Positions 1 to 56,970 of a stretch of DNA of 56,970 nucleotides are shown in pieces (position 1 is the first letter of the stretch; every line of letters begins with the position of its first letter). The notes beneath the pieces are model-generated. The model worked only from the letters and a program-made list of their open reading frames with translations, searched no databases and was not told the origin of the DNA. A program made the position numbers and the translations under genes. This DNA comes from a virus: the IMG/VR virus record IMGVR_UViG_3300033150_002962, positions 1 to 56,970 of that record; one strand, given 5' to 3'.

Positions 1-9
1 CATATTAGT

Positions 10-156
10 TTATTTTGAATTGGTTTTGACCTTTTTTTTCTTTTTTTTGACAGGACAGATAACAACAGGATAACCCAATTTGCCAAGCTCTTTCCCAGAA
101 CAATTTTTGACTGGGCAGGATTTACAGAATTTAGTTTTGACATAATCTGACTTCAT
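10..156 (-). CDS. Cys-rich 48-residue protein
   Basis: An ATG-started frame encodes 48 residues with an N-terminal cysteine cluster (CKSC then KNC, then one more Cys about 15 residues on) and a Lys-rich tail. The spacing suggests a small metal-binding knuckle, but I recognise no family. It starts directly before the stop of the next gene upstream, so it belongs to the same minus-strand early operon. No Shine-Dalgarno is visible. An ATG of a further minus-strand gene begins at positions 3-1 and runs off the window. Confidence 0.55.
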   Translation of the reverse strand: MKSDYVKTKFCKSCPVKNCSGKELGKLGYPVVICPVKKKKKKVKTNSK

Positions 157-372
157 TTAGATTTGTTCTATAAATCCATCAATAATTTCAAAAGGTAGAT
201 TAGCATCACAATTCGGACAAGCCCAATTTTTGTGTTCGGAATTATCTCCAATCTGATAATATATTCCCATCTTTCCAGTTTTTAAATTGAACTCGCGAGA
301 AAATAAACCTCTTCGCCATTCTCTTACTTTATATTGTTTTTTTCTACACGAAGGACAGATATAAGTTTTCAT
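157..372 (-). CDS. zinc-ribbon protein, 71 residues
   Basis: Two CxxC knuckles (CPSC near the N-terminus, CPNC about 40 residues later) frame a basic, aromatic middle, the pattern of a treble-clef or zinc-ribbon fold. The ATG at 372 is preferred over a longer frame starting at 411 because the longer version would overlap the end of the neighbouring 58-residue gene and adds only a basic leader. It lies in a tightly packed minus-strand run of small early genes. The function is unknown; such ribbons often bind DNA, RNA or a protein partner. Confidence 0.6.
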   Translation of the reverse strand: MKTYICPSCRKKQYKVREWRRGLFSREFNLKTGKMGIYYQIGDNSEHKNWACPNCDANLPFEIIDGFIEQI

Positions 373-383
373 AATTTTATTTT

Positions 384-560
384 TTAGATTATTCCTTCTT
401 CTTTGGCACACTTTTTACAGAGAAATTCATTATCGTCTCCATCCCAAGTTTCCATTTCCTTAAAATCCTCATTTTCATCTTCGCCAGTTATCTCGTATAG
501 ATGCCAGCGTGTCTGTAAATTGTATTTAGCTTTTTTTCCGCATTTATCACATTTATACAT
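384..560 (-). CDS. zinc-ribbon protein, 58 residues
   Basis: An ATG frame of 58 residues starts with MYKCDKCGKK and ends with CKKCAKEEGII, giving a Cys4 ribbon with the two knuckles separated by an acidic loop. The C-terminal ending is almost the same as that of the interrupted neighbour at 575-811, so the two look like paralogues. It is followed at a short distance by the gene at 157-372. Function is unknown. Confidence 0.6.
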   Translation of the reverse strand: MYKCDKCGKKAKYNLQTRWHLYEITGEDENEDFKEMETWDGDDNEFLCKKCAKEEGII

Positions 561-574
561 ATTTTTATCTTATT

Positions 575-811
575 TTAAATAATTCCTCTTTCTTTGGCAC
601 AAGTATAACAAATATCTTCTTCTTCAAGCAATCCAGAAGTTTTGCCACACTTCCGGCAAGACCTTTCTTCTTATATTTCTTCAGCACTTTCTACTTCAGA
701 ACATAGTTCGCCATCATAGAATAATATTTTGGCTTTTCGGACTGCTTCAACCTTATCTTTTGCTTCAACTTGAGCATTTGTGGAATAAAAATTTACTCTA
801 TATTTTTTCAT
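575..811 (-). pseudogene. small protein with C-terminal zinc ribbon, interrupted by an in-frame TAA
   Basis: From the ATG at 811 the frame reads 46 residues (MKKYRVNFYS...) to TAA at 671-673, then stays open in the same frame for 32 codons encoding a Cys4 ribbon (CRKC ... CYTC) ending KERGII. No start codon lies in the second part. The gene at 4554-4811 has the same two-part plan (a similar N-terminal domain followed by CxxC...CxxC) without a stop, which suggests that both halves belong to one protein. This is either a nonsense mutation or stop-codon readthrough. The leader carries an AAAGGTC box about 28 nt upstream of the ATG. Confidence 0.55.
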
Positions 812-844
812 AATTAAAGTATTAAAGTTGATTAGAACCGACCT

Positions 845-1051
845 TTAAAGACACCTTTTTCTAATATCTTCTAAACTCTTTATTTCATAGGAATATATTT
901 CGGGTTCTTTCAAAGCAACCATTTCATAATCCCTTTTGGCAATTTTCATCGCTTTTTCATTTGCTTCAATTTCATTTTTGGCTTCAATAAAGAAAGTGTA
1001 ATAAGGATATTCATCGTGAACATCGCAGTTTATTAGATATAATTTTTTCAT
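845..1051 (-). CDS. hypothetical protein, 68 residues
   Basis: A 68-residue frame with an N-terminal stretch likely to form beta strands (KKLYLINCDVH) followed by a helical, charged segment (AKNEIEANEKAMKIAKR). The plan resembles that of the N-terminal half of the gene at 575-811, so it may be a distant relative lacking the zinc ribbon. The AAAGGTC leader box of the next gene overlaps its stop codon. No function can be proposed. Confidence 0.5.
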   Translation of the reverse strand: MKKLYLINCDVHDEYPYYTFFIEAKNEIEANEKAMKIAKRDYEMVALKEPEIYSYEIKSLEDIRKRCL

Positions 1052-1067
1052 ATTATCAATTGGTTTG

Positions 1068-1775
1068 TTAATAATTTTTTGATAAAAGTTCTGAAATCAA
1101 CCTTTGATAATGATTAGGAGAAAGAAGAAATAAGTTCATTGCTAAAGGAAAAGTTCGCAAATTGAGTTTTTTACCCTTATTTCCTTCCTCTATTAAAAAA
1201 TTAGCTATTTTCTTTCTTTGTTTAAATGAAAGATTTTTATACGGAACTTTTGCTCTTTCTTGAATAAGATCTGATATTTCTTGCCTTGTCAGTTTTAAAT
1301 TATAGAAAAATCCTCTTGAAATCAAAGCCCGGATTAAACTATTATTTAGGTTTAATTCATTTAGTAGAATTATAATTTTGCCATTAAACTCAAAACTATG
1401 ATTTTCTGTTCTTGGCGAAATCCAATGGACTATTCTTTTTCCTTCTAAATTTCCCCATAAACTACTTCTTAACAACGATAAAATTCTTTTGTTGTGAATA
1501 AACTCTTCGGCATCATCAAGCACCAGCAATCTTGGTTTTTCCAGTTCATTTACATCTTCCAACAAATGATAGAATTCAAGAGGACTGGAATAGCTATTTA
1601 GGTATTTAAAATGTCTGTTTTCTTGAAGTTTTAGTTTCTTTAAACTTGAGAGTATTCCTTCGGTTTTTCCAGTTCCAGCTGATCCTACTACTAATAAAGA
1701 ATTACTTAAATCTTTGACAACGCCCTGAACAAACTTATCCAAAATCTGGTGAACTTTTAAAGTATTCTTTGTCAT
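1068..1775 (-). CDS. P-loop ATPase (AAA-like), 235 residues
   Basis: A Walker A motif (GSAGTGKT, residues 32-39) is followed by a Walker B (RLLVLDDAEE, about residues 82-91). This is the core of an AAA-type or related NTPase and it implies ATP-driven remodelling or loading. The C-terminal part is helical and basic. Its ATG overlaps the stop of the upstream gene, so the two are translationally coupled. A beta-clamp-like protein is encoded about 0.9 kb upstream in the same direction, which makes a replication or clamp-loading role possible, but no clamp-loader-specific signature such as SRC is seen. Other options are a DnaC-like loader or a packaging accessory. Confidence 0.65.
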   Translation of the reverse strand: MTKNTLKVHQILDKFVQGVVKDLSNSLLVVGSAGTGKTEGILSSLKKLKLQENRHFKYLNSYSSPLEFYHLLEDVNELEKPRLLVLDDAEEFIHNKRILSLLRSSLWGNLEGKRIVHWISPRTENHSFEFNGKIIILLNELNLNNSLIRALISRGFFYNLKLTRQEISDLIQERAKVPYKNLSFKQRKKIANFLIEEGNKGKKLNLRTFPLAMNLFLLSPNHYQRLISELLSKNY

Positions 1776-1987
1776 ATTCTTTTGGTATATTTATCAATTT
1801 CTTTAAACACTTCTTCATCGGCTACTTCTTGGTTTATCCAACCGCCATATTCTTTTTTGAACTCTCTTGCCTTTTTTAAACTTGAAAAACTCTCAACATC
1901 TCCGTCTTTTTCAAGATAATCCATTATCTCTTTATCGCTATTGAATTTTCTGGGATAGACCACATAGATTTTTTTAAACATAGTCAT
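1772..1987 (-). CDS. hypothetical protein, 71 residues
   Basis: A 71-residue frame with two close ATG starts (1987 and 1981). It is rich in Lys and Glu with a probable strand-helix plan (KKIYVVYPRKF, then SLKKAREFKKEYGGW). The stop overlaps the ATG of the P-loop ATPase gene by 4 nt, which is direct evidence of coupling and suggests a partner role for that ATPase. No family was recognised. Confidence 0.55.
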   Translation of the reverse strand: MTMFKKIYVVYPRKFNSDKEIMDYLEKDGDVESFSSLKKAREFKKEYGGWINQEVADEEVFKEIDKYTKRI

Positions 1988-2002
1988 AGAGATTTTAAAT
2001 AA

Positions 2003-2248
2003 TTAGTTATTTTCCTGGAAGTATTCTTCAATATAATTTTTTCTACACTCTTTTAATTCTTTAACACAAACATCTACCAATTGTTCCAATTGTCTGTTGT
2101 CTTGTATCAAAGACCAATTTTCTTCTTTTAGTTCTTTATTTGCCTTGATATATCCAGCTATACTGGTATATCTGGCTATAAAATAGGCACTTAAAAGCAG
2201 AGTAAAGAACAGAAGAATAAATAATAACATAGCGATTAAGAATTTCAT
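2003..2248 (-). CDS. membrane-anchored coiled-coil protein, 81 residues
   Basis: The ATG at 2248 gives MKFLIAMLLF and a single hydrophobic segment of about 25 residues, followed by a heptad-like charged region (ANKELKEENWSLIQDNRQLE) and two cysteines near the C-terminus. The layout resembles small phage inner-membrane proteins such as spanin-like or Rz-like components, but it sits among early genes far from the lysis block, so that assignment is doubtful. A TTG start five codons upstream is possible. Function is unknown. Confidence 0.5.
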   Translation of the reverse strand: MKFLIAMLLFILLFFTLLLSAYFIARYTSIAGYIKANKELKEENWSLIQDNRQLEQLVDVCVKELKECRKNYIEEYFQENN

Positions 2249-2263
2249 AATTGAGGATAGCAA

Positions 2264-2633
2264 AAGGAAAAGCAGAAACTACCAAAGAACTTTCCTTTTA
2301 ACTATCAAATTGTTAAGGCGATAAACTATTCTTATCAAGTCATCTAACTTTGTTAGAAGTCATTAGGAACTTCTTTATAAGCAATATAACTAAAACTTTT
2401 AAAAATATCAGATAAGGTTTCTAAGTCATAAGGGGATCAATTTCAGATAGGTAGTTTCTAAAACAATATCCTTAATTGACAATTTCGTTTCTATCATTTC
2501 CTTATCAGCATTTTAAAAGTTTCAGAAAATCCTTTAAATTAGTCCCTAATACTTAGACAGACCCAAGAGAAGTTTTAAAGTTTTATCTTGGTTTTTCCGG
2601 CTTACTTCGTCTGTCTAAGTATTAAAGACCAAT
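2264..2633. other. 370-bp gene-free region with inverted repeats
   Basis: No convincing gene lies here. It holds a 9-bp near-palindrome of AAAAGGAAA type just after 2260 and, near 2547-2624, a perfect 16-bp inverted repeat. The rest is AT-rich with no clear promoter. It separates the beta-clamp-like gene from the downstream minus-strand genes and could be a processed 3' UTR, an inter-operon regulator or a replication site. Confidence 0.4.
2547..2624. repeat. perfect 16-bp inverted repeat with nested stem
   Basis: The arms TAATACTTAGACAGAC (2547-2562) and its exact reverse complement (2609-2624) are separated by 46 nt. Inside lies a second stem, CCAAGA/TCTTGG. On the minus strand the structure falls just after the stop of the clamp-like gene. 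There is no U-run, so it is not a classical terminator. It could protect mRNA ends or be a protein-binding site. Confidence 0.6.
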
Positions 2634-3284
2634 TTATTTATCCTCAATAGCCATCAATAAAGCGACAGCTTTTTGCCCTTCTTGCCGTTCAGCATAAAAC
2701 CTTATGGGGTTAGTTTTTTCTATTGGAACTTTAATCTTTAATTCTTTTAAGGGTTTATCTATAAAACTGACATAAAAGTTCACTATCTCTTTTAAAAACG
2801 AGGGATTGACTGAAATCTCAATATATTTGCCTCTCTCAACAAATAAATCTTGGTATCTGGGATATTCACCTACGATTTTTCTACTGCTTACACTCCTAAA
2901 ACTTTCTAAATTGGTTTTTCCTATCTCTACATTTTCCTTATCATTTTTTAGAAGCACGGCATAATCTAAAATAGGTAGAGATTTTGAACTCTTTTGACTT
3001 CTAAACATTTCTAATACCTCTTTTGCTTCATCTTTCGGCAGAATAAAACTCTTAAAATTATTCAAAGGTTTTGGTTTATTAGGTATAATTGGATAATCAT
3101 CAGGATCTAAACCCTTTGGGGTGTCTACCTTGATTATCTTAAAACTGTCTGTGCTTACGGTGTGAGCAGGTGAAACAAACACTCCTCCCAGTTCGGGTCT
3201 TCCGGAGGACTTACCGCAAAAATTATGTATTAAGAAGTTAAACTTGTTAAAAAATACTCCTTGTTTTTTCTTTTTATTTTCCAT
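2634..3284 (-). CDS. sliding-clamp (DnaN beta)-like protein
   Basis: The 216-residue protein has several beta-clamp-like stretches: ELGGVFVSPAHTVSTDSFKI recalls the clamp segment 'gvll...atDgyrl', EYPRYQDLF resembles the clamp hallmark 'FPdy..viP', and a C-terminal strand before the end (NPIRFYAERQ ... ALLMAIED) sits where the clamp has its final strands. It is shorter than the usual 370 residues, so it would be a reduced or divergent clamp, or a two-domain relative. The ATG at 3284 is preferred to a TTG two codons upstream. A P-loop ATPase is encoded downstream in the same direction. The assignment rests on motif resemblance only; a clamp-fold search would settle it. Confidence 0.5.
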   Translation of the reverse strand: MENKKKKQGVFFNKFNFLIHNFCGKSSGRPELGGVFVSPAHTVSTDSFKIIKVDTPKGLDPDDYPIIPNKPKPLNNFKSFILPKDEAKEVLEMFRSQKSSKSLPILDYAVLLKNDKENVEIGKTNLESFRSVSSRKIVGEYPRYQDLFVERGKYIEISVNPSFLKEIVNFYVSFIDKPLKELKIKVPIEKTNPIRFYAERQEGQKAVALLMAIEDK

Positions 3285-3299
3285 AGTCAAATTATTAGT

Positions 3300-3548
3300 T
3301 TAGTAAAGTTTCATTTCTTTAATTCCCTCTATAATCTCTTCTTCTGGATAATCTCCTCTAATCCCCAATAATACGAGCCAAAATAAATGAGCCATATTGT
3401 CAGAAAGACCAATATCACCAGCCCAAGTGTGAAAACAGGTATTACAGGGAGAATTGTTAAACTGAATATGACAACCTACCAATTCTGCTATTTTATCTAC
3501 AATTTCCTTTATGTCTTTATCTACCTCTTTTTTATTTGCTTTTTTCAT
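3300..3548 (-). CDS. hypothetical protein, 82 residues
   Basis: An 82-residue frame with a Lys/Glu-rich N-terminus and a middle segment CHIQFNNSPCNTCFHTWAGD containing three Cys and two His, possibly metal-binding. The C-terminus is hydrophobic then acidic. It is closely spaced with the clamp-like gene downstream. No family was recognised. Confidence 0.5.
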   Translation of the reverse strand: MKKANKKEVDKDIKEIVDKIAELVGCHIQFNNSPCNTCFHTWAGDIGLSDNMAHLFWLVLLGIRGDYPEEEIIEGIKEMKLY

Positions 3549-3555
3549 AATTTAC

Positions 3556-3584
3556 TTGACCTTTATTTTTATTATTGCTAAAAT
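3556..3584 (+). promoter_or_regulatory. sigma70-type promoter, antisense to early genes
   Basis: TTGACC (3556-3561), 17-bp spacer, TAAAAT (3579-3584) with TGC directly before the -10. It points right, against all genes here; transcription would run over the 3' end of the gene at 3589-3768. The same -35/extended -10 layout is seen at real gene starts at 5084, 6901 (minus) and 48115, which supports it. Confidence 0.4.
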
Positions 3585-3588
3585 GAAC

Positions 3589-3768
3589 TTAGAACTTAAA
3601 AACTCTTTTATACTTTAAACCCTCTATTTTGTAAATGCTAAAGAAAAATCCTCTATCCTGTTTCCTTAGCTCTCTGAAAGCTAAAATATAGAGTTGTCCT
3701 TTCCAATTAAAGTTAATTTCTCTATTCTTAATATATCTTCTGATAGTTAATTTCATTTTTTGAAACAT
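3589..3768 (-). CDS. hypothetical basic protein, 59 residues
   Basis: The ATG at 3768 (MFQKMKLTIRRYIKN) gives a basic protein with alternating aromatic residues (NFNWKGQLYILAFREL), probably a small beta-rich fold. A longer frame from 3807 uses TTG and would run through the GAACCCAGGTTCAAA dyad; that dyad sits about 24 nt upstream of the chosen ATG, where an operator would be expected. Function is unknown. Confidence 0.45.
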   Translation of the reverse strand: MFQKMKLTIRRYIKNREINFNWKGQLYILAFRELRKQDRGFFFSIYKIEGLKYKRVFKF

Positions 3769-3790
3769 AAGTTCACTTTTTAAAATAGTT

Positions 3791-3805
3791 TTTGAACCTG
3801 GGTTC
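3791..3805 (-). promoter_or_regulatory. copy of the 15-bp motif GAACCCAGGTTCAAA (dyad)
   Basis: Read on the minus strand the sequence is TTGAACCCAGGTTCAAA, with 5- to 7-bp arms around a CA centre. Exact copies of the 15-mer occur just before the starts at 41103 and 52143 and inside the hub gene at 46081. It is a candidate operator shared by unlinked genes. Confidence 0.5.
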
Positions 3806-3904
3806 AAGAAGTATATTTTTGACTTTTTGAATTAAATATGGTAGAATAAAGGTGGCAAGTCAGAATACCTTTGTAGAAAGCCAAATAAAATCGTAAATGG
3901 GTTT

Positions 3905-3968
3905 TGATAAAAAGTAATTTTAATTTTTTGAGCTTCAAACCGGCTAAAATTAAACACTTTTTTTATCA
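3905..3968. repeat. long hairpin, two 9-bp stems
   Basis: The outer stem TGATAAAAA/TTTTTATCA (3905-3913 with 3960-3968) and the inner stem TTTAATTTT/AAAATTAAA (3919-3927 with 3946-3954) are separated by a symmetric 5-nt internal loop. The apical loop contains GCCGG on the minus strand, as in the 5' hairpins at 6.8-7.9 kb. It lies in the 205-bp gap downstream of the gene at 4013-4207. Confidence 0.5.
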
Positions 3969-4012
3969 CTTACCATAAACCATCTTACCGGCTTCCCGCA
4001 AAGATATTCCAC

Positions 4013-4207
4013 TTATAATTCATCAAAGAAATCAGCCCTTATTTCACTTAATTTTTGTCTCTCAAAATAACTATAATCCCAAAAATCACCTATAAAATCA
4101 TCTAATTTTCTCTCATAAACAGAAACCAAATCTTCTCTCGGCTCCTCTTTTTTATATTCTTCTAATAACCTCTTCGCTTTATTCTGGACTTGTTTTATTG
4201 TTTTCAT
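4013..4207 (-). CDS. hypothetical protein, 64 residues
   Basis: A 64-residue, highly charged, probably all-helical protein (KQVQNKAKRLLEEYKKEE ... FERQKLSEIRADFFDEL). It has no signal, Cys or membrane segment. A small helical DNA-mimic or adaptor is possible, but this is a guess from composition only. Confidence 0.5.
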   Translation of the reverse strand: MKTIKQVQNKAKRLLEEYKKEEPREDLVSVYERKLDDFIGDFWDYSYFERQKLSEIRADFFDEL

Positions 4208-4375
4208 TTTTTTGCTTATTAAACTATGCTCTTAATAAATTCTTACTAACTTCCTTACTTAAATCTATTTCGGGAGTTTTAAAATCACTTATTCCCCACT
4301 CCTATATGACAACTTAATAATTCATCAATTTGTTTCTTTGTTAATCTCATAGTTTTAGCTTTTTTTTTGACCTTT

Positions 4376-4552
4376 TTAAAATCTTTTTATCTTTTTATAA
4401 AGCTCCTTTAATTCTTTTTGGCTATCTTCATCTAACATTTTCACAATATAATCCCAGTTCACAACTTCTATATATCTTCCAATCGCTTCTTGTTCCAATT
4501 CTGCTATTCTTTTCCATATCTTATTTTTCTCCTCTTTGGAGTATATTCTCAT
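4376..4552 (-). CDS. hypothetical protein, 58 residues
   Basis: An ATG frame encodes MRIYSKEEKNKIWKRIAEL... and ends KELYKKIKRF, charged and predicted helical. It begins 2 nt after the stop of the gene at 4554-4811, so the two are co-transcribed. A 21-residue ATG frame (4285-4350, MRLTKKQIDELL...) follows with an AAAGGTC box before it and may be another tiny gene. Function is unknown. Confidence 0.5.
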   Translation of the reverse strand: MRIYSKEEKNKIWKRIAELEQEAIGRYIEVVNWDYIVKMLDEDSQKELKELYKKIKRF

Positions 4553-4553
4553 A

Positions 4554-4811
4554 TTATTTAGTTTCTTTACATATTACACAGGTCATATAATCATTTCCAT
4601 ATTTATCCTTATGTAGTTTGGTAGGGGTCATTTTCTGGCAATTTTCGCAATAAACTAAATTTTTATCTTTCTTTACCTTAACAATTTTAAAGCTATCTTC
4701 TACATATTCTGGAGGCAACTCTACATTTTCCACCCCTATAATCGCTTCCTCTCTACTATCAACATCAAAAGTATATTCCAAATTACAATTCACAATAACT
4801 TTATATTTCAT
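4554..4811 (-). CDS. two-part protein with C-terminal zinc ribbon, 85 residues
   Basis: The N-terminal half (MKYKVIVNCNLEYTFDVDSR) looks like a strand-rich domain. The C-terminal half has CENCQKM ... CVICKETK, a Cys4 zinc ribbon. It is the intact counterpart of the interrupted gene at 575-811. It is the first gene left of the divergent promoter region, with a leader of about 170 nt that includes a long pyrimidine tract. A minus-strand promoter at 4985-5014 probably drives it and the operon that follows. Confidence 0.6.
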   Translation of the reverse strand: MKYKVIVNCNLEYTFDVDSREEAIIGVENVELPPEYVEDSFKIVKVKKDKNLVYCENCQKMTPTKLHKDKYGNDYMTCVICKETK

Positions 4812-4984
4812 ATTAAGGTTTAAAGTTTATTAAGGTTTTAGAATTTATTGAGGGTTTTCTTTTTTCTTTTCTTTTTTTTCTTTTCTTTTTTTTGATATGT
4901 TAAGAGTTTCAACTCTCCTGTCTTCTATCCTCAAAAACCGCCAACCTAACTTTCAATTATAATATGCTCTATTCTCTACTATCC

Positions 4985-5014
4985 ATTGTAGCATTTTTCA
5001 TAACCCCTTGTCAA
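4985..5014 (-). promoter_or_regulatory. sigma70 promoter for the leftward early operon
   Basis: On the minus strand: TTGACA (5014-5009), 18-bp spacer ending in TGC, TACAAT (4990-4985). It faces left, back to back with the rightward promoter at 5084, which makes 4812-5162 a divergent control region. The leader holds a poly-pyrimidine tract (on the plus strand, TTTTCTTTT repeats at about 4858-4893). Confidence 0.7.
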
Positions 5015-5083
5015 TAGATAGTTTTCCACAGGTATAAAATCCCCTTAAAAATACGGCTTTTACTTATTAAGTTTATTGAACCC

Positions 5084-5112
5084 TTGACTTTATAACTTGT
5101 TTTTGCTATACT
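5084..5112 (+). promoter_or_regulatory. sigma70 promoter for the zinc-finger gene at 5163
   Basis: TTGACT (5084-5089), 17-bp spacer ending TGC, TATACT (5107-5112). The expected start point is near 5119, so the AAAGGTC box at 5130-5136 lies within the 5' leader, not in the promoter. Confidence 0.7.
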
Positions 5113-5162
5113 TAATAGAATAACAATAAAAAGGTCATAATAAGCAAAATAATTATGTAGAT

Positions 5163-5561
5163 ATGAGATGTTTAAATTGTAATAAAGAGTTTATATCTAA
5201 AAGAAAAGATGCTAAGTTTTGTTCGGATAGGTGTAGAAAAGCATATTCTCGTAAAGCGGACAATAAAGCGGACAATAAAGCGGACAATAAAGTTCAAGTG
5301 TCCGGGATAAAAGCGGACAATAATAACTCGGACAAATTATCTTATACAGTAGTAAAGGGTGAAGAAGTTTATGGAAGAAGAGCTGTGATATACGAACACG
5401 AAAAAGAAGGTATAACCAATTCTTTAGGTGCTACTTGGAAGACGAGACCAGAACCAGAAAATCCTGAGGATATACCTGATAAAGATAATAGAAGTATTTA
5501 TAAAAGAAAGAACGGAACAAGATATGTTATTGATGCTGTAGGTCAAATTAGTTCTCTTTAA
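5163..5561 (+). CDS. zinc-finger protein with KADN repeats, probable regulator
   Basis: The N-terminus has CLNCNKEF ... KFCSDRCRK, a Cys4 finger of the kind seen in small phage DNA-binding proteins. It is followed by a hydrophilic linker with three tandem KADN units and more scattered copies, then a C-terminal domain of about 75 residues with no recognised family. It is the only plus-strand gene in the early block, has its own promoter and faces the early operon back to back, the usual place for a transcription regulator. A role as repressor or activator of the divergent promoters is an inference. The leader carries an AAAGGTC box and no Shine-Dalgarno. Confidence 0.6.
   Translation: MRCLNCNKEFISKRKDAKFCSDRCRKAYSRKADNKADNKADNKVQVSGIKADNNNSDKLSYTVVKGEEVYGRRAVIYEHEKEGITNSLGATWKTRPEPENPEDIPDKDNRSIYKRKNGTRYVIDAVGQISSL
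5252..5287. repeat. three tandem 12-bp repeats in the coding region
   Basis: Three exact tandem copies of AAAGCGGACAAT encode the KADN units. Further partial copies follow at about 5310 and 5327. Identical DNA in tandem points to recent slippage expansion, so copy number may vary between related genomes. Confidence 0.8.
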
Positions 5562-5600
5562 TTTTCTCTTTTAAAAAGGTATTATACCCTTACTTTTATT

Positions 5601-5632
5601 TTTAAACGCCTTAAAACGCCTCTCAATGGCTT
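5601..5632. repeat. intergenic repeat, first copy (second at 6984-7015)
   Basis: On the minus strand both copies read approximately AAGCC(A/G)T..GAGAGGCG followed by TTTAAG and GTTTAAA. Each lies in the gap after a minus-strand gene. The GCC/GGC pair around GAGA could form a short hairpin. It may be a processing or termination element. Confidence 0.45.
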
Positions 5633-5656
5633 GTTTTTGGGCTAAAATCCTCTTTT

Positions 5657-5830
5657 TTAACCCTTAATAGTTCTTCTAAACTCTCTGGTATCTCCTTTAA
5701 ACTTTACCCACCAAACTTCTAAGTTGTTCTTTTTATCAGTTAAATCTTTTCGTATTAAGGTGGCTTCTCCCTCAAAATCTTCTTCTGTTATTGGTTTTTG
5801 ATAAATCCTAACCTTATCACCTTTCTTCAT
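5657..5830 (-). CDS. hypothetical protein, 57 residues
   Basis: An ATG frame encodes MKKGDKVRIYQKPITEEDF... with a middle segment KNNLEVWWVKFKGD and ends RRTIKG. The alternating hydrophobic pattern and the opening GDKVRI suggest a small SH3-like beta barrel, as in many short phage proteins. The leader carries an AAAGGTC box 26 nt before the ATG and no Shine-Dalgarno. Function is unknown. Confidence 0.55.
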   Translation of the reverse strand: MKKGDKVRIYQKPITEEDFEGEATLIRKDLTDKKNNLEVWWVKFKGDTREFRRTIKG

Positions 5831-5925
5831 ATTATTGTTTTTTAATTTTAATATGCGACCTTTTTAATTTTATCCTCTTTTCTCCCTCCTAACTATTGCT
5901 GGATAATCAAGAGGGAGTAAAGAAC

Positions 5926-6243
5926 CTAAAATGTTTCTTCTGCTATTTCTTGAATTACATTATCCATTTTGATTGCTTGTCCCGTTGTTTGTCTGCCCCA
6001 AACTATAAAATCCAACATTTTAAAAATTATCTCGCCCTTATTTTCTAACTTATTCGCTAACCACTCATCAACCGCCCAAAACTCGTAAATCTCACTTTCT
6101 CCATAATCATAATTTTTCGCCTCATCTAATAACTCCGGGTTTTCTTTTAATTCTTTTTCTGCTGTCAAGCTTAAATTATGTAAGATGTGCCGGGATACTA
6201 ATTCTGCTCCTTTTTGTTGTAATTCTAATTCTTTTTTATTCAT
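5926..6243 (-). CDS. hypothetical protein, 105 residues
   Basis: A mostly helical, acidic protein. The segment ESEIYEFWAVDEWLANKLEN followed by a hydrophobic stretch (IIFKMLDFIVWGRQTTGQAI) recalls unnamed proteins common in phage early regions, but no activity can be given. The AAAGGTC box lies 24 nt before the ATG. Confidence 0.5.
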   Translation of the reverse strand: MNKKELELQQKGAELVSRHILHNLSLTAEKELKENPELLDEAKNYDYGESEIYEFWAVDEWLANKLENKGEIIFKMLDFIVWGRQTTGQAIKMDNVIQEIAEETF

Positions 6244-6281
6244 TTTTCATTATTTGTTTTTACTTACGACCTTTTTTTTGA

Positions 6282-6482
6282 TTATTTTATTATTACTTCA
6301 GCACCATCAGGACTGGTAGGAATCAAACCATTGACCTCTAAAATATGAAGGGCTTGTTTTTGTGCTTTTTCTGGACTTTTACACATCACCGCACCAATCT
6401 TTATGTAGCTTTTATTCTGGGGTATTTTACTAAAATCATACCAGCCATCGCCTAAATCCTTAATAATATATTTTCTACTCAT
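6282..6482 (-). CDS. hypothetical protein, 66 residues
   Basis: A 66-residue protein, MSRKYIIKDLGDGWYDFSKI..., with a helix (SPEKAQKQALHILEVNG) between two strand-like parts. It is the last gene before the hairpin-flanked units to its right. The AAAGGTC box lies about 35 nt before the ATG. No family was recognised. Confidence 0.5.
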   Translation of the reverse strand: MSRKYIIKDLGDGWYDFSKIPQNKSYIKIGAVMCKSPEKAQKQALHILEVNGLIPTSPDGAEVIIK

Positions 6483-6541
6483 ATTTTATATTTTATTTTA
6501 TTTAATTTTTAATAAACGACCTTTAGTTTATATCCTTTATT

Positions 6542-6575
6542 GTCAACACCAGCCCGCCGGATGACTGATGCTGAC
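6542..6575 (-). ncRNA. 3' hairpin with CCGGC loop, unit 1
   Basis: On the minus strand a 13-bp stem closes the 8-nt loop ATCCGGCG, shortly after the stop of the gene at 6602. Compared with the copy at 7048-7081 several stem positions differ, but pairing is kept through G-U pairs. No U-run follows. The loop can pair with the loop of the hairpin before the same gene (6865-6885). Confidence 0.65.
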
Positions 6576-6601
6576 TAAAAGAATACAATTAAATGTTTTG
6601 T

Positions 6602-6853
6602 TTATTTTTTCATTAAGCTACTCCATACAATTCCAGCAACTAAAAACCCTTCATCCCATACTTCCTTACAACTTAACTGGGAGATCTTTTGAACTAAATC
6701 CTGTCTGTTTTTCTTTAACCAATTCACAAAATCTTCGGAGGTGGTTTTTACTTTGTTTTTCTTCCATTTCTTAACTTGATGCTCCCATTTCTTATCTTCT
6801 TTTAATTCATTCCTAACTTCCTCTAAGATTGCTTTTATTTGTTTTTTATTCAT
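6602..6853 (-). CDS. hypothetical protein, 83 residues (hairpin-flanked unit 1)
   Basis: A Lys/Glu-rich helical protein (MNKKQIKAILEEVRNELKED) with a more hydrophobic C-terminus (EGFLVAGIVWSSLMKK). It has its own promoter (6901-6929), a 5' hairpin ending 11 nt before the ATG and a 3' hairpin after the stop. This isolated, structured transcription unit suggests individually regulated expression. No function was recognised. Confidence 0.55.
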   Translation of the reverse strand: MNKKQIKAILEEVRNELKEDKKWEHQVKKWKKNKVKTTSEDFVNWLKKNRQDLVQKISQLSCKEVWDEGFLVAGIVWSSLMKK

Positions 6854-6864
6854 TTTTTATTGTG

Positions 6865-6885
6865 AAAGAGCCGGCAACCTCCTTT
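6865..6885 (-). ncRNA. 5' hairpin with UUGCCGG loop, unit 1
   Basis: On the minus strand the 6-bp stem (AAGGAG/CTCTTT, one G-U) closes the 8-nt loop GTTGCCGG, 11 nt before the ATG at 6853. Copies occur at 7441-7460 and 7901-7918 at the same distance from their starts. AGGAGG lies within the 5' arm and loop, too far from the ATG to be a normal ribosome site. Confidence 0.65.
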
Positions 6886-6900
6886 AGTTATCTATTCTTA

Positions 6901-6929
6901 ATTTTAGCAAAACCAAGACCCCCTGTCAA
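6901..6929 (-). promoter_or_regulatory. sigma70 promoter for hairpin-flanked unit 1
   Basis: On the minus strand: TTGACA (6929-6924), 17-bp spacer ending in TGC, TAAAAT (6906-6901). The predicted start, near 6894, lies a few nt before the 5' hairpin. Confidence 0.75.
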
Positions 6930-6983
6930 TAGCTAAACTTCAAATTGGACCAAAATAGATGACCTAAACCATTAACCCTATCA

Positions 6984-7015
6984 TTTAAACCTCTTAAATC
7001 GCCTCTCACGGCTTC
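6984..7015. repeat. intergenic repeat, second copy
   Basis: Partner of 5601-5632: a shared GAGAGGCG core followed by TTTAAG and GTTTAAA on the minus strand. It lies between the promoter of unit 1 and the 3' hairpin of unit 2. Confidence 0.45.
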
Positions 7016-7047
7016 ATTTTTTTAAAGATGAGCTTTCATTCTTTATT

Positions 7048-7081
7048 GTTAGCACCAAACCGCCGGATGTTTGATGCTAAC
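7048..7081 (-). ncRNA. 3' hairpin with CCGGC loop, unit 2
   Basis: On the minus strand GTTAGCATCAAAC pairs with GTTTGGTGCTAAC (13 bp, one G-U) around the loop ATCCGGCG, just after the stop of the gene at 7096. About 45 nt around it match the copy at 6542. Confidence 0.7.
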
Positions 7082-7095
7082 TAAAAGAATAAAAA

Positions 7096-7428
7096 CTAAT
7101 AGTTAATCTTTGCTATTTCTAAATCTTCAAATAATGCTTCTTCTTCTTTTGAAGATAATTTATACTTACCCGCCTCAATTCTTTCAACAGGTTCAAGATA
7201 TTCTGTTTTTATTGTTTTGTCTTCTTCTTCTTTAATCTCTGTTAAATACACTTCAAAAGATACATAATCCACACTCTCCACCCCAAAAGATATGTAATCC
7301 TGTAAAGGTTCTTTTCTTATCTTTTTCAAACCCTCTTCATCTGTAATTATATTGATATGTTTAAAACCAGTTCCACCACCCCAGAATGTAATGGTATAAA
7401 AACCCCTCAAATTATATTGTTTTTTCAT
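7096..7428 (-). CDS. hypothetical protein, 110 residues (hairpin-flanked unit 2)
   Basis: The start (LRGFYTITFWGGGTGFKHIN) and the following acidic, beta-prone sequence suggest a small beta-barrel or RAMP-like fold of phage early proteins; I cannot name it. It is flanked by a 5' hairpin ending 12 nt before the ATG and a 3' hairpin right after the stop, the same arrangement as the units on either side. An AAAGGTC box lies at 7477-7483. Confidence 0.55.
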   Translation of the reverse strand: MKKQYNLRGFYTITFWGGGTGFKHINIITDEEGLKKIRKEPLQDYISFGVESVDYVSFEVYLTEIKEEEDKTIKTEYLEPVERIEAGKYKLSSKEEEALFEDLEIAKINY

Positions 7429-7440
7429 TTTTCATTTTTA

Positions 7441-7460
7441 AAAGAGCCGGCAACCTCTTT
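7441..7460 (-). ncRNA. 5' hairpin with UUGCCGG loop, unit 2
   Basis: The perfect 6-bp stem AAAGAG/CTCTTT closes the loop GTTGCCGG on the minus strand, 12 nt before the ATG at 7428. Relative to unit 1 the stem differs by one position that remains paired. Confidence 0.7.
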
Positions 7461-7486
7461 CATTAGATCTTTTAAAGACCTTTAGG

Positions 7487-7521
7487 GGTAGCTTTAAAGC
7501 GCCGGGGACTTTAAAGCTACC
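7487..7521 (-). ncRNA. 3' hairpin with CCCCGGC loop, unit 3
   Basis: The perfect 13-bp stem GGTAGCTTTAAAG (with its reverse complement) closes the minus-strand loop TCCCCGGCG. It follows the stop of the 46-residue gene that ends unit 3. The loop CCCGGC is complementary to GCCGGG in the unit's own 5' hairpin loop, a change that matches the altered 5' loop. Confidence 0.75.
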
Positions 7522-7533
7522 AACTAAAACCCT

Positions 7534-7674
7534 TTAAAAGTAAAGAAGAAGAAGAACAACGGCAAGCATTAAGAACAACAGACAATAGAACCTTATAAGA
7601 TTTCTATTTTCTTTCTTTTCTTCTTTTCTTCTTTTCAGGTATTCGTCAAAAGTTTCAAATTGAAGCTTCTTCAT
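7534..7674 (-). CDS. single-pass membrane protein, 46 residues
   Basis: An ATG frame of 46 residues: a charged N-terminus (MKKLQFETFDEYLKRRKEEK) followed by a hydrophobic stretch of about 20 residues (FYCLLFLMLAVVLLLLYF) to the end. It begins 1 nt after the stop of the gene at 7676-7891, so it is the second cistron of that unit. A tail-anchored small membrane protein is likely; a role in membrane signalling or superinfection exclusion is possible but unproven. Confidence 0.6.
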   Translation of the reverse strand: MKKLQFETFDEYLKRRKEEKKENRNLIRFYCLLFLMLAVVLLLLYF

Positions 7675-7675
7675 A

Positions 7676-7891
7676 CTATTTGGATAGGATGCTTTTATAC
7701 ATTTTCAATTTATCCGGTCTTACTCTATTTCTAAGATACATAACAAATCTATCTATATCAAAACGGTAATTGTCCCTTGTTAGCTCTTCATAAAAACAAG
7801 CAATTAGACCCTCTAAGTCAATTTTCTCCTCTGTGCTATTGAGGAAATGTGAGATTGCGTCTGCGATCCTAATATAATCTTTTTTACTCAT
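7676..7891 (-). CDS. hypothetical protein, 71 residues (hairpin-flanked unit 3)
   Basis: A 71-residue helical protein (MSKKDYIRIADAISHFLNST ... DRFVMYLRNRVRPDKLK). The plan is like that of small early proteins in other phages (DYIRIADAI, FVMYLR), but no family name can be given. It is the first gene left of the divergence point, with its own promoter at 7963-7991, an AAAGGTC box in the leader and a 5' hairpin ending 10 nt before the ATG. Confidence 0.55.
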   Translation of the reverse strand: MSKKDYIRIADAISHFLNSTEEKIDLEGLIACFYEELTRDNYRFDIDRFVMYLRNRVRPDKLKMYKSILSK

Positions 7892-7900
7892 TTTTTTTTA

Positions 7901-7918
7901 ACTACCCCGGCAAGTAGT
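7901..7918 (-). ncRNA. 5' hairpin with UUGCCGGG loop, unit 3
   Basis: The 5-bp stem ACTAC/GTAGT closes the loop TTGCCGGG on the minus strand, 10 nt before the ATG at 7891. The stem sequence is unrelated to units 1 and 2, but position and loop core are kept. Confidence 0.7.
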
Positions 7919-7962
7919 ATTTAATTTTTAATGGACCTTTTGAGTTATTCACACCTACCTTT

Positions 7963-7991
7963 AGTTTAGCAAAATCAAGCCCCCCCGTCAA
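7963..7991 (-). promoter_or_regulatory. sigma70 promoter for hairpin-flanked unit 3
   Basis: On the minus strand: TTGACG (7991-7986), 17-bp spacer ending TGC, TAAACT (7968-7963). The AAAGGTC box at 7934-7940 falls about 15 nt into the predicted transcript. Confidence 0.7.
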
Positions 7992-8015
7992 GGGGAAAAC
8001 TTCTTTTGAGTATAA

Positions 8016-8155
8016 AACCAGACCGGAGACCAGAGGGAGACCGGAGACCGGAGACTGGAGACCAGAGATCAGGACCAGTACCGGGACCAGGACCAGAGAT
8101 CAGAGATTAAAAAGAAATAAAAAGAAAACCGGACCAAATAAAACCGGACCAGATA
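8016..8155. repeat. degenerate purine-rich repeats at the early/late divergence
   Basis: About 140 bp consist of imperfect repeats of CCGGAGACC and GGACCAG on a purine-rich strand: GGAGAC occurs five times and CCGGAC twice. A C-rich stretch follows near 8195-8215. There is no gene between 7892 and 8366. Candidate roles are a replication origin, a packaging site or a regulator array; the sequence alone does not decide. Confidence 0.6.
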
Positions 8156-8286
8156 AAGAAGGATAAAAAAAAAGAAAGAAGAAAAAGGGGAACCTCCTAG
8201 CCCCCTCCCACCCACAACAAAAATCCCAAACTCGCTACTTTAACAAACAGCTAACCGCATTATTTATATTTCTTATGATAAAAGAC

Positions 8287-8316
8287 TTGACCTTTTAATT
8301 ATTCAGTGTTTATTAT
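8287..8316 (+). promoter_or_regulatory. probable late promoter, rightward
   Basis: TTGACC (8287-8292), 18-bp spacer, TATTAT (8311-8316). It faces the head genes. The predicted start, near 8323, lies at the left inverted repeat, so any protein bound to that repeat would affect it. Confidence 0.5.
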
Positions 8317-8325
8317 TAAGTTAAG

Positions 8326-8358
8326 GAAGATGTTATCTTGTTCTTTAAAAATCTAGAA
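8326..8358 (+). repeat. left inverted repeat of the ARPP-1 cassette
   Basis: GAAGATGTTATCTTG followed by TT and CTTTAAAAATCTAGAA; the reverse complement recurs at 9331-9361 with a 2-nt gap and three mismatches. The core AAGAT-GTT-ATCTT is itself a dyad. Confidence 0.7.
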
Positions 8359-8366
8359 TTTAAATT

Positions 8367-9326
8367 ATGAACTTTTGTCAATGCATCGCCGCAGAGAAGG
8401 ATGGATTCTCCTTCGGCAAAAGTTGGAGATATAACAAGGATTCGATAGTGGCTATTCTTCCTATTTTAAGAAAGACTCGAAAAAGGAGGAATTATCTTCT
8501 TTTATCTGAGGCTAAAAATGTTAAGATAACGGATACTGGCAAAATTAACAAAGTAGAAGTGGAGAATAACGAGAAAAAACCAGTTTACATCAGAATGAGT
8601 GAGATTTTTTCTGGTGATACTCAAGAGAGAATAGCTGTTAGGAGTTATTTGATTATGCCAGGAGAGAAAGTTGGAATAGATGTGCGTTGCGTTCATGCCT
8701 CTAAAGGAATTTATACCGGATCTACTATGACTTCCTCGGGAATAGCTACTTCCAATTTTGATTCTTATTTGTCTCATACCAATTTTAAAATGAGGAATGT
8801 GGAGCAAAGAACAATTTGGAATGCGGTTAGTTCTACTTCTCAAAATTTCACGGGAAGGTTATATGACTTGTCCACAACTGCAGGAGAGATTCCTATAATT
8901 GAGGAAACTAATTTTGCTGGTTCGGATGATTTAGAAGGGAATCTCAAGACTTTCTCAGAAAAGATTAAATCTATTCTGAACCAAATACCCAGATTTGAGA
9001 ATCAAGTTGGCATGGCTCTTTTGGATTTAGAGGGGGTACCAGGTTTAGAAGTCTTTGATTTGCCTGAATCTTGGGAAATTATGAGAGAAAAAGTGATAGA
9101 GAAGGAAGGAGAGAAAATTTCTAAATTGAAAGAACATCTGCCATTTGAATTTAAAGAAGAGAGAGGCAAAGAATTCGTCAAAATTCTTCTTCAGTCTGAT
9201 TTCCAGGAAAAAGTTATTTCTAAAAGCAAAGACTGGAGGCTGATAGCACTTGAAAATGAGAATTATACTGGAGAGAGAGTCGAACTCTCCGATAGAGTTA
9301 TTCATTTAGTTTTAACTAGAAAATAA
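8367..9326 (+). CDS. ARPP-1-like (DUF6569-type) protein
   Basis: The 319-residue protein matches the remembered pattern of the ARPP-1/DUF6569 family: a segment YLLLSEAKNVKITDTGKI followed by VENNEKKPVYIRMSEIFSGDTQERIAVRS and then VGIDVRCVHASKG, where the family has 'aL..g.v.v.E....l.v.N.s..pvl...GeiL.G..QdRv' and 'i.V.CVE.grW'. The family was described in work on uncharacterised components of prokaryotic conflict and stress systems; its biochemical activity is, as far as I know, unknown. The C-terminal third is a helical, charged extension. Inverted repeats flank the gene, and it is the first gene of the rightward block. It may be a cargo or defence-related gene. No Shine-Dalgarno is seen. 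Confidence 0.55.
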   Translation: MNFCQCIAAEKDGFSFGKSWRYNKDSIVAILPILRKTRKRRNYLLLSEAKNVKITDTGKINKVEVENNEKKPVYIRMSEIFSGDTQERIAVRSYLIMPGEKVGIDVRCVHASKGIYTGSTMTSSGIATSNFDSYLSHTNFKMRNVEQRTIWNAVSSTSQNFTGRLYDLSTTAGEIPIIEETNFAGSDDLEGNLKTFSEKIKSILNQIPRFENQVGMALLDLEGVPGLEVFDLPESWEIMREKVIEKEGEKISKLKEHLPFEFKEERGKEFVKILLQSDFQEKVISKSKDWRLIALENENYTGERVELSDRVIHLVLTRK

Positions 9327-9330
9327 TCGG

Positions 9331-9361
9331 TTCTAGATAACTAAAGCAAGATAACATCTTC
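9331..9361 (-). repeat. right inverted repeat of the ARPP-1 cassette
   Basis: TTCTAGATAACTAAAG then CAAGATAACATCTTC: the inverted copy of 8326-8358. It ends 11 nt before the ATG of the next gene, so it may also act as a leader element for 9373. Confidence 0.7.
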
Positions 9362-9372
9362 TTTTTAAGCAT

Positions 9373-9759
9373 ATGGATTATTTAACCAAAAGATCAAAAG
9401 TAAAGACTCTATTTTCCGACCAAGTCTTTAAGAAGGGTGCAGAAACTCAATATTCAAAGAAGATTAATTCTTATACTTTCTCGGAATTTGCACTATATTT
9501 GGATATTTCAACCACTGGTTCTTATACTGATGAAACTTTAGTTTTTACAATTCAAGGTTCTGCTGACGGGGGAGATACTTGGTTTGATCTTCAAAATGAT
9601 TTTTGGGGAGATTTAAGATATACCCTGGATCAAGGTGATTTGAAGGAAGTGTTAAAAGGACCTTGTTTTGCCAGAGACCTTAGGTTGAAGATTACCAGTG
9701 CTGGAACTGATGGGGGAACCTTTTTTACCGTTTCAGCTTATATAGAGCTCTATCGATAG
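9373..9759 (+). CDS. probable virion beta-sandwich protein, 128 residues
   Basis: The sequence is strand-rich and carries the segment LVFTIQGSADGGDTWFDLQ, a pattern common in phage minor structural or adsorption proteins ('f.vq.S.DGgtTw'). It has no signal peptide or Cys. It precedes a beta-propeller gene and the portal gene, so a head- or tail-associated virion role is plausible. It is not specific enough for a name. Confidence 0.45.
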   Translation: MDYLTKRSKVKTLFSDQVFKKGAETQYSKKINSYTFSEFALYLDISTTGSYTDETLVFTIQGSADGGDTWFDLQNDFWGDLRYTLDQGDLKEVLKGPCFARDLRLKITSAGTDGGTFFTVSAYIELYR

Positions 9760-9762
9760 AAA

Positions 9763-10401
9763 ATGGCAGCTTCAATTATTAAAACTCTTAATATTTCTGC
9801 AATAGATGGTGTTCTTCGAGGTATCACAACAGACGGAAAGTATTTATGGGTAACAGGTGACGACAATGATAATGTCTATCAGTTGGACAAGCAGGGAAAT
9901 CTGATAAAAACAATAGATATTTCAGGAATAACTGCAAGCCCACGAGGAATCACAGCTTTTGATAAGAAATATCTTTGGTGGATTGGCCCTGGAGTAGGCA
10001 TCATACAATCAGATAAGCAGGGTAATTTAATCCGTTCCTTTATTCCCTCTGGCAGTGTAGCATATGACCGGGGAATTACGTTTGACGGAAAATACTTGTG
10101 GATAACTGAAAGCTCTACTGATGCAATTCATAAGTTAGACAGAAATGGCAATGTCATAAAATCAATAGATGTTTCAGCGATTACTACCTATCCAATGGAT
10201 ATTACAACAGACGGGAAATATTTGTGGTGGACAGATTACTCAAACAAAAAGATTTGTCAAATGGACATGCAGGGTAATGTTATTAAAATGATAGATGTTA
10301 CAGCAACGATTTCGCATCCATGCGGAATTACAACAGACGGGAGATACTTGTGGATTGCGGAGTTCTCAGGTGGTGAGATTAATCAGATGACCAAGAATTA
10401 A
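9763..10401 (+). CDS. beta-propeller protein (NHL/YVTN-like repeats)
   Basis: Five repeats of about 42 residues share GITTDGKYLW, then Y-Q-L-D-x-x-G-N, then an I-D-x-S-x-I strand. This is the unit of six-bladed NHL/SMP-30-like or YVTN-like propellers. At 212 residues it holds five repeats plus partial ends, which may close into one disc. No catalytic site is evident, so a binding role is likely (protein or glycan; possibly a virion surface protein). It starts 3 nt after the preceding gene, so the two are coupled. No signal peptide is seen. Confidence 0.65.
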   Translation: MAASIIKTLNISAIDGVLRGITTDGKYLWVTGDDNDNVYQLDKQGNLIKTIDISGITASPRGITAFDKKYLWWIGPGVGIIQSDKQGNLIRSFIPSGSVAYDRGITFDGKYLWITESSTDAIHKLDRNGNVIKSIDVSAITTYPMDITTDGKYLWWTDYSNKKICQMDMQGNVIKMIDVTATISHPCGITTDGRYLWIAEFSGGEINQMTKN

Positions 10402-10447
10402 TGAGTTAAAATCGATCTAGTTAATAAGTTCTTAAAATTTTCGAATT

Positions 10448-11920
10448 GTGAATATAAAAATTCCTAATTTTTTTAAGAGAAAAAAAAGGAGTAAGAAAGA
10501 AAGGAAGGTTTTGACTATCAGCGAGTTTATGAAAGAGTTCGGTTTGGCTCGTGAAGGAGTCTTAAGCTCGTATGAAACAGAAGAAAATCCAGATGAATTG
10601 ACTCCCGAAGATTATATTCAGATGCAGAGCAATGATGGTGAAATACAGGCTATAGTTAGACTTCTGACTTTACCTATAATTTCAACTCCTATTCATATTC
10701 TTCCAGCAGAAGGAGATAAGGGAGAAAGAGACTTTATAGAAATGGTTTTTATGAATCCTCCAGGTCAAGGTGGGATGACTACCCCACTTCCTTTTATTGT
10801 GGCTGATATGACCAGAGCAATTTTTGAGGGATTTAGACTTTATGAGAAAGTAGCCAGAATAATTCCCGATGGTAAGTACAAAGGTAAAGTGGGTTGGAAA
10901 AAATTAGCTCCGAGGGATGCTCAAACTATTACCTTAAAACCTGATAAGCATGGCGGTTTTGCTGGAGCACATCAGGATGCAACATTTGGGGGAGAAACCG
11001 TCTCTATAGACTTTCCTCCTGAAAAGTGTCTTTTATTTACCTTTCAAAAAGAAAAACATTGGCTTTATGGCGAATCTATATTAAAGACGGCCTGGTATCA
11101 TTATGACAAAAAACATAAGTTATATTATTTAACTCATAAAAAGGCCGAGTTGGACACATTGGGTTTGAAAATATTAAAAATTGGACAGACTACCACTCCT
11201 CAAGAAAGAGAGAGAGCAGAAGAAGTGGTGGATACTCTTGGAGTTAATTCAAGAGTGACTTTGCCTCCAGGAATTGAACTTGAAATTCAGAGAGGTGGTG
11301 AAAAAGGTTTTGATCCTCTTCCTTTAATTGAACATCATAATAGTGAAATGAGTAAGTCAGCTTTGGTGCAGGTCTTAGATCAGATTAAATATGCTTATCC
11401 ATATGGGAAAGGAACCCAAAGCTCTCAATATGCCACCTTGTCTATTCAATCTATTATGAATCAGATGGAATCTACCTTGAATACTTATGCTGTGGCTCCC
11501 CTTATAGATTGGAACTTTGGCAGTCAAGCATATCCAAGAATTGAATTTGAGAAGATAACTGGACAGACTGCTCAATTCTTGGAAACGGTCTTTTCTAAGA
11601 TAGCAGACTCTAAACGATTGCCTGATGGTTTTGTGGACGAAGTAATTGATGAGACTGCAAGGAATTTAAAACTCAAGTGGATTCATAAGAAAGAGGAAGA
11701 GACAGAGAAAAGGAATAAGAATTTGTTAAAATCTTTTGAAGAAGGAAAGCGAAGAAGAAGTGATGAGCTTAAAATAAATGCTCCAAAGACTCCTCAGTCT
11801 TTGAAAGATAGTATATTAAATTTAAAACCTGGTCCCGACTTGGAAATTAAATGTTTTAAGTTGGGTCAGAAATATGCTGATGGCCAAAAGAAAAAAAATT
11901 TGTCCCAGATGCGGAACTAA
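10448..11920 (+). CDS. portal protein (Mu gp29/DUF935-like)
   Basis: The 490-residue protein has the portal pattern: SNDGEIQAIVRLLTLPI near the N-terminus (choice of helices around the clip), a beta segment with PRDAQTITLKPD, KEKHWLYGESILKTAWYHY, and a helical C-terminal part (QYATLSIQSIMNQMESTLN). The latter is the stem/crown region of DUF935-like portals that dock the terminase. It starts with GTG at 10448. Its C-terminal codons overlap a 37-residue zinc-ribbon frame. The dodecameric portal would be the head vertex for packaging, but no terminase is encoded in the window. Confidence 0.8.
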   Translation: MNIKIPNFFKRKKRSKKERKVLTISEFMKEFGLAREGVLSSYETEENPDELTPEDYIQMQSNDGEIQAIVRLLTLPIISTPIHILPAEGDKGERDFIEMVFMNPPGQGGMTTPLPFIVADMTRAIFEGFRLYEKVARIIPDGKYKGKVGWKKLAPRDAQTITLKPDKHGGFAGAHQDATFGGETVSIDFPPEKCLLFTFQKEKHWLYGESILKTAWYHYDKKHKLYYLTHKKAELDTLGLKILKIGQTTTPQERERAEEVVDTLGVNSRVTLPPGIELEIQRGGEKGFDPLPLIEHHNSEMSKSALVQVLDQIKYAYPYGKGTQSSQYATLSIQSIMNQMESTLNTYAVAPLIDWNFGSQAYPRIEFEKITGQTAQFLETVFSKIADSKRLPDGFVDEVIDETARNLKLKWIHKKEEETEKRNKNLLKSFEEGKRRRSDELKINAPKTPQSLKDSILNLKPGPDLEIKCFKLGQKYADGQKKKNLSQMRN

Positions 11921-11993
11921 AAATGAAGAAAGCAGGCAATACTGTCGAAAATGTGGTTGGCTTTTATCAGCTAAAATTCAAAAAGATGACTAA
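11880..11993 (+). CDS. 37-residue zinc ribbon overlapping the portal 3' end
   Basis: In another frame, ATG at 11880 opens a complete ribbon: MAKRKKICPRCG, then YCRKCGWLLS, ending in KDD. The spacing (CxxC, 13 residues, CxxC) is a textbook zinc ribbon. The overlap with the portal is 41 nt and the stop is a TAA at 11991. The combination of a good ATG and a perfect metal motif makes chance unlikely. Function is unknown; it could be a regulator of late translation, or a relic ribbon from a larger protein. Confidence 0.6.
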   Translation: MAKRKKICPRCGTKNEESRQYCRKCGWLLSAKIQKDD

Positions 11994-12049
11994 TGAAGTG
12001 GTTATTCATTGGTCGTTATCATAAATAACTAGATTTGATTTCTGCAAAA

Positions 12050-15000
12050 ATGTTAGTTCCATCAGACATTCCTGAATTGATACAGCCTGGAAGAACAATT
12101 ATGTTGCCTGGAAAAATTTTGGTGAAACCCCATGGTACTTTGATTTGGCAAAGAAAGAAAAAAGCAATAGTCAGTTCAAGATTATTTAAGAAATATATTG
12201 GAATTCCAGTGTATTTGATTGAGGAAGACAAAGCTTTAGGAATCATCGAACTAAAAGAAGGCAGAAAGATTGATTTAAAAGAATTTAAGAAACTGAGAAA
12301 ATTTCATAAGATTTCAGATTCTGAATACAGAAAGTGGTGGAAAGGGAAGAAGACTTTGTACTATTACCCAATCGAACTCATCTCGAAATTTGATCCTCCT
12401 AAAGAAATCATCAGACCAAAAGGTGCTCAGGTTTGGTTAGAAGGTGTAACTTTCAAAAGTATGAACTTTGGTGATCCAGCTAAATTCAGCGATGAAGAAC
12501 TTTTGGATATGCATAAGAAACTGCATAAAATATGGCAACAATCAGCAGCTTCGAAAGAAGAATGTATCAACTATCACATTTTAATTAAGAATGAGATATT
12601 AAAAAGAAAACTCAAACATGAGGTAATGGATGATAATTTAGATAAAGAATCAAAAAAATTTGAAGAAAGATTTAGCAAAGAAGGTTACAAAGTTTCATTT
12701 TACGGGACAAAAGGTTTAATTGAAGAAGAAGGTCCTGGACATAGGTTCCATACTGCGATTCTCTATGAGTATAAAGGCAAAAGACTTTTAGTGGATTACG
12801 GGGAGATAAATCAGGGTAACCTAAGTGAAATTAAACCAGACTATTGTTTGGTTAGCCACTCCCACCCAGATCATCTTTTAGGTTTGAAAGATATGTCTGT
12901 CATAGTTTCCAAAGAAACTGCAAAAGAAATTCCAAATCTTTATAAAGATTTCAACATTGATACCAGAGCAAAATATGAATCTTATAAGACTTTTAATCTA
13001 GGTCCCTTCAAAATAACCCCAATTCCCGTTCTTCATTCTATTCGGGCAAAAATGCATGTTTTCATAATTCAAATGGGTGATAAGAAAGTTCTTCAAGCAA
13101 CAGATATCCTAGGTTGGCATTCTGGAGATAAGGAAAAGTATGTTAAGAAATTGGATTTAGCAATTATTGATGGTTCTTCTCTTACCAGAACTTTGGCGAG
13201 AAGAAAAGGGAAAGCAGGTGAACCATATGGTCATAGTAGCATCGCCAATCAGTTAAAGAATTGGTATACAGTTGATAATGTTAAAAAGATTATAATTACT
13301 CATTTAGGTAAAGAATCGCTGAGTTATGGAGATGATGTTTTGTTAACTAAAATTAAAGAGTTAACAAAAATTCCTGCCATCATAGCAACAGATAACACGG
13401 TTATCAATTTAAGTGAGAATTCAGCGCCGATTTATACTTCTGGTAAGAGAATGGGAAAGACCTTAGTTTTGAAAGAGGTATTGCCTTATTTTAAAAATTT
13501 TACCATTCAAAGACCGCTTGTTTATCTTACGGGAGGAATAGTGAACCGAGGTGCAACAAGAGGAGATTTGGATATTCTTTTACCTGAATGGTTGAGTTTT
13601 GATATGAGAAGAATAATTGAATTTAGAATAGCTAGAAGTCTTCCTTGGTGGATTAGAAGAAGATTGCATTTTGTTTATGATAAATTTTCAACTCCTTTCA
13701 CAAATGCTATTCCTCTTTATAATCTGGTGATGTTAAGAAGCAAAGATAGAATGCTGAAACTTTCTGAAATTGAAAAAGAACTAAGAGAAAAACCCCGAGT
13801 TGCTTCAGCGGTCAAGGATGCTGAGACTTCAGCAAGAGAAGATAAAATTAAATTGTTCAGATTTTTCTTGCCGTTAAAACCCACAAGAGGGTATTATCCA
13901 GAAAAAAGACAAACGATTGTTTTATTTACTGAAGTAATGGAGGGAATAGGGAAATATCCTTTTTATTCAACTAAGAAGTATGATGGATTTAATTGTGAGT
14001 TGCATAAAAAAGGAAATGAAATAAAAATCTTTTCGGAAGATGGTGAAATCATAACTAACAGATTGCCTACTTTGATTGAAGAAGTGAAAAGATTAACTAA
14101 AGAAGATTGTGTATTGATGGCCGAATTAGAATGGTGGGAAGACAATGACCATAAACCAAGAGAAGTAATTGCTGGTTATATGCATCAAAAAGGAATGCCT
14201 GATGATTCTCATGTGGTTGCTAATGTTTATGATATGCCTTATTTTAAAATTGATATCCATAATGAGTCTTTTGAAAAAAGATTAAAGTTACTTGAGTCTT
14301 TGCCTTTTAAGCAAAGAACATGGAAAATTCCAGATACAAAAATGAAATTGAATTTTGCCCCTTATCTTCTTTCAAAAAACAGAAGGGAACTAAGAAAACA
14401 TACAGAATTTTTAAGACGACTACCAGGTTCAGAAGGCAATGTTTGTAAGACAAGAGATTTCAAATTTAATCTCAAAGGTATACGGAGTGGGATGGTAAAA
14501 TTTCATAATTCAACAGCAGTTTATGGCAAGGTTCTTGAAATCAAAGAGACCAAAGTAAAAGAAGTATATAACTATTATTTCGGTTTAGAACCTGGAAAAT
14601 ACAAAATGAAGACAGAAAAACTTGGCAATGTTTTCTATCACCGTTCTGGTAGAACTTTCTCTACCTCTTTAAAAGCTAATAAAGGAGATGTCTTGGAGAT
14701 TGAGGGTGAAACTCTGAATGCTGAACATGATTTGACAGATGATACTTGGAGAATTTCGGTTTGGGCTCCGAGAGTAATGCGTAAGGTAGATAGGAAAGCA
14801 GATACGGTTAGAGAAACGATTGAGCGAGCAAAGAAGAATTATTGTTTACAGGAGAAGGAGATTACGAAAGAAGGAAAGATTATTTATCTATCTGAAATAG
14901 AAAAACTTCATTTGGAACAATTTAGAAGTGAAGGAATGGATGAAGATTTGAAAAATCCAAAGAAAAGAAAAAGAGAATTGATAGCAGATCTGAGATATTT

Positions 15001-16741
15001 GGGCAATGCTGGCTTTCCAAGATTAAAAGCAGGAAAAAAATGGGGTGATTGGACAATGGAAGATATTTTGAGATATTTTGCTAAGATAGTTGATGTTTTG
15101 CATAGTATTGGAATTGATATAAAACCAAAGAAAAAGACTGGCTCTTGGTATGAATGCTGGAAGCGAGCAGAAAAATATATGAAGACCAAGCTTAAGGTTG
15201 AAAAACTAGCTGACCCTTATATGGAATATCCCAAGCCAGAAGGAAAGAAAAAGTATGTAGTTCAGCATCACTATAGGGGTAAAAGTTGCCATTCCGATTT
15301 GAGGTTTAAGTATAATGAATTTCTTATTGGTTGGACTATCGCTGACCAAATCAAGGGAAAAATCAAAGAGCCAGTTCTTTCAATAGCTGAAGCGAAAAAA
15401 TATGATGCCCAAGATATCTGGAAAATAGATTGGAAGAAAGGTATTCCCAAATTAAGGCCTGGGATTAAGCCTGGATTCAAAGAAAAATATGCTGAAATAG
15501 CAGCGATGAGGAAATCAAGGGAGCCAGTGGAGTGGCTGAATGTCGAAGGTATAACACCAAAAGGAGAAGTGGGGGCAACGAAAGAATACCCTGGAGTTTT
15601 TCATATCATTGATAGGGGTTTTTGCGAATGCGGAACTCAAAAGTCTTATTTCCATGAATACTTCTTTTCTGGTGGCAAACTCAAGGGCAGGTGGTTTTTC
15701 AGGCAATTAAGACCTGCTGAATTTCGAGGAAAGATAGAGAAGCAGGAAGTTATACCTCCAGCAAGAGAAACAAAATTTAGAGAAGAAGCATCATGGTTCC
15801 TTGTTAAGCCATTAGACGAAACACCTTATGTTATTTCAGATGTGGCTGTTGAGAAAAAATGGATTCCTCCAAAGAATATTTCTGCTCTACCAGAAAAGAT
15901 AAAAAAGAAAATTTCCAAAGAATTTCAGTATTGGAAATTTGAAGATAAAAAGAAAAGGTTAGAAGTTAGAGATAAGTTAGTTGAAAAACTTGGAAAAGAA
16001 CTTGTTGAAAAAAAATTGAACCCAGGTGCAAGTTGGGCAAGGGCTGCTTATCGATATGTTTTGTCCCAACAGATTTTAACTTTTTGGCTTCGAACTCCTT
16101 ACCCGGAAAAAGTTAAACGGGTTGAGAAAGCACTACAAGAGTTCAAAGAGCTTCATCCACTTAAGAAAGAATGGCTGAAGGATATTATAACTTGGTTGAG
16201 AAAAAGACCCAACGATATGAAGTTGATTATGGTTGAACTTTTACAGATTGAAAAGGCAAAAACAGTTTCCTTTGTTTTGCAGTGGCATTGGTGGCGCGGA
16301 CAAAGGGTTATTAGAGCGGGAATCTCAAAAGAACATTGGGATTTGAGATTCAATTTTCCTGAAAGGGAAGGCTTGATGCATTTTGTTCTTAGTCAAAATC
16401 CTTTAAAAAATAAAGAGATTACAGCGATATGGAAACCTTGTAAATATAAAGAATGGATGGAAGTCTCTCAGTATCTTCCGCCTGCAAATGAAAGAGCAAA
16501 AATGTCAGAAAAGGAATTGGCAAAATTACCACCTGGAATAGAAGAAGCGAACCCAACTAAGGCAACGAGTTCATATATTAAGATAATAGATAAAGGGAAA
16601 GCAGTCGTTTATGAAGATTCTGATTCTTTTAAAAAATTTGAATTTAAAGGCAAAAAATTAAAAGGTCTGTGGATTTTAGAAAGGGAAGATGCCAGCAAGT
16701 TTTGGGTTTTAAAGAAAAGCGAACTTCCAAAGCCCAAATAA
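12050..16741 (+). CDS. giant DNA-repair fusion: MBL + nucleotidyltransferase + ATP-ligase + two LigD phosphoesterase domains
   Basis: Positions count from a TTG five codons upstream (12035; 1568 residues); the ATG at 12050 is the likelier start. Order: a beta-rich N-terminal domain (about 1-145) of unknown fold; a metallo-beta-lactamase fold with SHSHPDH (274-280); a polymerase-beta-type nucleotidyltransferase with GG...GDLDILL (500-516; Asp 511 and 513); an ATP-dependent DNA ligase with motif I KYDG (648-651), a motif III-like VANVYDMPYF (728-737), motif IV EGNVCK (800-805), a possible motif V (MVKFHN) and an OB domain; then two LigD-type 3'-phosphoesterase domains (QHHYRG...CHSDLRF, 1077-1091, and QWHWWRG...EHWDLRF, 1416-1439), each ending in GGKLKGRW- or KGKKLKGLW-like strands. 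It lies between portal and protease. A single-chain DNA end-processing and sealing enzyme is inferred. Confidence 0.8.
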   Translation: MLVPSDIPELIQPGRTIMLPGKILVKPHGTLIWQRKKKAIVSSRLFKKYIGIPVYLIEEDKALGIIELKEGRKIDLKEFKKLRKFHKISDSEYRKWWKGKKTLYYYPIELISKFDPPKEIIRPKGAQVWLEGVTFKSMNFGDPAKFSDEELLDMHKKLHKIWQQSAASKEECINYHILIKNEILKRKLKHEVMDDNLDKESKKFEERFSKEGYKVSFYGTKGLIEEEGPGHRFHTAILYEYKGKRLLVDYGEINQGNLSEIKPDYCLVSHSHPDHLLGLKDMSVIVSKETAKEIPNLYKDFNIDTRAKYESYKTFNLGPFKITPIPVLHSIRAKMHVFIIQMGDKKVLQATDILGWHSGDKEKYVKKLDLAIIDGSSLTRTLARRKGKAGEPYGHSSIANQLKNWYTVDNVKKIIITHLGKESLSYGDDVLLTKIKELTKIPAIIATDNTVINLSENSAPIYTSGKRMGKTLVLKEVLPYFKNFTIQRPLVYLTGGIVNRGATRGDLDILLPEWLSFDMRRIIEFRIARSLPWWIRRRLHFVYDKFSTPFTNAIPLYNLVMLRSKDRMLKLSEIEKELREKPRVASAVKDAETSAREDKIKLFRFFLPLKPTRGYYPEKRQTIVLFTEVMEGIGKYPFYSTKKYDGFNCELHKKGNEIKIFSEDGEIITNRLPTLIEEVKRLTKEDCVLMAELEWWEDNDHKPREVIAGYMHQKGMPDDSHVVANVYDMPYFKIDIHNESFEKRLKLLESLPFKQRTWKIPDTKMKLNFAPYLLSKNRRELRKHTEFLRRLPGSEGNVCKTRDFKFNLKGIRSGMVKFHNSTAVYGKVLEIKETKVKEVYNYYFGLEPGKYKMKTEKLGNVFYHRSGRTFSTSLKANKGDVLEIEGETLNAEHDLTDDTWRISVWAPRVMRKVDRKADTVRETIERAKKNYCLQEKEITKEGKIIYLSEIEKLHLEQFRSEGMDEDLKNPKKRKRELIADLRYLGNAGFPRLKAGKKWGDWTMEDILRYFAKIVDVLHSIGIDIKPKKKTGSWYECWKRAEKYMKTKLKVEKLADPYMEYPKPEGKKKYVVQHHYRGKSCHSDLRFKYNEFLIGWTIADQIKGKIKEPVLSIAEAKKYDAQDIWKIDWKKGIPKLRPGIKPGFKEKYAEIAAMRKSREPVEWLNVEGITPKGEVGATKEYPGVFHIIDRGFCECGTQKSYFHEYFFSGGKLKGRWFFRQLRPAEFRGKIEKQEVIPPARETKFREEASWFLVKPLDETPYVISDVAVEKKWIPPKNISALPEKIKKKISKEFQYWKFEDKKKRLEVRDKLVEKLGKELVEKKLNPGASWARAAYRYVLSQQILTFWLRTPYPEKVKRVEKALQEFKELHPLKKEWLKDIITWLRKRPNDMKLIMVELLQIEKAKTVSFVLQWHWWRGQRVIRAGISKEHWDLRFNFPEREGLMHFVLSQNPLKNKEITAIWKPCKYKEWMEVSQYLPPANERAKMSEKELAKLPPGIEEANPTKATSSYIKIIDKGKAVVYEDSDSFKKFEFKGKKLKGLWILEREDASKFWVLKKSELPKPK

Positions 16742-16753
16742 ACTCTTGACCCT

Positions 16754-19198
16754 ATGAACAAGTTATTATATTATCCAAAAATAGAATTTCAATTTCCACT
16801 TTTTTTGAGTGAGAAAAAAGAGAAAAAAGAAAGATTTATTCTTGAAGGATTTGCTGTTGCGAATGATTTTGATTTACAGAATGATATTATTACTGATAAA
16901 GCTTTAAGGAAAAGCATAAAGGATTTCAAAGAATATGGAAAATTCTGTTTGAACCATACAAAAGAAGAAATAGGAAAAGTTCTTGATTGTGTTTTCAGGA
17001 AAGGGAAAATTTGGATTAAGACTGAAGTAGATAAACCAAAAATTATAGATAAAATCAAATCAGGAGAACTAAATAGCCTCTCGGTCAAAGGAGAGATAAA
17101 ATATGGAGAAAAGGTCGAGTTATTTCCTGATTTGAAATTAAGAGTAATTAAGGATTTGCATATTGAGGAAGTATCATTAGTTCCGCAAGGTGCAAATCCA
17201 GAAGCAAAAGCCATTCGATGGTATGTATCCAAAGCTATTGATATGGCTGAAAAAACCATGAACAAAAATTTAGAAGAAGATTTCGAAGAGTTAAGTGAAA
17301 CTGAAGAGGAAAGTTTAGAAGATGATAAAGAAGAAACTGAAGAAACGGAGGCCGAAGGGACTAAGGAAGAGGAGGAAACTGAGGAAGAGGGAACTGATGA
17401 GTCTGAAGAGGATACGGAAGAAGTCGAGGATAAAGAAGAAGGTGAGGACAAAGAGGAAGAAACTGAAAAGGAAGAGGATGATAAGGAAGACAAGGATGAG
17501 GAAGATGAAGAAGATGAGGAAGAGGATGACGATGAGGAAGAAGAAAAAACTGAATTAACTGAGAAAATTTATGTAGAGAAATCCGCTTACACCGATTGTA
17601 TGAAAAAAGAGCTTAAGAAAGGAACTCCATTTAAAGAAGCAGCAAAGATATGTAGCAAGAAAGTTAAGAAAGCTGGTAAAATAACTAAACTCGAAAAATC
17701 AGCTTATACCGATTGTATGAAAAAGGAGATGAAGGCTGGAAAATCAATGAAAGAAGCTGCCAAAATTTGTAGCGGAAAAACTGAGAAGGCCAAAAGAACG
17801 GTTAAATATCCAAAATATCCTTCTAAATATCCCTATCAATATCCTTATCAATATCCCTACCGTTATCCTTACCGTTATCCTTATGGTTATCCTTATCCAG
17901 TTCGGAAGGCTACGACTAATCTTGATTCAATTTTAGGAGATCTTGATTCTATAATTAAAGAAGCCGATGAAAAGATTGCTACCAAGTTAAAAAAGATTCG
18001 TGAGAAAATTATCAGTCTAAAAGAAAAGTATCCTTCAGCATATCCTAGTCCTAAAAAAGAATTGGCTGAAAATCAAGATTTGATTTACCGAGTTTATAAC
18101 AATGGATTAATCAAACTTAGCGAAGGGAATAGATTTAAAAAGGAGATATTGAGAGTTGGTTCTTGGTTTCATGAATCGAGTAAAAATGGAATTTTGAAAG
18201 TTTCAAAAGAGACACTAAGAAAGCTGTATGAGAATTTTAAAAAAGGAGTTCTTGATAATGTTACTGTTCCTTTGGGACATCCTGTTGGTGACGAGCCAAT
18301 GAAGAATGCAGGTCAGGTTAATGATTTGGAACTTTCAAAAGATGGAACCAAACTTTCTGCAATTATTGAAGTGAAAGATGATGCAGTTGCGGAAAGAATC
18401 AAAAAGGGTTTGATTAATGGAATCTCAGCTAGTTTTGTTGAAGATTATATGAGAAAGGATACAGGGGAAAGGATTGGTCCGACTTTATTTCATGCGGCCT
18501 TAGTTACCGAACCTTATATCAAAGGAATGGAAAACTTTGTTCCGCTTTCAGAAAATTTTGAGGGTAAATTGGTTATTCCAATTCTGAATTCCGAACCTCC
18601 CTTGACCCAAGAGGAAATTAGTTCGAAAATAAGAAGGATAGAGAAGAAATTGGAATTAAATGAAGATGAAACTTCAGAGGAAACTTCGGAGGAAACTTCA
18701 GAAGAAACTTCAGAGAAAGAAGAGTCTGAGTCTTCTAAAGTTGGTCAAGATACCGAGGAAGAAGAAAAAGAGGAATCTGAATCTGAAGAATCTGTAACTG
18801 AAGAAACTTCCACTGAAGAGAATTCTGAAGAAAAAGAAGTTGATTTAGCCGAGAAAAGATATAACGCTCTTCTCAGGATGGGAAAAGTAACTCCTACAGA
18901 AAGAGAACTTTTACTTCCATTACTTGGTTCTGATTCCAAAATAGAATTGGAAGATGGAAAGAAAGTAATGGTTGGTAAAGCTTTAGAAAAATTCCTGAAA
19001 TCTAAAAAGTCAATCTTTTCTTTATCAGAAGAAGGTATAATTAATGAAGATAAAGAAGAGAGAGAAAAAACTTCTGAAATTCCTGAGGATGGGAAGAAGG
19101 TAATGGAAGCAATGGAATTGGATGAAGATATTCAAAAAGAAGTTTGGAAAGAAGTTCAAGATGAGAAAAAAAAGGAAGGTGAATCAACTCCTTTCTAA
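16754..19198 (+). CDS. double prohead protease/scaffold (XkdF-like + Mu gpI-like)
   Basis: Domain 1 (about 25-170) reads like an XkdF/S78 prohead protease, with His 68 (CLNHTK), Ser 110/112 (SLSVKGEI) and the ending EEVSLVPQGANPEA. A long Glu/Asp tract (about 173-266) follows, then two copies of a motif starting KSAYTDCMKKE (276-302 and 315-341), a run of YPYQ/YPYR units (352-383) and a helix. Domain 2 (about 440-610) has GHPVGDEP (His 509) and NGISASFVEDY (Ser 558/560), as in Mu gpI-type protease-scaffolds. A second Glu/Ser-rich linker and a C-terminal scaffold-like part (about 698-814) close it. Two protease folds in one chain are unusual; one may be inactive or may cleave the other. It would process capsid assembly before the gpT-like capsid encoded downstream. 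Confidence 0.7.
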   Translation: MNKLLYYPKIEFQFPLFLSEKKEKKERFILEGFAVANDFDLQNDIITDKALRKSIKDFKEYGKFCLNHTKEEIGKVLDCVFRKGKIWIKTEVDKPKIIDKIKSGELNSLSVKGEIKYGEKVELFPDLKLRVIKDLHIEEVSLVPQGANPEAKAIRWYVSKAIDMAEKTMNKNLEEDFEELSETEEESLEDDKEETEETEAEGTKEEEETEEEGTDESEEDTEEVEDKEEGEDKEEETEKEEDDKEDKDEEDEEDEEEDDDEEEEKTELTEKIYVEKSAYTDCMKKELKKGTPFKEAAKICSKKVKKAGKITKLEKSAYTDCMKKEMKAGKSMKEAAKICSGKTEKAKRTVKYPKYPSKYPYQYPYQYPYRYPYRYPYGYPYPVRKATTNLDSILGDLDSIIKEADEKIATKLKKIREKIISLKEKYPSAYPSPKKELAENQDLIYRVYNNGLIKLSEGNRFKKEILRVGSWFHESSKNGILKVSKETLRKLYENFKKGVLDNVTVPLGHPVGDEPMKNAGQVNDLELSKDGTKLSAIIEVKDDAVAERIKKGLINGISASFVEDYMRKDTGERIGPTLFHAALVTEPYIKGMENFVPLSENFEGKLVIPILNSEPPLTQEEISSKIRRIEKKLELNEDETSEETSEETSEETSEKEESESSKVGQDTEEEEKEESESEESVTEETSTEENSEEKEVDLAEKRYNALLRMGKVTPTERELLLPLLGSDSKIELEDGKKVMVGKALEKFLKSKKSIFSLSEEGIINEDKEEREKTSEIPEDGKKVMEAMELDEDIQKEVWKEVQDEKKKEGESTPF

Positions 19199-19238
19199 GT
19201 TAAAGGTCAGTTCTTAAAAAATTTAAAAATCTTAAATA

Positions 19239-19739
19239 ATGGCTGCGTTAACAGACGATTATGAGGCTGAACGACAAGAGGGAGATTTGATTAGATATAA
19301 GATTTATGCAGATGAGGATATCTACAAAGGTGCAATTGTTATGGTTGGAGCTGATGGTTATCTGAGAGCGGCAACTGATGCCGCCAATAGTGTGGTGGTA
19401 GGGGTTGCAGCAGAGAAATCTGAAGCACCTGATAATGATAAGAGTGGAGATAGAAGTGTCAGAGTTCATAGAAGAGGAGTATTCAAGTTTGCTACAGCAT
19501 TTAGAGCTGCTCAACGAGTAGTTGGAGATCAAGTCTTTGTGGTAGACGATAATACTGTTGGTGAAGTAGGAGATGTCACAAATGATCTTGTGGTTGGACA
19601 AGTAGTGAAATTCATTGATAGTTCTACTGTGAAAGTTGATATTCAAGGTGGAATAGGTGAATATGCTCAAAAATCTTGGAGTTCTTCTAGTTCTAGTTTC
19701 TCAAGCAGTTCATTTTCAAGCTCTTCTGAGAGTGCATAA
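19239..19739 (+). CDS. capsid decoration protein with Ser-rich tail
   Basis: The 166-residue protein resembles DUF2190-like capsid cement proteins: DIYKGAIVMVGADGYLRAAT and GVAAEKSEAP early on, then strand-rich sequence. Its last 20 residues or so are almost only Ser with Phe at intervals (SSSFSSSSFSSSSESA). Position between protease and capsid supports a decoration role. The Ser tail would project from the capsid surface; it may be a glycan acceptor (inference). The AAAGGTC box lies 30 nt before the ATG. Confidence 0.65.
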   Translation: MAALTDDYEAERQEGDLIRYKIYADEDIYKGAIVMVGADGYLRAATDAANSVVVGVAAEKSEAPDNDKSGDRSVRVHRRGVFKFATAFRAAQRVVGDQVFVVDDNTVGEVGDVTNDLVVGQVVKFIDSSTVKVDIQGGIGEYAQKSWSSSSSSFSSSSFSSSSESA

Positions 19740-19741
19740 TT

Positions 19742-20686
19742 ATGTTAGTAAAATCTGATATTCCAAAACTATTAGAGGCTGGAATGAGAAAGACATTCAT
19801 GAAAGAGTTTAGAAAGCATGAAGCTGAATGGGAAAGAATTGCTACTAGAATAAACTCAACCAAGAGTGAAGAAACCTATCCTTGGTTGGGTGCGGTACCT
19901 GACTTACATGAATGGGTAGACGAAAGAGTTCCACAGGGTCTTTTAGAACATCATTTCTCCATTAGGAATCGATCTTGGGAAAGTTCTATTTCTGTGGATA
20001 GAGATGCATTGGAAGATGAACAGTATGGCCAGATTAATATCAGAGTAAGAGATTTGGCAAATAAAGCTGGAAGGTTCTGGGGCAAAATGGTATATACCTT
20101 ATTAAACCAAGGGGATAACACCACAGGAGAAGATGGAACAATTCTTGAAGGCAAAGATATTTCCTGTTATGATGGTCAGGCTTTCTTTTCAGATTCTCAT
20201 GAAGAAGGTGAATCTGGAACTCAACGAAATGGAGATAACCTGGAATTGACTGCTGATAATCTTCAAACTGTAATTGAAGAAATGATGCAATGGGTGGATG
20301 ATAAGGGAAATCCACTTGAAGTTAGACCTAATCTCTTGATAGTTAATCCAAGTCAGCAATTTACTGCTCGAGAAATTCTGAATAGCCAATACTACCCAAC
20401 AGAGGTTGAAGGAACCAAACTTGCAACGAACGTTCTGAAAGGAGCTCTGGATCTTTATGTTACTCCATATGTAGATACTAATTTCTGGGCTGTTATAGAT
20501 ACCACTGGAATTGTTAAACCTATTATCCTTCAAATCAGACGAGATATTACCTTTGATAGTCTGACTAAGGATAATACTGATAGTTTCTTGAAAAAGAAAC
20601 TCTATTTCGGAGTTGATTTCAGGGGAAATGTTGGCTTTGGAATGTGGCAGTATGCTTACGGTTGTAATCCCGATTGGTCGCTCTAA
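19742..20686 (+). CDS. major capsid protein (Mu gpT-like)
   Basis: The 314-residue protein follows the Mu gpT pattern: WERIATRINSTKSEETYPWLG, DERVPQGLLEHHFSIRNRSW, then SISVDRDALEDEQYG, and a C-terminal part with NPLEVRPNLLIVNPSQQF, an HK97-fold element near VTPYVDTNFWAVIDT, and KKKLYFGVDFRGNVGFGMWQ. It starts 2 nt after the decoration gene. It forms the icosahedral shell. The gene directly precedes the sugar cluster. Confidence 0.85.
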   Translation: MLVKSDIPKLLEAGMRKTFMKEFRKHEAEWERIATRINSTKSEETYPWLGAVPDLHEWVDERVPQGLLEHHFSIRNRSWESSISVDRDALEDEQYGQINIRVRDLANKAGRFWGKMVYTLLNQGDNTTGEDGTILEGKDISCYDGQAFFSDSHEEGESGTQRNGDNLELTADNLQTVIEEMMQWVDDKGNPLEVRPNLLIVNPSQQFTAREILNSQYYPTEVEGTKLATNVLKGALDLYVTPYVDTNFWAVIDTTGIVKPIILQIRRDITFDSLTKDNTDSFLKKKLYFGVDFRGNVGFGMWQYAYGCNPDWSL

Positions 20687-20715
20687 GTCTCAATAGTTTA
20701 TTAAATCCTTAAGTT

Positions 20716-20832
20716 AACCATTAGAAGGAGACTTCACTAAAAGGAGTTTATGATATCTAATGGTTTGGAGAGACCTTAAGGTTGTTGGGAAATTACGTCT
20801 CTCCAAGTTTCCTAACAAGAAAGGAGGTCAAC
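20716..20832 (+). ncRNA. structured leader with predicted pseudoknot
   Basis: AACCATTAGA (20716-20725) pairs perfectly with 20756-20765. Next, GGAGAGAC (20767-20774) pairs with GTCTCTCC (20797-20804), and loop GTTGGGAAA (20784-20792) pairs with TTTCCTAAC (20808-20816; one G-U) beyond the stem, which is H-type pseudoknot topology. The AGGAGG ribosome site and the ATG at 20833 follow at once, so translation of the sugar cluster may be gated by this fold. Confidence 0.6.
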
Positions 20833-21816
20833 ATGTCTAAAAGAGATTCCTTCCCATATGGAAAACAATATTGGGAATATATGAAAAAATTGAATATGGA
20901 AACGGCAAAAGTAATTAATGAACTGCGTTGGAATTTTGTTGAAGAAATAAAACCCAAAACAGTTCTTGATTATGGAGCGGGTTTGAATCTGCTAAAAGAT
21001 TTTAAGCCTAAAGGTACAGTGGTTGATACTTATGATATTGGAGATTTTCCAATTCAGTATACGGGAATCAGACATAGTCATTATGATCTGATTTTTCTTT
21101 GTGATGTCTTGGAGCATATTCCTGATTTTTTAGTACTTGATAGCTTATTCCAAATGACTGATTATGTTTTTGTTACCGTTCCCATTTTACCATTCGGAAA
21201 GAATTTGGATGGTTGGAAACATCTCAAATATCAGACTGGAGAGCATTTACATTATTTTACAGAGCGGAGTTTAGACTTATTCTTTCAAGTTAGAGGTTTC
21301 AAACTTATTAAGTCTGGTTATCCTGAAACAGAATCTGGAATCAGGGAAGATATTTATAGCGCATTATTCAGAAAAAAGAGTGTTGTATTTACCAATGGAG
21401 TATTTGATTTATTACATTCGGGTCATTTGCATCTCCTGAGAAAAGCTAGGAAACTTGGAGATAAATTAATTGTCGGAATTAATTCTGATGATTCAGCAAA
21501 GAGGTGGAAAAGAAAGCCAATCATTGGGGAAAAATTGCGGAAAGAACTTTTAGAAGCGATTAGTTTTGTAGATAGAGTTGAGATTTTTGATGAAGATAGT
21601 CCCTTGAATTTGATTGAGAATATCAAACCTGATATACTAGTTAAGGGAGGTGATTATACTTTGAAAACAGTAGTTGGTGCTGATTTTGTAAGAAAGTCGG
21701 GGGGTAAAGTAGTAATAATTCCTCTTTTGAAAGGTTTTTCAACAACTAATTTAATCCGACAAATTAAGAATAGCTCTTTGAAAAGGAGAAGCTTCCAATT
21801 TCAGAAAGGAGGCTGA
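20833..21816 (+). CDS. SAM methyltransferase fused to HldC-type heptose-1-phosphate adenylyltransferase
   Basis: Start: ATG at 20833 with AGGAGG; a frame extension to 20782 runs into the leader. Residues about 20-180 are a class I methyltransferase (VLDYGAG at 44-50, CDVLEHIPDF at 90-99). Residues 183-312 are a nucleotidyltransferase matching the C-terminal domain of HldE/RfaE: TNGVFDLLHSGH (HxGH, 195-198), LVKGGDY, and GFSTTNLI (301-308, versus STTNII in HldE). It makes ADP-heptose from heptose-1-phosphate and ATP. The methyltransferase substrate is unknown. The stop is 1 nt before the kinase gene, so the two steps of HldE are encoded side by side as separate proteins. Confidence 0.75.
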   Translation: MSKRDSFPYGKQYWEYMKKLNMETAKVINELRWNFVEEIKPKTVLDYGAGLNLLKDFKPKGTVVDTYDIGDFPIQYTGIRHSHYDLIFLCDVLEHIPDFLVLDSLFQMTDYVFVTVPILPFGKNLDGWKHLKYQTGEHLHYFTERSLDLFFQVRGFKLIKSGYPETESGIREDIYSALFRKKSVVFTNGVFDLLHSGHLHLLRKARKLGDKLIVGINSDDSAKRWKRKPIIGEKLRKELLEAISFVDRVEIFDEDSPLNLIENIKPDILVKGGDYTLKTVVGADFVRKSGGKVVIIPLLKGFSTTNLIRQIKNSSLKRRSFQFQKGG

Positions 21817-21817
21817 G

Positions 21818-22600
21818 ATGAAGGTTGCTATCGTCGGTGATAGTTTCATTGATGAATATCGTTTTGGAAAAGTTGAAAGAATTTCTCCTGAAGCTCCTGT
21901 TCCAATTATAGATGTTGAGCGGACAGAGATTAGAGCTGGTGGAGCTCTTAATGTAGCAATTAATCTGATGGGGTTGGGAATAATTCCAGTTGTATTTACT
22001 ATCATTGATGATGAATTTGCAAGAGATTTTGATTTCGAAATCATTAGTCCCAAAAGGTGTCAATCTCTGAGAAAGACAAGAATAGTAGCTCAACGTCAAC
22101 AATTACTGAGGATAGATGAGCCTTCGGTTTATCGACCAGAAGATTTAGAAGGAATCCTATTACCCAATCCTTGTGATTTCGAAGTTATTGCTTTTGTAGA
22201 TTATGATAAAGGATTCATAAAAGGCGGTAAGGCAACTATAGTTGACTCCAAAAAGAAAGACCTCTCTGTTTTTAAGGGAACTGAAATTCTTAAGATTAAT
22301 CAGTTTGAATTTGCTGAAGCTAAAAATCCTGATTTTCCTCAAGCATTTATTACTCGGGCTGAGAAAGGAATTGATTATTATGAGAATGGAAAGTTTGTTG
22401 AAAATGTTCCAGCAGATGTCAAAGAAGTCATTGATGTTACAGGTGCAGGTGATACCGTAATGTCGATTCTGATTTTTTGTCTTTTAAATGGAATAAGGAA
22501 TCCTAGAAAAATGATGGAGCTTGCTAACAAGGCAGCAGGAATTGTAATTTCTAGATTTGGAACTTCTGCTATCAGCCTCGATGAACTTTTTGATAATTGA
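21818..22600 (+). CDS. HldA-type D-glycero-beta-D-manno-heptose-7-phosphate kinase (PfkB family)
   Basis: The 260-residue protein matches the HldE N-terminal domain: VAIVGDSFIDEY, RISPEAPVPI, RAGGALNVAINL, QLLRID, and the catalytic GAGD (209-212) in DVTGAGDTV. It is about 50 residues shorter than usual HldA; the missing part is in the middle (lid and nearby). It phosphorylates heptose-7-phosphate at C1. A good AGGAGG precedes the ATG at 21818. GmhA, GmhB and HldD are not encoded here, so the host would supply heptose-7-phosphate, and a GmhB-type phosphatase if one is needed. Confidence 0.75.
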   Translation: MKVAIVGDSFIDEYRFGKVERISPEAPVPIIDVERTEIRAGGALNVAINLMGLGIIPVVFTIIDDEFARDFDFEIISPKRCQSLRKTRIVAQRQQLLRIDEPSVYRPEDLEGILLPNPCDFEVIAFVDYDKGFIKGGKATIVDSKKKDLSVFKGTEILKINQFEFAEAKNPDFPQAFITRAEKGIDYYENGKFVENVPADVKEVIDVTGAGDTVMSILIFCLLNGIRNPRKMMELANKAAGIVISRFGTSAISLDELFDN

Positions 22601-22615
22601 ATCTTCTCCAAAAAT

Positions 22616-22660
22616 AGGAGAGAATCTTGAGAAACCTCTTGATTCTCTCCTTTCCTTTTT
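22616..22660 (+). terminator. terminator-like hairpin between kinase and GT9-like gene
   Basis: AGGAGAGAATC (22616-22626) pairs perfectly with GATTCTCTCCT (22641-22651), followed by TTTCCTTTTT. The hairpin lies 16 nt after the kinase stop and 5 nt before the ATG at 22665. It may be a partial attenuator that sets the ratio of sugar-nucleotide enzymes to transferase. Confidence 0.6.
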
Positions 22661-22664
22661 AAAT

Positions 22665-23708
22665 ATGTTTCCAATAAATTATATTGATGCAAAAACACCA
22701 TGGGAGTTATGGGCAGAAGCTCATCCCGAAATAGTTAAAAAGAAAAGAAAAGTAATCCTTAGACAAGGCCAATCGCCCGGCGATATTTTAGTATTTACCA
22801 GAGCTGTTGGTGATTTAAAGGAAAGTTATCCAAATTATCAAATTGATATCAGATCTCCCGCTCCCGAAATTTGGGAGAATAATCCAAGATTGAGTCCTTT
22901 AAATGAAAATGATGAAGGAGTGGAGATTTTCAATATTGGATATGAAGAAATTCACCAATCTGGTTGGAATGGTCTGCATTTTTCAGATGCTTTCAGGCAT
23001 GAACTGGAAAAGAAACTTGAAATTCCAATCAAAAAGACTGGTATAAAACCAGAATTATGGATATCAGAGCAAGAAAAAAGTTGGTATAATCAAGTTCATT
23101 GTGAATTTGGATGGGATGGACCATTTTGGCTTATAAATGCTGGCAGAAAACAAGATAATGAATTAAAACAATATCATCGCTGGCAGGAGTTTGTTGATTT
23201 GTTTAATAATTATTTTGATGGTCGAGTTAAGTTAGTTCAGATAGGGCATCAAGCTCATATTCATCCTCCCTTAAAAGGAGTCTTAAATTTAGTTGGCAAG
23301 ACCAATCTCAGAGAATTAATCAGGCTTGGATATTGGGCTGAAGGAACTATTGGACCTATCTCATTTCAATTCGAAATGTCTGCTGCATTTGAACAGCCAG
23401 CAGTAGTTGTAGCTGGGGGAAAAGAAGGAGTCCTTTGGCAAATCTATCCGCATATTCAATATATCTATTCCAATGGTTGTATGGAATGTTGTAAATGGGA
23501 TGGTTGTTGGTTAGGAGGTTCGATAAAAGGAAAGTGTAAAAATCTAATTAAGACGGATAAGGGGGAAGTTCCAAGATGTTTTGAAATTATTACCCCAGAA
23601 AGAATATTGGATTCGGTAAAGATGTATTATAAAGGTGGAAGATTAATAATTCCTGATGATGAGACTTATAGGAATTTGAAAAATAAATTCGAAAAATTCA
23701 ATGATTGA
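22665..23708 (+). CDS. GT9-like (hepto)syltransferase with Cys cluster
   Basis: The ATG at 22665 gives 347 residues; upstream starts would run through the hairpin. GDILVFTRAVGDLKESYPNY (39-58) is the N-terminal motif of ADP-heptose-type GT9 glycosyltransferases. Near the C-terminus are six Cys (272, 275, 276, 281, 291, 305) in GCMECC, WDGCW, GKCKN and PRCFEIITPE. The spacing and the ending 'C..-ITPe.I' recall bacterial autotransporter O-heptosyltransferases (TibC/Aah type), whose Cys bind iron. This suggests protein O-heptosylation with ADP-heptose made by the two preceding genes. LPS heptosyltransferase is the alternative. Confidence 0.65.
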   Translation: MFPINYIDAKTPWELWAEAHPEIVKKKRKVILRQGQSPGDILVFTRAVGDLKESYPNYQIDIRSPAPEIWENNPRLSPLNENDEGVEIFNIGYEEIHQSGWNGLHFSDAFRHELEKKLEIPIKKTGIKPELWISEQEKSWYNQVHCEFGWDGPFWLINAGRKQDNELKQYHRWQEFVDLFNNYFDGRVKLVQIGHQAHIHPPLKGVLNLVGKTNLRELIRLGYWAEGTIGPISFQFEMSAAFEQPAVVVAGGKEGVLWQIYPHIQYIYSNGCMECCKWDGCWLGGSIKGKCKNLIKTDKGEVPRCFEIITPERILDSVKMYYKGGRLIIPDDETYRNLKNKFEKFND

Positions 23709-24375
23709 GAAGATAGATATAGTTATTTTAACGAAAGATGAGATTGATTTTACAAAACAATGTCTTAGAAGTCTAAAAACCAATACTAAATTAGAATTTC
23801 GTTTGATACAAGTAGATAATGCTTCTGTTGATCAAACACTGGAATGGGTCTATAATTTCTGTTACTCCAATGAAATTGAGCTGTTACAAATAAAAAATAA
23901 GGTGAATCATTGGGTTTATACTTCAATAAACCAAGGACTTAAAGCTTCTGATTCAGAACTAATAGTAGTTATAAATAATGATATTATTTTTGCACCTCTA
24001 GCCATTGATAATTTAATTAAAGAACTTAAAAAATCTAATTCGTTATTAGTTTACCCAAGTTTTACTAGAAAGAAGCTTCCTAAGAATTTTCCAAAAAATA
24101 CTGAACGAGAACACAAAGGAATTCCTCTATTTTGTTTTGCTATTAAAAGAAAAGCATTTAGGATTATTGGTTATTTTGATGAGAAATTTAAACTAGCTCG
24201 AGGGGATATAGACTATATTAAGCGTCTTACTTGTTCTGGATATTCTCCTAAAGAAGTTTTAGATAGTTATGTGCATCATTTTGAAAGTAAGACTTTAAAG
24301 AAAATAACAGGTTGGAAAAACATAGCGAACAGTGATAAACAATATTATTATGGAAGAAGAGTTAGAAAATCTTAA
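23701..24375 (+). CDS. GT2-family glycosyltransferase
   Basis: The 224-residue protein is a GT-A/GT2 enzyme: DIVILTKDEIDFTKQCLRSL at the N-terminus, LIQVDNASVDQTLEW (nucleotide-binding loop) and ELIVVINNDIIF, where the usual DxD is replaced by NND. ARGDIDYIKRL near the C-terminus corresponds to the ED/acceptor region. It overlaps the previous gene by 8 nt. It extends or caps a glycan; the sugar donor is unknown. Confidence 0.7.
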   Translation: MIEKIDIVILTKDEIDFTKQCLRSLKTNTKLEFRLIQVDNASVDQTLEWVYNFCYSNEIELLQIKNKVNHWVYTSINQGLKASDSELIVVINNDIIFAPLAIDNLIKELKKSNSLLVYPSFTRKKLPKNFPKNTEREHKGIPLFCFAIKRKAFRIIGYFDEKFKLARGDIDYIKRLTCSGYSPKEVLDSYVHHFESKTLKKITGWKNIANSDKQYYYGRRVRKS

Positions 24376-25384
24376 AAATAATCGAAAAAAAGTGCTTATA
24401 ACTGGAGGCACTGGTTTTGTGGGTTCGCACATTGTTTCAGGATTCTTAAAAGAAACCAATTGGGATATTAAGATTTTAGATAGGCTTTCCTATGCTGGGA
24501 ATTTAAATAGAATAACCGAAATTGATAACTGGAAACTCGAAAAGGATAGAGTTAAATTTGTTTATCATGACTTAAGAAGCCCTATTTCTTCAATTATTGA
24601 TAAGTTGATTGGCGAAGTAGATTATATTATCCATTTAGCGGCTGAAAGTGATGTGCAAAGAAGTCTCAAAAACGCTTTACCTTTTGCTCAAAGTAATGTG
24701 GTTGGAACCACTAATTTATTAGAATGGATAAAAAATTCAAGACCTAATATCAAAAAATATATTGGTTTTAACACTGATGAAGTTTATGGACCAGCTGAGA
24801 AAGGAGAATATCATCCGGAAACCGATAAGTTTTATCCGTCAAATCCGTATTCGGCAGCAAAGGCGGGACAATGGTCTATGGAATATGCTTTCGCTCATTC
24901 GTTTAAGATTCCGATTTGTATGGTTCATTCAATGAATATATTTGGAGAAAGACAGCATCCTGAGAAGTTTGTTCCAATGGTTGTAAGGAAAATTTTAAGA
25001 AAGGAAAAAGTTATAATTCATGGCAAACCCAATCAAATCTCTCAAAGACATTGGTTATTCACTAAAAATATCTATGATGGTCTCTTCTTCTTGTTATTTA
25101 ATGGAAAAAGGGAAGAAAGTTATAACATAGTTGGAGAGGAAAAAGATGCTCTTTGGATGGCCAATAAGATTTCCCAAATTATACAGGGCAGAAAATTAAA
25201 GGAAAATGAGATAGAATTTAAAGATTATCATGTTTTAAGACCCGGTCATGATTTTAGATATGCATTATCAGGTGAGAAGTTAAAAAAATTAGGCTGGATA
25301 CCAAAATTAAATTTAGAAGAGTCATTAAGAAAATGTGTGGAATGGATGATAAGACCTGAGAATCAAAAATGGTTGGATTTATAA
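24350..25384 (+). CDS. NAD-dependent sugar dehydratase/epimerase (dTDP-glucose 4,6-dehydratase-like)
   Basis: Extended SDR: TGGTGFVGSHI at the N-terminus, ILDRLSYAGNLNRI (a RmlB hallmark), IHLAAESDVQRS, NTDEVYGPA and the YxxxK catalytic pair in NPYSAAKAG. About 344 residues from the ATG at 24350 (a GTG at 24332 is possible), normal for RmlB. It makes dTDP-4-keto-6-deoxyglucose or a related sugar. It overlaps the preceding GT gene. RmlA, RmlC and RmlD are absent. Confidence 0.7.
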   Translation: MEEELENLKNNRKKVLITGGTGFVGSHIVSGFLKETNWDIKILDRLSYAGNLNRITEIDNWKLEKDRVKFVYHDLRSPISSIIDKLIGEVDYIIHLAAESDVQRSLKNALPFAQSNVVGTTNLLEWIKNSRPNIKKYIGFNTDEVYGPAEKGEYHPETDKFYPSNPYSAAKAGQWSMEYAFAHSFKIPICMVHSMNIFGERQHPEKFVPMVVRKILRKEKVIIHGKPNQISQRHWLFTKNIYDGLFFLLFNGKREESYNIVGEEKDALWMANKISQIIQGRKLKENEIEFKDYHVLRPGHDFRYALSGEKLKKLGWIPKLNLEESLRKCVEWMIRPENQKWLDL

Positions 25385-25401
25385 TTGAGATTTAAAGAGT
25401 T

Positions 25402-26343
25402 ATGACTAAATTTGTAGTTGTAAGCGCAGTTCATAAACAGCCATCGAAAAAATGGATTAGGAATTTACCTGATGTTCCAATTATTATAGTAGATGATAGT
25501 AATGGAAAAATTAATATTAAGAGAAAAAATATTGAGGTTTATGATTATAAGCGACAAAAGCAGGAATTGGGTAGATTTTATGAAGGTTTCAAGCAATTTC
25601 ATCATAGTTCTTCTTGTAAGAATTTTGGTCATTGGCTAGCTTACAAGAAAAATTATGACAGAATTATAAGCTTAGATTCTGATTGCATTTGTTTGGAGAA
25701 TTTTGTTGAACAACATTCAGAAGCATTAGACAAAGAGGGTTATGGTTGGGAAAATCCTTTATATAAGATAGGTTGGTATCCAAGAGGTTTCCCATACTCT
25801 CAAAGGAAACGAAAAGTTATGATAAATATGGGTTTGTGGGAGAATGAGTTGGATATTAATGGGCAAGATAGAATTTCTTATAATCCACCTAAGAATACTT
25901 TGATAGATGATAATAAAATTGCAGTAGGTAAGATACCTTTTTCTGGAATGAATTTTATCTGTCGAAAGGAACTAATTCCTGCTTTATTTTTCTTACCGAA
26001 TTTTAAATATAGAGACTATTATTTTTCAAGACATGATGACATTTGGGGAGGATATATAATGCAAAAATTTTTAGAAAAACGAAAGGAAAGCATTTCTTAC
26101 GGTTTGCCGATTATTTATCATGATACTAAAATAAATGCGAGAGAAGATGCTCAAGAGGAGATAGCGATGAATAAACATTCTGATGAATTTTATAAATTTG
26201 TTGATAAAGGATTTGAGAAAGTTAGGATTGGAACTTATAAGGAGATGCTTTTGCAATTTAATTTTGATTTTTTGAAAAATACAGTATTTGAAAATTTGAT
26301 TCAGGCATTTAAATGGTGGCAAAGGTTATGGCTGGAAACTTAA
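25402..26343 (+). CDS. RGP/GT75-like protein (UDP-arabinopyranose mutase type)
   Basis: The 313-residue protein follows the plant-type reversibly glycosylated polypeptide pattern: VPIIIVDDSNG, SSCKNFGHWLAYKKNYDRII, SLDSDCICLE (DxD-like), a YPRGFPYSQR segment (the RGP site around Arg), PFSGMNFICRKELIPALFF and RHDDIWGGYIM, then GLPIIYHDTK. Known members interconvert UDP-arabinopyranose and -furanose or self-glycosylate. It is inside the operon with a 17-nt gap upstream. It suggests a furanose or modified pentose in the glycan. Confidence 0.7.
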   Translation: MTKFVVVSAVHKQPSKKWIRNLPDVPIIIVDDSNGKINIKRKNIEVYDYKRQKQELGRFYEGFKQFHHSSSCKNFGHWLAYKKNYDRIISLDSDCICLENFVEQHSEALDKEGYGWENPLYKIGWYPRGFPYSQRKRKVMINMGLWENELDINGQDRISYNPPKNTLIDDNKIAVGKIPFSGMNFICRKELIPALFFLPNFKYRDYYFSRHDDIWGGYIMQKFLEKRKESISYGLPIIYHDTKINAREDAQEEIAMNKHSDEFYKFVDKGFEKVRIGTYKEMLLQFNFDFLKNTVFENLIQAFKWWQRLWLET

Positions 26344-27125
26344 AACAAATAGCGATTATAGGAAGTGAGGGATATGTTGGTTCTGCTCAAAAGAAATTAT
26401 GGTCTTATAACAATCAATATGAGGTTTTTGAATATGATGAACCTAAAAAGATTGGAAGCCGAAAAGAGGTTAATAACTCTATTTTGGCTGTTATCTGTGT
26501 TCCGACTCCCATGAAAGAAGATGGTGAATGTGATACTTCAATAGTAGAAGAGGTGGTAAGCTGGATTGAAACTCCAATTTTAATTAAGTCAACAATTCCA
26601 CCTGGAACCACCAAATATTTGAGTGATAAATATAAAAAACACATAGTCTTTAGTCCAGAATTTATTGGTGAAAATAAATACTGGAGTCCGTTCAAATTTC
26701 ATTATGATCCTCTTGAAACTCCTTTTTTAATTTTAGGCGGGAAGAAAAAAGATACTAAATATATATACGATTTGATTCTTCCGATTTTGGGGCCATCTAA
26801 GGAATATAGGTTTGTTTGTTCAAAAGTTGCAGAGATGACAAAATACATGACGAACTGTTGGGGTTCTATGAAAGTCACCTGGGCAAATGAGATGAAAAAA
26901 ATATGTGATTCTTTGGATTTAAACTTTGGGGAAGTAAGAGAATTATGGGCTTTAGATCCGAGAGTTGAAAAATTACACACTGCGGTTTTTGAGGATAAAC
27001 CTGGATTTGGTGGAAAGTGCTTTCCCAAAGATGTTAGTGCTTTGATTCGATTTTCAGAAAAGGCAGGATATGATCCAAAATTAATTAAACAAATGTTGAA
27101 ATCCAATGAAGAATTCAGAAAATAA
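26328..27125 (+). CDS. UDP-glucose 6-dehydrogenase-like protein, C-terminally short
   Basis: It has a Rossmann start (IAIIGSEGYVGSAQKKL), VICVPTPMKEDGECD, STIPPGTT, FSPEFIGE and the catalytic Cys in GFGGKCFPKD, all typical of UDP-glucose/GDP-mannose dehydrogenases. At 265 residues it lacks the C-terminal UDP-binding domain (usual length about 400), so it may be a divergent minimal form or work with another substrate. It overlaps the preceding gene (ATG 26328, alternative 26313). It would supply a uronic acid or a related sugar. Confidence 0.65.
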   Translation: MAGNLKQIAIIGSEGYVGSAQKKLWSYNNQYEVFEYDEPKKIGSRKEVNNSILAVICVPTPMKEDGECDTSIVEEVVSWIETPILIKSTIPPGTTKYLSDKYKKHIVFSPEFIGENKYWSPFKFHYDPLETPFLILGGKKKDTKYIYDLILPILGPSKEYRFVCSKVAEMTKYMTNCWGSMKVTWANEMKKICDSLDLNFGEVRELWALDPRVEKLHTAVFEDKPGFGGKCFPKDVSALIRFSEKAGYDPKLIKQMLKSNEEFRK

Positions 27126-28032
27126 AAAATATGCTTTGATAGTCACTTCTAGCGGACACATTCCTGGGGTTAATGGCTTACTCAATGCTACTAGATATTA
27201 TAATATTAATGTTGAGTTTCACTTGCTTTATGGAAGCAAGAAAGTAATCGAATATTTGAATACTTTAGGAGATGTTTTTCCGAATTTAAAAAAAATTGAA
27301 CTTGAAAAGCTAAAAGAAAAAGATAATTATCCAAAACATCCAAGAAAAAAGGAATCAGCTTGGTATTACAAATTTTATCGCTACTTTTATGCTATTAATG
27401 AGCTTCAGGATTATGATGCGGTAGCCATCTTCGATGCTGATATGCAAATTGTGAATAATATAATGCCTTATTTTGAAATTGCGGATGAAACTGAAAAAAT
27501 TCTGATGCCAAATAATGATTATTCAAATCAGGAATATGATTGGCATCCTGATTATCCTTATCATGGAGCGGCTTCGCCTCCTTTACACTGCATGCCATTG
27601 TTTTTCAAACCTAAGATATTTAATAAGATTCCTTCAAGAATGCTTGAAGAGCCTGGTTCAGATATGTGTTCTTTGAATAATGCTTTAATTAATCTTAATA
27701 TGATGAAAGATATTTTTGTTCTTTCGAATTCTCGTTGGGTTCAATCTCATTACTATCATGTAAAGTTAGCTAGAAGAAATATAAATAATAAGTGGTATTT
27801 GGGAGAGCATAGAGGAGGTGACCGAATCTTTTCCTTTCATAGAAGATGGTGGATAAAAAGTATCTGTGAAAAATATATTAATGGTGTTAAGGAGAGGGAA
27901 AATCAAGAGATTGCTTTCAATAATGTTAAGTTATTTTGGGAATTCACGAAATATTTTAATACTGAACTTTATCATAAGATAGATTGGAAAGAAGATTGGG
28001 ATTTTCCCCAGAATTTAAAATTAATCTTTTAA
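27106..28032 (+). CDS. GT8-like glycosyltransferase
   Basis: A GT-A-type protein of 308 residues with VAIFDADMQIVNNIMP, an xDADM motif like the DxD of GT8 enzymes. The N-terminus has SGHIPGVNGLLNATRYY, comparable to 'sYl.gl..ll.Sl' in the gene at 30355. It overlaps the upstream gene by 20 nt. Donor and acceptor are unknown. Confidence 0.6.
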   Translation: MKNSENKKYALIVTSSGHIPGVNGLLNATRYYNINVEFHLLYGSKKVIEYLNTLGDVFPNLKKIELEKLKEKDNYPKHPRKKESAWYYKFYRYFYAINELQDYDAVAIFDADMQIVNNIMPYFEIADETEKILMPNNDYSNQEYDWHPDYPYHGAASPPLHCMPLFFKPKIFNKIPSRMLEEPGSDMCSLNNALINLNMMKDIFVLSNSRWVQSHYYHVKLARRNINNKWYLGEHRGGDRIFSFHRRWWIKSICEKYINGVKERENQEIAFNNVKLFWEFTKYFNTELYHKIDWKEDWDFPQNLKLIF

Positions 28033-28034
28033 TT

Positions 28035-28931
28035 ATGAATCCTGAATTCAAAAAATTTAGCAGTCATGAGCAAGTTTGGAAAGGAAATCAGTTTCTTTTT
28101 AATCCACGTGGCAGAGATAGAACACGTTTTGATTTAATAAAGTGGAATGATATAAAAGGAAAATCTGTTTTGGATTTGGGTTGCAATAATGGTTTAATAG
28201 CCTTAGAAGCAAAACGCAGAGGTGCGAGTAAGGTTTTGGGAGTTGATATTCTTGATTCTGTCCAAGCTGCAGAAGCCTTGGCAAAAGAAGAGGGATTAGA
28301 TGTTGAGTTTTGGCAGACGGATATAGAAAGCAAAGAATTCAAGAATTTCTGTCCAAAGTTTGATGTGGTCTTTTTTTGTGCTGTCTTATCACATCTAAAG
28401 AATGGAAAGGAAATGATAGATTGGATAGATAGGCATACCCGGGAAGTTTTGTATTTCGAAACTAATTCATTTCATGATGTAAAAAAACAATTTGAAGAAG
28501 TAAGAGATAATACTTCTTTTCATGATTATAAGTACTTAGGCAAGAGCGGGAATAAAAGAGGTCCAAAAGAAGCTTATTCTTTCTTTCGTTGTTCCCGAGA
28601 TAAGAGAGATACTCGACAATGTTTTAGAGGTAAAGAGGTTCATTTTATAAATTTGGATAGGATTCCAGCTCCTAAAGGAGGAAAACTTCGAAATGAATGG
28701 GATGACATATTGAGAACAAAAGTTGATAGATTAAAAAAGAAAATTCAAAAATTGGGAATTAGACAACCCTTAATTTGTCAATCTTGCGAAAGGGGAAAAT
28801 TTAAATTTAGAGGGATAGAAGGAGGACATAGATTTTTGGCAGCAAAAGAATTGGGATATAAATCAGTTCCCTATATCATAGCAAGTCGTGAGGAAATCTT
28901 AAAAGAGAAAGAAAAAGAAAAAAATGATTGA
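28035..28931 (+). CDS. SAM methyltransferase fused to ParB/sulfiredoxin-like domain
   Basis: From the ATG at 28035 the first ~170 residues are a class I methyltransferase (SVLDLGCNNGLIALEAKRRG, then GVDILDS and VVFFCAVLSHL). The C-terminal ~100 residues carry a ParB-type domain: VHFINLDRI ... IRQPLICQS, then GGHRFLAAKELGYKSVPYII, where ParB has 'GeRRlrAak.lG...iP'. In this fold the GxHR/ERR box binds nucleotide (CTPase, or ATPase in sulfiredoxin). A ParB-like sensor joined to a methyltransferase is unusual. It sits between GT genes and overlaps the next by 8 nt. Confidence 0.65.
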   Translation: MNPEFKKFSSHEQVWKGNQFLFNPRGRDRTRFDLIKWNDIKGKSVLDLGCNNGLIALEAKRRGASKVLGVDILDSVQAAEALAKEEGLDVEFWQTDIESKEFKNFCPKFDVVFFCAVLSHLKNGKEMIDWIDRHTREVLYFETNSFHDVKKQFEEVRDNTSFHDYKYLGKSGNKRGPKEAYSFFRCSRDKRDTRQCFRGKEVHFINLDRIPAPKGGKLRNEWDDILRTKVDRLKKKIQKLGIRQPLICQSCERGKFKFRGIEGGHRFLAAKELGYKSVPYIIASREEILKEKEKEKND

Positions 28932-29691
28932 TGATTTTAAAACTCGAAAATTAACCGATTATTTAAAAGATGGCCAAAAAGTGTTAATTCGCTGGGGCCA
29001 TGGATTTGGAGACCTTTTAATGTGGTTGGGTGCTTATGAGAAACTGAAAAAAGATTATCCAAAAATTGATTTTCATCTGTATGTTGAAAGTGGGCAAGAA
29101 GAAATATGGGGTGATGAAAAAAATAAAGATTCTCAGGATTATGATTTGATATTTAGTTTGAATTTTCCCATGGCTGAAGGTTCGGAAGAAACAAAATTAG
29201 AAAAGTGTTGTAGAGAAGAAATGGGAATTGAACCTCCAAATCTAGAAGTTATAGATTTACCAAAATTCGAAAGTCCTTTTGTAGCTTGTCATTTCATGGG
29301 AACAGCTTTGCCAAATTCAGTAAATTGTCCTGAAGAAATTGCAAAACAAATATGGCAAGAAATCAAGGAATTTGGAAAGATTCCGATTGAAGTTCATTTT
29401 GAACATTGTTGGCACAATCCTAAAAATAAAAAATATGACTTTATTGATAATTCAGTCAGGGGTTGTCAAGCTAAGATTTCCAGTTTAATTGGTTTAATCC
29501 AACATAGTTTTGCTGCTATCACAGTTGCTTCAGGGCCATTTGTGGTAGCTTTATCTGTGATGCCCGAAAGATTGTTATATCTTGAAAAGCTACATCCTTT
29601 AAAAACTTATACTAGAAAGAGTATTCCAAAAATAGATATCAATAATTTTAAGAAAGGACAAGTGAAAGAATTCTTAAAAAATTTAAAATGA
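28924..29691 (+). CDS. second GT9-like protein
   Basis: The 255-residue protein has a GT9-type start (KVLIRWGHGFGDLLMWLGAY) and a C-terminal GT-B-like segment with ISSLIGLIQHSFAAITVASG followed by PFVVALS, where GT9 has the nucleotide-sugar site. No Cys cluster like that of 22665-23708 is present. It is shorter than LPS heptosyltransferases. It may add a second heptose. Confidence 0.55.
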   Translation: MIDDFKTRKLTDYLKDGQKVLIRWGHGFGDLLMWLGAYEKLKKDYPKIDFHLYVESGQEEIWGDEKNKDSQDYDLIFSLNFPMAEGSEETKLEKCCREEMGIEPPNLEVIDLPKFESPFVACHFMGTALPNSVNCPEEIAKQIWQEIKEFGKIPIEVHFEHCWHNPKNKKYDFIDNSVRGCQAKISSLIGLIQHSFAAITVASGPFVVALSVMPERLLYLEKLHPLKTYTRKSIPKIDINNFKKGQVKEFLKNLK

Positions 29692-30368
29692 AACTTTTAA
29701 CTATTTTAATTCTATCCTCTAATCGATATGAACTTCTTGAAACCACTATTTCCTCCTTGCTTGAAACTCTAACCTATCCCTATTGGGAAATGATAATTTA
29801 CAATCATGATAAAACTATTGGGGAAGGCAGAGCCTTCTTATTAAATAAAATAAAAGGGGAGTATGTTTTAGAGTGCGAGGATGACTGGTTATTTTTAGAA
29901 AAAGGAAATTGGGTTCAGGACGCTATAGAAATTTTAGATAATCATCCTGAAGTTGGCATGGTGAGATTAAGAAAAAAGGGTGATGGTCAGACTAATGTAA
30001 GATATTTAGAGAAAATTAAGAGAGGTTTCATCACAGGTGGACATTGGACCCATAATCCTCATATAATCAGAAGGAGCACTCTACTTAAACTTCGTAAAGA
30101 TGCAGGAGATTTTCAGAGTATGGAGTGCGAACGTCGATTCTCTGTCGCTTTTAAGGGTTTTAAGACAGCTGTTCTTAATTAAAAAAAAAATGGAGTCTGT
30201 ATTCATATCGGCGACAGCAGGAGTCGGAAAAAAGGACAATATGAGAATTGGTTAAAATGGAAGTCGAATAAAAGACAATTTGAAGATTGGTTGAGATGGA
30301 AGTCTAAAACTAAAAAAGATTTTCAATATAAAGATTATTTGAAGAAGCAATTCTATGAAAAAGAGTAA
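29688..30368 (+). pseudogene. GT2-like glycosyltransferase interrupted by an in-frame TAA
   Basis: From ATG 29688 (overlap ATGA with the previous stop) to TAA at 30180-30182 the frame encodes 164 residues: LTILILSSNRYELLETTISSL, IGEGRAFLLNKIKGEYVLEC and a DDW motif typical of GT2. Beyond the stop the same frame stays open for 61 codons and reads NGVCIHIGDSRSRKK ... QFYEKE to TAA at 30366; 'GV.IHIG' is a usual GT2 ending, and the ATG of the next gene overlaps this real-looking end. The interruption is beside a run of ten A. It is a nonsense mutation or stop readthrough. Confidence 0.6.
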
Positions 30369-31287
30369 ATTTGCATTTTTAACAGGAGCTTCTAAAAGTT
30401 ATTTAGCTGGTTTGAATGCTTTATTGAATAGTTTGGAGGTTCATAGCCATAAGGAAGATTTCCTTCTGGTTTCTTTTGATATTCCTGAAGATTATTTAAA
30501 GAAAGCTCAGGAAACTTTTAGTTTTAATATTCGAATATTTAAACCAAGGATAAATCATCAAGTCCAAGGAACCGCTATTGAAAGATTTCGGATAGCTTAT
30601 GAAATTGGAAAAGAGTATGATGCTGTATGCTTGTTAGATGCCGATATGTTCTTTGTTAATGATGTAGCAAGATTTTTTTTAGCTGCTTCCAAAGGATTGA
30701 TAATTGTTGGAAGTAATGGGATGCACATTTCATTTACTAAAAAACATCAAGAGATTTATAAATGTGATTTGGGAGTTGAGGAATATCCTCATTATTTAAT
30801 TCATACTACTGCTCCTATTTTTTTGAGTCCACAAGATTTAGATTGGTTTAGTGCCCTTTATAAATCTAAGCGAGTAGATAGTTTTGATGATTTTTTATAT
30901 CTAAATATTTTAGGGATTAAGATGAGGAAAACTGAAAAAATGATTTGCATGCCTCCTTATCTTTTTTCCCAGATTCATCACTTTGGGGTCAAACCTAATA
31001 CCAGAATAATAAAAAAGAATGGAGTATTATTAAGTGAAACAGAAGAAAGGATAGCAGTTGTGCATGGAAAATGGTTTGATAAGAATTGGTATACTGGACT
31101 TATGGTGCCTATGAGTGGCTACTTCAAGGATAACGAATTAGGCAAATTACATGAAAGAAGAGCTTTGGAATCTAGAGAAACGATTCTTAATGAATTTTTA
31201 AAATATTGTTATTTAAGTAAACTTGATTTGAGAAATTTTATGAAAGTGAAATGGCTTGAAGAAAAATTAGAAAGGTTGACCCACTAG
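30355..31287 (+). CDS. GT8-like glycosyltransferase
   Basis: The 310-residue protein has FLTGASKSYLAGLNALLNSL and AVCLLDADMFFVNDVA (DxD-like), and IHHFGVKPN near the end, where GT8 enzymes have a metal-binding His. It is a paralogue of the gene at 27106. It is the last gene of the sugar cluster; its start overlaps the tail of the preceding GT2 frame by 14 nt. Donor and acceptor are unknown. Confidence 0.6.
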   Translation: MKKSKFAFLTGASKSYLAGLNALLNSLEVHSHKEDFLLVSFDIPEDYLKKAQETFSFNIRIFKPRINHQVQGTAIERFRIAYEIGKEYDAVCLLDADMFFVNDVARFFLAASKGLIIVGSNGMHISFTKKHQEIYKCDLGVEEYPHYLIHTTAPIFLSPQDLDWFSALYKSKRVDSFDDFLYLNILGIKMRKTEKMICMPPYLFSQIHHFGVKPNTRIIKKNGVLLSETEERIAVVHGKWFDKNWYTGLMVPMSGYFKDNELGKLHERRALESRETILNEFLKYCYLSKLDLRNFMKVKWLEEKLERLTH

Positions 31288-31313
31288 ATAACTAGATTTA
31301 ATATAAGAAAAAA

Positions 31314-31401
31314 AAGAGATTTCCATTTAGAGCTTATTTTTGGGTGGAAGAATCACCCACTGGGTGGAAGTTTCTCTTAGGGAATCTCTTCTTCCATCCA
31401 G
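31314..31401 (+). ncRNA. structured leader of the fibre gene with interlocked stems
   Basis: AAGAGATTTCC (31314-31324) pairs with GGGAATCTCTT (31380-31390), and CTGGGTGGAAG (about 31360-31370) pairs with CTTCCATCCAG (about 31391-31401; one G-U), so the helices interlock as a pseudoknot or compete. The hairpin TGGGTG/CACCCA lies in the first loop. GGGTGGAAG occurs twice and could swap partners. Confidence 0.55.
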
Positions 31402-31430
31402 AAATGGGCTCTTAAATGCCCATTTTTATT
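31402..31430 (+). terminator. intrinsic terminator after the sugar cluster
   Basis: AAATGGGC (31402-31409) and GCCCATTT (31418-31425) form a perfect 8-bp stem with an 8-nt loop, followed by a T-rich run. It lies only 12 nt before the ATG at 31442, so with the interlocked stems upstream it may act as an attenuator. Confidence 0.65.
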
Positions 31431-31441
31431 TAATCTTTACT

Positions 31442-34288
31442 ATGGCTATATCTCAACCCAAAGCTTCAGATAAACTTAATGCTCCAGACCATGCTTTGCT
31501 TCATAGGATAATTGCTGCGGATTCTTCCGCTCCTGTAAAAAGCCTGATAGTAGACTCATTAGGTCGAGTTGGTATTGGAACAGAAACCCCGAATGTTGCT
31601 TTGGAAGTTGTTGGTGCAATATCTGCTTCTGGAATTATCTCTGGTTCTAATATAAATGATTCAAATTGGAATGATGCTTATTCCAAGAGAGTAGATTCTT
31701 GGACAGCCCCTTTGGATTTGACTTCAAATGTTGCTTCGATTCAAAAAGCTAATAGTACTACTGATGGTTATTTATCATCTGCGGATTGGAATTCATTTAA
31801 TGGAAAACAAGAAGTTCTCTGGGACAGGTCAGATAGCACTCTAACCCCCCACACTGCTAACGATAGTATAGATTTAGGTTCAGGCAATTTTACCACCACA
31901 GGCACAGGGACATTTGGGGACATCTCAACAATAGAAATAAGCTCTCCTCTAACAGATAGCGATGCTTATGAGATTTTAGCACTTCCATTTGAAAATTACT
32001 TTCAGACTACAAATGTAATACCAAGTGTCATTCCTGATAGTTTTAGAGGAGAAATAGAAATGCTGACAGGAGCTGAAGCAGGAAATAGATTTACCGTTGT
32101 GAGTGCTATAGACGCAGGAGATAATGATGTTATAGAGCTTAACAGTGTTGAAGGTCTGTCGGTTGGTGATACATTTAAGTTCCTAAATGTAGGGGCAAGA
32201 TTTATTATTAACAAGGATGAGATTTTGTTAGAAGACGGGGCGATAACAGGAGATACAGTGACAGGAGATATAGTGACAGGAAATACGGTAATTGGGAGTG
32301 TTTTCAAGATGCCAGATGCGATAGCAACTGGAGCTCTCTGTGTGTCATTTGGGACATCAGATGTAAGCGGGGATTATGCAATGGCTGTAGGTTCGGGTGC
32401 GATAGCATCAGCAGAAAATAGCTTTGCAACGGGGACAAGCACGGCAGGAGGGGCGAGTTCAACCGCACTTGGAGACTCAACTGCTTCTGGAAATAGATCT
32501 TTTGCTGCGGGACAAGGGAGAGCAACAGCGAATTACGCAGCAGCTTGGGGAGCTTCCTCATCTGCGGAAGCACCATATGCAACCGCTTGGGGTTGGCAGT
32601 CAAAAGCAACAGCTCAGTCCGCAACTGCTTTTGGTGGTAAAGTTCTTGCGGAAGGGCAGGGTGCTTTTGCTTCTGGATATAGCGAAGACCACGATGATTT
32701 TTATTTGGTTGCTGGAAGTGAAGTAGGTCATAAAGGGGCAATCGCTCTGGGTTATGTCTCATCGGGACACACTCTAAAAGCTTTGGGATTGGGGGCAATC
32801 GCAATGGGTCAGGATGTCAATGCTACAGCAGATAACGCCCTTGGCTTTGGATTAGGTTTTACAAACAATACAGCGGAGAGTTTGGCAATTGGTTTTGGTC
32901 AGGTAGATTTGCTGGTAGAAAGTGGTTTAATTACTTTCCCAAACAATGCTTCTTTGAATATGGGGTCAGGCAACCTTATAACCACAGGCACAGGAAGGTT
33001 TGACAGCGGGCTTCTTGATTCAAGCGATAGGATTTCAGTTGATTTAAACAATAGGCAGTTAAAGGATACATCAGGGGATATAAATGTCAGCTGGCAGTGG
33101 AAATACCTTTATGGTTATTCGGGTTATCATGTTGTTGACTGGGGAAGTCTTTATCTTAAAGATGATTCAGACTATCTCAGTGTTGATTGGGGAAATAGAC
33201 AATTAGCAGACAGCTCTGGCTTACAGAGACTTGACTGGGAAAACCTGTTATTAACAGACGGTTCAGATGCTTTGTCTCTTAACTGGTCATCAAGGGAGTT
33301 ATATGCCAATGATGGTTCAGATATTATTTTAAGTTGGAACACACCGGGATTAGCTGATTTTGGTGACACTGACCTGAAAACAACAGGCACAGCGGCATTT
33401 GGCACTGCTGGAAGTCAAGGTGATGTTCCTTTACAACTTCTTGGAGGACAAACAGGCGCTCTTACTCAACTGCGTCTGGGAATGTATGATACTGGGTTTG
33501 GACTTCAGCTTGGCGGGATTTCTGTGCCGCATCCTGTGGCTGGCGAGGAAGATATAAATCTTATAAACATAGCGGCTCTGATGGACGAAGTCCATTTCAT
33601 GTGGGGAGGAGGATATGGAAATGCCCCAACCTCGCACGAGTTTCTCACTTCTCCAAACTGGACAACAGTTCAGGGAATACTCAGATATGTAATAGATAAA
33701 GACGGAAACCATTATTTTGGCGATGGCGGAACTACAAATTATCTTCAAATAGCGGCAGACGGCGAGCTCTCCCTTCACGGAACGGCGAAAGTTAGAAAAA
33801 ATATTGAGATAGCTATTGGCTCAATTAAACCTCCAGCAACTCATCCTGCTTCTTGGGTTGATTTAGGAATTGCGGGGGCGTGGGAGTTTTCCGACGGAAC
33901 TACTGAAACTGTTATTTTAGAGATGCCTCTGCCTCTTGATATTGACAGAACAGAAGATGTTGTTGTTGACATAGGATGGGCAAGTCCTTCAACTTCCGCA
34001 AACTGCGTCTGGGAAACGAGTTATTTATTAAGAAGCGAAGATGAAGCAATAGACGCAGCAGCAGATGACACATTACAAGAAATAGCTGGTTCAAGCTCAA
34101 CTGCAGAGGGTTTGGTTAAAACAAGTTTCACAATTCCCGCTGCTGATATTTCAGATACCGATTTGCTCTTAATCCTAAAACTTGAAAGAATTGGCGGCAA
34201 CGCAAATGATACATTGGAAGATGTTGCTCACTTAACTGCTATGAATTTTAATTATGTGAGCAATAAATTGGGGGAGGCAACAGAATAA
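31442..34288 (+). CDS. tail fibre or surface protein with repeated Gly/Ala head-like repeats
   Basis: The ATG at 31442 (MAISQPKAS) is preferred; the longer frame from 31340 would translate the leader. Of 948 residues the N-terminal part has GRVGIGTETPNVALEVVG, a phrase common in phage and bacterial fibre proteins. The middle has YadA-head-like repeats of about 14 residues (AMAVGSGAIASAENSFA; SFAAGQGRATANYAAAWG), which form left-handed beta-rolls in trimeric adhesins. Then comes a repeat of 'd.sdyLsvdw.nrqL.D' type. The DNA is visibly richer in G and C than its neighbours, which suggests acquisition. It is likely a receptor-binding fibre; no S74 chaperone is evident at the C-terminus. Confidence 0.65.
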   Translation: MAISQPKASDKLNAPDHALLHRIIAADSSAPVKSLIVDSLGRVGIGTETPNVALEVVGAISASGIISGSNINDSNWNDAYSKRVDSWTAPLDLTSNVASIQKANSTTDGYLSSADWNSFNGKQEVLWDRSDSTLTPHTANDSIDLGSGNFTTTGTGTFGDISTIEISSPLTDSDAYEILALPFENYFQTTNVIPSVIPDSFRGEIEMLTGAEAGNRFTVVSAIDAGDNDVIELNSVEGLSVGDTFKFLNVGARFIINKDEILLEDGAITGDTVTGDIVTGNTVIGSVFKMPDAIATGALCVSFGTSDVSGDYAMAVGSGAIASAENSFATGTSTAGGASSTALGDSTASGNRSFAAGQGRATANYAAAWGASSSAEAPYATAWGWQSKATAQSATAFGGKVLAEGQGAFASGYSEDHDDFYLVAGSEVGHKGAIALGYVSSGHTLKALGLGAIAMGQDVNATADNALGFGLGFTNNTAESLAIGFGQVDLLVESGLITFPNNASLNMGSGNLITTGTGRFDSGLLDSSDRISVDLNNRQLKDTSGDINVSWQWKYLYGYSGYHVVDWGSLYLKDDSDYLSVDWGNRQLADSSGLQRLDWENLLLTDGSDALSLNWSSRELYANDGSDIILSWNTPGLADFGDTDLKTTGTAAFGTAGSQGDVPLQLLGGQTGALTQLRLGMYDTGFGLQLGGISVPHPVAGEEDINLINIAALMDEVHFMWGGGYGNAPTSHEFLTSPNWTTVQGILRYVIDKDGNHYFGDGGTTNYLQIAADGELSLHGTAKVRKNIEIAIGSIKPPATHPASWVDLGIAGAWEFSDGTTETVILEMPLPLDIDRTEDVVVDIGWASPSTSANCVWETSYLLRSEDEAIDAAADDTLQEIAGSSSTAEGLVKTSFTIPAADISDTDLLLILKLERIGGNANDTLEDVAHLTAMNFNYVSNKLGEATE

Positions 34289-34319
34289 AAGGTCAATAAA
34301 CAATAATAGATTAAGAAAT

Positions 34320-34478
34320 ATGGCAAAAAAAATTACAAAAATTGATGACAAAACTATAGAAGTCATAGAAACTACTGAAAGAAAGCGAAGATATAGAAAA
34401 GAACAATTAGAAATGTTGAAGCAGGGTTTTCAGAAAAGATTGGCGGAAATAGATGAGCTTTTAAAAGAGTTTAAGTAA
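34320..34478 (+). CDS. 52-residue charged helical protein
   Basis: The ATG at 34320 opens MAKKITKIDDKTIEVIETTE and ends EIDELLKEFK. It is highly charged, probably one long coiled helix, like small fibre-associated or chaperone proteins. An AAAGGTC box lies 25 nt before the ATG, and the stop is 1 nt before the next gene. Confidence 0.55.
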   Translation: MAKKITKIDDKTIEVIETTERKRRYRKEQLEMLKQGFQKRLAEIDELLKEFK

Positions 34479-34479
34479 A

Positions 34480-34761
34480 ATGTCAAATTCTAATTCTGAA
34501 AGATATATCAAATATAGTTCTGCTTATCATACATATTCAGATAAAAATGTTCGGTATGATGGCTATATTCCGATTTTTCGTCTTCCAAAAGGAAGAACAG
34601 AACTTTCTACTAAAGAAGGAAGAACGATTTTAGTATCAAAATATTGTGCTCAAATAGATAGAACCAGACTTTCTACTCAGGAAAAAAGGATAAGATTAAT
34701 GACTAAAGAAGAAAAGGCTAAATTATTTACAAAACCTGGAAGAATTAGGTTGAACACTTGA
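34480..34761 (+). CDS. hypothetical protein with short basic repeats, 93 residues
   Basis: The C-terminal half repeats a short unit of about 10 residues around RTELSTKEG, RTRLSTQEK, RIRLMTKEE and RIRLNT, which suggests a small beta-solenoid or strand-turn array. The N-terminus is Ser/Tyr-rich. It lies between the fibre gene and the connector genes, so a virion role is possible. Confidence 0.45.
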   Translation: MSNSNSERYIKYSSAYHTYSDKNVRYDGYIPIFRLPKGRTELSTKEGRTILVSKYCAQIDRTRLSTQEKRIRLMTKEEKAKLFTKPGRIRLNT

Positions 34762-34786
34762 CCTTAACTGATTTAGATTTTATATT
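34758..34786 (+). promoter_or_regulatory. sigma70-type promoter for connector/tail genes
   Basis: TTGACC (34758-34763), 17-bp spacer, TATATT (34781-34786). It overlaps the end of the preceding gene and precedes the gp36-like gene by about 100 nt. A 15-codon ATG frame in between (MWHRFVPVSSKKKMK) may be a leader peptide or nothing. Confidence 0.5.
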
Positions 34787-34888
34787 GAATTAATAAGTTA
34801 ATTTATTATGTGGCATCGCTTTGTGCCAGTTTCATCTAAAAAGAAGATGAAATAAAGTCCAACTACTCATAGTGACAAAAGAACTATT

Positions 34889-35854
34889 TTGCAAATACTC
34901 CAAGCTCCAACAGAATCTAGTGTTTTAAGTGAACTTACTTATCTTGCTTCAGATGTGAATGCTGGCAGTTCTTCAATTACTGTGGTTAATTCACAAGGAT
35001 TTTCTGATACCAGCGGAGAGGAAGATTATATTGTAATTGGTAGGTTGGGTGATGAGAAAACTGAATTAAAACAAATTAAGACTGATGGAATATCCAATAA
35101 TACCATCGAGTTGAATAGCAGTTTGGGATTTGCTCATTCCAAAGATACTCAAATTCAAAAGATTTTGTATAATCAGAGAAGATTCTACCGTGCAACTTCA
35201 AAGACTGGACAATATTCTCTTCTGGGAACCAAAGACATTGAAGTTGATAGGCCAGATGGGACTTTTTACGAGGATGTAAGTGGGACTTCTTCAAGTTGGT
35301 ATAAAGCTACTTATTATAGTACAATAGATAATGAAGAGACTAGTAAAGATGATGCTGTTGCTACTCAAGCAGCGGAATCTGACCATTATACTTCTATAGA
35401 TTCCATAAGAAAACAGGCTGGTTTTGAAGAAGCTTATGGGATATCAGATGAAAGTATTTCAGATTTTAGAGATTTGGCGGAAAATGAGTTTGAATCTGCA
35501 ATTGCTGGGGTGTATAGTTTGCCCTTAAGTCCCAAACCCAAATTAGGAAAACAGATTGTAGAATTGTTATCTGCTGGTAATTTGATAGCTAAGGAATATG
35601 GAATGGAAGCAGATATTGAAATATCGAAATCTGGTCAGAGAATGATAGAAAAGGCTTGGAGTCTGATTAATAAAATAGTGGATGGGACTTTGAAATTAGT
35701 GGATGATGATGGCAATGTTATAGGAACTCAGGGAAGTATTAGATTTGTTTCGGGAAGTAATGTTTATGAACAAGCTGCCGATAAAGGAGAATTATTCAAT
35801 ATTGGAGACGAACCTTCAATTGTATTTAAAGATCCAGATTTACCAACTTCTTAA
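34889..35854 (+). CDS. head-tail connector protein (Mu gp36-like C-terminus)
   Basis: The C-terminal part (about residues 170-270) fits the gp36/DUF1320-type adaptor: a helical ISDESISDFRDLAENEFESA, then LGKQIVELLSAGNLIAKEYG and RMIEKAWSLINKIVDG. The N-terminal ~160 residues are an added strand-rich domain. The start used is TTG at 34889; no ATG is near. The stop overlaps the next ATG. Confidence 0.6.
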   Translation: MQILQAPTESSVLSELTYLASDVNAGSSSITVVNSQGFSDTSGEEDYIVIGRLGDEKTELKQIKTDGISNNTIELNSSLGFAHSKDTQIQKILYNQRRFYRATSKTGQYSLLGTKDIEVDRPDGTFYEDVSGTSSSWYKATYYSTIDNEETSKDDAVATQAAESDHYTSIDSIRKQAGFEEAYGISDESISDFRDLAENEFESAIAGVYSLPLSPKPKLGKQIVELLSAGNLIAKEYGMEADIEISKSGQRMIEKAWSLINKIVDGTLKLVDDDGNVIGTQGSIRFVSGSNVYEQAADKGELFNIGDEPSIVFKDPDLPTS

Positions 35855-36333
35855 TGACTTATCCTGATATTAAAATAAAAATAGAAGGAGATGATAAATT
35901 AAGGGTGCAATTTCAAAGGTTTAGTGATAGTTTAGGAGACCTTAAAACACCTCTTGTGAAATCAGCAGAGTTCATGAGAAGAGAGGCAATTGAAAATTTT
36001 GCTCAAAGAGGTGAAAAGATGCAATCTGGAGGCTGGCCTGATTTAAAAGATATAACAAAAAGAATTAAATTGAAGGAAGTAGGATTTGTCTATCCCATGA
36101 TGGTAAGAACAGGAAGATTAAAAAGAAGTTTTTATATACGAGGACCCGAGATAAGCAGGAACAGTGGCTGGGTGGAAGTCTATAATCCTGTTTCTTATGC
36201 AATGTATCATCAGAAGGGAACTAGTCGGATGCCCAAAAGGATACTTTTAAAATTTCAGAAGAGACAAAAATCAGGAATTAGGAGAATTTTTCAGGATTGG
36301 ATAAGAGAACAAATTAAAAAAGATTTTAAGTAG
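35854..36333 (+). CDS. virion morphogenesis protein (Mu gpG/PF05069-like)
   Basis: The 159-residue protein shows the gpG/HK97-gp10 pattern: the first strand DIKIKIEGDDKL, the helix KSAEFMRREAIENF, SGGWPDLKDIT, VRTGRLKRSFYIRG and VYNPVSYAMYHQKGTSRMPKR near the end (the 'YA.yhq.G....p.R' box). It is a tail-completion or head-tail joining factor. Confidence 0.75.
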   Translation: MTYPDIKIKIEGDDKLRVQFQRFSDSLGDLKTPLVKSAEFMRREAIENFAQRGEKMQSGGWPDLKDITKRIKLKEVGFVYPMMVRTGRLKRSFYIRGPEISRNSGWVEVYNPVSYAMYHQKGTSRMPKRILLKFQKRQKSGIRRIFQDWIREQIKKDFK

Positions 36334-36334
36334 T

Positions 36335-36817
36335 ATGTTTTCGAGTTGTGAAAAAATCAGAGATTTAATAAAAGATTCGTTAGGAGATACATTTAAAGAT
36401 TATTTTATAGATGAACCTGGATTGGTTCCTACTTCAGAATTGCCCGCTTTATGTGTAGCACCTATATCTACCAGCATAGATATTCTTGATAATCAGAGAG
36501 ACCAATATACTTTTACAATAGATGTTTTAGTAATTATCGATGCCAGGATTGAACTCAAAAAATTTAAGAAAGAAATAATAGGAAGCAGATACCTGACTGA
36601 AATTATGGAAGGAAAAGATAGTTCTGGCAATCTGAGACCAAAGACTATTTTGTATATACTTAGAAATAATCTTAGATTAGATAAGAATTGGTATATTAGG
36701 AATGCTGGCAGTATAGAATATGGAATGAGAGCCAGGACTACGGAATTGGGTGAACAATTTGTGACTAAAGAGAGTACTTTGAGATTAGAAGTTATTAGAA
36801 TTCAAAATAGACCATAA
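36335..36817 (+). CDS. probable tail terminator/completion protein
   Basis: A 160-residue protein between gpG-like and tail-tube genes. PALCVAPISTSIDILDNQRD and YTFTIDVLVIID are consistent with the tail-terminator fold (strand-helix-strand, gpU-like), but the assignment is by position and general pattern. It closes the tail tube after length is set. Confidence 0.45.
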   Translation: MFSSCEKIRDLIKDSLGDTFKDYFIDEPGLVPTSELPALCVAPISTSIDILDNQRDQYTFTIDVLVIIDARIELKKFKKEIIGSRYLTEIMEGKDSSGNLRPKTILYILRNNLRLDKNWYIRNAGSIEYGMRARTTELGEQFVTKESTLRLEVIRIQNRP

Positions 36818-36818
36818 T

Positions 36819-37022
36819 ATGGAAAAAAAAAGAGATTTTCGATGTAAAGGCAAAAATAAAAAAAATCGAGATTGTAATCAATTACTTTTCAGATATTATT
36901 TAGAAGGAAATAAAGTGAATATAGTAGTTAAATGTCCAAATTGTAATTCTTTCAATTTTTTTACAATTAATTGCAATCCAGAAATTAAAGAGATCCCAAG
37001 TAAAGGTCGTAAGCCTAAATAA
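36819..37022 (+). CDS. Com-like zinc-ribbon protein, 67 residues
   Basis: RCKGKNKKNRDCNQLLFRYY followed by VVKCPNCNSFNFFTINC resembles the Mu Com protein (RCKNCNKLLF ... RCPRC), a zinc-binding activator of mom translation. Here the first knuckle is widened (C-x8-C). No mom-like gene follows. It sits alone between tail genes, preceded by a 1-nt gap. It may be an RNA-binding regulator of late translation. Confidence 0.5.
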   Translation: MEKKRDFRCKGKNKKNRDCNQLLFRYYLEGNKVNIVVKCPNCNSFNFFTINCNPEIKEIPSKGRKPK

Positions 37023-37036
37023 AAAGAATTTCAATT

Positions 37037-38134
37037 ATGAGTGTTTCAATTGGAAGACGTGGTTGGGTAGGAGTTAATCTTGAAACTTCTGCAGGAACGG
37101 GGGGCGATACTCCCAAAAAGTATCTTCCGTATACTTCACAAAGCCTTCATAACGTAGTAGAAGTTTTAGATGATGAAGCAGCTAAGGGAATCAGAGAGAG
37201 AGCTTGGGGTTCGGTAGTTGCGAGAGAGAGAGGTGAAGGAGATATTACTATCCTTTTGGATGCGAAGAATGCCCCTTATTTATTATTTCCAGCCTTGGGG
37301 ACTGGAACAGTTACAGGAGTTCAGCAAGAGAGTAATGTCTATCTTCATAAATTTACTCGTAAAGCTTCAAATCCACCGAGAACTCTTTGCTTAAATGTTT
37401 ATGATACGGCTGAGAAAACTACAGGTGGAGAAAATATTCGAAAATATCATTACGGTACGGTAAATACCGCTGAGATTAGTTTTAGCGATGGTTGGGTTGA
37501 ATTGACTGCTGGGATATTAAGCAAAAAACCTGTAGCTGGTGCTGGAACTTTAGACATAACCGAGGAGAATGTATTGGCTTTTAAGGATGCAAATATCTAT
37601 TTCGGAGATACTTTGAGTTCGGCTGCAAAGAGTACTCCCAAAAAACTTACTGCTTTTACACTTACAATTAACAATAATGCCGAGGCACAGTATGTTTCGG
37701 GTTCTACTTCTCCAGCCCAAATTTCAATGGGGCAACTTGAGATAGGTGGAGATTACACTCTTTTCTTCGAGGATACAACAGAGCAGGCAGCTCATGAAAA
37801 CCAAACTCACAGAGCGATGATAGTTTCTTTCATAGGTGAGGAAATAGGTAACAGCTCAAGGGAAGAAATTCGAATTAAAATCCCAAGTTTCCATTTAACT
37901 GATAGAGGAATAGATACTTCTCCAGAAGGATTTGTTACTGAAAATCCAACTTTTGTTGTAGATTATGACCCAGATTTCGGAAGCATAGAAATAGAAGTTA
38001 GAAATACCGAAGACCACTATGAAGGGGAAACTTATATTACATCCTTATCTAGTTCTTCTTGTTCTTCTAGTGAATCTTCATCCAGTTCAGTATCTCCCTC
38101 AAGTTCGAGTTCAAGTTCTTGGTCCCAACCATAG
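37037..38134 (+). CDS. major tail tube protein with Ser-rich tail
   Basis: The 365-residue protein has the start of tail-tube proteins (SIGRRGWVGVNLETSAGTG), GDITILLDAKNAPYLLFPAL and the repeat-strand ending SIEIEVRNTEDHYEG. The last ~30 residues are Ser tracts (SLSSSSCSSSESSSSSVSPS and SSSSSSSWSQP). A tube with a surface-exposed Ser tail would line the tail exterior and be a potential glycan acceptor. It precedes the chaperone pair and tape measure in the usual order. Confidence 0.7.
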   Translation: MSVSIGRRGWVGVNLETSAGTGGDTPKKYLPYTSQSLHNVVEVLDDEAAKGIRERAWGSVVARERGEGDITILLDAKNAPYLLFPALGTGTVTGVQQESNVYLHKFTRKASNPPRTLCLNVYDTAEKTTGGENIRKYHYGTVNTAEISFSDGWVELTAGILSKKPVAGAGTLDITEENVLAFKDANIYFGDTLSSAAKSTPKKLTAFTLTINNNAEAQYVSGSTSPAQISMGQLEIGGDYTLFFEDTTEQAAHENQTHRAMIVSFIGEEIGNSSREEIRIKIPSFHLTDRGIDTSPEGFVTENPTFVVDYDPDFGSIEIEVRNTEDHYEGETYITSLSSSSCSSSESSSSSVSPSSSSSSSWSQP

Positions 38135-38162
38135 AATCTAAGTTGAAGGTTAGTTAAAAACC

Positions 38163-38492
38163 ATGACAAATGTAGAACTAAAAGATATTCGTGGAGTTTT
38201 TGAGTTAACTCTTCCATCTTTTCCAAAAAGCAAGATTGAAATGTATGATGGTTTGCTTTTTGGTCAGATGAAACAAATTGGCAAAGCTAAAGATGATTTT
38301 GATAGGGGGATTCTAGTCTTGCAACATATAATCAAGAGCTGGAATTTTGTTGATAAAGAAGGGAAAGAATTAGAGGTTAACGAAAAGACCCTGAATCAGT
38401 TTCCTCTTCAAGACCTGAAAATAATGATGGATAAAGCCAATGAGATTTTAGAGAAGAACTTAAAAAAAAACGAGAAAACCTCAAAAAAGTAA
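38163..38492 (+). CDS. tail assembly chaperone, short form (gpG-type)
   Basis: The 109-residue acidic, helical protein (IRGVFELTLPSFPKSKIEMY ... KANEILEKNLKKNEKTSKK) lies exactly between tube and tape-measure genes, where the siphophage G product is encoded. It ends with TAA just after a poly-A slippery region. Confidence 0.65.
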   Translation: MTNVELKDIRGVFELTLPSFPKSKIEMYDGLLFGQMKQIGKAKDDFDRGILVLQHIIKSWNFVDKEGKELEVNEKTLNQFPLQDLKIMMDKANEILEKNLKKNEKTSKK

Positions 38493-38722
38493 TAGTAGCA
38501 CTTCAGGGAAAAACCATCTCTGAAGTGCCTTTTGAATGGATTGAGTATCAATTATGTAAAAAGTTTTCTTGCCTTCCTTCTGATTTGAGTAATCAATCTT
38601 GGGAAAAAATTAGTCATTTTCTAAGTTTTATCAATTTGGAAGCTGAGGAAGAGAAGAGAGCTCAAAGAAAGGCAATGGCTAAACAAAAGAGATTTTCTGG
38701 AAAATATGCCAGAGGAAATTAA
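38163..38722 (+). CDS. tail assembly chaperone, -1 frameshift form (gpGT-type)
   Basis: A -1 shift at 38465-38471 joins the short form (103 residues) to 83 more codons, all open (codons from CGA at 38471 through GTG at 38525 to TAA at 38720-38722). The tail includes SEVPFEWIEYQLCKKF and a Lys/Arg-rich end. The combined ~186-residue product is the expected GT protein that recruits the tube protein to the tape measure. The second frame has no good ATG of its own. Confidence 0.7.
38465..38471 (+). promoter_or_regulatory. -1 ribosomal frameshift slippery site A_AAA_AAC
   Basis: The zero-frame codons TTA AAA AAA AAC contain the classical heptamer A_AAA_AAC; the surrounding nine A also permit transcriptional slippage. 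The zero-frame stop follows seven codons later. Confidence 0.75.
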
Positions 38723-41084
38723 AGTAACAATTCAATTAAGTGTTAAGGGGAAAGAAGAAAAGGAAAAGCTGATTAAAAATCTTGCGAATCTTGGGAAACA
38801 AACCAAAAAATCCAGTCAAGGAGTTTCGAAGTCTCTCATGAAGACTAGTAAGACTTTTAACTCTCTTTCCAAAGCTCAAGATAAAACTGCTAAAGTAGCT
38901 ACTAGGTTTGCTCAAAATTGGAGTACTTCTTTCAAAGATGCATATAATCATATAAACAGATTGGAAACTGGTACGAAAAAAGTCGCCAAGGGAATAGGTT
39001 ATCAATTAACCTTTATTGCTTGGCATTTTAGATATTTAGGAAATATTTTTAGTAAGATCAGTAGACAATGGAGAAGAGTAGTAAAAGAAAGTATTGATGT
39101 TGCAGCTGAATTACAGGAATCATTTTTATCAATTGAAGTGGCAGCAGCGGCATATGGAAGAGATACTGAAGAAGCAACGAAACTTGCTCAGGAACTGGCT
39201 TTGAAAGGCTTGATGCCTTTAACAGATGCGGCAAATGCAGTTAAGAATTTATATATTACTGGTTTAGGTTTTCCAGAAGCAAGAAAATTCATTTATAGAT
39301 TTCTGGATGTAGCTTTTCTGACCACAAGTGAAATGGACGATATGACCAAGGCATTGACGGCTCTGTCAGAAAGAATTTTAAAGGGAACTTCAATTGCTGC
39401 TGGCAACACTACCGCTCTTATGCTCTGGAATGAGACTGATAGGCGGTTGAAAAAAGAGCTTGGACTTACAATAAACCAACTCTCAAAAAAGCAGAAAGCA
39501 TTGGCAATTTTAAAAACTATTGAGGAAAAATATGCTTATACAGTTGGCTATCATGAAATAGAAGAAGAAACTTTAAGAGCTACTTTGAACAAATTGAGAA
39601 CTTCAATTCAACTTTTGAAAAATGTTTATGGAGAAGCTTTAGCTCCTGTTCTGGGGGTGGTTGCTAATGCTCTCAGGAAAATAACTGAAATAGTTCTGGA
39701 TTTAGTGCCTAAAATAAACACCACCGTGGCATTAATTACTATTCTGGGCATTGCTATTACTACCTTAATAGGCAAAATTTCTTTCGGAATAGGTATCTTA
39801 ATTTCTTTTTTTAATATTCTTAAAGGACTGAGTGCTATAGTAGGTGTGGCTGCTTTTTCCTTTTCAAAATTAGCTTTGGCTGCTTTGGGAATTAGTGCTG
39901 TTTTAACTGCTGGGACTTATCTGGTTTTGAAATATACTGGAGTCTGGGACAAGATGGCAAAGAGCATGGATAATATCAAAAAAAGAATTGCTGATATCAA
40001 GAGTGGATTTAAAGGTCTGGCGGAAACTCAAGAAGATGGAATGGGAATAGATGAAGATAGAAGAGTGGCTCATGAAAGAGCAGTTGAGGATATTATGGAA
40101 GATTTAGAAAGAGAAAGAAGTAAAGGTTTGTGGGCAAATCAGATGACAATTAAGGATTTGGAAAAGAGATTAAGAAGAGAAAATGAAGATTGGGAGAGGT
40201 ATTTAGCAGATAGAGAAAAACAAGGAAAAGAAGAAGGAGGGATTTTTAAGAATTTAATGGACAATTTAGAAAATTTGGGGGAAGCAGTTGATGCTCAAAC
40301 TGAAAAAATGAAGAATGCTTGGGAGAAATGGAAAGATTGGTTAAAAGGTTGGCAAAAAGATTTAACCGATCCTGTATTTTGGGAGTTTTTTTGGAGAGAG
40401 TTGGGCCTTACCTTCGAGAAAATCGGTAAATGGTGTTGGGATAATTTTATCAAATATTTGTTAGATCCAGTTTTTTGGACTGCGTTATTCAGTGAAATCG
40501 GAAAAAATGTTTGGAATTTGGGAAAATTTATTCTTGAGACTTTTCATGCTGCACTAATGGGCTTAACTACAGTATTAGGAGAAGCACTTACTGATGCATT
40601 ATATGATCCTATAACCAAATTTGTTACTTGGTTCAGGGATAAATTGAATAACTTGATTTCTTTAGTCAACAGAACTATAGCAAGAATCAGTAGAATTCGA
40701 GGAATGGGATGGATAAGAACTATACCTGAATTAGGGCCTCTCCCTTGGGAAGGAATGGGCAGAAGGGAATTAGAAGAAGCTTCAAGAGGTGTAAAGAAGG
40801 GTGGAGGAACTTGGCAAAAAATAGTCTCAAGTCTCTTATGGTCGCAACTTGGATTTTCGCCGTTTCAGTTCGGTGGTATAGTTCCAGGGATTAGAGGTCA
40901 AGCAGTTCCAATAATAGCTCACGGAGGAGAAAGAATAATTCCAGCGGGGGAAACTAGAGGCGGAGAAAATGTCACAATTAACATGTACAATACTGTCAGA
41001 AATGACAATGATATAAGGGAAATAGCCAGACAAGTTAGTCAGGTTCTTGGTCAGAGGCAAAGATGGACTAAACTTGGTGGATAA
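38706..41084 (+). CDS. tape measure protein
   Basis: The 792-residue protein has the usual plan: a charged helical start, RYLGNIFSKISRQWRRVV, AAELQESFLSIEVAAAAYG (typical for 'f...m..va' in TMP), several helices, two hydrophobic segments near residues 330-405 (VALITILGIAITTLIGKISF; LGISAVLTAGTYLVL), another charged coiled part and a C-terminal FQFGGIVPGIRGQAVPI plus GGERIIPAGE motif. It sets tail length and is ejected with DNA. It overlaps the end of the frameshift product by 17 nt. Confidence 0.8.
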   Translation: MPEEIKVTIQLSVKGKEEKEKLIKNLANLGKQTKKSSQGVSKSLMKTSKTFNSLSKAQDKTAKVATRFAQNWSTSFKDAYNHINRLETGTKKVAKGIGYQLTFIAWHFRYLGNIFSKISRQWRRVVKESIDVAAELQESFLSIEVAAAAYGRDTEEATKLAQELALKGLMPLTDAANAVKNLYITGLGFPEARKFIYRFLDVAFLTTSEMDDMTKALTALSERILKGTSIAAGNTTALMLWNETDRRLKKELGLTINQLSKKQKALAILKTIEEKYAYTVGYHEIEEETLRATLNKLRTSIQLLKNVYGEALAPVLGVVANALRKITEIVLDLVPKINTTVALITILGIAITTLIGKISFGIGILISFFNILKGLSAIVGVAAFSFSKLALAALGISAVLTAGTYLVLKYTGVWDKMAKSMDNIKKRIADIKSGFKGLAETQEDGMGIDEDRRVAHERAVEDIMEDLERERSKGLWANQMTIKDLEKRLRRENEDWERYLADREKQGKEEGGIFKNLMDNLENLGEAVDAQTEKMKNAWEKWKDWLKGWQKDLTDPVFWEFFWRELGLTFEKIGKWCWDNFIKYLLDPVFWTALFSEIGKNVWNLGKFILETFHAALMGLTTVLGEALTDALYDPITKFVTWFRDKLNNLISLVNRTIARISRIRGMGWIRTIPELGPLPWEGMGRRELEEASRGVKKGGGTWQKIVSSLLWSQLGFSPFQFGGIVPGIRGQAVPIIAHGGERIIPAGETRGGENVTINMYNTVRNDNDIREIARQVSQVLGQRQRWTKLGG

Positions 41085-41093
41085 GAACCCAGG

Positions 41094-41108
41094 TTCAAAA
41101 TTATGTCT
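41094..41108 (+). promoter_or_regulatory. copy of the 15-bp motif GAACCCAGGTTCAAA
   Basis: Exact motif copy (about 41095-41109) between the tape measure stop and the Dit ATG at 41103, which it overlaps. The dyad is GAACC-CA-GGTTC. The same 15-mer lies 5-8 nt before the ATG at 52143 and upstream of 3768. Confidence 0.5.
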
Positions 41109-41891
41109 AGTATAAAAAATATTTCATTTAATGCTTATAGCCTGCAAGATACCTCAAACAAAGAAAAACAGAGACTTACCAGAGATATTCATTACAGGCA
41201 ACTTCCAGATAAAGTAATTAATTTAAGACAGCAATCTGTCAGGGATTCTTTTGATATAAAAAATATAAGATATTCCCAAAAAATAATAACTGCTTCTGGT
41301 TGGCTTATTTCTGACTCTGAAACCCATCTCAGAACGCTCAGAGACGAGTTTATGGACGCTCTGAGGGCTAAAGAGGGCAATCTTGATATAACTGACGACT
41401 CGGGCACTATTCGCTTCACAGCAACCGTTCAGGCTATAGATATCCCAGAGGAATTTTGGAATATAACTCAGTTACCATTTACAATTGAATTTTTGTGTGA
41501 GCCATTCGGAAAAGCGACTACTTCTGATACTTCTAATAGTTGGAGGAACATAACTTCTAATACCACGAAGACTTTCTCGATTACTGGAACTTATAATGCA
41601 AAACCAATAATAACAATGACTGTGAATTCTGAAACGAATATGACAGTGTTTAAACTGACTAATACTTCCACTGGAGATTGGATTCAGGTTGAAGCTGATT
41701 TCAATACCAGCAATAAGGACACTTTGGTAATAAATTCAATTGATGAGACCGTTAAGTTGAATGGTGCTGATCAAGATTTCACAGGAGTATTTTTTGAATT
41801 ATGTCCAAATACAAATAATTTAAAGATAGAAATCATGGCCGATGCATTCAATATAGACTTAGCTATTGAATATTGGCCCACTTATTTATAA
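41103..41891 (+). CDS. distal tail protein (Dit-like)
   Basis: The 262-residue protein follows the tape measure gene and has a Dit-type first domain: YSLQDTSNKEKQRLTRDIHY, SVRDSFDIKNIRYSQKIITA, SETHLRTLRDEFMDALRAKE (the helix after the strand) and GTIRFTATVQAIDIPEEF. The second half is a galectin-like strand-rich part. It forms the hub ring that joins tube to hub protein. The stop overlaps the next ATG (TAATG). Confidence 0.7.
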   Translation: MSSIKNISFNAYSLQDTSNKEKQRLTRDIHYRQLPDKVINLRQQSVRDSFDIKNIRYSQKIITASGWLISDSETHLRTLRDEFMDALRAKEGNLDITDDSGTIRFTATVQAIDIPEEFWNITQLPFTIEFLCEPFGKATTSDTSNSWRNITSNTTKTFSITGTYNAKPIITMTVNSETNMTVFKLTNTSTGDWIQVEADFNTSNKDTLVINSIDETVKLNGADQDFTGVFFELCPNTNNLKIEIMADAFNIDLAIEYWPTYL

Positions 41892-44800
41892 TGCCTTATA
41901 ATCCCAAAAATAATTGGATTGTTGATTCAGGTTATTATGGAAATCTTAATGCCTCTTTTCCAAAGAGATCTTTTAGATTTACTGCTCAAAATTCAAAAGA
42001 GGTTTCTTCTATTTTTATTAGCACTTATAATCTAAAAGGAACTTCTCCTACTTATGAGGTAGGGATTTGGGATGATAGCGGTGGAGAACCAAATACTCTT
42101 TTAGCTTCTTCTACTACGCAGCTTCCAGATGATGATTGGTTAGAAGTAAGCATACCCAATATAGGAATTACAAAAGGAGATGTTTATCATGTAGTGATTG
42201 CATATTTCTCTGGAACTATTGATGATAATAATTATGCGACCTTGAGATATGTAGGACCAGGTCATACAACTATTCCTTATGATTGTGATTCCTCGGATAC
42301 TCAACAAAAAGTTCTCTATTATTCCGATGGGACTAGTAGTTGGAATGAATATAGCAATGCTAGTCCTTGTTTTGTTTTAAAATTCTCTGATGGGAGTTCA
42401 GAAGGTTTTCCTTATGATCGTACTAGTTCAATTGGGATAAATGGCAGTTATTGGAAAGGTCAATTTCATACAACAGAAACTGGTTTTGGTACGGAAATTA
42501 GTACTTTCGGAGCTTATATCAAAAAATCAACAGCAAGTAATCCAGCAGATGATTTATATTATGAAATAAGAGATGACGAAGAAAATATTCTAAGAAATGG
42601 AACTCTTGTAACTGCTACAACTGTAACCGAGAATTATGCTTGGTATGATGCTACTTTATCTAGCAATTTAATTCTTAAAGCAAATACCACTTATAGATTT
42701 GTTGTTAATTCTCCTAATTCAGATTCTACAGATTACTATATTATCAGGAGAAATTATACTCCAGGAGGCGATTCTGCTGAAGCTCAGACATATTTTAATA
42801 TCAATAGTCGATATTGTTATTCCAATGATAGTGGTAGTACTTGGTATGCAGATGGTAGTAGAGATTTGTCTTTCAGATGTACTTTGGAAAGTACAAGCTC
42901 TTCTTCAAGTTCTTTCTCTTCTTCCTCATTTAGCTCAAGTAGTGCAAGTTGTAATGAATATCCAAATTCCAATCTTTTTAGAGTGGATGCAGATTATTAC
43001 ACTTCCCTAAAATATACAGATCAAAAATGGGCATTTAGATTTACAGCTCAGAATTCAGGCCAGGTTTCCAAGGCTTATGTTTATATAGAAAAAGTTGAAG
43101 GTGATTTTCATCCCACATATCGTCTGGGAATTCAGGCTGATGATGGTGCGGGTAATCCTGATGGAACATGGCTGGCTTCTGATTTAATACAATTCACAGA
43201 AATAGGTTGGTGGTGGGTTCCTCTAGATGCCCAATTAACTGCAGGCAATATTTATTACATAGTAATTGAATATCATGATGGGGCTGTTAGCGAAACAGAT
43301 TATGCTGCCTGGTTAACTATTAAACCGAATAATTTGATGATTCCAAAGGGAAATACTGCCGATTCTCAACAATGCTATAAACATTACAAGGAGGGAAGTT
43401 GGAACTGGTATTTTCCCGACCATCAGGGGATTTATGCAATAGAATATTCAGATGGAACCTATGAAGGTCAACCCTATGGTGATAATTGGGCATATATCTC
43501 TCAAAATTGGACACACAGTCAGATATTTCAAACAGAATCTTTTTACCGAGTAATAAATTCAATTGCGGTTCGAGTATCAACTAATTATGAATCTTCTGCT
43601 CCCCCAGAAGACCATCTCTATTATGAAATTAGAGACCATAATGAGAATGTTTTAAGGAGTGGGATTTTATGTGATAAATCCGATGCTCCTCAACTTGCTA
43701 AATATAACTATTCTTGGAAATATGTAAGTTTCTCGGAATTACAATTAAATAAGAATGATACCTACAGAATAGTATTCAAGTCACCAAATACGACTCATAC
43801 GAATAGATGGCATATCCAAGCCAATAATAGCAGAGATTCGTCTTTACCTCCTCTCACCGAAACCACTTACCAAGGCATATTGGGATATCGAGCCTATTCA
43901 TCAGATGGAGGAATTACCTGGAGTCCCGAATATAGTTCAGATTTTACTTGGACAGCTTGTTATATTCCAGGAGCTTCAGTAAGTACTTCTTCTTCAAGCA
44001 TAAGTAGCAGTTTTTCTAGTTCTTCCTCAAGTTCTTCTATTTCAAGTTTTTCGAGTTCCAGTTCTCAATCTGTTTCCAGCAGTTCCTCGAGTTTTTCCTC
44101 TTCCTCTTTAAGTTTTTCCAGTTCTTGCAGTAGCAGTTTTTCATATTCTGCTAGTTCGAAATCTTTTAGTTCTTCAAGTGAGTCTGTTAGTTCATCTAGT
44201 AGTAGTTCAAGTTTGTCAAGTTTGAGTTCCTCATGCTCATCAAAATCAAGTTCCTCCTCAATCTCTTTTAGTAGTTCCTCTTTTAGTTTCTCTTCCAGTT
44301 CTTCCAGTTCATGTAGTTCTTCATGGAGTTCAAGTTCTTTTTCTTTCAGTTCATCCTCTTTTAGTTCTTGTTCTTCTAGTCTTTCTTCTTCTTCCTTTAG
44401 TTTTTCTCTCTCCTCAAGCTCATCCAGTTCTCTTTCGAGTATCTCTATATCTTCTTCGTCCCTTTCTAAAAGTTCCTCAAGTTTTTCCTCTCATAGCATC
44501 TCTTCAAGTTCTAGCAGTAAAAGTACAACTCCAACGAAAAAAATTATTACAAAACTTTATGATAGAAACAATAAATATCAAAGGGTTTTAACCGAAGCCA
44601 CTGATGAAATTTCTATCGAGAAGACTTTATATAGAGGGTCTGGTGCTGTTAATCTGATTCTGACCAATAAGATTGATGATTTGGCTGAGGATATTACTCT
44701 AAATAGTAAAATAAGAATATATTTTAGAAATAAATGGAGTAAGAACCCAGTTCTAGTTTATCATGGATATATTACTTCTATAGACCCAAGTATTGAAGCT

Positions 44801-47800
44801 GGCGAGGAAAGAACTTCTATTACTTGCTTAGGTGCTATTTCAAAACTTCAGAATGATTTTCTTCAACAAACGGGTGAATATTTAGCTTTCGAGGTGGAGA
44901 ATGTTCCTATCCATACTCATATCAAAAAAATCTTAGATAATTATCGTTCTAGTATAAACGATACTTATGGAGATTATGACCCCTGTATGATAGAACCCAC
45001 TACTTATTTTCCAGATGAGACAGGTGCGGGAGGTGATTCTAATTATGTAGAGGATACCTCTTCAGCCGGGAACATTCCTTATAGATATTTCACGATGAAA
45101 CATCTCGAAGCGATTAAGGAAATCGGAAAATTCTTACCTAAAAATCAAGCTGCAGCTAACTACTGGTATTATTACTTAGGAGATGATGGAAAATTCTATC
45201 TTAAAAAGCTTTCGGCTAGTGCTGACCATACTTTGCAAATAAATAAGCACATTGATAATTTATCTTTAAGGAAGAATACTGAAGGTTTAATCAATACTGT
45301 CTATTTCTGGAATGAGCAGGGAAGAACTGGGGAGAAAGTGCTGACGACTGCTAAAGATACTGATTCTCAGAAATTATATGACAGGATTGCTGACAGAATA
45401 ACCGATTCCAAAGTTTCTACTTATACTCAGGCTGATTTATTGGCTAAAGCCAGATTGAATGAAGCAAAAGATGTTAAATCCGAACTTACTATCACCGTTT
45501 CAGATGCCAATTATGATATTTTGAGCTTTAAACTGGGACAAACTGTTAATATTAGAGATACTAAAAAGGGCACCGATTTGTATCCAGATGATATTTTAGT
45601 TATTCAAAAAATTATTTTAACTCCCAATGAAGCAGTCTTAGAATTATCAAAACCAAGACCCGATTTAAGCACCCAAGTAGAAACTGATAGGGAATATATT
45701 GACAGGCAGTTAATTTGGTTTGGAGATATTATGACCAGAATTGATGCCTCAAGATTAGAACCTGGTGCTTTGCACTGGATAACTGAAGATATTAAATTTA
45801 CTGCTCCTTCAAATGAGGAAATAAATTGGACAGGTGGGACTTTTCAGTTACCGAATGGAGTTGATAGAGTGATAGAATCTGGAAGTACTGGAACTATGGA
45901 TTCTGATACTACTTATTATCTTTATTTGGATGAAAAGAATGTTTGGTGCGGAAAAGACAAAGATACTCCCTCTTCTCCAGAAGCAAGTGGAACAGGTTCA
46001 GTAAAAGCAGGAGAAAATAGTTTGGTGGACACTGGTGCTGATTGGAAAAAAGACCAATGGAAGGGTTATGTCCTCTGGGTGAACCCAGGTTCAAAGCCAG
46101 AAAAACATATTATCGCTCAGAATTATGAACATGAGATAATTGTTGAAGGACATGACCCATTCAATACAACTGATGAATCTTGTTCTTATGAGATATATAA
46201 ACTAGTCTTAAGAAAAACTACTAAATTAAGTAAGAGAGGAGTTCAAGCAACTGCAGGTTCTTCTACTAGTTTAAGAGATAATGCTTTGAATGAAACAGAT
46301 GATTTCTGGAATGGTTATGAATTAAAAATACTCTCAGGTGATAATATGGGACTTACAAGAACTGTAACTGATTTCAAAGCAAATATCAGAACTTTATATT
46401 TTGATGCTCTACCCTATCCTATTACTGAAGGTACTTGGTATGAATTATATCTGAATCCGGAGGGGCAGATATTAATAAGCACTGGAGCTAAAAATGAAAA
46501 TACTGATGGTTCGGCAATTCAGAATCCAAAACAACTTGCAGTGGTTCCCGATTACCAATGGGAAGGATCGACTAGAGCCTGGGATGCATTAGATAGTTCC
46601 AATAATTTAACAACTGATTTGATTAATGATAGATTAGATACCTCTGCTAGATATATCAAAGGTGAATTTACTTTTACTGAATCAGGAGCATTAAAAATCG
46701 CAACTGATGCTAACAATGGTCTTTGGATTTCTCCAACTGGAATTTTGGCTAAGAAAGAAATTAATGGTGTTCCAACTAATACATTTACAGTTGATAATTT
46801 AGGGAATGCCACTTTTTCTGGGGATTTAACCGCAGCTACAGGGACATTCGGAGGGACTATTTTAGGAGGAGCTACAATCGTTGATACTATTGCTAGTTTA
46901 ATAAGAGATAGGGCTAATGATGCTTTCCAAAAATCGAGTGATAATTCTGCTGATATTATTCAGGATCCTAACAACAGATTTGTCACTAGCAATGAAAAGA
47001 TTGGAGCTAAACGAGCTTATTATGGTCTAGATGTTAATTATCAAATAACTAAAGGAATTGTTACCAATGATTTGGATAGTCGAAATTTGCCTTATTCAGG
47101 AGTTCGAATTGATCAAAGTGGAATTTTTGGACGAAGGAGTGGCAGTACAAGTTTCTTTATCAGCAGTACTGGAGATGCTTATTTTTCTGGTAAACTAGGA
47201 GCTTCTTCTGTGGAAGCTGGAAATTGGTTAAGATTTTTAGATTCATCCAATAGAGTTTCAGCTCATTTATATGCTAGTAATTATGATCTTTTGATTACAG
47301 GTGATCAATCTGTTTCCGATATTCTTATAAATAGTGGAAGTAGTGGTGCAATTGGTTTTTCTAGAGGAGGAGATGCAAAGGCTGTAATTGGTAATGAGGT
47401 AGAGATTGATACCATAATGGACATGCATGGTAATAGGATTAAAAATCTCGGGACTCCTTCTTATAGCACGGATGCGGCAACAAAAGCATATGTGGATAGT
47501 CAAGCTGGATTCTCTTGTTCGAACTTGAGTTCCTGTCAATTAAATGACTTAGGAACAGCAAATGGAAATTACAGCATGGGAGGTCACAGTATTACTAATA
47601 TAAATTATCTTTATGCAAGAACTCTCTGTTTAAGTGGATATTGCAGGTCTACTTGGCCATCGGCTGAAAAGTTCTCCTGTTCAGATTTGAGTTCTTGTAC
47701 TTTAGCAAATTTAAAAGACTGTTGGAAAAGTAATGGAGGATACCATATATGCGATTTGGGTGATATTTGGCCTGCTAGGGATGCATATTTTGAATTAGGT

Positions 47801-48118
47801 TATTCTTGGAGAAAATGGTATAAAGTTTGGAGAAAATATGAGGGTAGCTGTGCTTTACCTACAAACAATTCAGCTATCGATGTTTTAAAAAAAATCACAG
47901 ATCCGAAAAAAAGAAAAGGTGAATATGGTTATCGTCATTATTTTGAGGATAATCAATTTCCAGATGAAATGAAAATGTTTGCCACCAGAGAAGGAGAGAA
48001 AACTGGCAAAGGTAAGAAAGAAATCGAACATGTTCAATCTTTGGGAGTTGTTATTCAGGCAGTTAGAGAACTTATTAAAAAGGTCGAATTTTTAGAAACC
48101 AAATTAAAGAATACTTGA
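41891..48118 (+). CDS. tail hub/fibre giant protein with Ser-rich linkers
   Basis: Start at the ATG of TAATG (41891; a TTG upstream is less likely); 2075 residues. Order: a lectin-like beta-sandwich (about 1-330; RFTAQNSKEVSSIFISTYN), Ser linker (333-353), a second copy (354-697; RFTAQNSGQVSKAYVYIEK), a Ser tract of about 180 residues (698-878), then the hub domain (about 880-1275; FRNKWSKNPVLVYHGYITSI, EERTSITCLGAISKLQNDF, similar to Gp37/Tal-like hub proteins), fibre-like repeats (to about 1860), AATKAYVDSQAG, and a Cys-containing segment. The last ~80 residues (SAIDVLKKITDP ... AVRELIKKVEFLE) look like a divergent S74-type trimer chaperone. It is likely the adsorption apparatus. A hub with two N-terminal lectin-like domains is unusual. 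Confidence 0.65.
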   Translation: MPYNPKNNWIVDSGYYGNLNASFPKRSFRFTAQNSKEVSSIFISTYNLKGTSPTYEVGIWDDSGGEPNTLLASSTTQLPDDDWLEVSIPNIGITKGDVYHVVIAYFSGTIDDNNYATLRYVGPGHTTIPYDCDSSDTQQKVLYYSDGTSSWNEYSNASPCFVLKFSDGSSEGFPYDRTSSIGINGSYWKGQFHTTETGFGTEISTFGAYIKKSTASNPADDLYYEIRDDEENILRNGTLVTATTVTENYAWYDATLSSNLILKANTTYRFVVNSPNSDSTDYYIIRRNYTPGGDSAEAQTYFNINSRYCYSNDSGSTWYADGSRDLSFRCTLESTSSSSSSFSSSSFSSSSASCNEYPNSNLFRVDADYYTSLKYTDQKWAFRFTAQNSGQVSKAYVYIEKVEGDFHPTYRLGIQADDGAGNPDGTWLASDLIQFTEIGWWWVPLDAQLTAGNIYYIVIEYHDGAVSETDYAAWLTIKPNNLMIPKGNTADSQQCYKHYKEGSWNWYFPDHQGIYAIEYSDGTYEGQPYGDNWAYISQNWTHSQIFQTESFYRVINSIAVRVSTNYESSAPPEDHLYYEIRDHNENVLRSGILCDKSDAPQLAKYNYSWKYVSFSELQLNKNDTYRIVFKSPNTTHTNRWHIQANNSRDSSLPPLTETTYQGILGYRAYSSDGGITWSPEYSSDFTWTACYIPGASVSTSSSSISSSFSSSSSSSSISSFSSSSSQSVSSSSSSFSSSSLSFSSSCSSSFSYSASSKSFSSSSESVSSSSSSSSLSSLSSSCSSKSSSSSISFSSSSFSFSSSSSSSCSSSWSSSSFSFSSSSFSSCSSSLSSSSFSFSLSSSSSSSLSSISISSSSLSKSSSSFSSHSISSSSSSKSTTPTKKIITKLYDRNNKYQRVLTEATDEISIEKTLYRGSGAVNLILTNKIDDLAEDITLNSKIRIYFRNKWSKNPVLVYHGYITSIDPSIEAGEERTSITCLGAISKLQNDFLQQTGEYLAFEVENVPIHTHIKKILDNYRSSINDTYGDYDPCMIEPTTYFPDETGAGGDSNYVEDTSSAGNIPYRYFTMKHLEAIKEIGKFLPKNQAAANYWYYYLGDDGKFYLKKLSASADHTLQINKHIDNLSLRKNTEGLINTVYFWNEQGRTGEKVLTTAKDTDSQKLYDRIADRITDSKVSTYTQADLLAKARLNEAKDVKSELTITVSDANYDILSFKLGQTVNIRDTKKGTDLYPDDILVIQKIILTPNEAVLELSKPRPDLSTQVETDREYIDRQLIWFGDIMTRIDASRLEPGALHWITEDIKFTAPSNEEINWTGGTFQLPNGVDRVIESGSTGTMDSDTTYYLYLDEKNVWCGKDKDTPSSPEASGTGSVKAGENSLVDTGADWKKDQWKGYVLWVNPGSKPEKHIIAQNYEHEIIVEGHDPFNTTDESCSYEIYKLVLRKTTKLSKRGVQATAGSSTSLRDNALNETDDFWNGYELKILSGDNMGLTRTVTDFKANIRTLYFDALPYPITEGTWYELYLNPEGQILISTGAKNENTDGSAIQNPKQLAVVPDYQWEGSTRAWDALDSSNNLTTDLINDRLDTSARYIKGEFTFTESGALKIATDANNGLWISPTGILAKKEINGVPTNTFTVDNLGNATFSGDLTAATGTFGGTILGGATIVDTIASLIRDRANDAFQKSSDNSADIIQDPNNRFVTSNEKIGAKRAYYGLDVNYQITKGIVTNDLDSRNLPYSGVRIDQSGIFGRRSGSTSFFISSTGDAYFSGKLGASSVEAGNWLRFLDSSNRVSAHLYASNYDLLITGDQSVSDILINSGSSGAIGFSRGGDAKAVIGNEVEIDTIMDMHGNRIKNLGTPSYSTDAATKAYVDSQAGFSCSNLSSCQLNDLGTANGNYSMGGHSITNINYLYARTLCLSGYCRSTWPSAEKFSCSDLSSCTLANLKDCWKSNGGYHICDLGDIWPARDAYFELGYSWRKWYKVWRKYEGSCALPTNNSAIDVLKKITDPKKRKGEYGYRHYFEDNQFPDEMKMFATREGEKTGKGKKEIEHVQSLGVVIQAVRELIKKVEFLETKLKNT
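43984..44525 (+). repeat. Ser-rich coding tract, about 180 codons
   Basis: Nearly all codons are Ser with spaced Phe, Leu, Ile and Trp. Both codon families (TCN and AGY) are mixed throughout, so the tract is not a simple replication-slippage repeat; Ser is kept at the protein level. Shorter tracts of the same kind are in the decoration protein, the tube protein and at about 42891-42950. Confidence 0.75.
46081..46095 (+). repeat. copy of the 15-bp motif GAACCCAGGTTCAAA inside the hub gene
   Basis: The exact 15-mer occurs in frame as part of codons for VNPGSKP. It may be a coincidence or an internal site of the same DNA-binding protein; listed so that all four copies are recorded. Confidence 0.35.
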
Positions 48119-48142
48119 CCCTGTTGAAAGTATTGCTAAAAT
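48115..48142 (+). promoter_or_regulatory. sigma70 promoter giving a predicted leaderless mRNA
   Basis: TTGACC (48115-48120, overlapping the hub stop), 16-bp spacer ending TGC, TAAAAT (48137-48142). The ATG at 48149 lies 6 nt after the -10, so transcription would begin at the start codon. Confidence 0.5.
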
Positions 48143-48148
48143 TAGATA

Positions 48149-48421
48149 ATGAATAATTCAAATTGTCCAAATTCCAAAGATTGGAAGAGATTAAATGATG
48201 AAGTGGAGAGAATGAGGGAACACTTGGGAGTTCTGAATGAGGAGAGTGGGATTATGCAAACAGATATCAAATGGATTAAGACAGAAATCTCAAATCTAAA
48301 AGCCATAGTCCGAGGACTTGAAAAATGTTTGAACCAGCGACCCACATGGTTGTTTACACTTGTGTTAGGTGCTTTTTCCTCAATTTTGGTTGGTTTAATA
48401 GTATTCTTACTCACTCATTAA
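48149..48421 (+). CDS. XhlA-like membrane protein (lysis accessory)
   Basis: The 90-residue protein has a long helical N-terminal part (LNDEVERMREHLGVLNEES ... SNLKAIVRGLEKCL) and one C-terminal transmembrane segment (TLVLGAFSSILVGLIVFLL). This is the plan of XhlA-like holin partners encoded after tail genes. It starts a small lysis-type block. No Shine-Dalgarno; possibly leaderless. Confidence 0.6.
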   Translation: MNNSNCPNSKDWKRLNDEVERMREHLGVLNEESGIMQTDIKWIKTEISNLKAIVRGLEKCLNQRPTWLFTLVLGAFSSILVGLIVFLLTH

Positions 48422-48422
48422 T

Positions 48423-48626
48423 ATGAATCTAGAAAAAAGAAGAGAAGAGCTTACAAGACAACTTGAACTCAAAGTAAACCAATTTCAAAGATTAGATAGC
48501 AATCGGAATGCTCTTTCTAATGAAATATTGGAATTAAGGGGGAAAATCCAGTTAATAAATGAATTGATATCAGAAAGAAAAAATGAAAAAGAGACGTCTC
48601 AAAATGAGAATTCCAAAGATAAATAA
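48423..48626 (+). CDS. coiled-coil protein, 67 residues
   Basis: The heptad-like chain MNLEKRREELTRQLELKVNQ continues to the end as helix. It starts 1 nt after the previous stop. It may be a lysis regulator or structural clamp; no family was recognised. Confidence 0.55.
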   Translation: MNLEKRREELTRQLELKVNQFQRLDSNRNALSNEILELRGKIQLINELISERKNEKETSQNENSKDK

Positions 48627-48657
48627 AGGTCATAGTAAGTTAAAATAGCTTAATTTT

Positions 48658-48804
48658 ATGAAAACCTTAAATCTTGCATATTATTCTCTTCTGGCTCTGA
48701 ATGGTCTAGCTTTTCTCCTGGAACTTTATGAATTGAATATATTTCTGGGGGTAATCCTGATTCTATATGGAGTTCGGAAAGCATCTGAAATTTTGTCAAA
48801 ATAA
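48658..48804 (+). CDS. small two-segment membrane protein, holin candidate (48 residues)
   Basis: The ATG frame reads MKTLNLAYYSLLALNGLAFL, a short polar turn, then LNIFLGVILILYGVRKASEI: two hydrophobic segments and a basic end. It lies in the lysis-type block. An AAAGGTC box lies 26 nt before the ATG. Small two-TM proteins are often holins. Confidence 0.55.
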   Translation: MKTLNLAYYSLLALNGLAFLLELYELNIFLGVILILYGVRKASEILSK

Positions 48805-48835
48805 GAAAATCCCGGGGGGATTAAGGAGGCCCGCT

Positions 48836-49003
48836 ATGACACTGAAACAGGTTGAAATGGAGGGTGAAAAATTTCTCTATCGTGTAATTGTCAAGAGTGA
48901 AAAAGGAATTAGAGCTCTAATTGATCATATTCGCTTTTTTATGAAAATCAAAGGAGAAGGTGAAGAAATTGAGGTGATAATTCGTAAAATGAGGGACTCC
49001 TAA
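48836..49003 (+). CDS. hypothetical protein, 55 residues
   Basis: The ATG at 48836 is chosen because AAGGAGG lies 7 nt before it; the frame extends to 48767 without need. The sequence (MTLKQVEMEGEKFLYRVIVK ... IRKMRDS) is a strand-helix-strand of basic type. The next gene follows after a hairpin and promoter. Confidence 0.55.
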   Translation: MTLKQVEMEGEKFLYRVIVKSEKGIRALIDHIRFFMKIKGEGEEIEVIIRKMRDS

Positions 49004-49011
49004 ATAAAAAA

Positions 49012-49046
49012 GTCAAGGGCAATAAAATAGCTCTATTGCCCTTGAC
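49012..49046. terminator. 13-bp perfect hairpin before the HNH promoter
   Basis: GTCAAGGGCAATA (49012-49024) pairs perfectly with 49034-49046. There is no long U-run. The right arm overlaps the -35 box of the promoter below, so the dyad may end transcription of the lysis block and also act as an operator. Confidence 0.65.
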
Positions 49047-49070
49047 ATCTTATTTGAAAAACCTTATAAT
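49042..49070 (+). promoter_or_regulatory. full-consensus sigma70 promoter
   Basis: TTGACA (49042-49047), 17-bp spacer, TATAAT (49065-49070): a perfect consensus, stronger than any other promoter here. The predicted start near 49077 precedes the pseudoknot leader of the HNH gene. Confidence 0.85.
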
Positions 49071-49084
49071 TAAAGAATATGATA

Positions 49085-49137
49085 CCTGCTGGGTTTTGCT
49101 ATTTATGCCCCCAAGACCCAGCAGGTTAAGGGGGCAT
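49085..49137 (+). ncRNA. H-type pseudoknot in the HNH gene leader
   Basis: Stem 1: CCTGCTGGGT (49085-49094) with ACCCAGCAGG (49116-49125), 10 bp. Stem 2: loop ATGCCCCC (49105-49112) with GGGGGCAT (49130-49137), 8 bp beyond stem 1. Both stems are perfect. It ends 15 nt before the ATG at 49153. Confidence 0.75.
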
Positions 49138-49152
49138 TTAATTATAAGTATT

Positions 49153-49704
49153 ATGCCTTACAAAAACAAAGAAGATAAACGAAAAAAGAGAAGAGAATAT
49201 TATCAGAAAAATAAAGAAAAATGTAGAGAGTATAATAAAGAATATTATCAGAAAAATAAAAAAAGAATTAATAGACAAGGACGACAATGGTATCAAAAAA
49301 ATAGAGAGAGAATATTACAGCAATATTTGAAACATAAAAAAAGAAAAAACCGAAGAAGTGTAATATATCAAAGAGAACGAAGAAAAATAGATATAAGATT
49401 TCGTCTTGATAAAGATTTAGGGGCTCAAATTCGTCAGGCATTAAACAGGAATAAAGCAGGAAGAAAATGGGAAAGTTTAGTGGGATATACTTTAGAAGAT
49501 TTAATGGAACGACTTGAGTTTAATTTTGATGAAAATATGAATTGGAATAATTATGGGAGTTATTGGAGTATCGATCACCGAAAACCAAAATCTTTATTTG
49601 GTTACAAAACCCCAAAAGACCAAGCATTTAAGGATTGTTGGAGTTTGGCAAATCTACAACCAATGGAGAAGATGGAAAATATAAGAAAAAGTAATCATTT
49701 TTAA
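49153..49704 (+). CDS. HNH homing-type endonuclease
   Basis: The ATG at 49153 (MPYKNKEDKRKKRREYYQKN) follows the leader; the frame extends upstream but would read the pseudoknot. The N-terminal half has repeats of EYYQKNKE type. The C-terminus has YWSIDHRKPKSLF (the H of HNH), then FKDCWSLANLQPMEKMENIR and KSNHF, typical of phage HNH enzymes ('W.l.NLqpl....N..K'). It cuts DNA at a specific site, probably for its own spread or replication. No intron is seen nearby. Confidence 0.75.
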   Translation: MPYKNKEDKRKKRREYYQKNKEKCREYNKEYYQKNKKRINRQGRQWYQKNRERILQQYLKHKKRKNRRSVIYQRERRKIDIRFRLDKDLGAQIRQALNRNKAGRKWESLVGYTLEDLMERLEFNFDENMNWNNYGSYWSIDHRKPKSLFGYKTPKDQAFKDCWSLANLQPMEKMENIRKSNHF

Positions 49705-49784
49705 ATAAGGAGAGGGAGAAACGAAGACGCTACCCCCTTTAAAATCATTATTTTGCTTCCTCTCCTCTTATTTCTTATTGTAAC

Positions 49785-49814
49785 AAAAAAAAGCCTTATA
49801 TAGGGCTTTTTTTT
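49785..49814. terminator. bidirectional intrinsic terminator
   Basis: AAAAAAAGCC and GGCTTTTTTT form a 10-bp stem around TTATATAG. It lies 80 nt after the HNH stop and serves the rightward genes and possibly the leftward block from 50 kb. Confidence 0.8.
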
Positions 49815-49818
49815 GTTT

Positions 49819-49977
49819 TGGGTGCGAAGCCAACTGTATCCGCAACTATAACTTTCGCACCCACTATCCAACCTGAATATAAACCTCAGGCAGGCTTGTA
49901 GATTTAGGATAATCCTCTACTCCTTCTCACAATTTATCTGGTATCTGGGATAGACATTTACCAGAGTAGATGAGAAG
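49819..49977. ncRNA. highly structured gene-free segment
   Basis: The segment holds TGGGTGCGAA/TTCGCACCCA (49819-49828, 49854-49863), CCTGA/TCAGG (49872-49876, 49886-49890), TCTGGTA/TACCAGA (49937-49943, 49959-49965) and two adjacent 7-bp pairs that cross: TCTACTC with GAGTAGA and CTTCTCA with TGAGAAG. There is no gene from 49705 to 49997. It may be a small RNA, an attachment site or an untranslated regulator. Confidence 0.45.
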
Positions 49978-49997
49978 CCATATTAAAATCTTATTTC

Positions 49998-50456
49998 TTA
50001 TTTCCTTTTTTTGATATTTTCCTTTTTCTCTTTGGTAATCTTTTCCTTGGTAATCTTTTCTTTATTCTCTTCTTTTTCAATTTTATCCTTTTTTTCCTCC
50101 TTTTTAGGAATTTTTTCCTTCCGTTCTTTAGTTCTTTCAAGAAAGTTCTCAGCCTTTTCTACAGATTTAACTATAGTTTTTCCTCTAAATGATCTTCTTT
50201 TACCCTCATCATTTTCAAGAATTAGCATAATCTCTCCGTTGCTGACCATTGAAAAAAAATAATAGGGCATTTGAAAGGAAAGTCTAAGATTTTTTAGTCT
50301 GTCGCCTAATGTCTTTTTTTCTAATTCCATTTTACAAAATATATAATAAATGCATTCTTGATTACATGCAAAGCTAGATTGAGGAAATATTTCAGATTGA
50401 AATATTTTAGGTCTGCATTCAACTCGACCTTTAGTGAGTCTTTTTGGATATCCCAC
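49998..50456 (-). CDS. Cys-cluster protein with Lys/Glu tail, 152 residues
   Basis: The N-terminal third has ECRPKIF, FACNQECIYYIFCK (four to five Cys), the middle a strand-rich part (FFSMVSNGEIMLILENDEGK) and the end a long run of K/E repeats. A metal-binding head with a charged tail is likely. The start is uncertain; a later Met (MELEKKTLGDRLK) is possible. Function is unknown. Confidence 0.45.
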   Translation of the reverse strand: MGYPKRLTKGRVECRPKIFQSEIFPQSSFACNQECIYYIFCKMELEKKTLGDRLKNLRLSFQMPYYFFSMVSNGEIMLILENDEGKRRSFRGKTIVKSVEKAENFLERTKERKEKIPKKEEKKDKIEKEENKEKITKEKITKEKKENIKKRK

Positions 50457-50480
50457 AATTTTGAACTTATTATGTCTTAT

Positions 50481-50681
50481 TCATTTCTCTTTTTTAATCA
50501 TTTGAATAATTTTATCAGCACATTTCTTGCATAAATAATAATCCACCTGCTTAAATTCAGATTCAATAGCTTTCTGTTGTGGATTAAAAACTGAAACCTT
50601 TTCTGAACTTATAAATCTAGAAAGCAAAGCACCCTGTTTTATTTCCTCTCCGCAAGAGTCACAGAATATTTTAAGAGGCAT
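50481..50681 (-). CDS. zinc-ribbon protein, 66 residues
   Basis: The ATG at 50681 overlaps the end of the peptidase gene. IFCDSCGEEI and YLCKKCADKII give a Cys4 ribbon. It is tightly coupled to the papain-like gene and might regulate or assist it; no family was recognised. Confidence 0.55.
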   Translation of the reverse strand: MPLKIFCDSCGEEIKQGALLSRFISSEKVSVFNPQQKAIESEFKQVDYYLCKKCADKIIQMIKKEK

Positions 50682-51645
50682 ACACTTCTTGCCAATCATA
50701 TTGATTGGCTTTTACAACTTTATCACTTTTAATTGTAACAATTTGACCCTTCTTCAGAATCTCTTTGGTTCTGCTATTTAAACTGGGGTTCTCTCTTAAT
50801 TTAAGTCTGGCTGTCGTTTTTACTTTTGAGCCTTCTGAAAATCCAACTTTTTCCAAGTATTTGATGGCAACCCAGCCTGAATTTTTAAAACTTGGATTCA
50901 CAAGCTTCTTTCTGATATCCACCGCAGTCCAAGAATTAAATAGATAAGGCAACATATCCTTTCCAAAATACCCGATTCCCTTATCTCCCCATCTTTCAGA
51001 CCAACTATTTATGAAATAAATATAATGTTTATCAAATCCAAAATAAGCGATAGCATGTCCGAACATTTTATCTTTTTCTTTTGGTGGCAATAGAGGCAGA
51101 TGGGACCAGCCTTTTCTGGTTCCAATCATGCCCCCCAATACAATTTCATTCTGAAAGATTGCTTGTTTAAGCTCTTCCCAATCTGGTCTTACTTTAGCGT
51201 ATCCTCCAATTTTCAATTGTTCAGCCATATCATAAGCTTCTCTTGGAATTTTAGTCCAATCCTTGAATTCATCTTTACTTAAAGAAGTGTCTGATGGAAA
51301 ATCTTTTTCCAGTATCGCTCCATATTTATAAAGTACTTTCATGACTGCTCTCAAAAAAGTACCGTCTTCATTCAAACCATCTATCTTCTTACATAAAGCA
51401 TATAGAGCTCTCGGAGAGATATCAATGAATCTTCCCTGGTCAATCAATTCCTGACTTTCTTTGACTTTGGAACCAGCGTAAGCACAACAGGCGGGCTGAT
51501 TTCCCTGAGAATCAATTGGTATGGCAGATATATCTCGTTTATAGCTTTCTGGAATGTCAACTGATTCTTGAATAGAAGATAAAAGAACATCACGATTGTC
51601 ATATGTATCTGGCAACAAACCAGAAAACTTTGGTATATTACTCAT
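50671..51645 (-). CDS. papain-like (C1A) cysteine peptidase with C-terminal SH3b domain
   Basis: The 324-residue protein has the C1A triad: Gln 50 and Cys 54 in QGNQPACCAYA (where papains have QGxCGSCWAF), His 197 in FGHAIAYFGF and Asn 213 in INSWSERWG. RFIDISPRALY recalls the 'lSeq.ly' segment. From about 275 on a bacterial SH3 (SH3b) domain is visible (TTARLKLRENPSLNSRTKEI). No signal peptide or propeptide is seen. It could be a lysin-type enzyme with a cell-wall-binding SH3b, or a virion-associated peptidase; C1A enzymes are unusual as phage lysins. It lies on the minus strand, opposite to the lysis-type block. Confidence 0.75.
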   Translation of the reverse strand: MSNIPKFSGLLPDTYDNRDVLLSSIQESVDIPESYKRDISAIPIDSQGNQPACCAYAGSKVKESQELIDQGRFIDISPRALYALCKKIDGLNEDGTFLRAVMKVLYKYGAILEKDFPSDTSLSKDEFKDWTKIPREAYDMAEQLKIGGYAKVRPDWEELKQAIFQNEIVLGGMIGTRKGWSHLPLLPPKEKDKMFGHAIAYFGFDKHYIYFINSWSERWGDKGIGYFGKDMLPYLFNSWTAVDIRKKLVNPSFKNSGWVAIKYLEKVGFSEGSKVKTTARLKLRENPSLNSRTKEILKKGQIVTIKSDKVVKANQYDWQEVYAS

Positions 51646-51654
51646 GATTTAATT

Positions 51655-51760
51655 TATTAGCTTTTGAATAATATCTTTTTTTGTCTAATTGAAGATATTC
51701 TTTGTAATCCTTTTCTTCTCTTATATTAAACCTTTTCCTTTTTTCAAGATCTTTTTTTTC
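51655..51760 (-). repeat. relic second copy of the small gene at 52192-52359
   Basis: On the minus strand the sequence encodes RFNIREEKDYKEYLQLDKKR in a frame without a start codon; the gene at 52192 encodes EFNIRKGKDYGEYLQLYKKR. It overlaps the 3' end of the gene at 51721 in another frame. It looks like a decayed tandem duplicate. Confidence 0.5.
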
Positions 51761-52143
51761 ATAGTTTCTTTTTCACAATCAAAACATATTGGCTTTCCCT
51801 TACTATCTATTCCAAACGATCCATAAATAGTTTTACCGCAATGGGCACAAATTGGATATACGAGGACTTCTATCTCCAGTTTTTTGCATAGTTCGATAAA
51901 ACTTTCTTTATCTTCTTCCCAATAGTGTATCATGATATCGGTATTCTGGTCGGGTTTCCCTGCATAATCCATATCAATTATCTTAGCAAACCCCAATTCC
52001 TCGTTGCCAAAATCATCATTACGGATTATCCCTATAAGTGTTTTGTGTTCACCCACATTCTCATTGGGCATATACGGGTTGCTTCTCTTGCTCCAAAAAT
52101 CCACCTCGAATATAATCTTATCACTTTTTCTATATATTTTCAT
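51721..52143 (-). CDS. protein with C-terminal zinc ribbon, 140 residues
   Basis: The N-terminal ~95 residues are a strand-rich domain (MKIYRKSDKIIFEVDFW ... IIRNDDFGNEELGFAKI). The C-terminus has ICAHCGKTIYG ... ICFDCEKE, a Cys4 ribbon, followed by a Lys-rich tail. The 15-bp motif GAACCCAGGTTCAAA lies directly before the ATG. Function is unknown. Confidence 0.5.
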   Translation of the reverse strand: MKIYRKSDKIIFEVDFWSKRSNPYMPNENVGEHKTLIGIIRNDDFGNEELGFAKIIDMDYAGKPDQNTDIMIHYWEEDKESFIELCKKLEIEVLVYPICAHCGKTIYGSFGIDSKGKPICFDCEKETMKKKILKKGKGLI

Positions 52144-52147
52144 TTTT

Positions 52148-52163
52148 TTGAACCTGGGTTCAA
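52148..52163 (-). promoter_or_regulatory. copy of the 15-bp motif GAACCCAGGTTCAAA before 52143
   Basis: The minus strand reads TTGAACCCAGGTTCAAA, ending a few nt before the ATG of the gene at 51721-52143. This is the most complete dyad (7-bp arms around CA), identical to the one near 3791. Confidence 0.5.
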
Positions 52164-52191
52164 TTGAAATTCCACCAAAAAACTTTGGAAT

Positions 52192-52359
52192 TTATTCGTA
52201 ATAATTTAGTAATTTGTTAACTTTTAAACCATGTCTTTTCTTATACAGTTGAAGATATTCTCCGTAATCTTTTCCTTTCCTTATATTAAACTCTTTCCTT
52301 ATTTTTTTCAAGGTCTTTGTATATTTTATTCTAAGTTCTTTATTACTTTGATTGGACAT
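52192..52359 (-). CDS. hypothetical basic protein, 55 residues
   Basis: The ATG frame encodes MSNQSNKELRIKYTKTLKKI and ends KVNKLLNYYE, basic and helical. It overlaps the end of the SWIM-domain gene by 17 nt. A decayed second copy lies at about 51655-51760. Confidence 0.5.
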   Translation of the reverse strand: MSNQSNKELRIKYTKTLKKIRKEFNIRKGKDYGEYLQLYKKRHGLKVNKLLNYYE

Positions 52360-52567
52360 AGTTCTCAACAATTCTTATATGCCGGCATTTAAAATCTTTC
52401 TTTCTTCTGTTCATAGAAAATGAGATGCAGTCACATTCCCAATGTCCGTCTTGATAAAAATCCACCCTATGGAAAGTTTTGGGATTTGATTTACTTCTAA
52501 CCTTCCATGAGAAAATAGGCAATTTACCAAACTTCTGAGCCAATGTTTTGCTTGCAGTTTTCCCCAT
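52343..52567 (-). CDS. SWIM zinc-finger protein, 74 residues
   Basis: WECDCISFSMNRRKKDFKCRHI fits the SWIM pattern CxC...CxH, a zinc finger found in transposases and DNA- or protein-binding proteins. The N-terminal part (KVRSKSNPKTFHRVDFYQDG) is strand-rich, as in minimal SWIM proteins. It is encoded 2 nt after the SSB-like gene, which suggests a DNA-metabolism role. Confidence 0.6.
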   Translation of the reverse strand: MGKTASKTLAQKFGKLPIFSWKVRSKSNPKTFHRVDFYQDGHWECDCISFSMNRRKKDFKCRHIRIVENYVQSK

Positions 52568-52569
52568 TT

Positions 52570-53025
52570 TTAAAACGGAATCTCATCTGGATTTATTTCT
52601 TCATCTTCAATTACAGGAATCTCGTCCTCATTTACAATTTCCTGAGTTTCTTCTTCTGATTCTTTAACTTTATTTATCTCAATAAAACCTCTGGGAGTCC
52701 CTGGAATTGGTTTATATTCCATTTCTAACAAATCTCCATATTCGAAATCAGCCATCTTTTGGACGAAGTGACTTAATTTCTTTTTGTTAGTTTCTGGGTC
52801 TATTCTAAAGATAGCAGTTTCATAGAATTTCTTTTTTCCATCTTCTTCGAAAATATATTTTACTTTCTCTTCTGGTTTCCCTGTTCTGAAATTGGTACTA
52901 TTAATCACTTTATCTTCTATAAACTTAACGATATGCTTGCCAGTTCCTTTGAATTTTATAAATTCTTTTTCCTCTATCAGTCCTGCTCCTTTAGCTTTTT
53001 CCAGTATTTCTTTTGATTTAGTCAT
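52570..53025 (-). CDS. SSB-like OB-fold protein with acidic tip
   Basis: The 151-residue protein ends in an acidic tail closing with NPDEIPF, like the DDDIPF tip through which SSB recruits partner enzymes. The body (IKFKGTGKHIVKFIEDK, SHFVQKMADFEYGDLLEMEY) is compatible with an OB fold. It probably coats single-stranded phage DNA. The overall sequence is too divergent for a firm family name. Confidence 0.6.
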   Translation of the reverse strand: MTKSKEILEKAKGAGLIEEKEFIKFKGTGKHIVKFIEDKVINSTNFRTGKPEEKVKYIFEEDGKKKFYETAIFRIDPETNKKKLSHFVQKMADFEYGDLLEMEYKPIPGTPRGFIEINKVKESEEETQEIVNEDEIPVIEDEEINPDEIPF

Positions 53026-53514
53026 CTATTTTTTTATTTTAATTTTCTTAAGGATAGCGCTTTTTGAGGATTTTTTTAATCCTGGATGCCTTTTTAGCAA
53101 AATTGTATAAGCTTCTTCTTTATTCTTGGCTTTTGCTTGAAATTGAAAGGTCTTGTTCAAAGTTTTTAATTCCAATTCATAACTTTTCAGATTATCTTCT
53201 TGTTCAGGAGCTTCAAAATCTAATTCCACAGTCTCAGAATCATCTTTCTTTTTAAGAGTGTCTTCCATCAATCTCTTTGTAATTTTTTCAGTTTCCTCCG
53301 CTAACTTATCCACATCAGGAATTTCACTTTTTTGAGAATAAAGTTCGGCTATAGCCTTAAATACAGATTGTTTTACTATTCTCTGATCTTTAAGATAAAA
53401 TGGATAATTTTGTTGTTCCATAAATATCTTAAGAGAATTTACCAGAGGAGTAAGAAGCTTTTTCTCTTTTAAGAAAAGAGCAAACTTCGGAGAAATAGAG
53501 AGATGTGTATTCAT
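53026..53514 (-). CDS. hypothetical protein, 162 residues
   Basis: A helical N-terminal part (MNTHLSISPKFALFLKEKKL), a charged middle (SETVELDFEAPEQEDNLKSY) and a basic C-terminal end. It directly precedes the SSB-like gene, so a role in DNA replication or recombination is plausible. An AAAGGTC box lies about 33 nt before the ATG. No family was recognised. Confidence 0.45.
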   Translation of the reverse strand: MNTHLSISPKFALFLKEKKLLTPLVNSLKIFMEQQNYPFYLKDQRIVKQSVFKAIAELYSQKSEIPDVDKLAEETEKITKRLMEDTLKKKDDSETVELDFEAPEQEDNLKSYELELKTLNKTFQFQAKAKNKEEAYTILLKRHPGLKKSSKSAILKKIKIKK

Positions 53515-53526
53515 TTTTATTTTAAT

Positions 53527-53799
53527 TTATTTTTTTAATTTAGAGCCGACCTTTTTTGCTATATAACCTATACTTTTTATCCCAGAGAATAATCCACAAC
53601 TTGCAAGTCCAATCATAATTCCATATATAATCAATTCATCAATTCCAAAATTAAATCTGGACTTGGATAAAAAAATGAGTATGATACCAATAGCAATAGA
53701 AACCAATGGAATATATCTCTTTTCAAATTTCAGTCCCTTTTTCAGAGCCTCCGTAACTAGTGAAGTTAAAGTTATTAAGATGGGTATTGTAATAATCAT
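53527..53799 (-). CDS. holin-like membrane protein, 90 residues
   Basis: Three hydrophobic segments (IITIPILITLTSLVTEALKK, PLVSIAIGIILIFL, IIYGIMIGLASCGLFSGI) and a basic tail (IAKKVGSKLKK) match phage holins of similar size. The ATG overlaps the stop of the sigma-like gene. It is encoded far from the plus-strand lysis-type block, so two membrane-disrupting modules may exist. Confidence 0.6.
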   Translation of the reverse strand: MIITIPILITLTSLVTEALKKGLKFEKRYIPLVSIAIGIILIFLSKSRFNFGIDELIIYGIMIGLASCGLFSGIKSIGYIAKKVGSKLKK

Positions 53800-54011
53800 G
53801 TTTTAATTTTCCTTCTTAAGAATCTTTGAGTTCTTCTAATTTCCTCATAAAGATTTTGGAATTCTTTTTTATCTTCATTCTTCTTTATAATCTGTCTAAT
53901 TCTTTCCCGGCTAAGTCCAAAAATTCCACCTATTGATTGCAAAGAATACCCTCTTGCCCGGAAAATTAAGATTTTCTTAATTATTTTTGAACTCTTTTTT
54001 TTATTATTCAT
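53796..54011 (-). CDS. sigma-70 region-4-like mini-protein
   Basis: The 71-residue protein contains YSLQSIGGIFGLSRERIRQI, the helix-turn-helix of sigma region 4.2 ('tLeeIg..fgvsreRvRQIe'). No region 2 or 3 is present and the rest is basic. A stand-alone region 4 could bind the -35 element or the beta-flap, as a phage co-activator or anti-sigma-like factor, or it may simply be an HTH regulator. Its promoter predicts a leaderless mRNA. Confidence 0.6.
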   Translation of the reverse strand: MNNKKKSSKIIKKILIFRARGYSLQSIGGIFGLSRERIRQIIKKNEDKKEFQNLYEEIRRTQRFLRRKIKT

Positions 54012-54017
54012 ATTTCC

Positions 54018-54047
54018 ATTTTAGCATTTTTGACTTAGCCTTGTCAA
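54018..54047 (-). promoter_or_regulatory. sigma70 promoter of the sigma-like gene, leaderless
   Basis: On the minus strand: TTGACA (54047-54042), 18-bp spacer ending TGC, TAAAAT (54023-54018). The ATG at 54011 is 6 nt after the -10, so the mRNA should begin at the start codon. Confidence 0.65.
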
Positions 54048-54050
54048 TAG

Positions 54051-54248
54051 TTACCGACTTGCCTCATCAAATTTCTCTATTTCATTTATGGTAGAAGATT
54101 TTCCTTCAGCCTTCCTTATAATCTGAAAAACTTTAGTTCCGCAAACTGAACATTCTCCTCTAATGGCATTTCGGCCACTTTTCAGAGTAACATTTTCTGT
54201 ATTTTTAGCTTCCTGCTTTTTTTGACACTTAACACAATATATCAACAT
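54051..54248 (-). CDS. DUF5679-like zinc-ribbon protein
   Basis: YCVKCQKKQEAKNTENVTLK, then GRNAIRGECSVCGTKVFQI matches the remembered DUF5679 pattern ('YCvkCk.kr.m.n...vt.kNGr.a..G.CpvCGtk.fri'). It binds zinc; function is unknown. An AAAGGTC box lies 24 nt before the ATG. Confidence 0.7.
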   Translation of the reverse strand: MLIYCVKCQKKQEAKNTENVTLKSGRNAIRGECSVCGTKVFQIIRKAEGKSSTINEIEKFDEASR

Positions 54249-54297
54249 TTTTTTGATTTTTTAGATTTATTCGACCTTTTTTCTTCTTTATTCATAA

Positions 54298-54480
54298 TTA
54301 TTTAATATAAATTCTTAATACCGCTGGAAATATCCAACTAAATATTCTTAATCCAATTCTACATCTCAAAGTATATTGTTCTTTCCAATCCTCTTTAGAG
54401 TATTTTATAGAGATTAAACTTTCACGAGGCTTTATTTCTAATTCAAGAGGCTTTGTCTTCAATTTTATTTCTTCTTTCAT
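54298..54480 (-). CDS. hypothetical protein, 60 residues
   Basis: A Lys/Glu-rich start (MKEEIKLKTKPLELEIKPRE) and a more hydrophobic C-terminal half (RCRIGLRIFSWIFPAVLRIY). Possibly membrane-associated at the end. No family was recognised. Confidence 0.45.
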   Translation of the reverse strand: MKEEIKLKTKPLELEIKPRESLISIKYSKEDWKEQYTLRCRIGLRIFSWIFPAVLRIYIK

Positions 54481-54601
54481 ATCTTTTAATAGTTGCTAAA
54501 GAACCATTTGTAAAAACATTCCCAACAAATCCCAGAAGTGCTATCTGTTTCATTGTATGGCAGATTTTACAATCATAATAAAACATTTAGGAGGTAGTAA
54601 A

Positions 54602-54814
54602 TCATAGTTTTTGTTTTGCTTTTTTAATGGCAATCTTCTTAATATTTTCACGAATATCCTTTTCTTCCAAAATACCTTTTTCTATGATTGTTTTGATTAG
54701 CCCATTTAATTTTGTTTCCATTCCATCTACAATCAATAATAAAACCCCAGTTCTTCTACTTAAATACTTATTATCAAATTCTTTATTTAACCATTCATCT
54801 TTTTTACTTTTCAT
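54602..54814 (-). CDS. hypothetical protein, 70 residues
   Basis: A helical, charged protein (MKSKKDEWLNKEFDNKYLSR ... KKIAIKKAKQKL) with a hydrophobic middle (TGVLLLIVDG). It follows a 9-bp hairpin that separates it from the MucR-like gene. No family was recognised. Confidence 0.45.
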   Translation of the reverse strand: MKSKKDEWLNKEFDNKYLSRRTGVLLLIVDGMETKLNGLIKTIIEKGILEEKDIRENIKKIAIKKAKQKL

Positions 54815-54840
54815 AGTATCTTATTTTAATAATTGCTAAC

Positions 54841-54866
54841 CGTAGATAACTTATTTCTTATCTACG
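54841..54866. terminator. 9-bp hairpin between 54.9 and 54.8 kb genes
   Basis: CGTAGATAA and its exact reverse complement flank an 8-nt loop. No U-run follows on the minus strand, so it may stabilise mRNA rather than terminate. A direct repeat (TTTAATAATTGCT) lies on either side. Confidence 0.5.
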
Positions 54867-54925
54867 ATTCATTGATTTAATAATTGCTTAATATCTTTAT
54901 AGTTATCTCATTAGATAGAAAGTAA

Positions 54926-55702
54926 TCACAACAATTTCTCAGCTAAATCTTTAGCATTCTCATAACTACCAAAATGCCGTCTGTAAGTAGAGGCGTTTGG
55001 TAATCCTTTCTTTGTTTCAAGAATATATTGAGAAGGAAAACGATGAAATTTCCGATGATAATCTCTTAAAATCCTTAATAGAGTTTTATCTTCTAATCGT
55101 TTTTTTATTGAATTTCTTCTAATTCCTGCCATTTTTTTTGCGATATTAAAAGATGGAAACCAATATTCTATTGCCTTCCACAATCTATAATCTTTTTTCT
55201 TTAATTCTCTACTACTGATATTTCCTCCATTAGAAAGGGCGATTTCTCTTAATCTCTCCTTTATTTGAACATTACATCGTCCGCTCATATTGCGTTTCTG
55301 TATAGAGGCTCTTCTTCTGGCAGGTGATTTAAGAGAATTTTTAATTGCCTTCTTTAGGTTACCACTCCGCATTTCTATAGGATATTTTCTGTGATTTCGC
55401 CTCATCACCTTGCTTAATTTTTTGGAAAGAGAAGGAACACATAAGGGAGTTCCCATATTTAAACCAAATTTTTCTTTGTATTGCCGACTATTTATTCTAT
55501 GAGCATTCTTAAGATGACTACCAAATAAAGCAAACCAACCACCACATATATGACATTGAATTTTATTTTTCTGAGTATCTAATAGAATTACACCCATAAA
55601 ACCATAACCATTTTTTATTTCCTGAAAGGGAGGCTCTGGTTTATAAAGAGGAATTACTCTTTTTGGATAATTTTTAAGTTGTTCCATTAAAGTATTGCTC
55701 AT
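54926..55702 (-). CDS. MucR/Ros-like zinc finger fused to homing-endonuclease-associated repeats
   Basis: An N-terminal MucR-type finger: IQCHICGGWFALFGSHLKNA, H, then YKEKFGLNMGTPLCVPSLS (as in Ros/MucR, 'C.iCG..fk.L..Hl...H...p.eYr.kwgL'). The basic middle and the C-terminal LLRILRDYHRKFHRFPSQYI followed by LPNASTYRRHFGSYENA match HNH-associated DNA-binding repeats. It is a probable site-specific DNA-binding regulator. It overlaps the DUF433-like gene upstream. Confidence 0.65.
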   Translation of the reverse strand: MSNTLMEQLKNYPKRVIPLYKPEPPFQEIKNGYGFMGVILLDTQKNKIQCHICGGWFALFGSHLKNAHRINSRQYKEKFGLNMGTPLCVPSLSKKLSKVMRRNHRKYPIEMRSGNLKKAIKNSLKSPARRRASIQKRNMSGRCNVQIKERLREIALSNGGNISSRELKKKDYRLWKAIEYWFPSFNIAKKMAGIRRNSIKKRLEDKTLLRILRDYHRKFHRFPSQYILETKKGLPNASTYRRHFGSYENAKDLAEKLL

Positions 55703-55970
55703 ATGTTTTATTTTTTTGGGTATTAAACATACAATTTATTCTCATCTCCCATTGCTCTAATGCTTCTTTTAATTTTTTTTCCGATATAGAATATCTAAAG
55801 TGTTTCTTTAATGTTTGAGATATTTCCTTTAAAGTTTGTCCACCTTTCATTGCTTCTAAAATTCCATAAATTGTGATTCTACTTCCTTTCAAGCAAAATG
55901 CTCCACCTTGAATAGCAGGGTTTGACTCAATCAATTCTTCATTATAAGAAGTTCCATTTGGCGTCTCCAT
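55674..55970 (-). CDS. DUF433-like HTH protein
   Basis: NPAIQGGAFCLKGSRITIYG, then EAMKGGQTLKEISQTLKK and SEKKLKEALEQW follow the DUF433 pattern ('dP.icgGkpvikGTRipv..il..l..G.s.eeI...y..l'). DUF433 proteins carry a VapB-like HTH and often pair with toxins or regulators. The gene overlaps the start of the MucR-like gene. Confidence 0.6.
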   Translation of the reverse strand: METPNGTSYNEELIESNPAIQGGAFCLKGSRITIYGILEAMKGGQTLKEISQTLKKHFRYSISEKKLKEALEQWEMRINCMFNTQKNKTYEQYFNGTT

Positions 55971-55978
55971 TTGATTAA

Positions 55979-56341
55979 CTATTTCTTTTCTTTTGCTAAT
56001 GGTTCAAGTTCTTTAGGGATTGGCTTTACTTCTGGCTTAACTTTCAGTTTGACTATTGGCTTTACTTCTTTAGTAGCTTGGGTATAGAAATTTTTAACTA
56101 TTTTATCTGTCTCACTTTCTAATTGTTTTAAATATTTTCCAGCTTGAGTTTCTTTTCCTAAATCTAATGCTTTATGATAAGCACCTTCTAATTGTTCTGC
56201 TTTTGTAGTTTTTCTCGCCAAATAAATATCACCTTTTGTTGCGCTACTAATACCCCTCACAAACTCCTCCGCACTCTTATACTTCCTTGCCTCTTTTGCT
56301 AAGGATTCAAGTTCAGGTGAAATTTTTACTTCTTTCTTCAT
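55979..56341 (-). CDS. hypothetical protein, 120 residues
   Basis: The segment LAKEARKYKSAEEFVRGI recalls unnamed phage-encoded proteins with a similar helix ('eArky.saeeFv..'). The C-terminal end is a Lys-Pro-Val-rich repeat (KPIVKLKVKPEVKPIPKELE). No activity was recognised. Confidence 0.45.
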   Translation of the reverse strand: MKKEVKISPELESLAKEARKYKSAEEFVRGISSATKGDIYLARKTTKAEQLEGAYHKALDLGKETQAGKYLKQLESETDKIVKNFYTQATKEVKPIVKLKVKPEVKPIPKELEPLAKEKK

Positions 56342-56402
56342 AGTTTTATTTAGTTTAACTTTTTTTGGGGTTGAATTTGGTCATAATATCCCTTTAATAC
56401 TT

Positions 56403-56582
56403 TCAATGATTATCTATATGCCAATAAAAACCTCCTTTTTGCCATTTAATATGTATTCTCAAATTATCACTCAAATACTTAACATAATCCCATCTAACTC
56501 CCTTTCTTTTTTTGAATCCCAATGGTTTCAGTAATTTCCAAGCATTATTTTTTTTGAGATTTGATATTTTTTTGCTTGCCAT
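56403..56582 (-). CDS. hypothetical protein, 59 residues
   Basis: The ATG frame encodes MASKKISNLKKNNAWKLLKP and ends GFYWHIDNH, basic with several aromatic residues. It overlaps the end of the gene at 56545-56748. Function is unknown. Confidence 0.5.
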   Translation of the reverse strand: MASKKISNLKKNNAWKLLKPLGFKKRKGVRWDYVKYLSDNLRIHIKWQKGGFYWHIDNH

Positions 56583-56748
56583 TTCCGCTTAGTTTTTCCA
56601 AAAAAATAATCTGTAAATCAAAAAGTATTTCTTCCAATCTTTCTAATTGCCATTTAGCAATTTGTTTAGGGATTGTTGATATAACTTTATCTTTTTTTAA
56701 ATCAAAAGTTATTTTATATTCTTCTTTAATTTTCTTTTCTTTCTTCAT
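56545..56748 (-). CDS. hypothetical protein, 67 residues
   Basis: The ATG at 56748 (MKKEKKIKEEYKITFDLKKD) is chosen over a longer frame that would overlap the upstream zinc-ribbon gene. The sequence alternates charged and hydrophobic residues, probably helical. No family was recognised. Confidence 0.45.
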   Translation of the reverse strand: MKKEKKIKEEYKITFDLKKDKVISTIPKQIAKWQLERLEEILFDLQIIFLEKLSGNGKQKNIKSQKK

Positions 56749-56770
56749 AGGGTTTATTTGGGCTTTTTGG

Positions 56771-56970
56771 TTAAGTTTTGAGCGAAAAAATCTCACTATT
56801 TTCCTTTTTAAATGTGTTATTTTTATAATCCCACCATCTATCTATCACACCATATTTTCTACAATTATCACAAAAAATTAGCTCTCCGAATTTTTTATAT
56901 CCAAAAGCAATAACATATTCAGTATTACAATTTTGACAATAAAATCGTTTAAGTTCTCTTTTAATTTTCT
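56771..56970 (-). CDS. partial zinc-ribbon protein at the window edge
   Basis: An open frame without its start runs off the right edge. FYCQNCNTEY and IFCDNCRKYG give a Cys4 ribbon, followed by a Trp-rich and Lys-rich tail (DRWWDYKNNTFKKENSE) to TAA at 56771-56773. It is one more of the small ribbons common in this genome. Confidence 0.55.
   Translation of the reverse strand, partial: KIKRELKRFYCQNCNTEYVIAFGYKKFGELIFCDNCRKYGVIDRWWDYKNNTFKKENSEIFSLKT

Follow-up and report, generated by a model that had tools for sequence, protein, structure and literature searches.

The long open reading frame in the head gene block of a virus record of 56,970 bp (IMG/VR IMGVR_UViG_3300033150_002962, analysed over its whole length and referred to here as the window) encodes a member of a modular, previously undescribed polyprotein family, in which an ATP-dependent DNA ligase is combined with LigD-type phosphoesterase (PE) domains and a set of further enzyme-like domains. 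With confidence only a little better than even, we interpret the protein as an end-healing and nick-sealing polyprotein that is carried into the procapsid with the head maturation protease and acts on the packaged or ejected genome. The source virus is head-tailed, probably with an archaeal host, and many viruses of the family probably infect anaerobic archaea. Features were assigned at the following window coordinates, with the basis of each assignment in parentheses.

10448-11920 (+): portal protein, Mu type, immediately upstream (Pfam Portal_Mu, E 3.5e-30; phrog_113)
12035-16741 (+): polyprotein ORF, 1568 aa from TTG
12092-12469 (+): PUA/ASCH-like domain, aa 20-145, with invariant His91 (family profile)
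12689-13429 (+): metallo-beta-lactamase (MBL) domain, aa 219-465 (Pfam, ligands)
13469-13759 (+): minimal Pol-beta-type nucleotidyltransferase (NTase), aa 479-575 (motif and predicted topology)
13832-14509 (+): ATP-dependent DNA ligase catalytic domain, aa 600-825 (Pfam, motifs, predicted structure)
14510-14869 (+): ligase OB-fold domain, aa 826-945 (predicted structure aligned to LIG1 up to residue 940)
14870-15202 (+): variable middle segment, aa 946-1056 (comparison with relatives)
15203-15739 (+): LigD-type phosphoesterase domain 1 (PE1), aa 1057-1235 (profile matches, metal motif)
15740-16219 (+): conserved linker between PE1 and PE2, aa 1236-1395 (kept in 66 loci; dN/dS 0.07)
16220-16738 (+): LigD-type phosphoesterase domain 2 (PE2), aa 1396-1568 (predicted fold)
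16754-19198 (+): head maturation protease/scaffold-like protein, 12 nt downstream (phrog_976/80/3244; XkdF-domain alignment)
19239-20686 (+): capsid cement and major capsid protein (Mu gpT type), marking the head gene block

The polyprotein frame opens with TTG at 12035; an in-frame ATG lies at 12050, five codons further on, relatives start there too, and this ATG is the more likely start, which would give a product of ~1563 aa. Chance or mis-assembly as the origin of the frame was ruled out by a second, separate 77-kb IMG/VR contig, on which the polyprotein region is 99.996% identical, and by three divergent relatives in which one frame is kept over most of the protein (L003, 82% identity; L005, ~76%; L091, 67-78%). 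An earlier reading of the sequence alone had raised the possibility that the frame is split in related genomes by mis-assembly, and in these nearest relatives it was found intact. Relative to L003, dN/dS was 0.06-0.11 across all assigned domains, indicating purifying selection, and the domain assignments are therefore not due to chance. For the middle segment dN/dS was 0.36, a value obtained where the two sequences largely differ; this segment is different in L003, has a related sequence elsewhere in L007 and had no match among isolate phages. The 77-kb contig, otherwise 99.996% identical, carries ~76 extra bases (L004 2182-2259) relative to source position 4293.

Relatives were collected in five scans, two of them with single-domain profiles, which gave a family on ~95 distinct contigs: the ANMV-1 record, 4 contigs of bacterial and archaeal genome bins, and for the remainder viral contigs of IMG/VR. 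Counted by locus, PE1 occurs in 92, the ligase in 86, PE2 in 82, the NTase in 64, the PUA/ASCH-like domain in 42 and the MBL domain in 25, and the last two are regarded as accessory because they are absent from many family members. The order of domains is rearranged in some relatives (NTase-ligase-MBL-PUA/ASCH-methyltransferase-PE1-PE2 in L006), and the module is divided among neighbouring genes in L009, L013, L063 and many more, which shows that having everything in one chain is not a requirement. The L112 ORF at 6744 is without ligase and PE1 and has instead a short motif resembling one found in other phage head proteins. Three different inteins were found in the family, at ligase motif I (L010, around 2932-3404), at the PE1 metal motif (L091, in the PE1 region) and at a PE1 C-terminal motif (L005:13570-14546). 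Inteins usually occupy conserved sites of essential proteins. Among isolate phages searched for close relatives, ANMV-1 alone was recovered, besides short or methyltransferase-only matches; it is the sole isolate-level record found, and its gene (AJP62006.1) is annotated 'ATP-dependent DNA ligase'. Some bins of the phylum Halobacteriota also gave matches, the strongest on viral-looking contigs, and the weakest, covering PE2 alone, may be cellular PE proteins. No match was returned from 287 genomes of the bacterial phylum of the AUK254 bin in a search run without a positive control.

The ligase segment matched Pfam DNA_ligase_A_M (E 7.5e-13) and, by profile, was nearest to archaeal and eukaryotic DNA ligases (best E 7e-24), and in a structure search the predicted model of residues 580-940 reached Z 25 both to human LIG1 and to ligases of archaea. 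The nucleotidyltransferase and OB domains and the KxDG lysine that define the ATP-dependent DNA ligase superfamily are present, with active-site residues K648 (motif I, KYDG), E697, E800-G801, K805 and K822. Conservation across ~73 sequences was 100% for Lys, 92% for Asp and 99% for Gly of motif I, 99% for Glu of motif III, and 100% for Glu, Gly and Lys of motif IV and Lys of motif V. The ligase had been called complete, which holds for the catalytic and OB domains with their motifs but not for the DNA-binding domain of LIG1, which is lacking. When residues 1-945 were submitted to the structure search, ligases filled the list of matches, and the lack of MBL, NTase or PUA/ASCH families in that list carries no weight. 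The same affinities bear on the repair of RNA, for example of defence-cut tRNA, as the function of the polyprotein, with PUA/ASCH binding RNA, MBL and PE processing ends, the NTase adding and the ligase sealing. The presence of PUA/ASCH-like and RNase Z-like domains, and of a PE able to act on 3' ribonucleotides, would suit such a role, but the ligase is nearest to DNA ligases by both profile and structure and has an OB fold, and no RNA ligase was among its best matches; we regard RNA repair as very unlikely.

PE1 was identified by matches to LigD_N (E 3e-4, short of the Pfam cutoff) and TIGR02777 (E 1e-6). Its metal-site residues are H1079, H1086, D1088 and R1090; His, His and Asp of the triad were each present in 79/79 sequences and Arg in 78/79. 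In the PE domain of P. aeruginosa LigD, His42/His48/Asp50 and Arg52 hold Mn2+, and the enzyme further depends on His84 and Tyr88, being inactivated when these are mutated (PMC8656161). These last two are replaced in the source virus by E1163 and W1167, and across the family by Glu/Gln (His in 2/79 only) and by Trp (79/79), a correspondence taken from the motif alignment of HPLxYxxFEG with EPVEWLNVEG and not from structure superposition. PE2 retains H1418, H1434, D1436 and R1438 in the source virus, residues that most relatives have lost: the catalytic His and Asp are kept in 34/87 sequences, the source virus included. Its predicted fold aligned with the archaeal LigD PE 3p43 (Z 15.8, rmsd 1.9, 119 aligned). 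Matches to PE2 filled the list when the PE region was submitted to the structure search, and the assignment of PE1 is based on its sequence and on comparison of the PE1 and PE2 profiles, which hhalign relates to each other with a probability of 95 (E 2e-8). The two LigD-type 3'-phosphoesterase domains named in the sequence-only reading are thus both present as folds, but a pair of active copies is not upheld, PE2 being degenerate in most relatives.

In a mixed survey with Pfam at 1e-3, nothing was returned for the PUA/ASCH and NTase segments, whose identification took profile searches and the use of a relative closer to the canonical form. The N-terminal PUA/ASCH-like domain, which was missing from the earlier list of domains, matched TTHA0113 (1wk2/2dp9) through the family profile (E 2e-9), while the threshold for Pfam ASCH was not reached in this segment. 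For the NTase, Pfam NTP_transf_2 was matched solely in the relative L044 (E 6.5e-4, slightly below the cutoff). The GG...DxD motif (G500-G501, D511, D513) and a predicted alpha/beta topology agree with the polymerase-beta-type nucleotidyltransferase recognized earlier, and the motif was conserved at G in 58/58, at the first D in 57/58 and at the second D in 58/58 sequences. The position of the third catalytic acid is N563; Asp stands there in 36/58 relatives and Asn in the source virus and its clade, and the gap filling formerly ascribed to this domain is not sustained for that clade.

The MBL domain matched Pfam Lactamase_B_2 (E 4.9e-8) and has all of its ligands (H275, H277, D279, H280, H334, D357 and H423), with H400 invariant and the HxHxDH and further ligands 95-100% conserved (22 sequences); MBL-only rows were left out of the folding alignment. 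Its nearest solved relatives by profile were RNase Z and PhnP, together with Apyc1, an anti-Pycsar phosphodiesterase that scored below these two; SNM1A, of the SNM1/Artemis-type DNA nucleases (MBL plus beta-CASP), was matched at E 1e-4 only, after RNase Z and PhnP. A nuclease-type fold had been proposed; the metallo-beta-lactamase domain with its ligands stands, but these relatives do not bear out a DNA nuclease. The accessory domains are also the basis for a polyvalent role in counter-defence, in which delivered effectors would oppose host restriction, CRISPR or nucleotide signalling, the ligase and PE mending cuts while MBL, PUA/ASCH and the methyltransferase neutralise defences. The variable occurrence of these domains (MBL in 25 loci, PUA/ASCH in 42, the methyltransferase in some) and the presence of Apyc1 among the MBL matches are consistent with this, as is the existence of head-linked multidomain effectors as a class (PMC5512222). 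The constant core, in contrast, consists of ligase and PE (86 and 92 loci), a repair activity and not an effector, and the MBL domain is nearer to RNase Z and PhnP than to Apyc1, so counter-defence is judged quite unlikely as the main function.

Loss of catalytic residues across most domains had been named as a possible weakness of the enzymatic interpretation, and it was found only in part, the ligase, MBL and PE1 metal sites being nearly invariant but the NTase third acid and PE2 weaker. A mainly structural head protein, assembled from recycled enzyme domains whose activities have ceased to matter, would accord with the loss of PE2 catalytic residues in most relatives and of the NTase third acid in some. 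It is hard to reconcile with ligase, MBL and PE1 metal-site residues kept at ~92-100% despite high divergence, and we consider it extremely improbable.

As noted from the sequence alone, the polyprotein gene lies between portal (10448-11920) and protease-like (16754-19198) genes, and its link to head genes proved stronger than was then apparent. At 26 distinct loci the polyprotein ends in an XkdF head-maturation protease, both being read as a single frame, and at 38 further loci of the 95 the protease gene starts within 2.5 kb downstream, mostly within 100 nt. Pfam PF14550 (XkdF) matched 24/27 scanned segments, one of the 27 being the protease of the source virus, at up to E 2e-34, and in XkdF-type segments the Ser is invariant and the His nearly so. 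In the source virus itself the protease is a gene separate from the polyprotein. Among 63 upstream neighbours portal proteins were commonest (phrog_2662 in 21, phrog_12 in 18, and others), together with minor head proteins, and among 80 downstream neighbours head maturation proteases were commonest; portal, minor head protein and protease neighbours recur across many portal families. Identification of the polyprotein as MuF was rejected, since L006 and (by a weak match) ANMV-1 have MuF as a neighbouring gene of its own. L064 and L071 contain a short motif that recurs in the HFTV1 scaffold/protease, at its N-terminus. Short two-Cys motifs (SAYTDCM... and PFAGYKDFADCV...) occur in head protease and PE proteins (16754-19198; L064:9908-12148), and the motif PFAGYKDFADCV... 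occurs also in the HFTV1 scaffold/protease.

Tailed-phage head proteases commonly act inside the procapsid, and a polyprotein fused to one should therefore enter the procapsid. The fusion to a capsid-maturing protease in 26 relatives suggests that the repair functions are transported within the virion. It is left unexplained if the protein is an unpackaged late enzyme that repairs replicated or concatemeric DNA inside the cell to keep the terminase-portal motor from stalling, a role with which the adjoining portal and late genes, and the terminase-like and other genes elsewhere on the same 77-kb contig, are compatible and which we consider unlikely.

Under the favoured interpretation, in which end healing and nick sealing are brought into the head, the polyprotein would be expressed late together with the head genes, would enter the procapsid by association with the head-maturation protease, would be cut free by it within the head, and would act on the genome there or when newly ejected on entry. 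PE1 may trim 3' phosphates or 3' ribonucleotides to leave 3'-OH, after which the ligase would self-adenylate on Lys648 and seal the nick. Where it is active, the NTase may contribute nucleotide addition or filling; PE2 would be mainly a DNA-gripping or structural copy, and PUA/ASCH and MBL would be accessory, possibly serving RNA or cyclic-nucleotide counter-defence. The fuller proposition, that the family shares a virion-borne repair system delivered by protease fusion or coupling, released proteolytically and ejected to repair or circularise the genome on entry, is put forward tentatively, its chances being somewhat below even.

Conservation of the ligase core (92-100%) and its closeness to archaeal and eukaryotic DNA ligases, the PE1 triad (79/79) and the inteins in or near active-site motifs favour packaged repair; the 26 fusions, 38/95 adjacent proteases, head neighbours and dN/dS of 0.06-0.11 favour it as well. 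A precedent by analogy is African swine fever virus (ASFV), whose particles carry the repair enzymes Pol X, ligase and AP endonuclease (PMC12172490); its particle likewise holds a DNA ligase along with a member of the Pol-beta family, but as separate proteins and in an unrelated virus group, and the parallel is one of function only. Against packaged repair are the replacement of His84/Tyr88 in PE1, the lack of a Ku match in the 8 virus records searched, the separate protease of the source virus, the distance of the ANMV-1 protease from the polyprotein, and the split or rearranged module elsewhere.

Bacterial LigD (POL-PE-LIG) resembles the viral protein in that one chain holds an ATP-dependent DNA ligase, a 3'-phosphoesterase and a domain that adds nucleotides, and the PE metal triad (His42/His48/Asp50) with Arg52 and ligase motifs I, III, IV and V are present in both. 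The sequence-only reading had treated these activities as normally spread over several proteins; since LigD combines them, the single chain is less unusual. The two differ in the nucleotide-adding domain (primase-type POL in LigD, Pol-beta-like with GG/GS...DxD in the virus), in PE His84/Tyr88 and in the Ku partner, and the viral ligase core is nearer to archaeal and eukaryotic ligases, has two PE copies beside it and is encoded among head genes. Ku (PF02735) had no match in 8 virus records, most of them fragments; the polyprotein may thus work like LigD but is not LigD, and the end joining of double-strand ends proposed earlier is not borne out.

Archaeal stand-alone LigD-type PE proteins (3p43, 3p4h, 5dmp) share the fold of PE2 (Z 12.7-15.8), whereas the viral copies are in tandem, embedded in a large polyprotein beside a ligase. 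Archaeal and eukaryotic LIG1-type ligases share the catalytic and OB domains (Z ~25), but the viral protein has no recognised N-terminal DNA-binding domain and the NTase precedes the ligase instead. ANMV-1 AJP62006.1 is a true relative (866 aa, NTase-ligase-PE1-PE2), likewise directly behind a portal gene, but is without PUA/ASCH and MBL and has a degenerate PE2; PE, NTase and head link are all missing from its annotation. The polyvalent proteins that phages and conjugative elements encode are similarly large, modular and multidomain, and partly predicted to be packaged and injected (PMC5512222). For the viral family, computation establishes the domains, their conserved active-site residues, purifying selection, the constant place among head genes and the protease fusions; packaging and delivery into the cell we infer from head synteny and the fusions, and release by the protease and a DNA substrate would belong to the same proposal. 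LigD or LigD-type PE, XkdF and metallo-beta-lactamase are absent from the main text of that paper, where 'ligase' occurs three times, the passages seen dealing with RNA ligases. Neither 'ligas' nor ANMV-1 occurs in the main text of the ANME-1 virome paper, and the polyprotein family is not described in the literature searched.

If the interpretation is true, tailed-virus heads may also carry a repair and end-joining function, the entry of the enzyme into the head would be explained by its being cargo of the maturation protease, and a testable idea is gained of what preserves the infectivity of viral DNA through long persistence when hosts grow slowly. A name and an active-site map are also provided for a family of ~95 contigs, whose only isolate-level record found reads 'ATP-dependent DNA ligase'.

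Further features were recorded in the window. A protein with an ARPP-1 (ARG and Rhodanese-Phosphatase-superfamily-associated) domain is encoded slightly upstream of the head genes (8367-9326). Between capsid and tail genes, a block at 20782-31287 resembles sugar metabolism and possibly serves virion glycosylation; it contains a methyltransferase-cytidylyltransferase fusion, a PfkB kinase, and ORFs that appear epimerase-like and glycosyltransferase-like by sequence. It is followed at 31340-34288 by an ORF of 982 aa that weakly matches the YadA head repeat and lies in a higher-GC island (~0.45 vs 0.33), at 41873-48118 by a 2081-aa ORF where GC skew falls to about zero, and at 50671-51645 (-) by a papain-family cysteine protease. 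The rest of the 77-kb contig (L145 6920-8410 (-), 4354-6913, 13693-14517) has ORFs that, judged from their sequences, are terminase-like, DNA-methyltransferase-like (three) and prohibitin-like.
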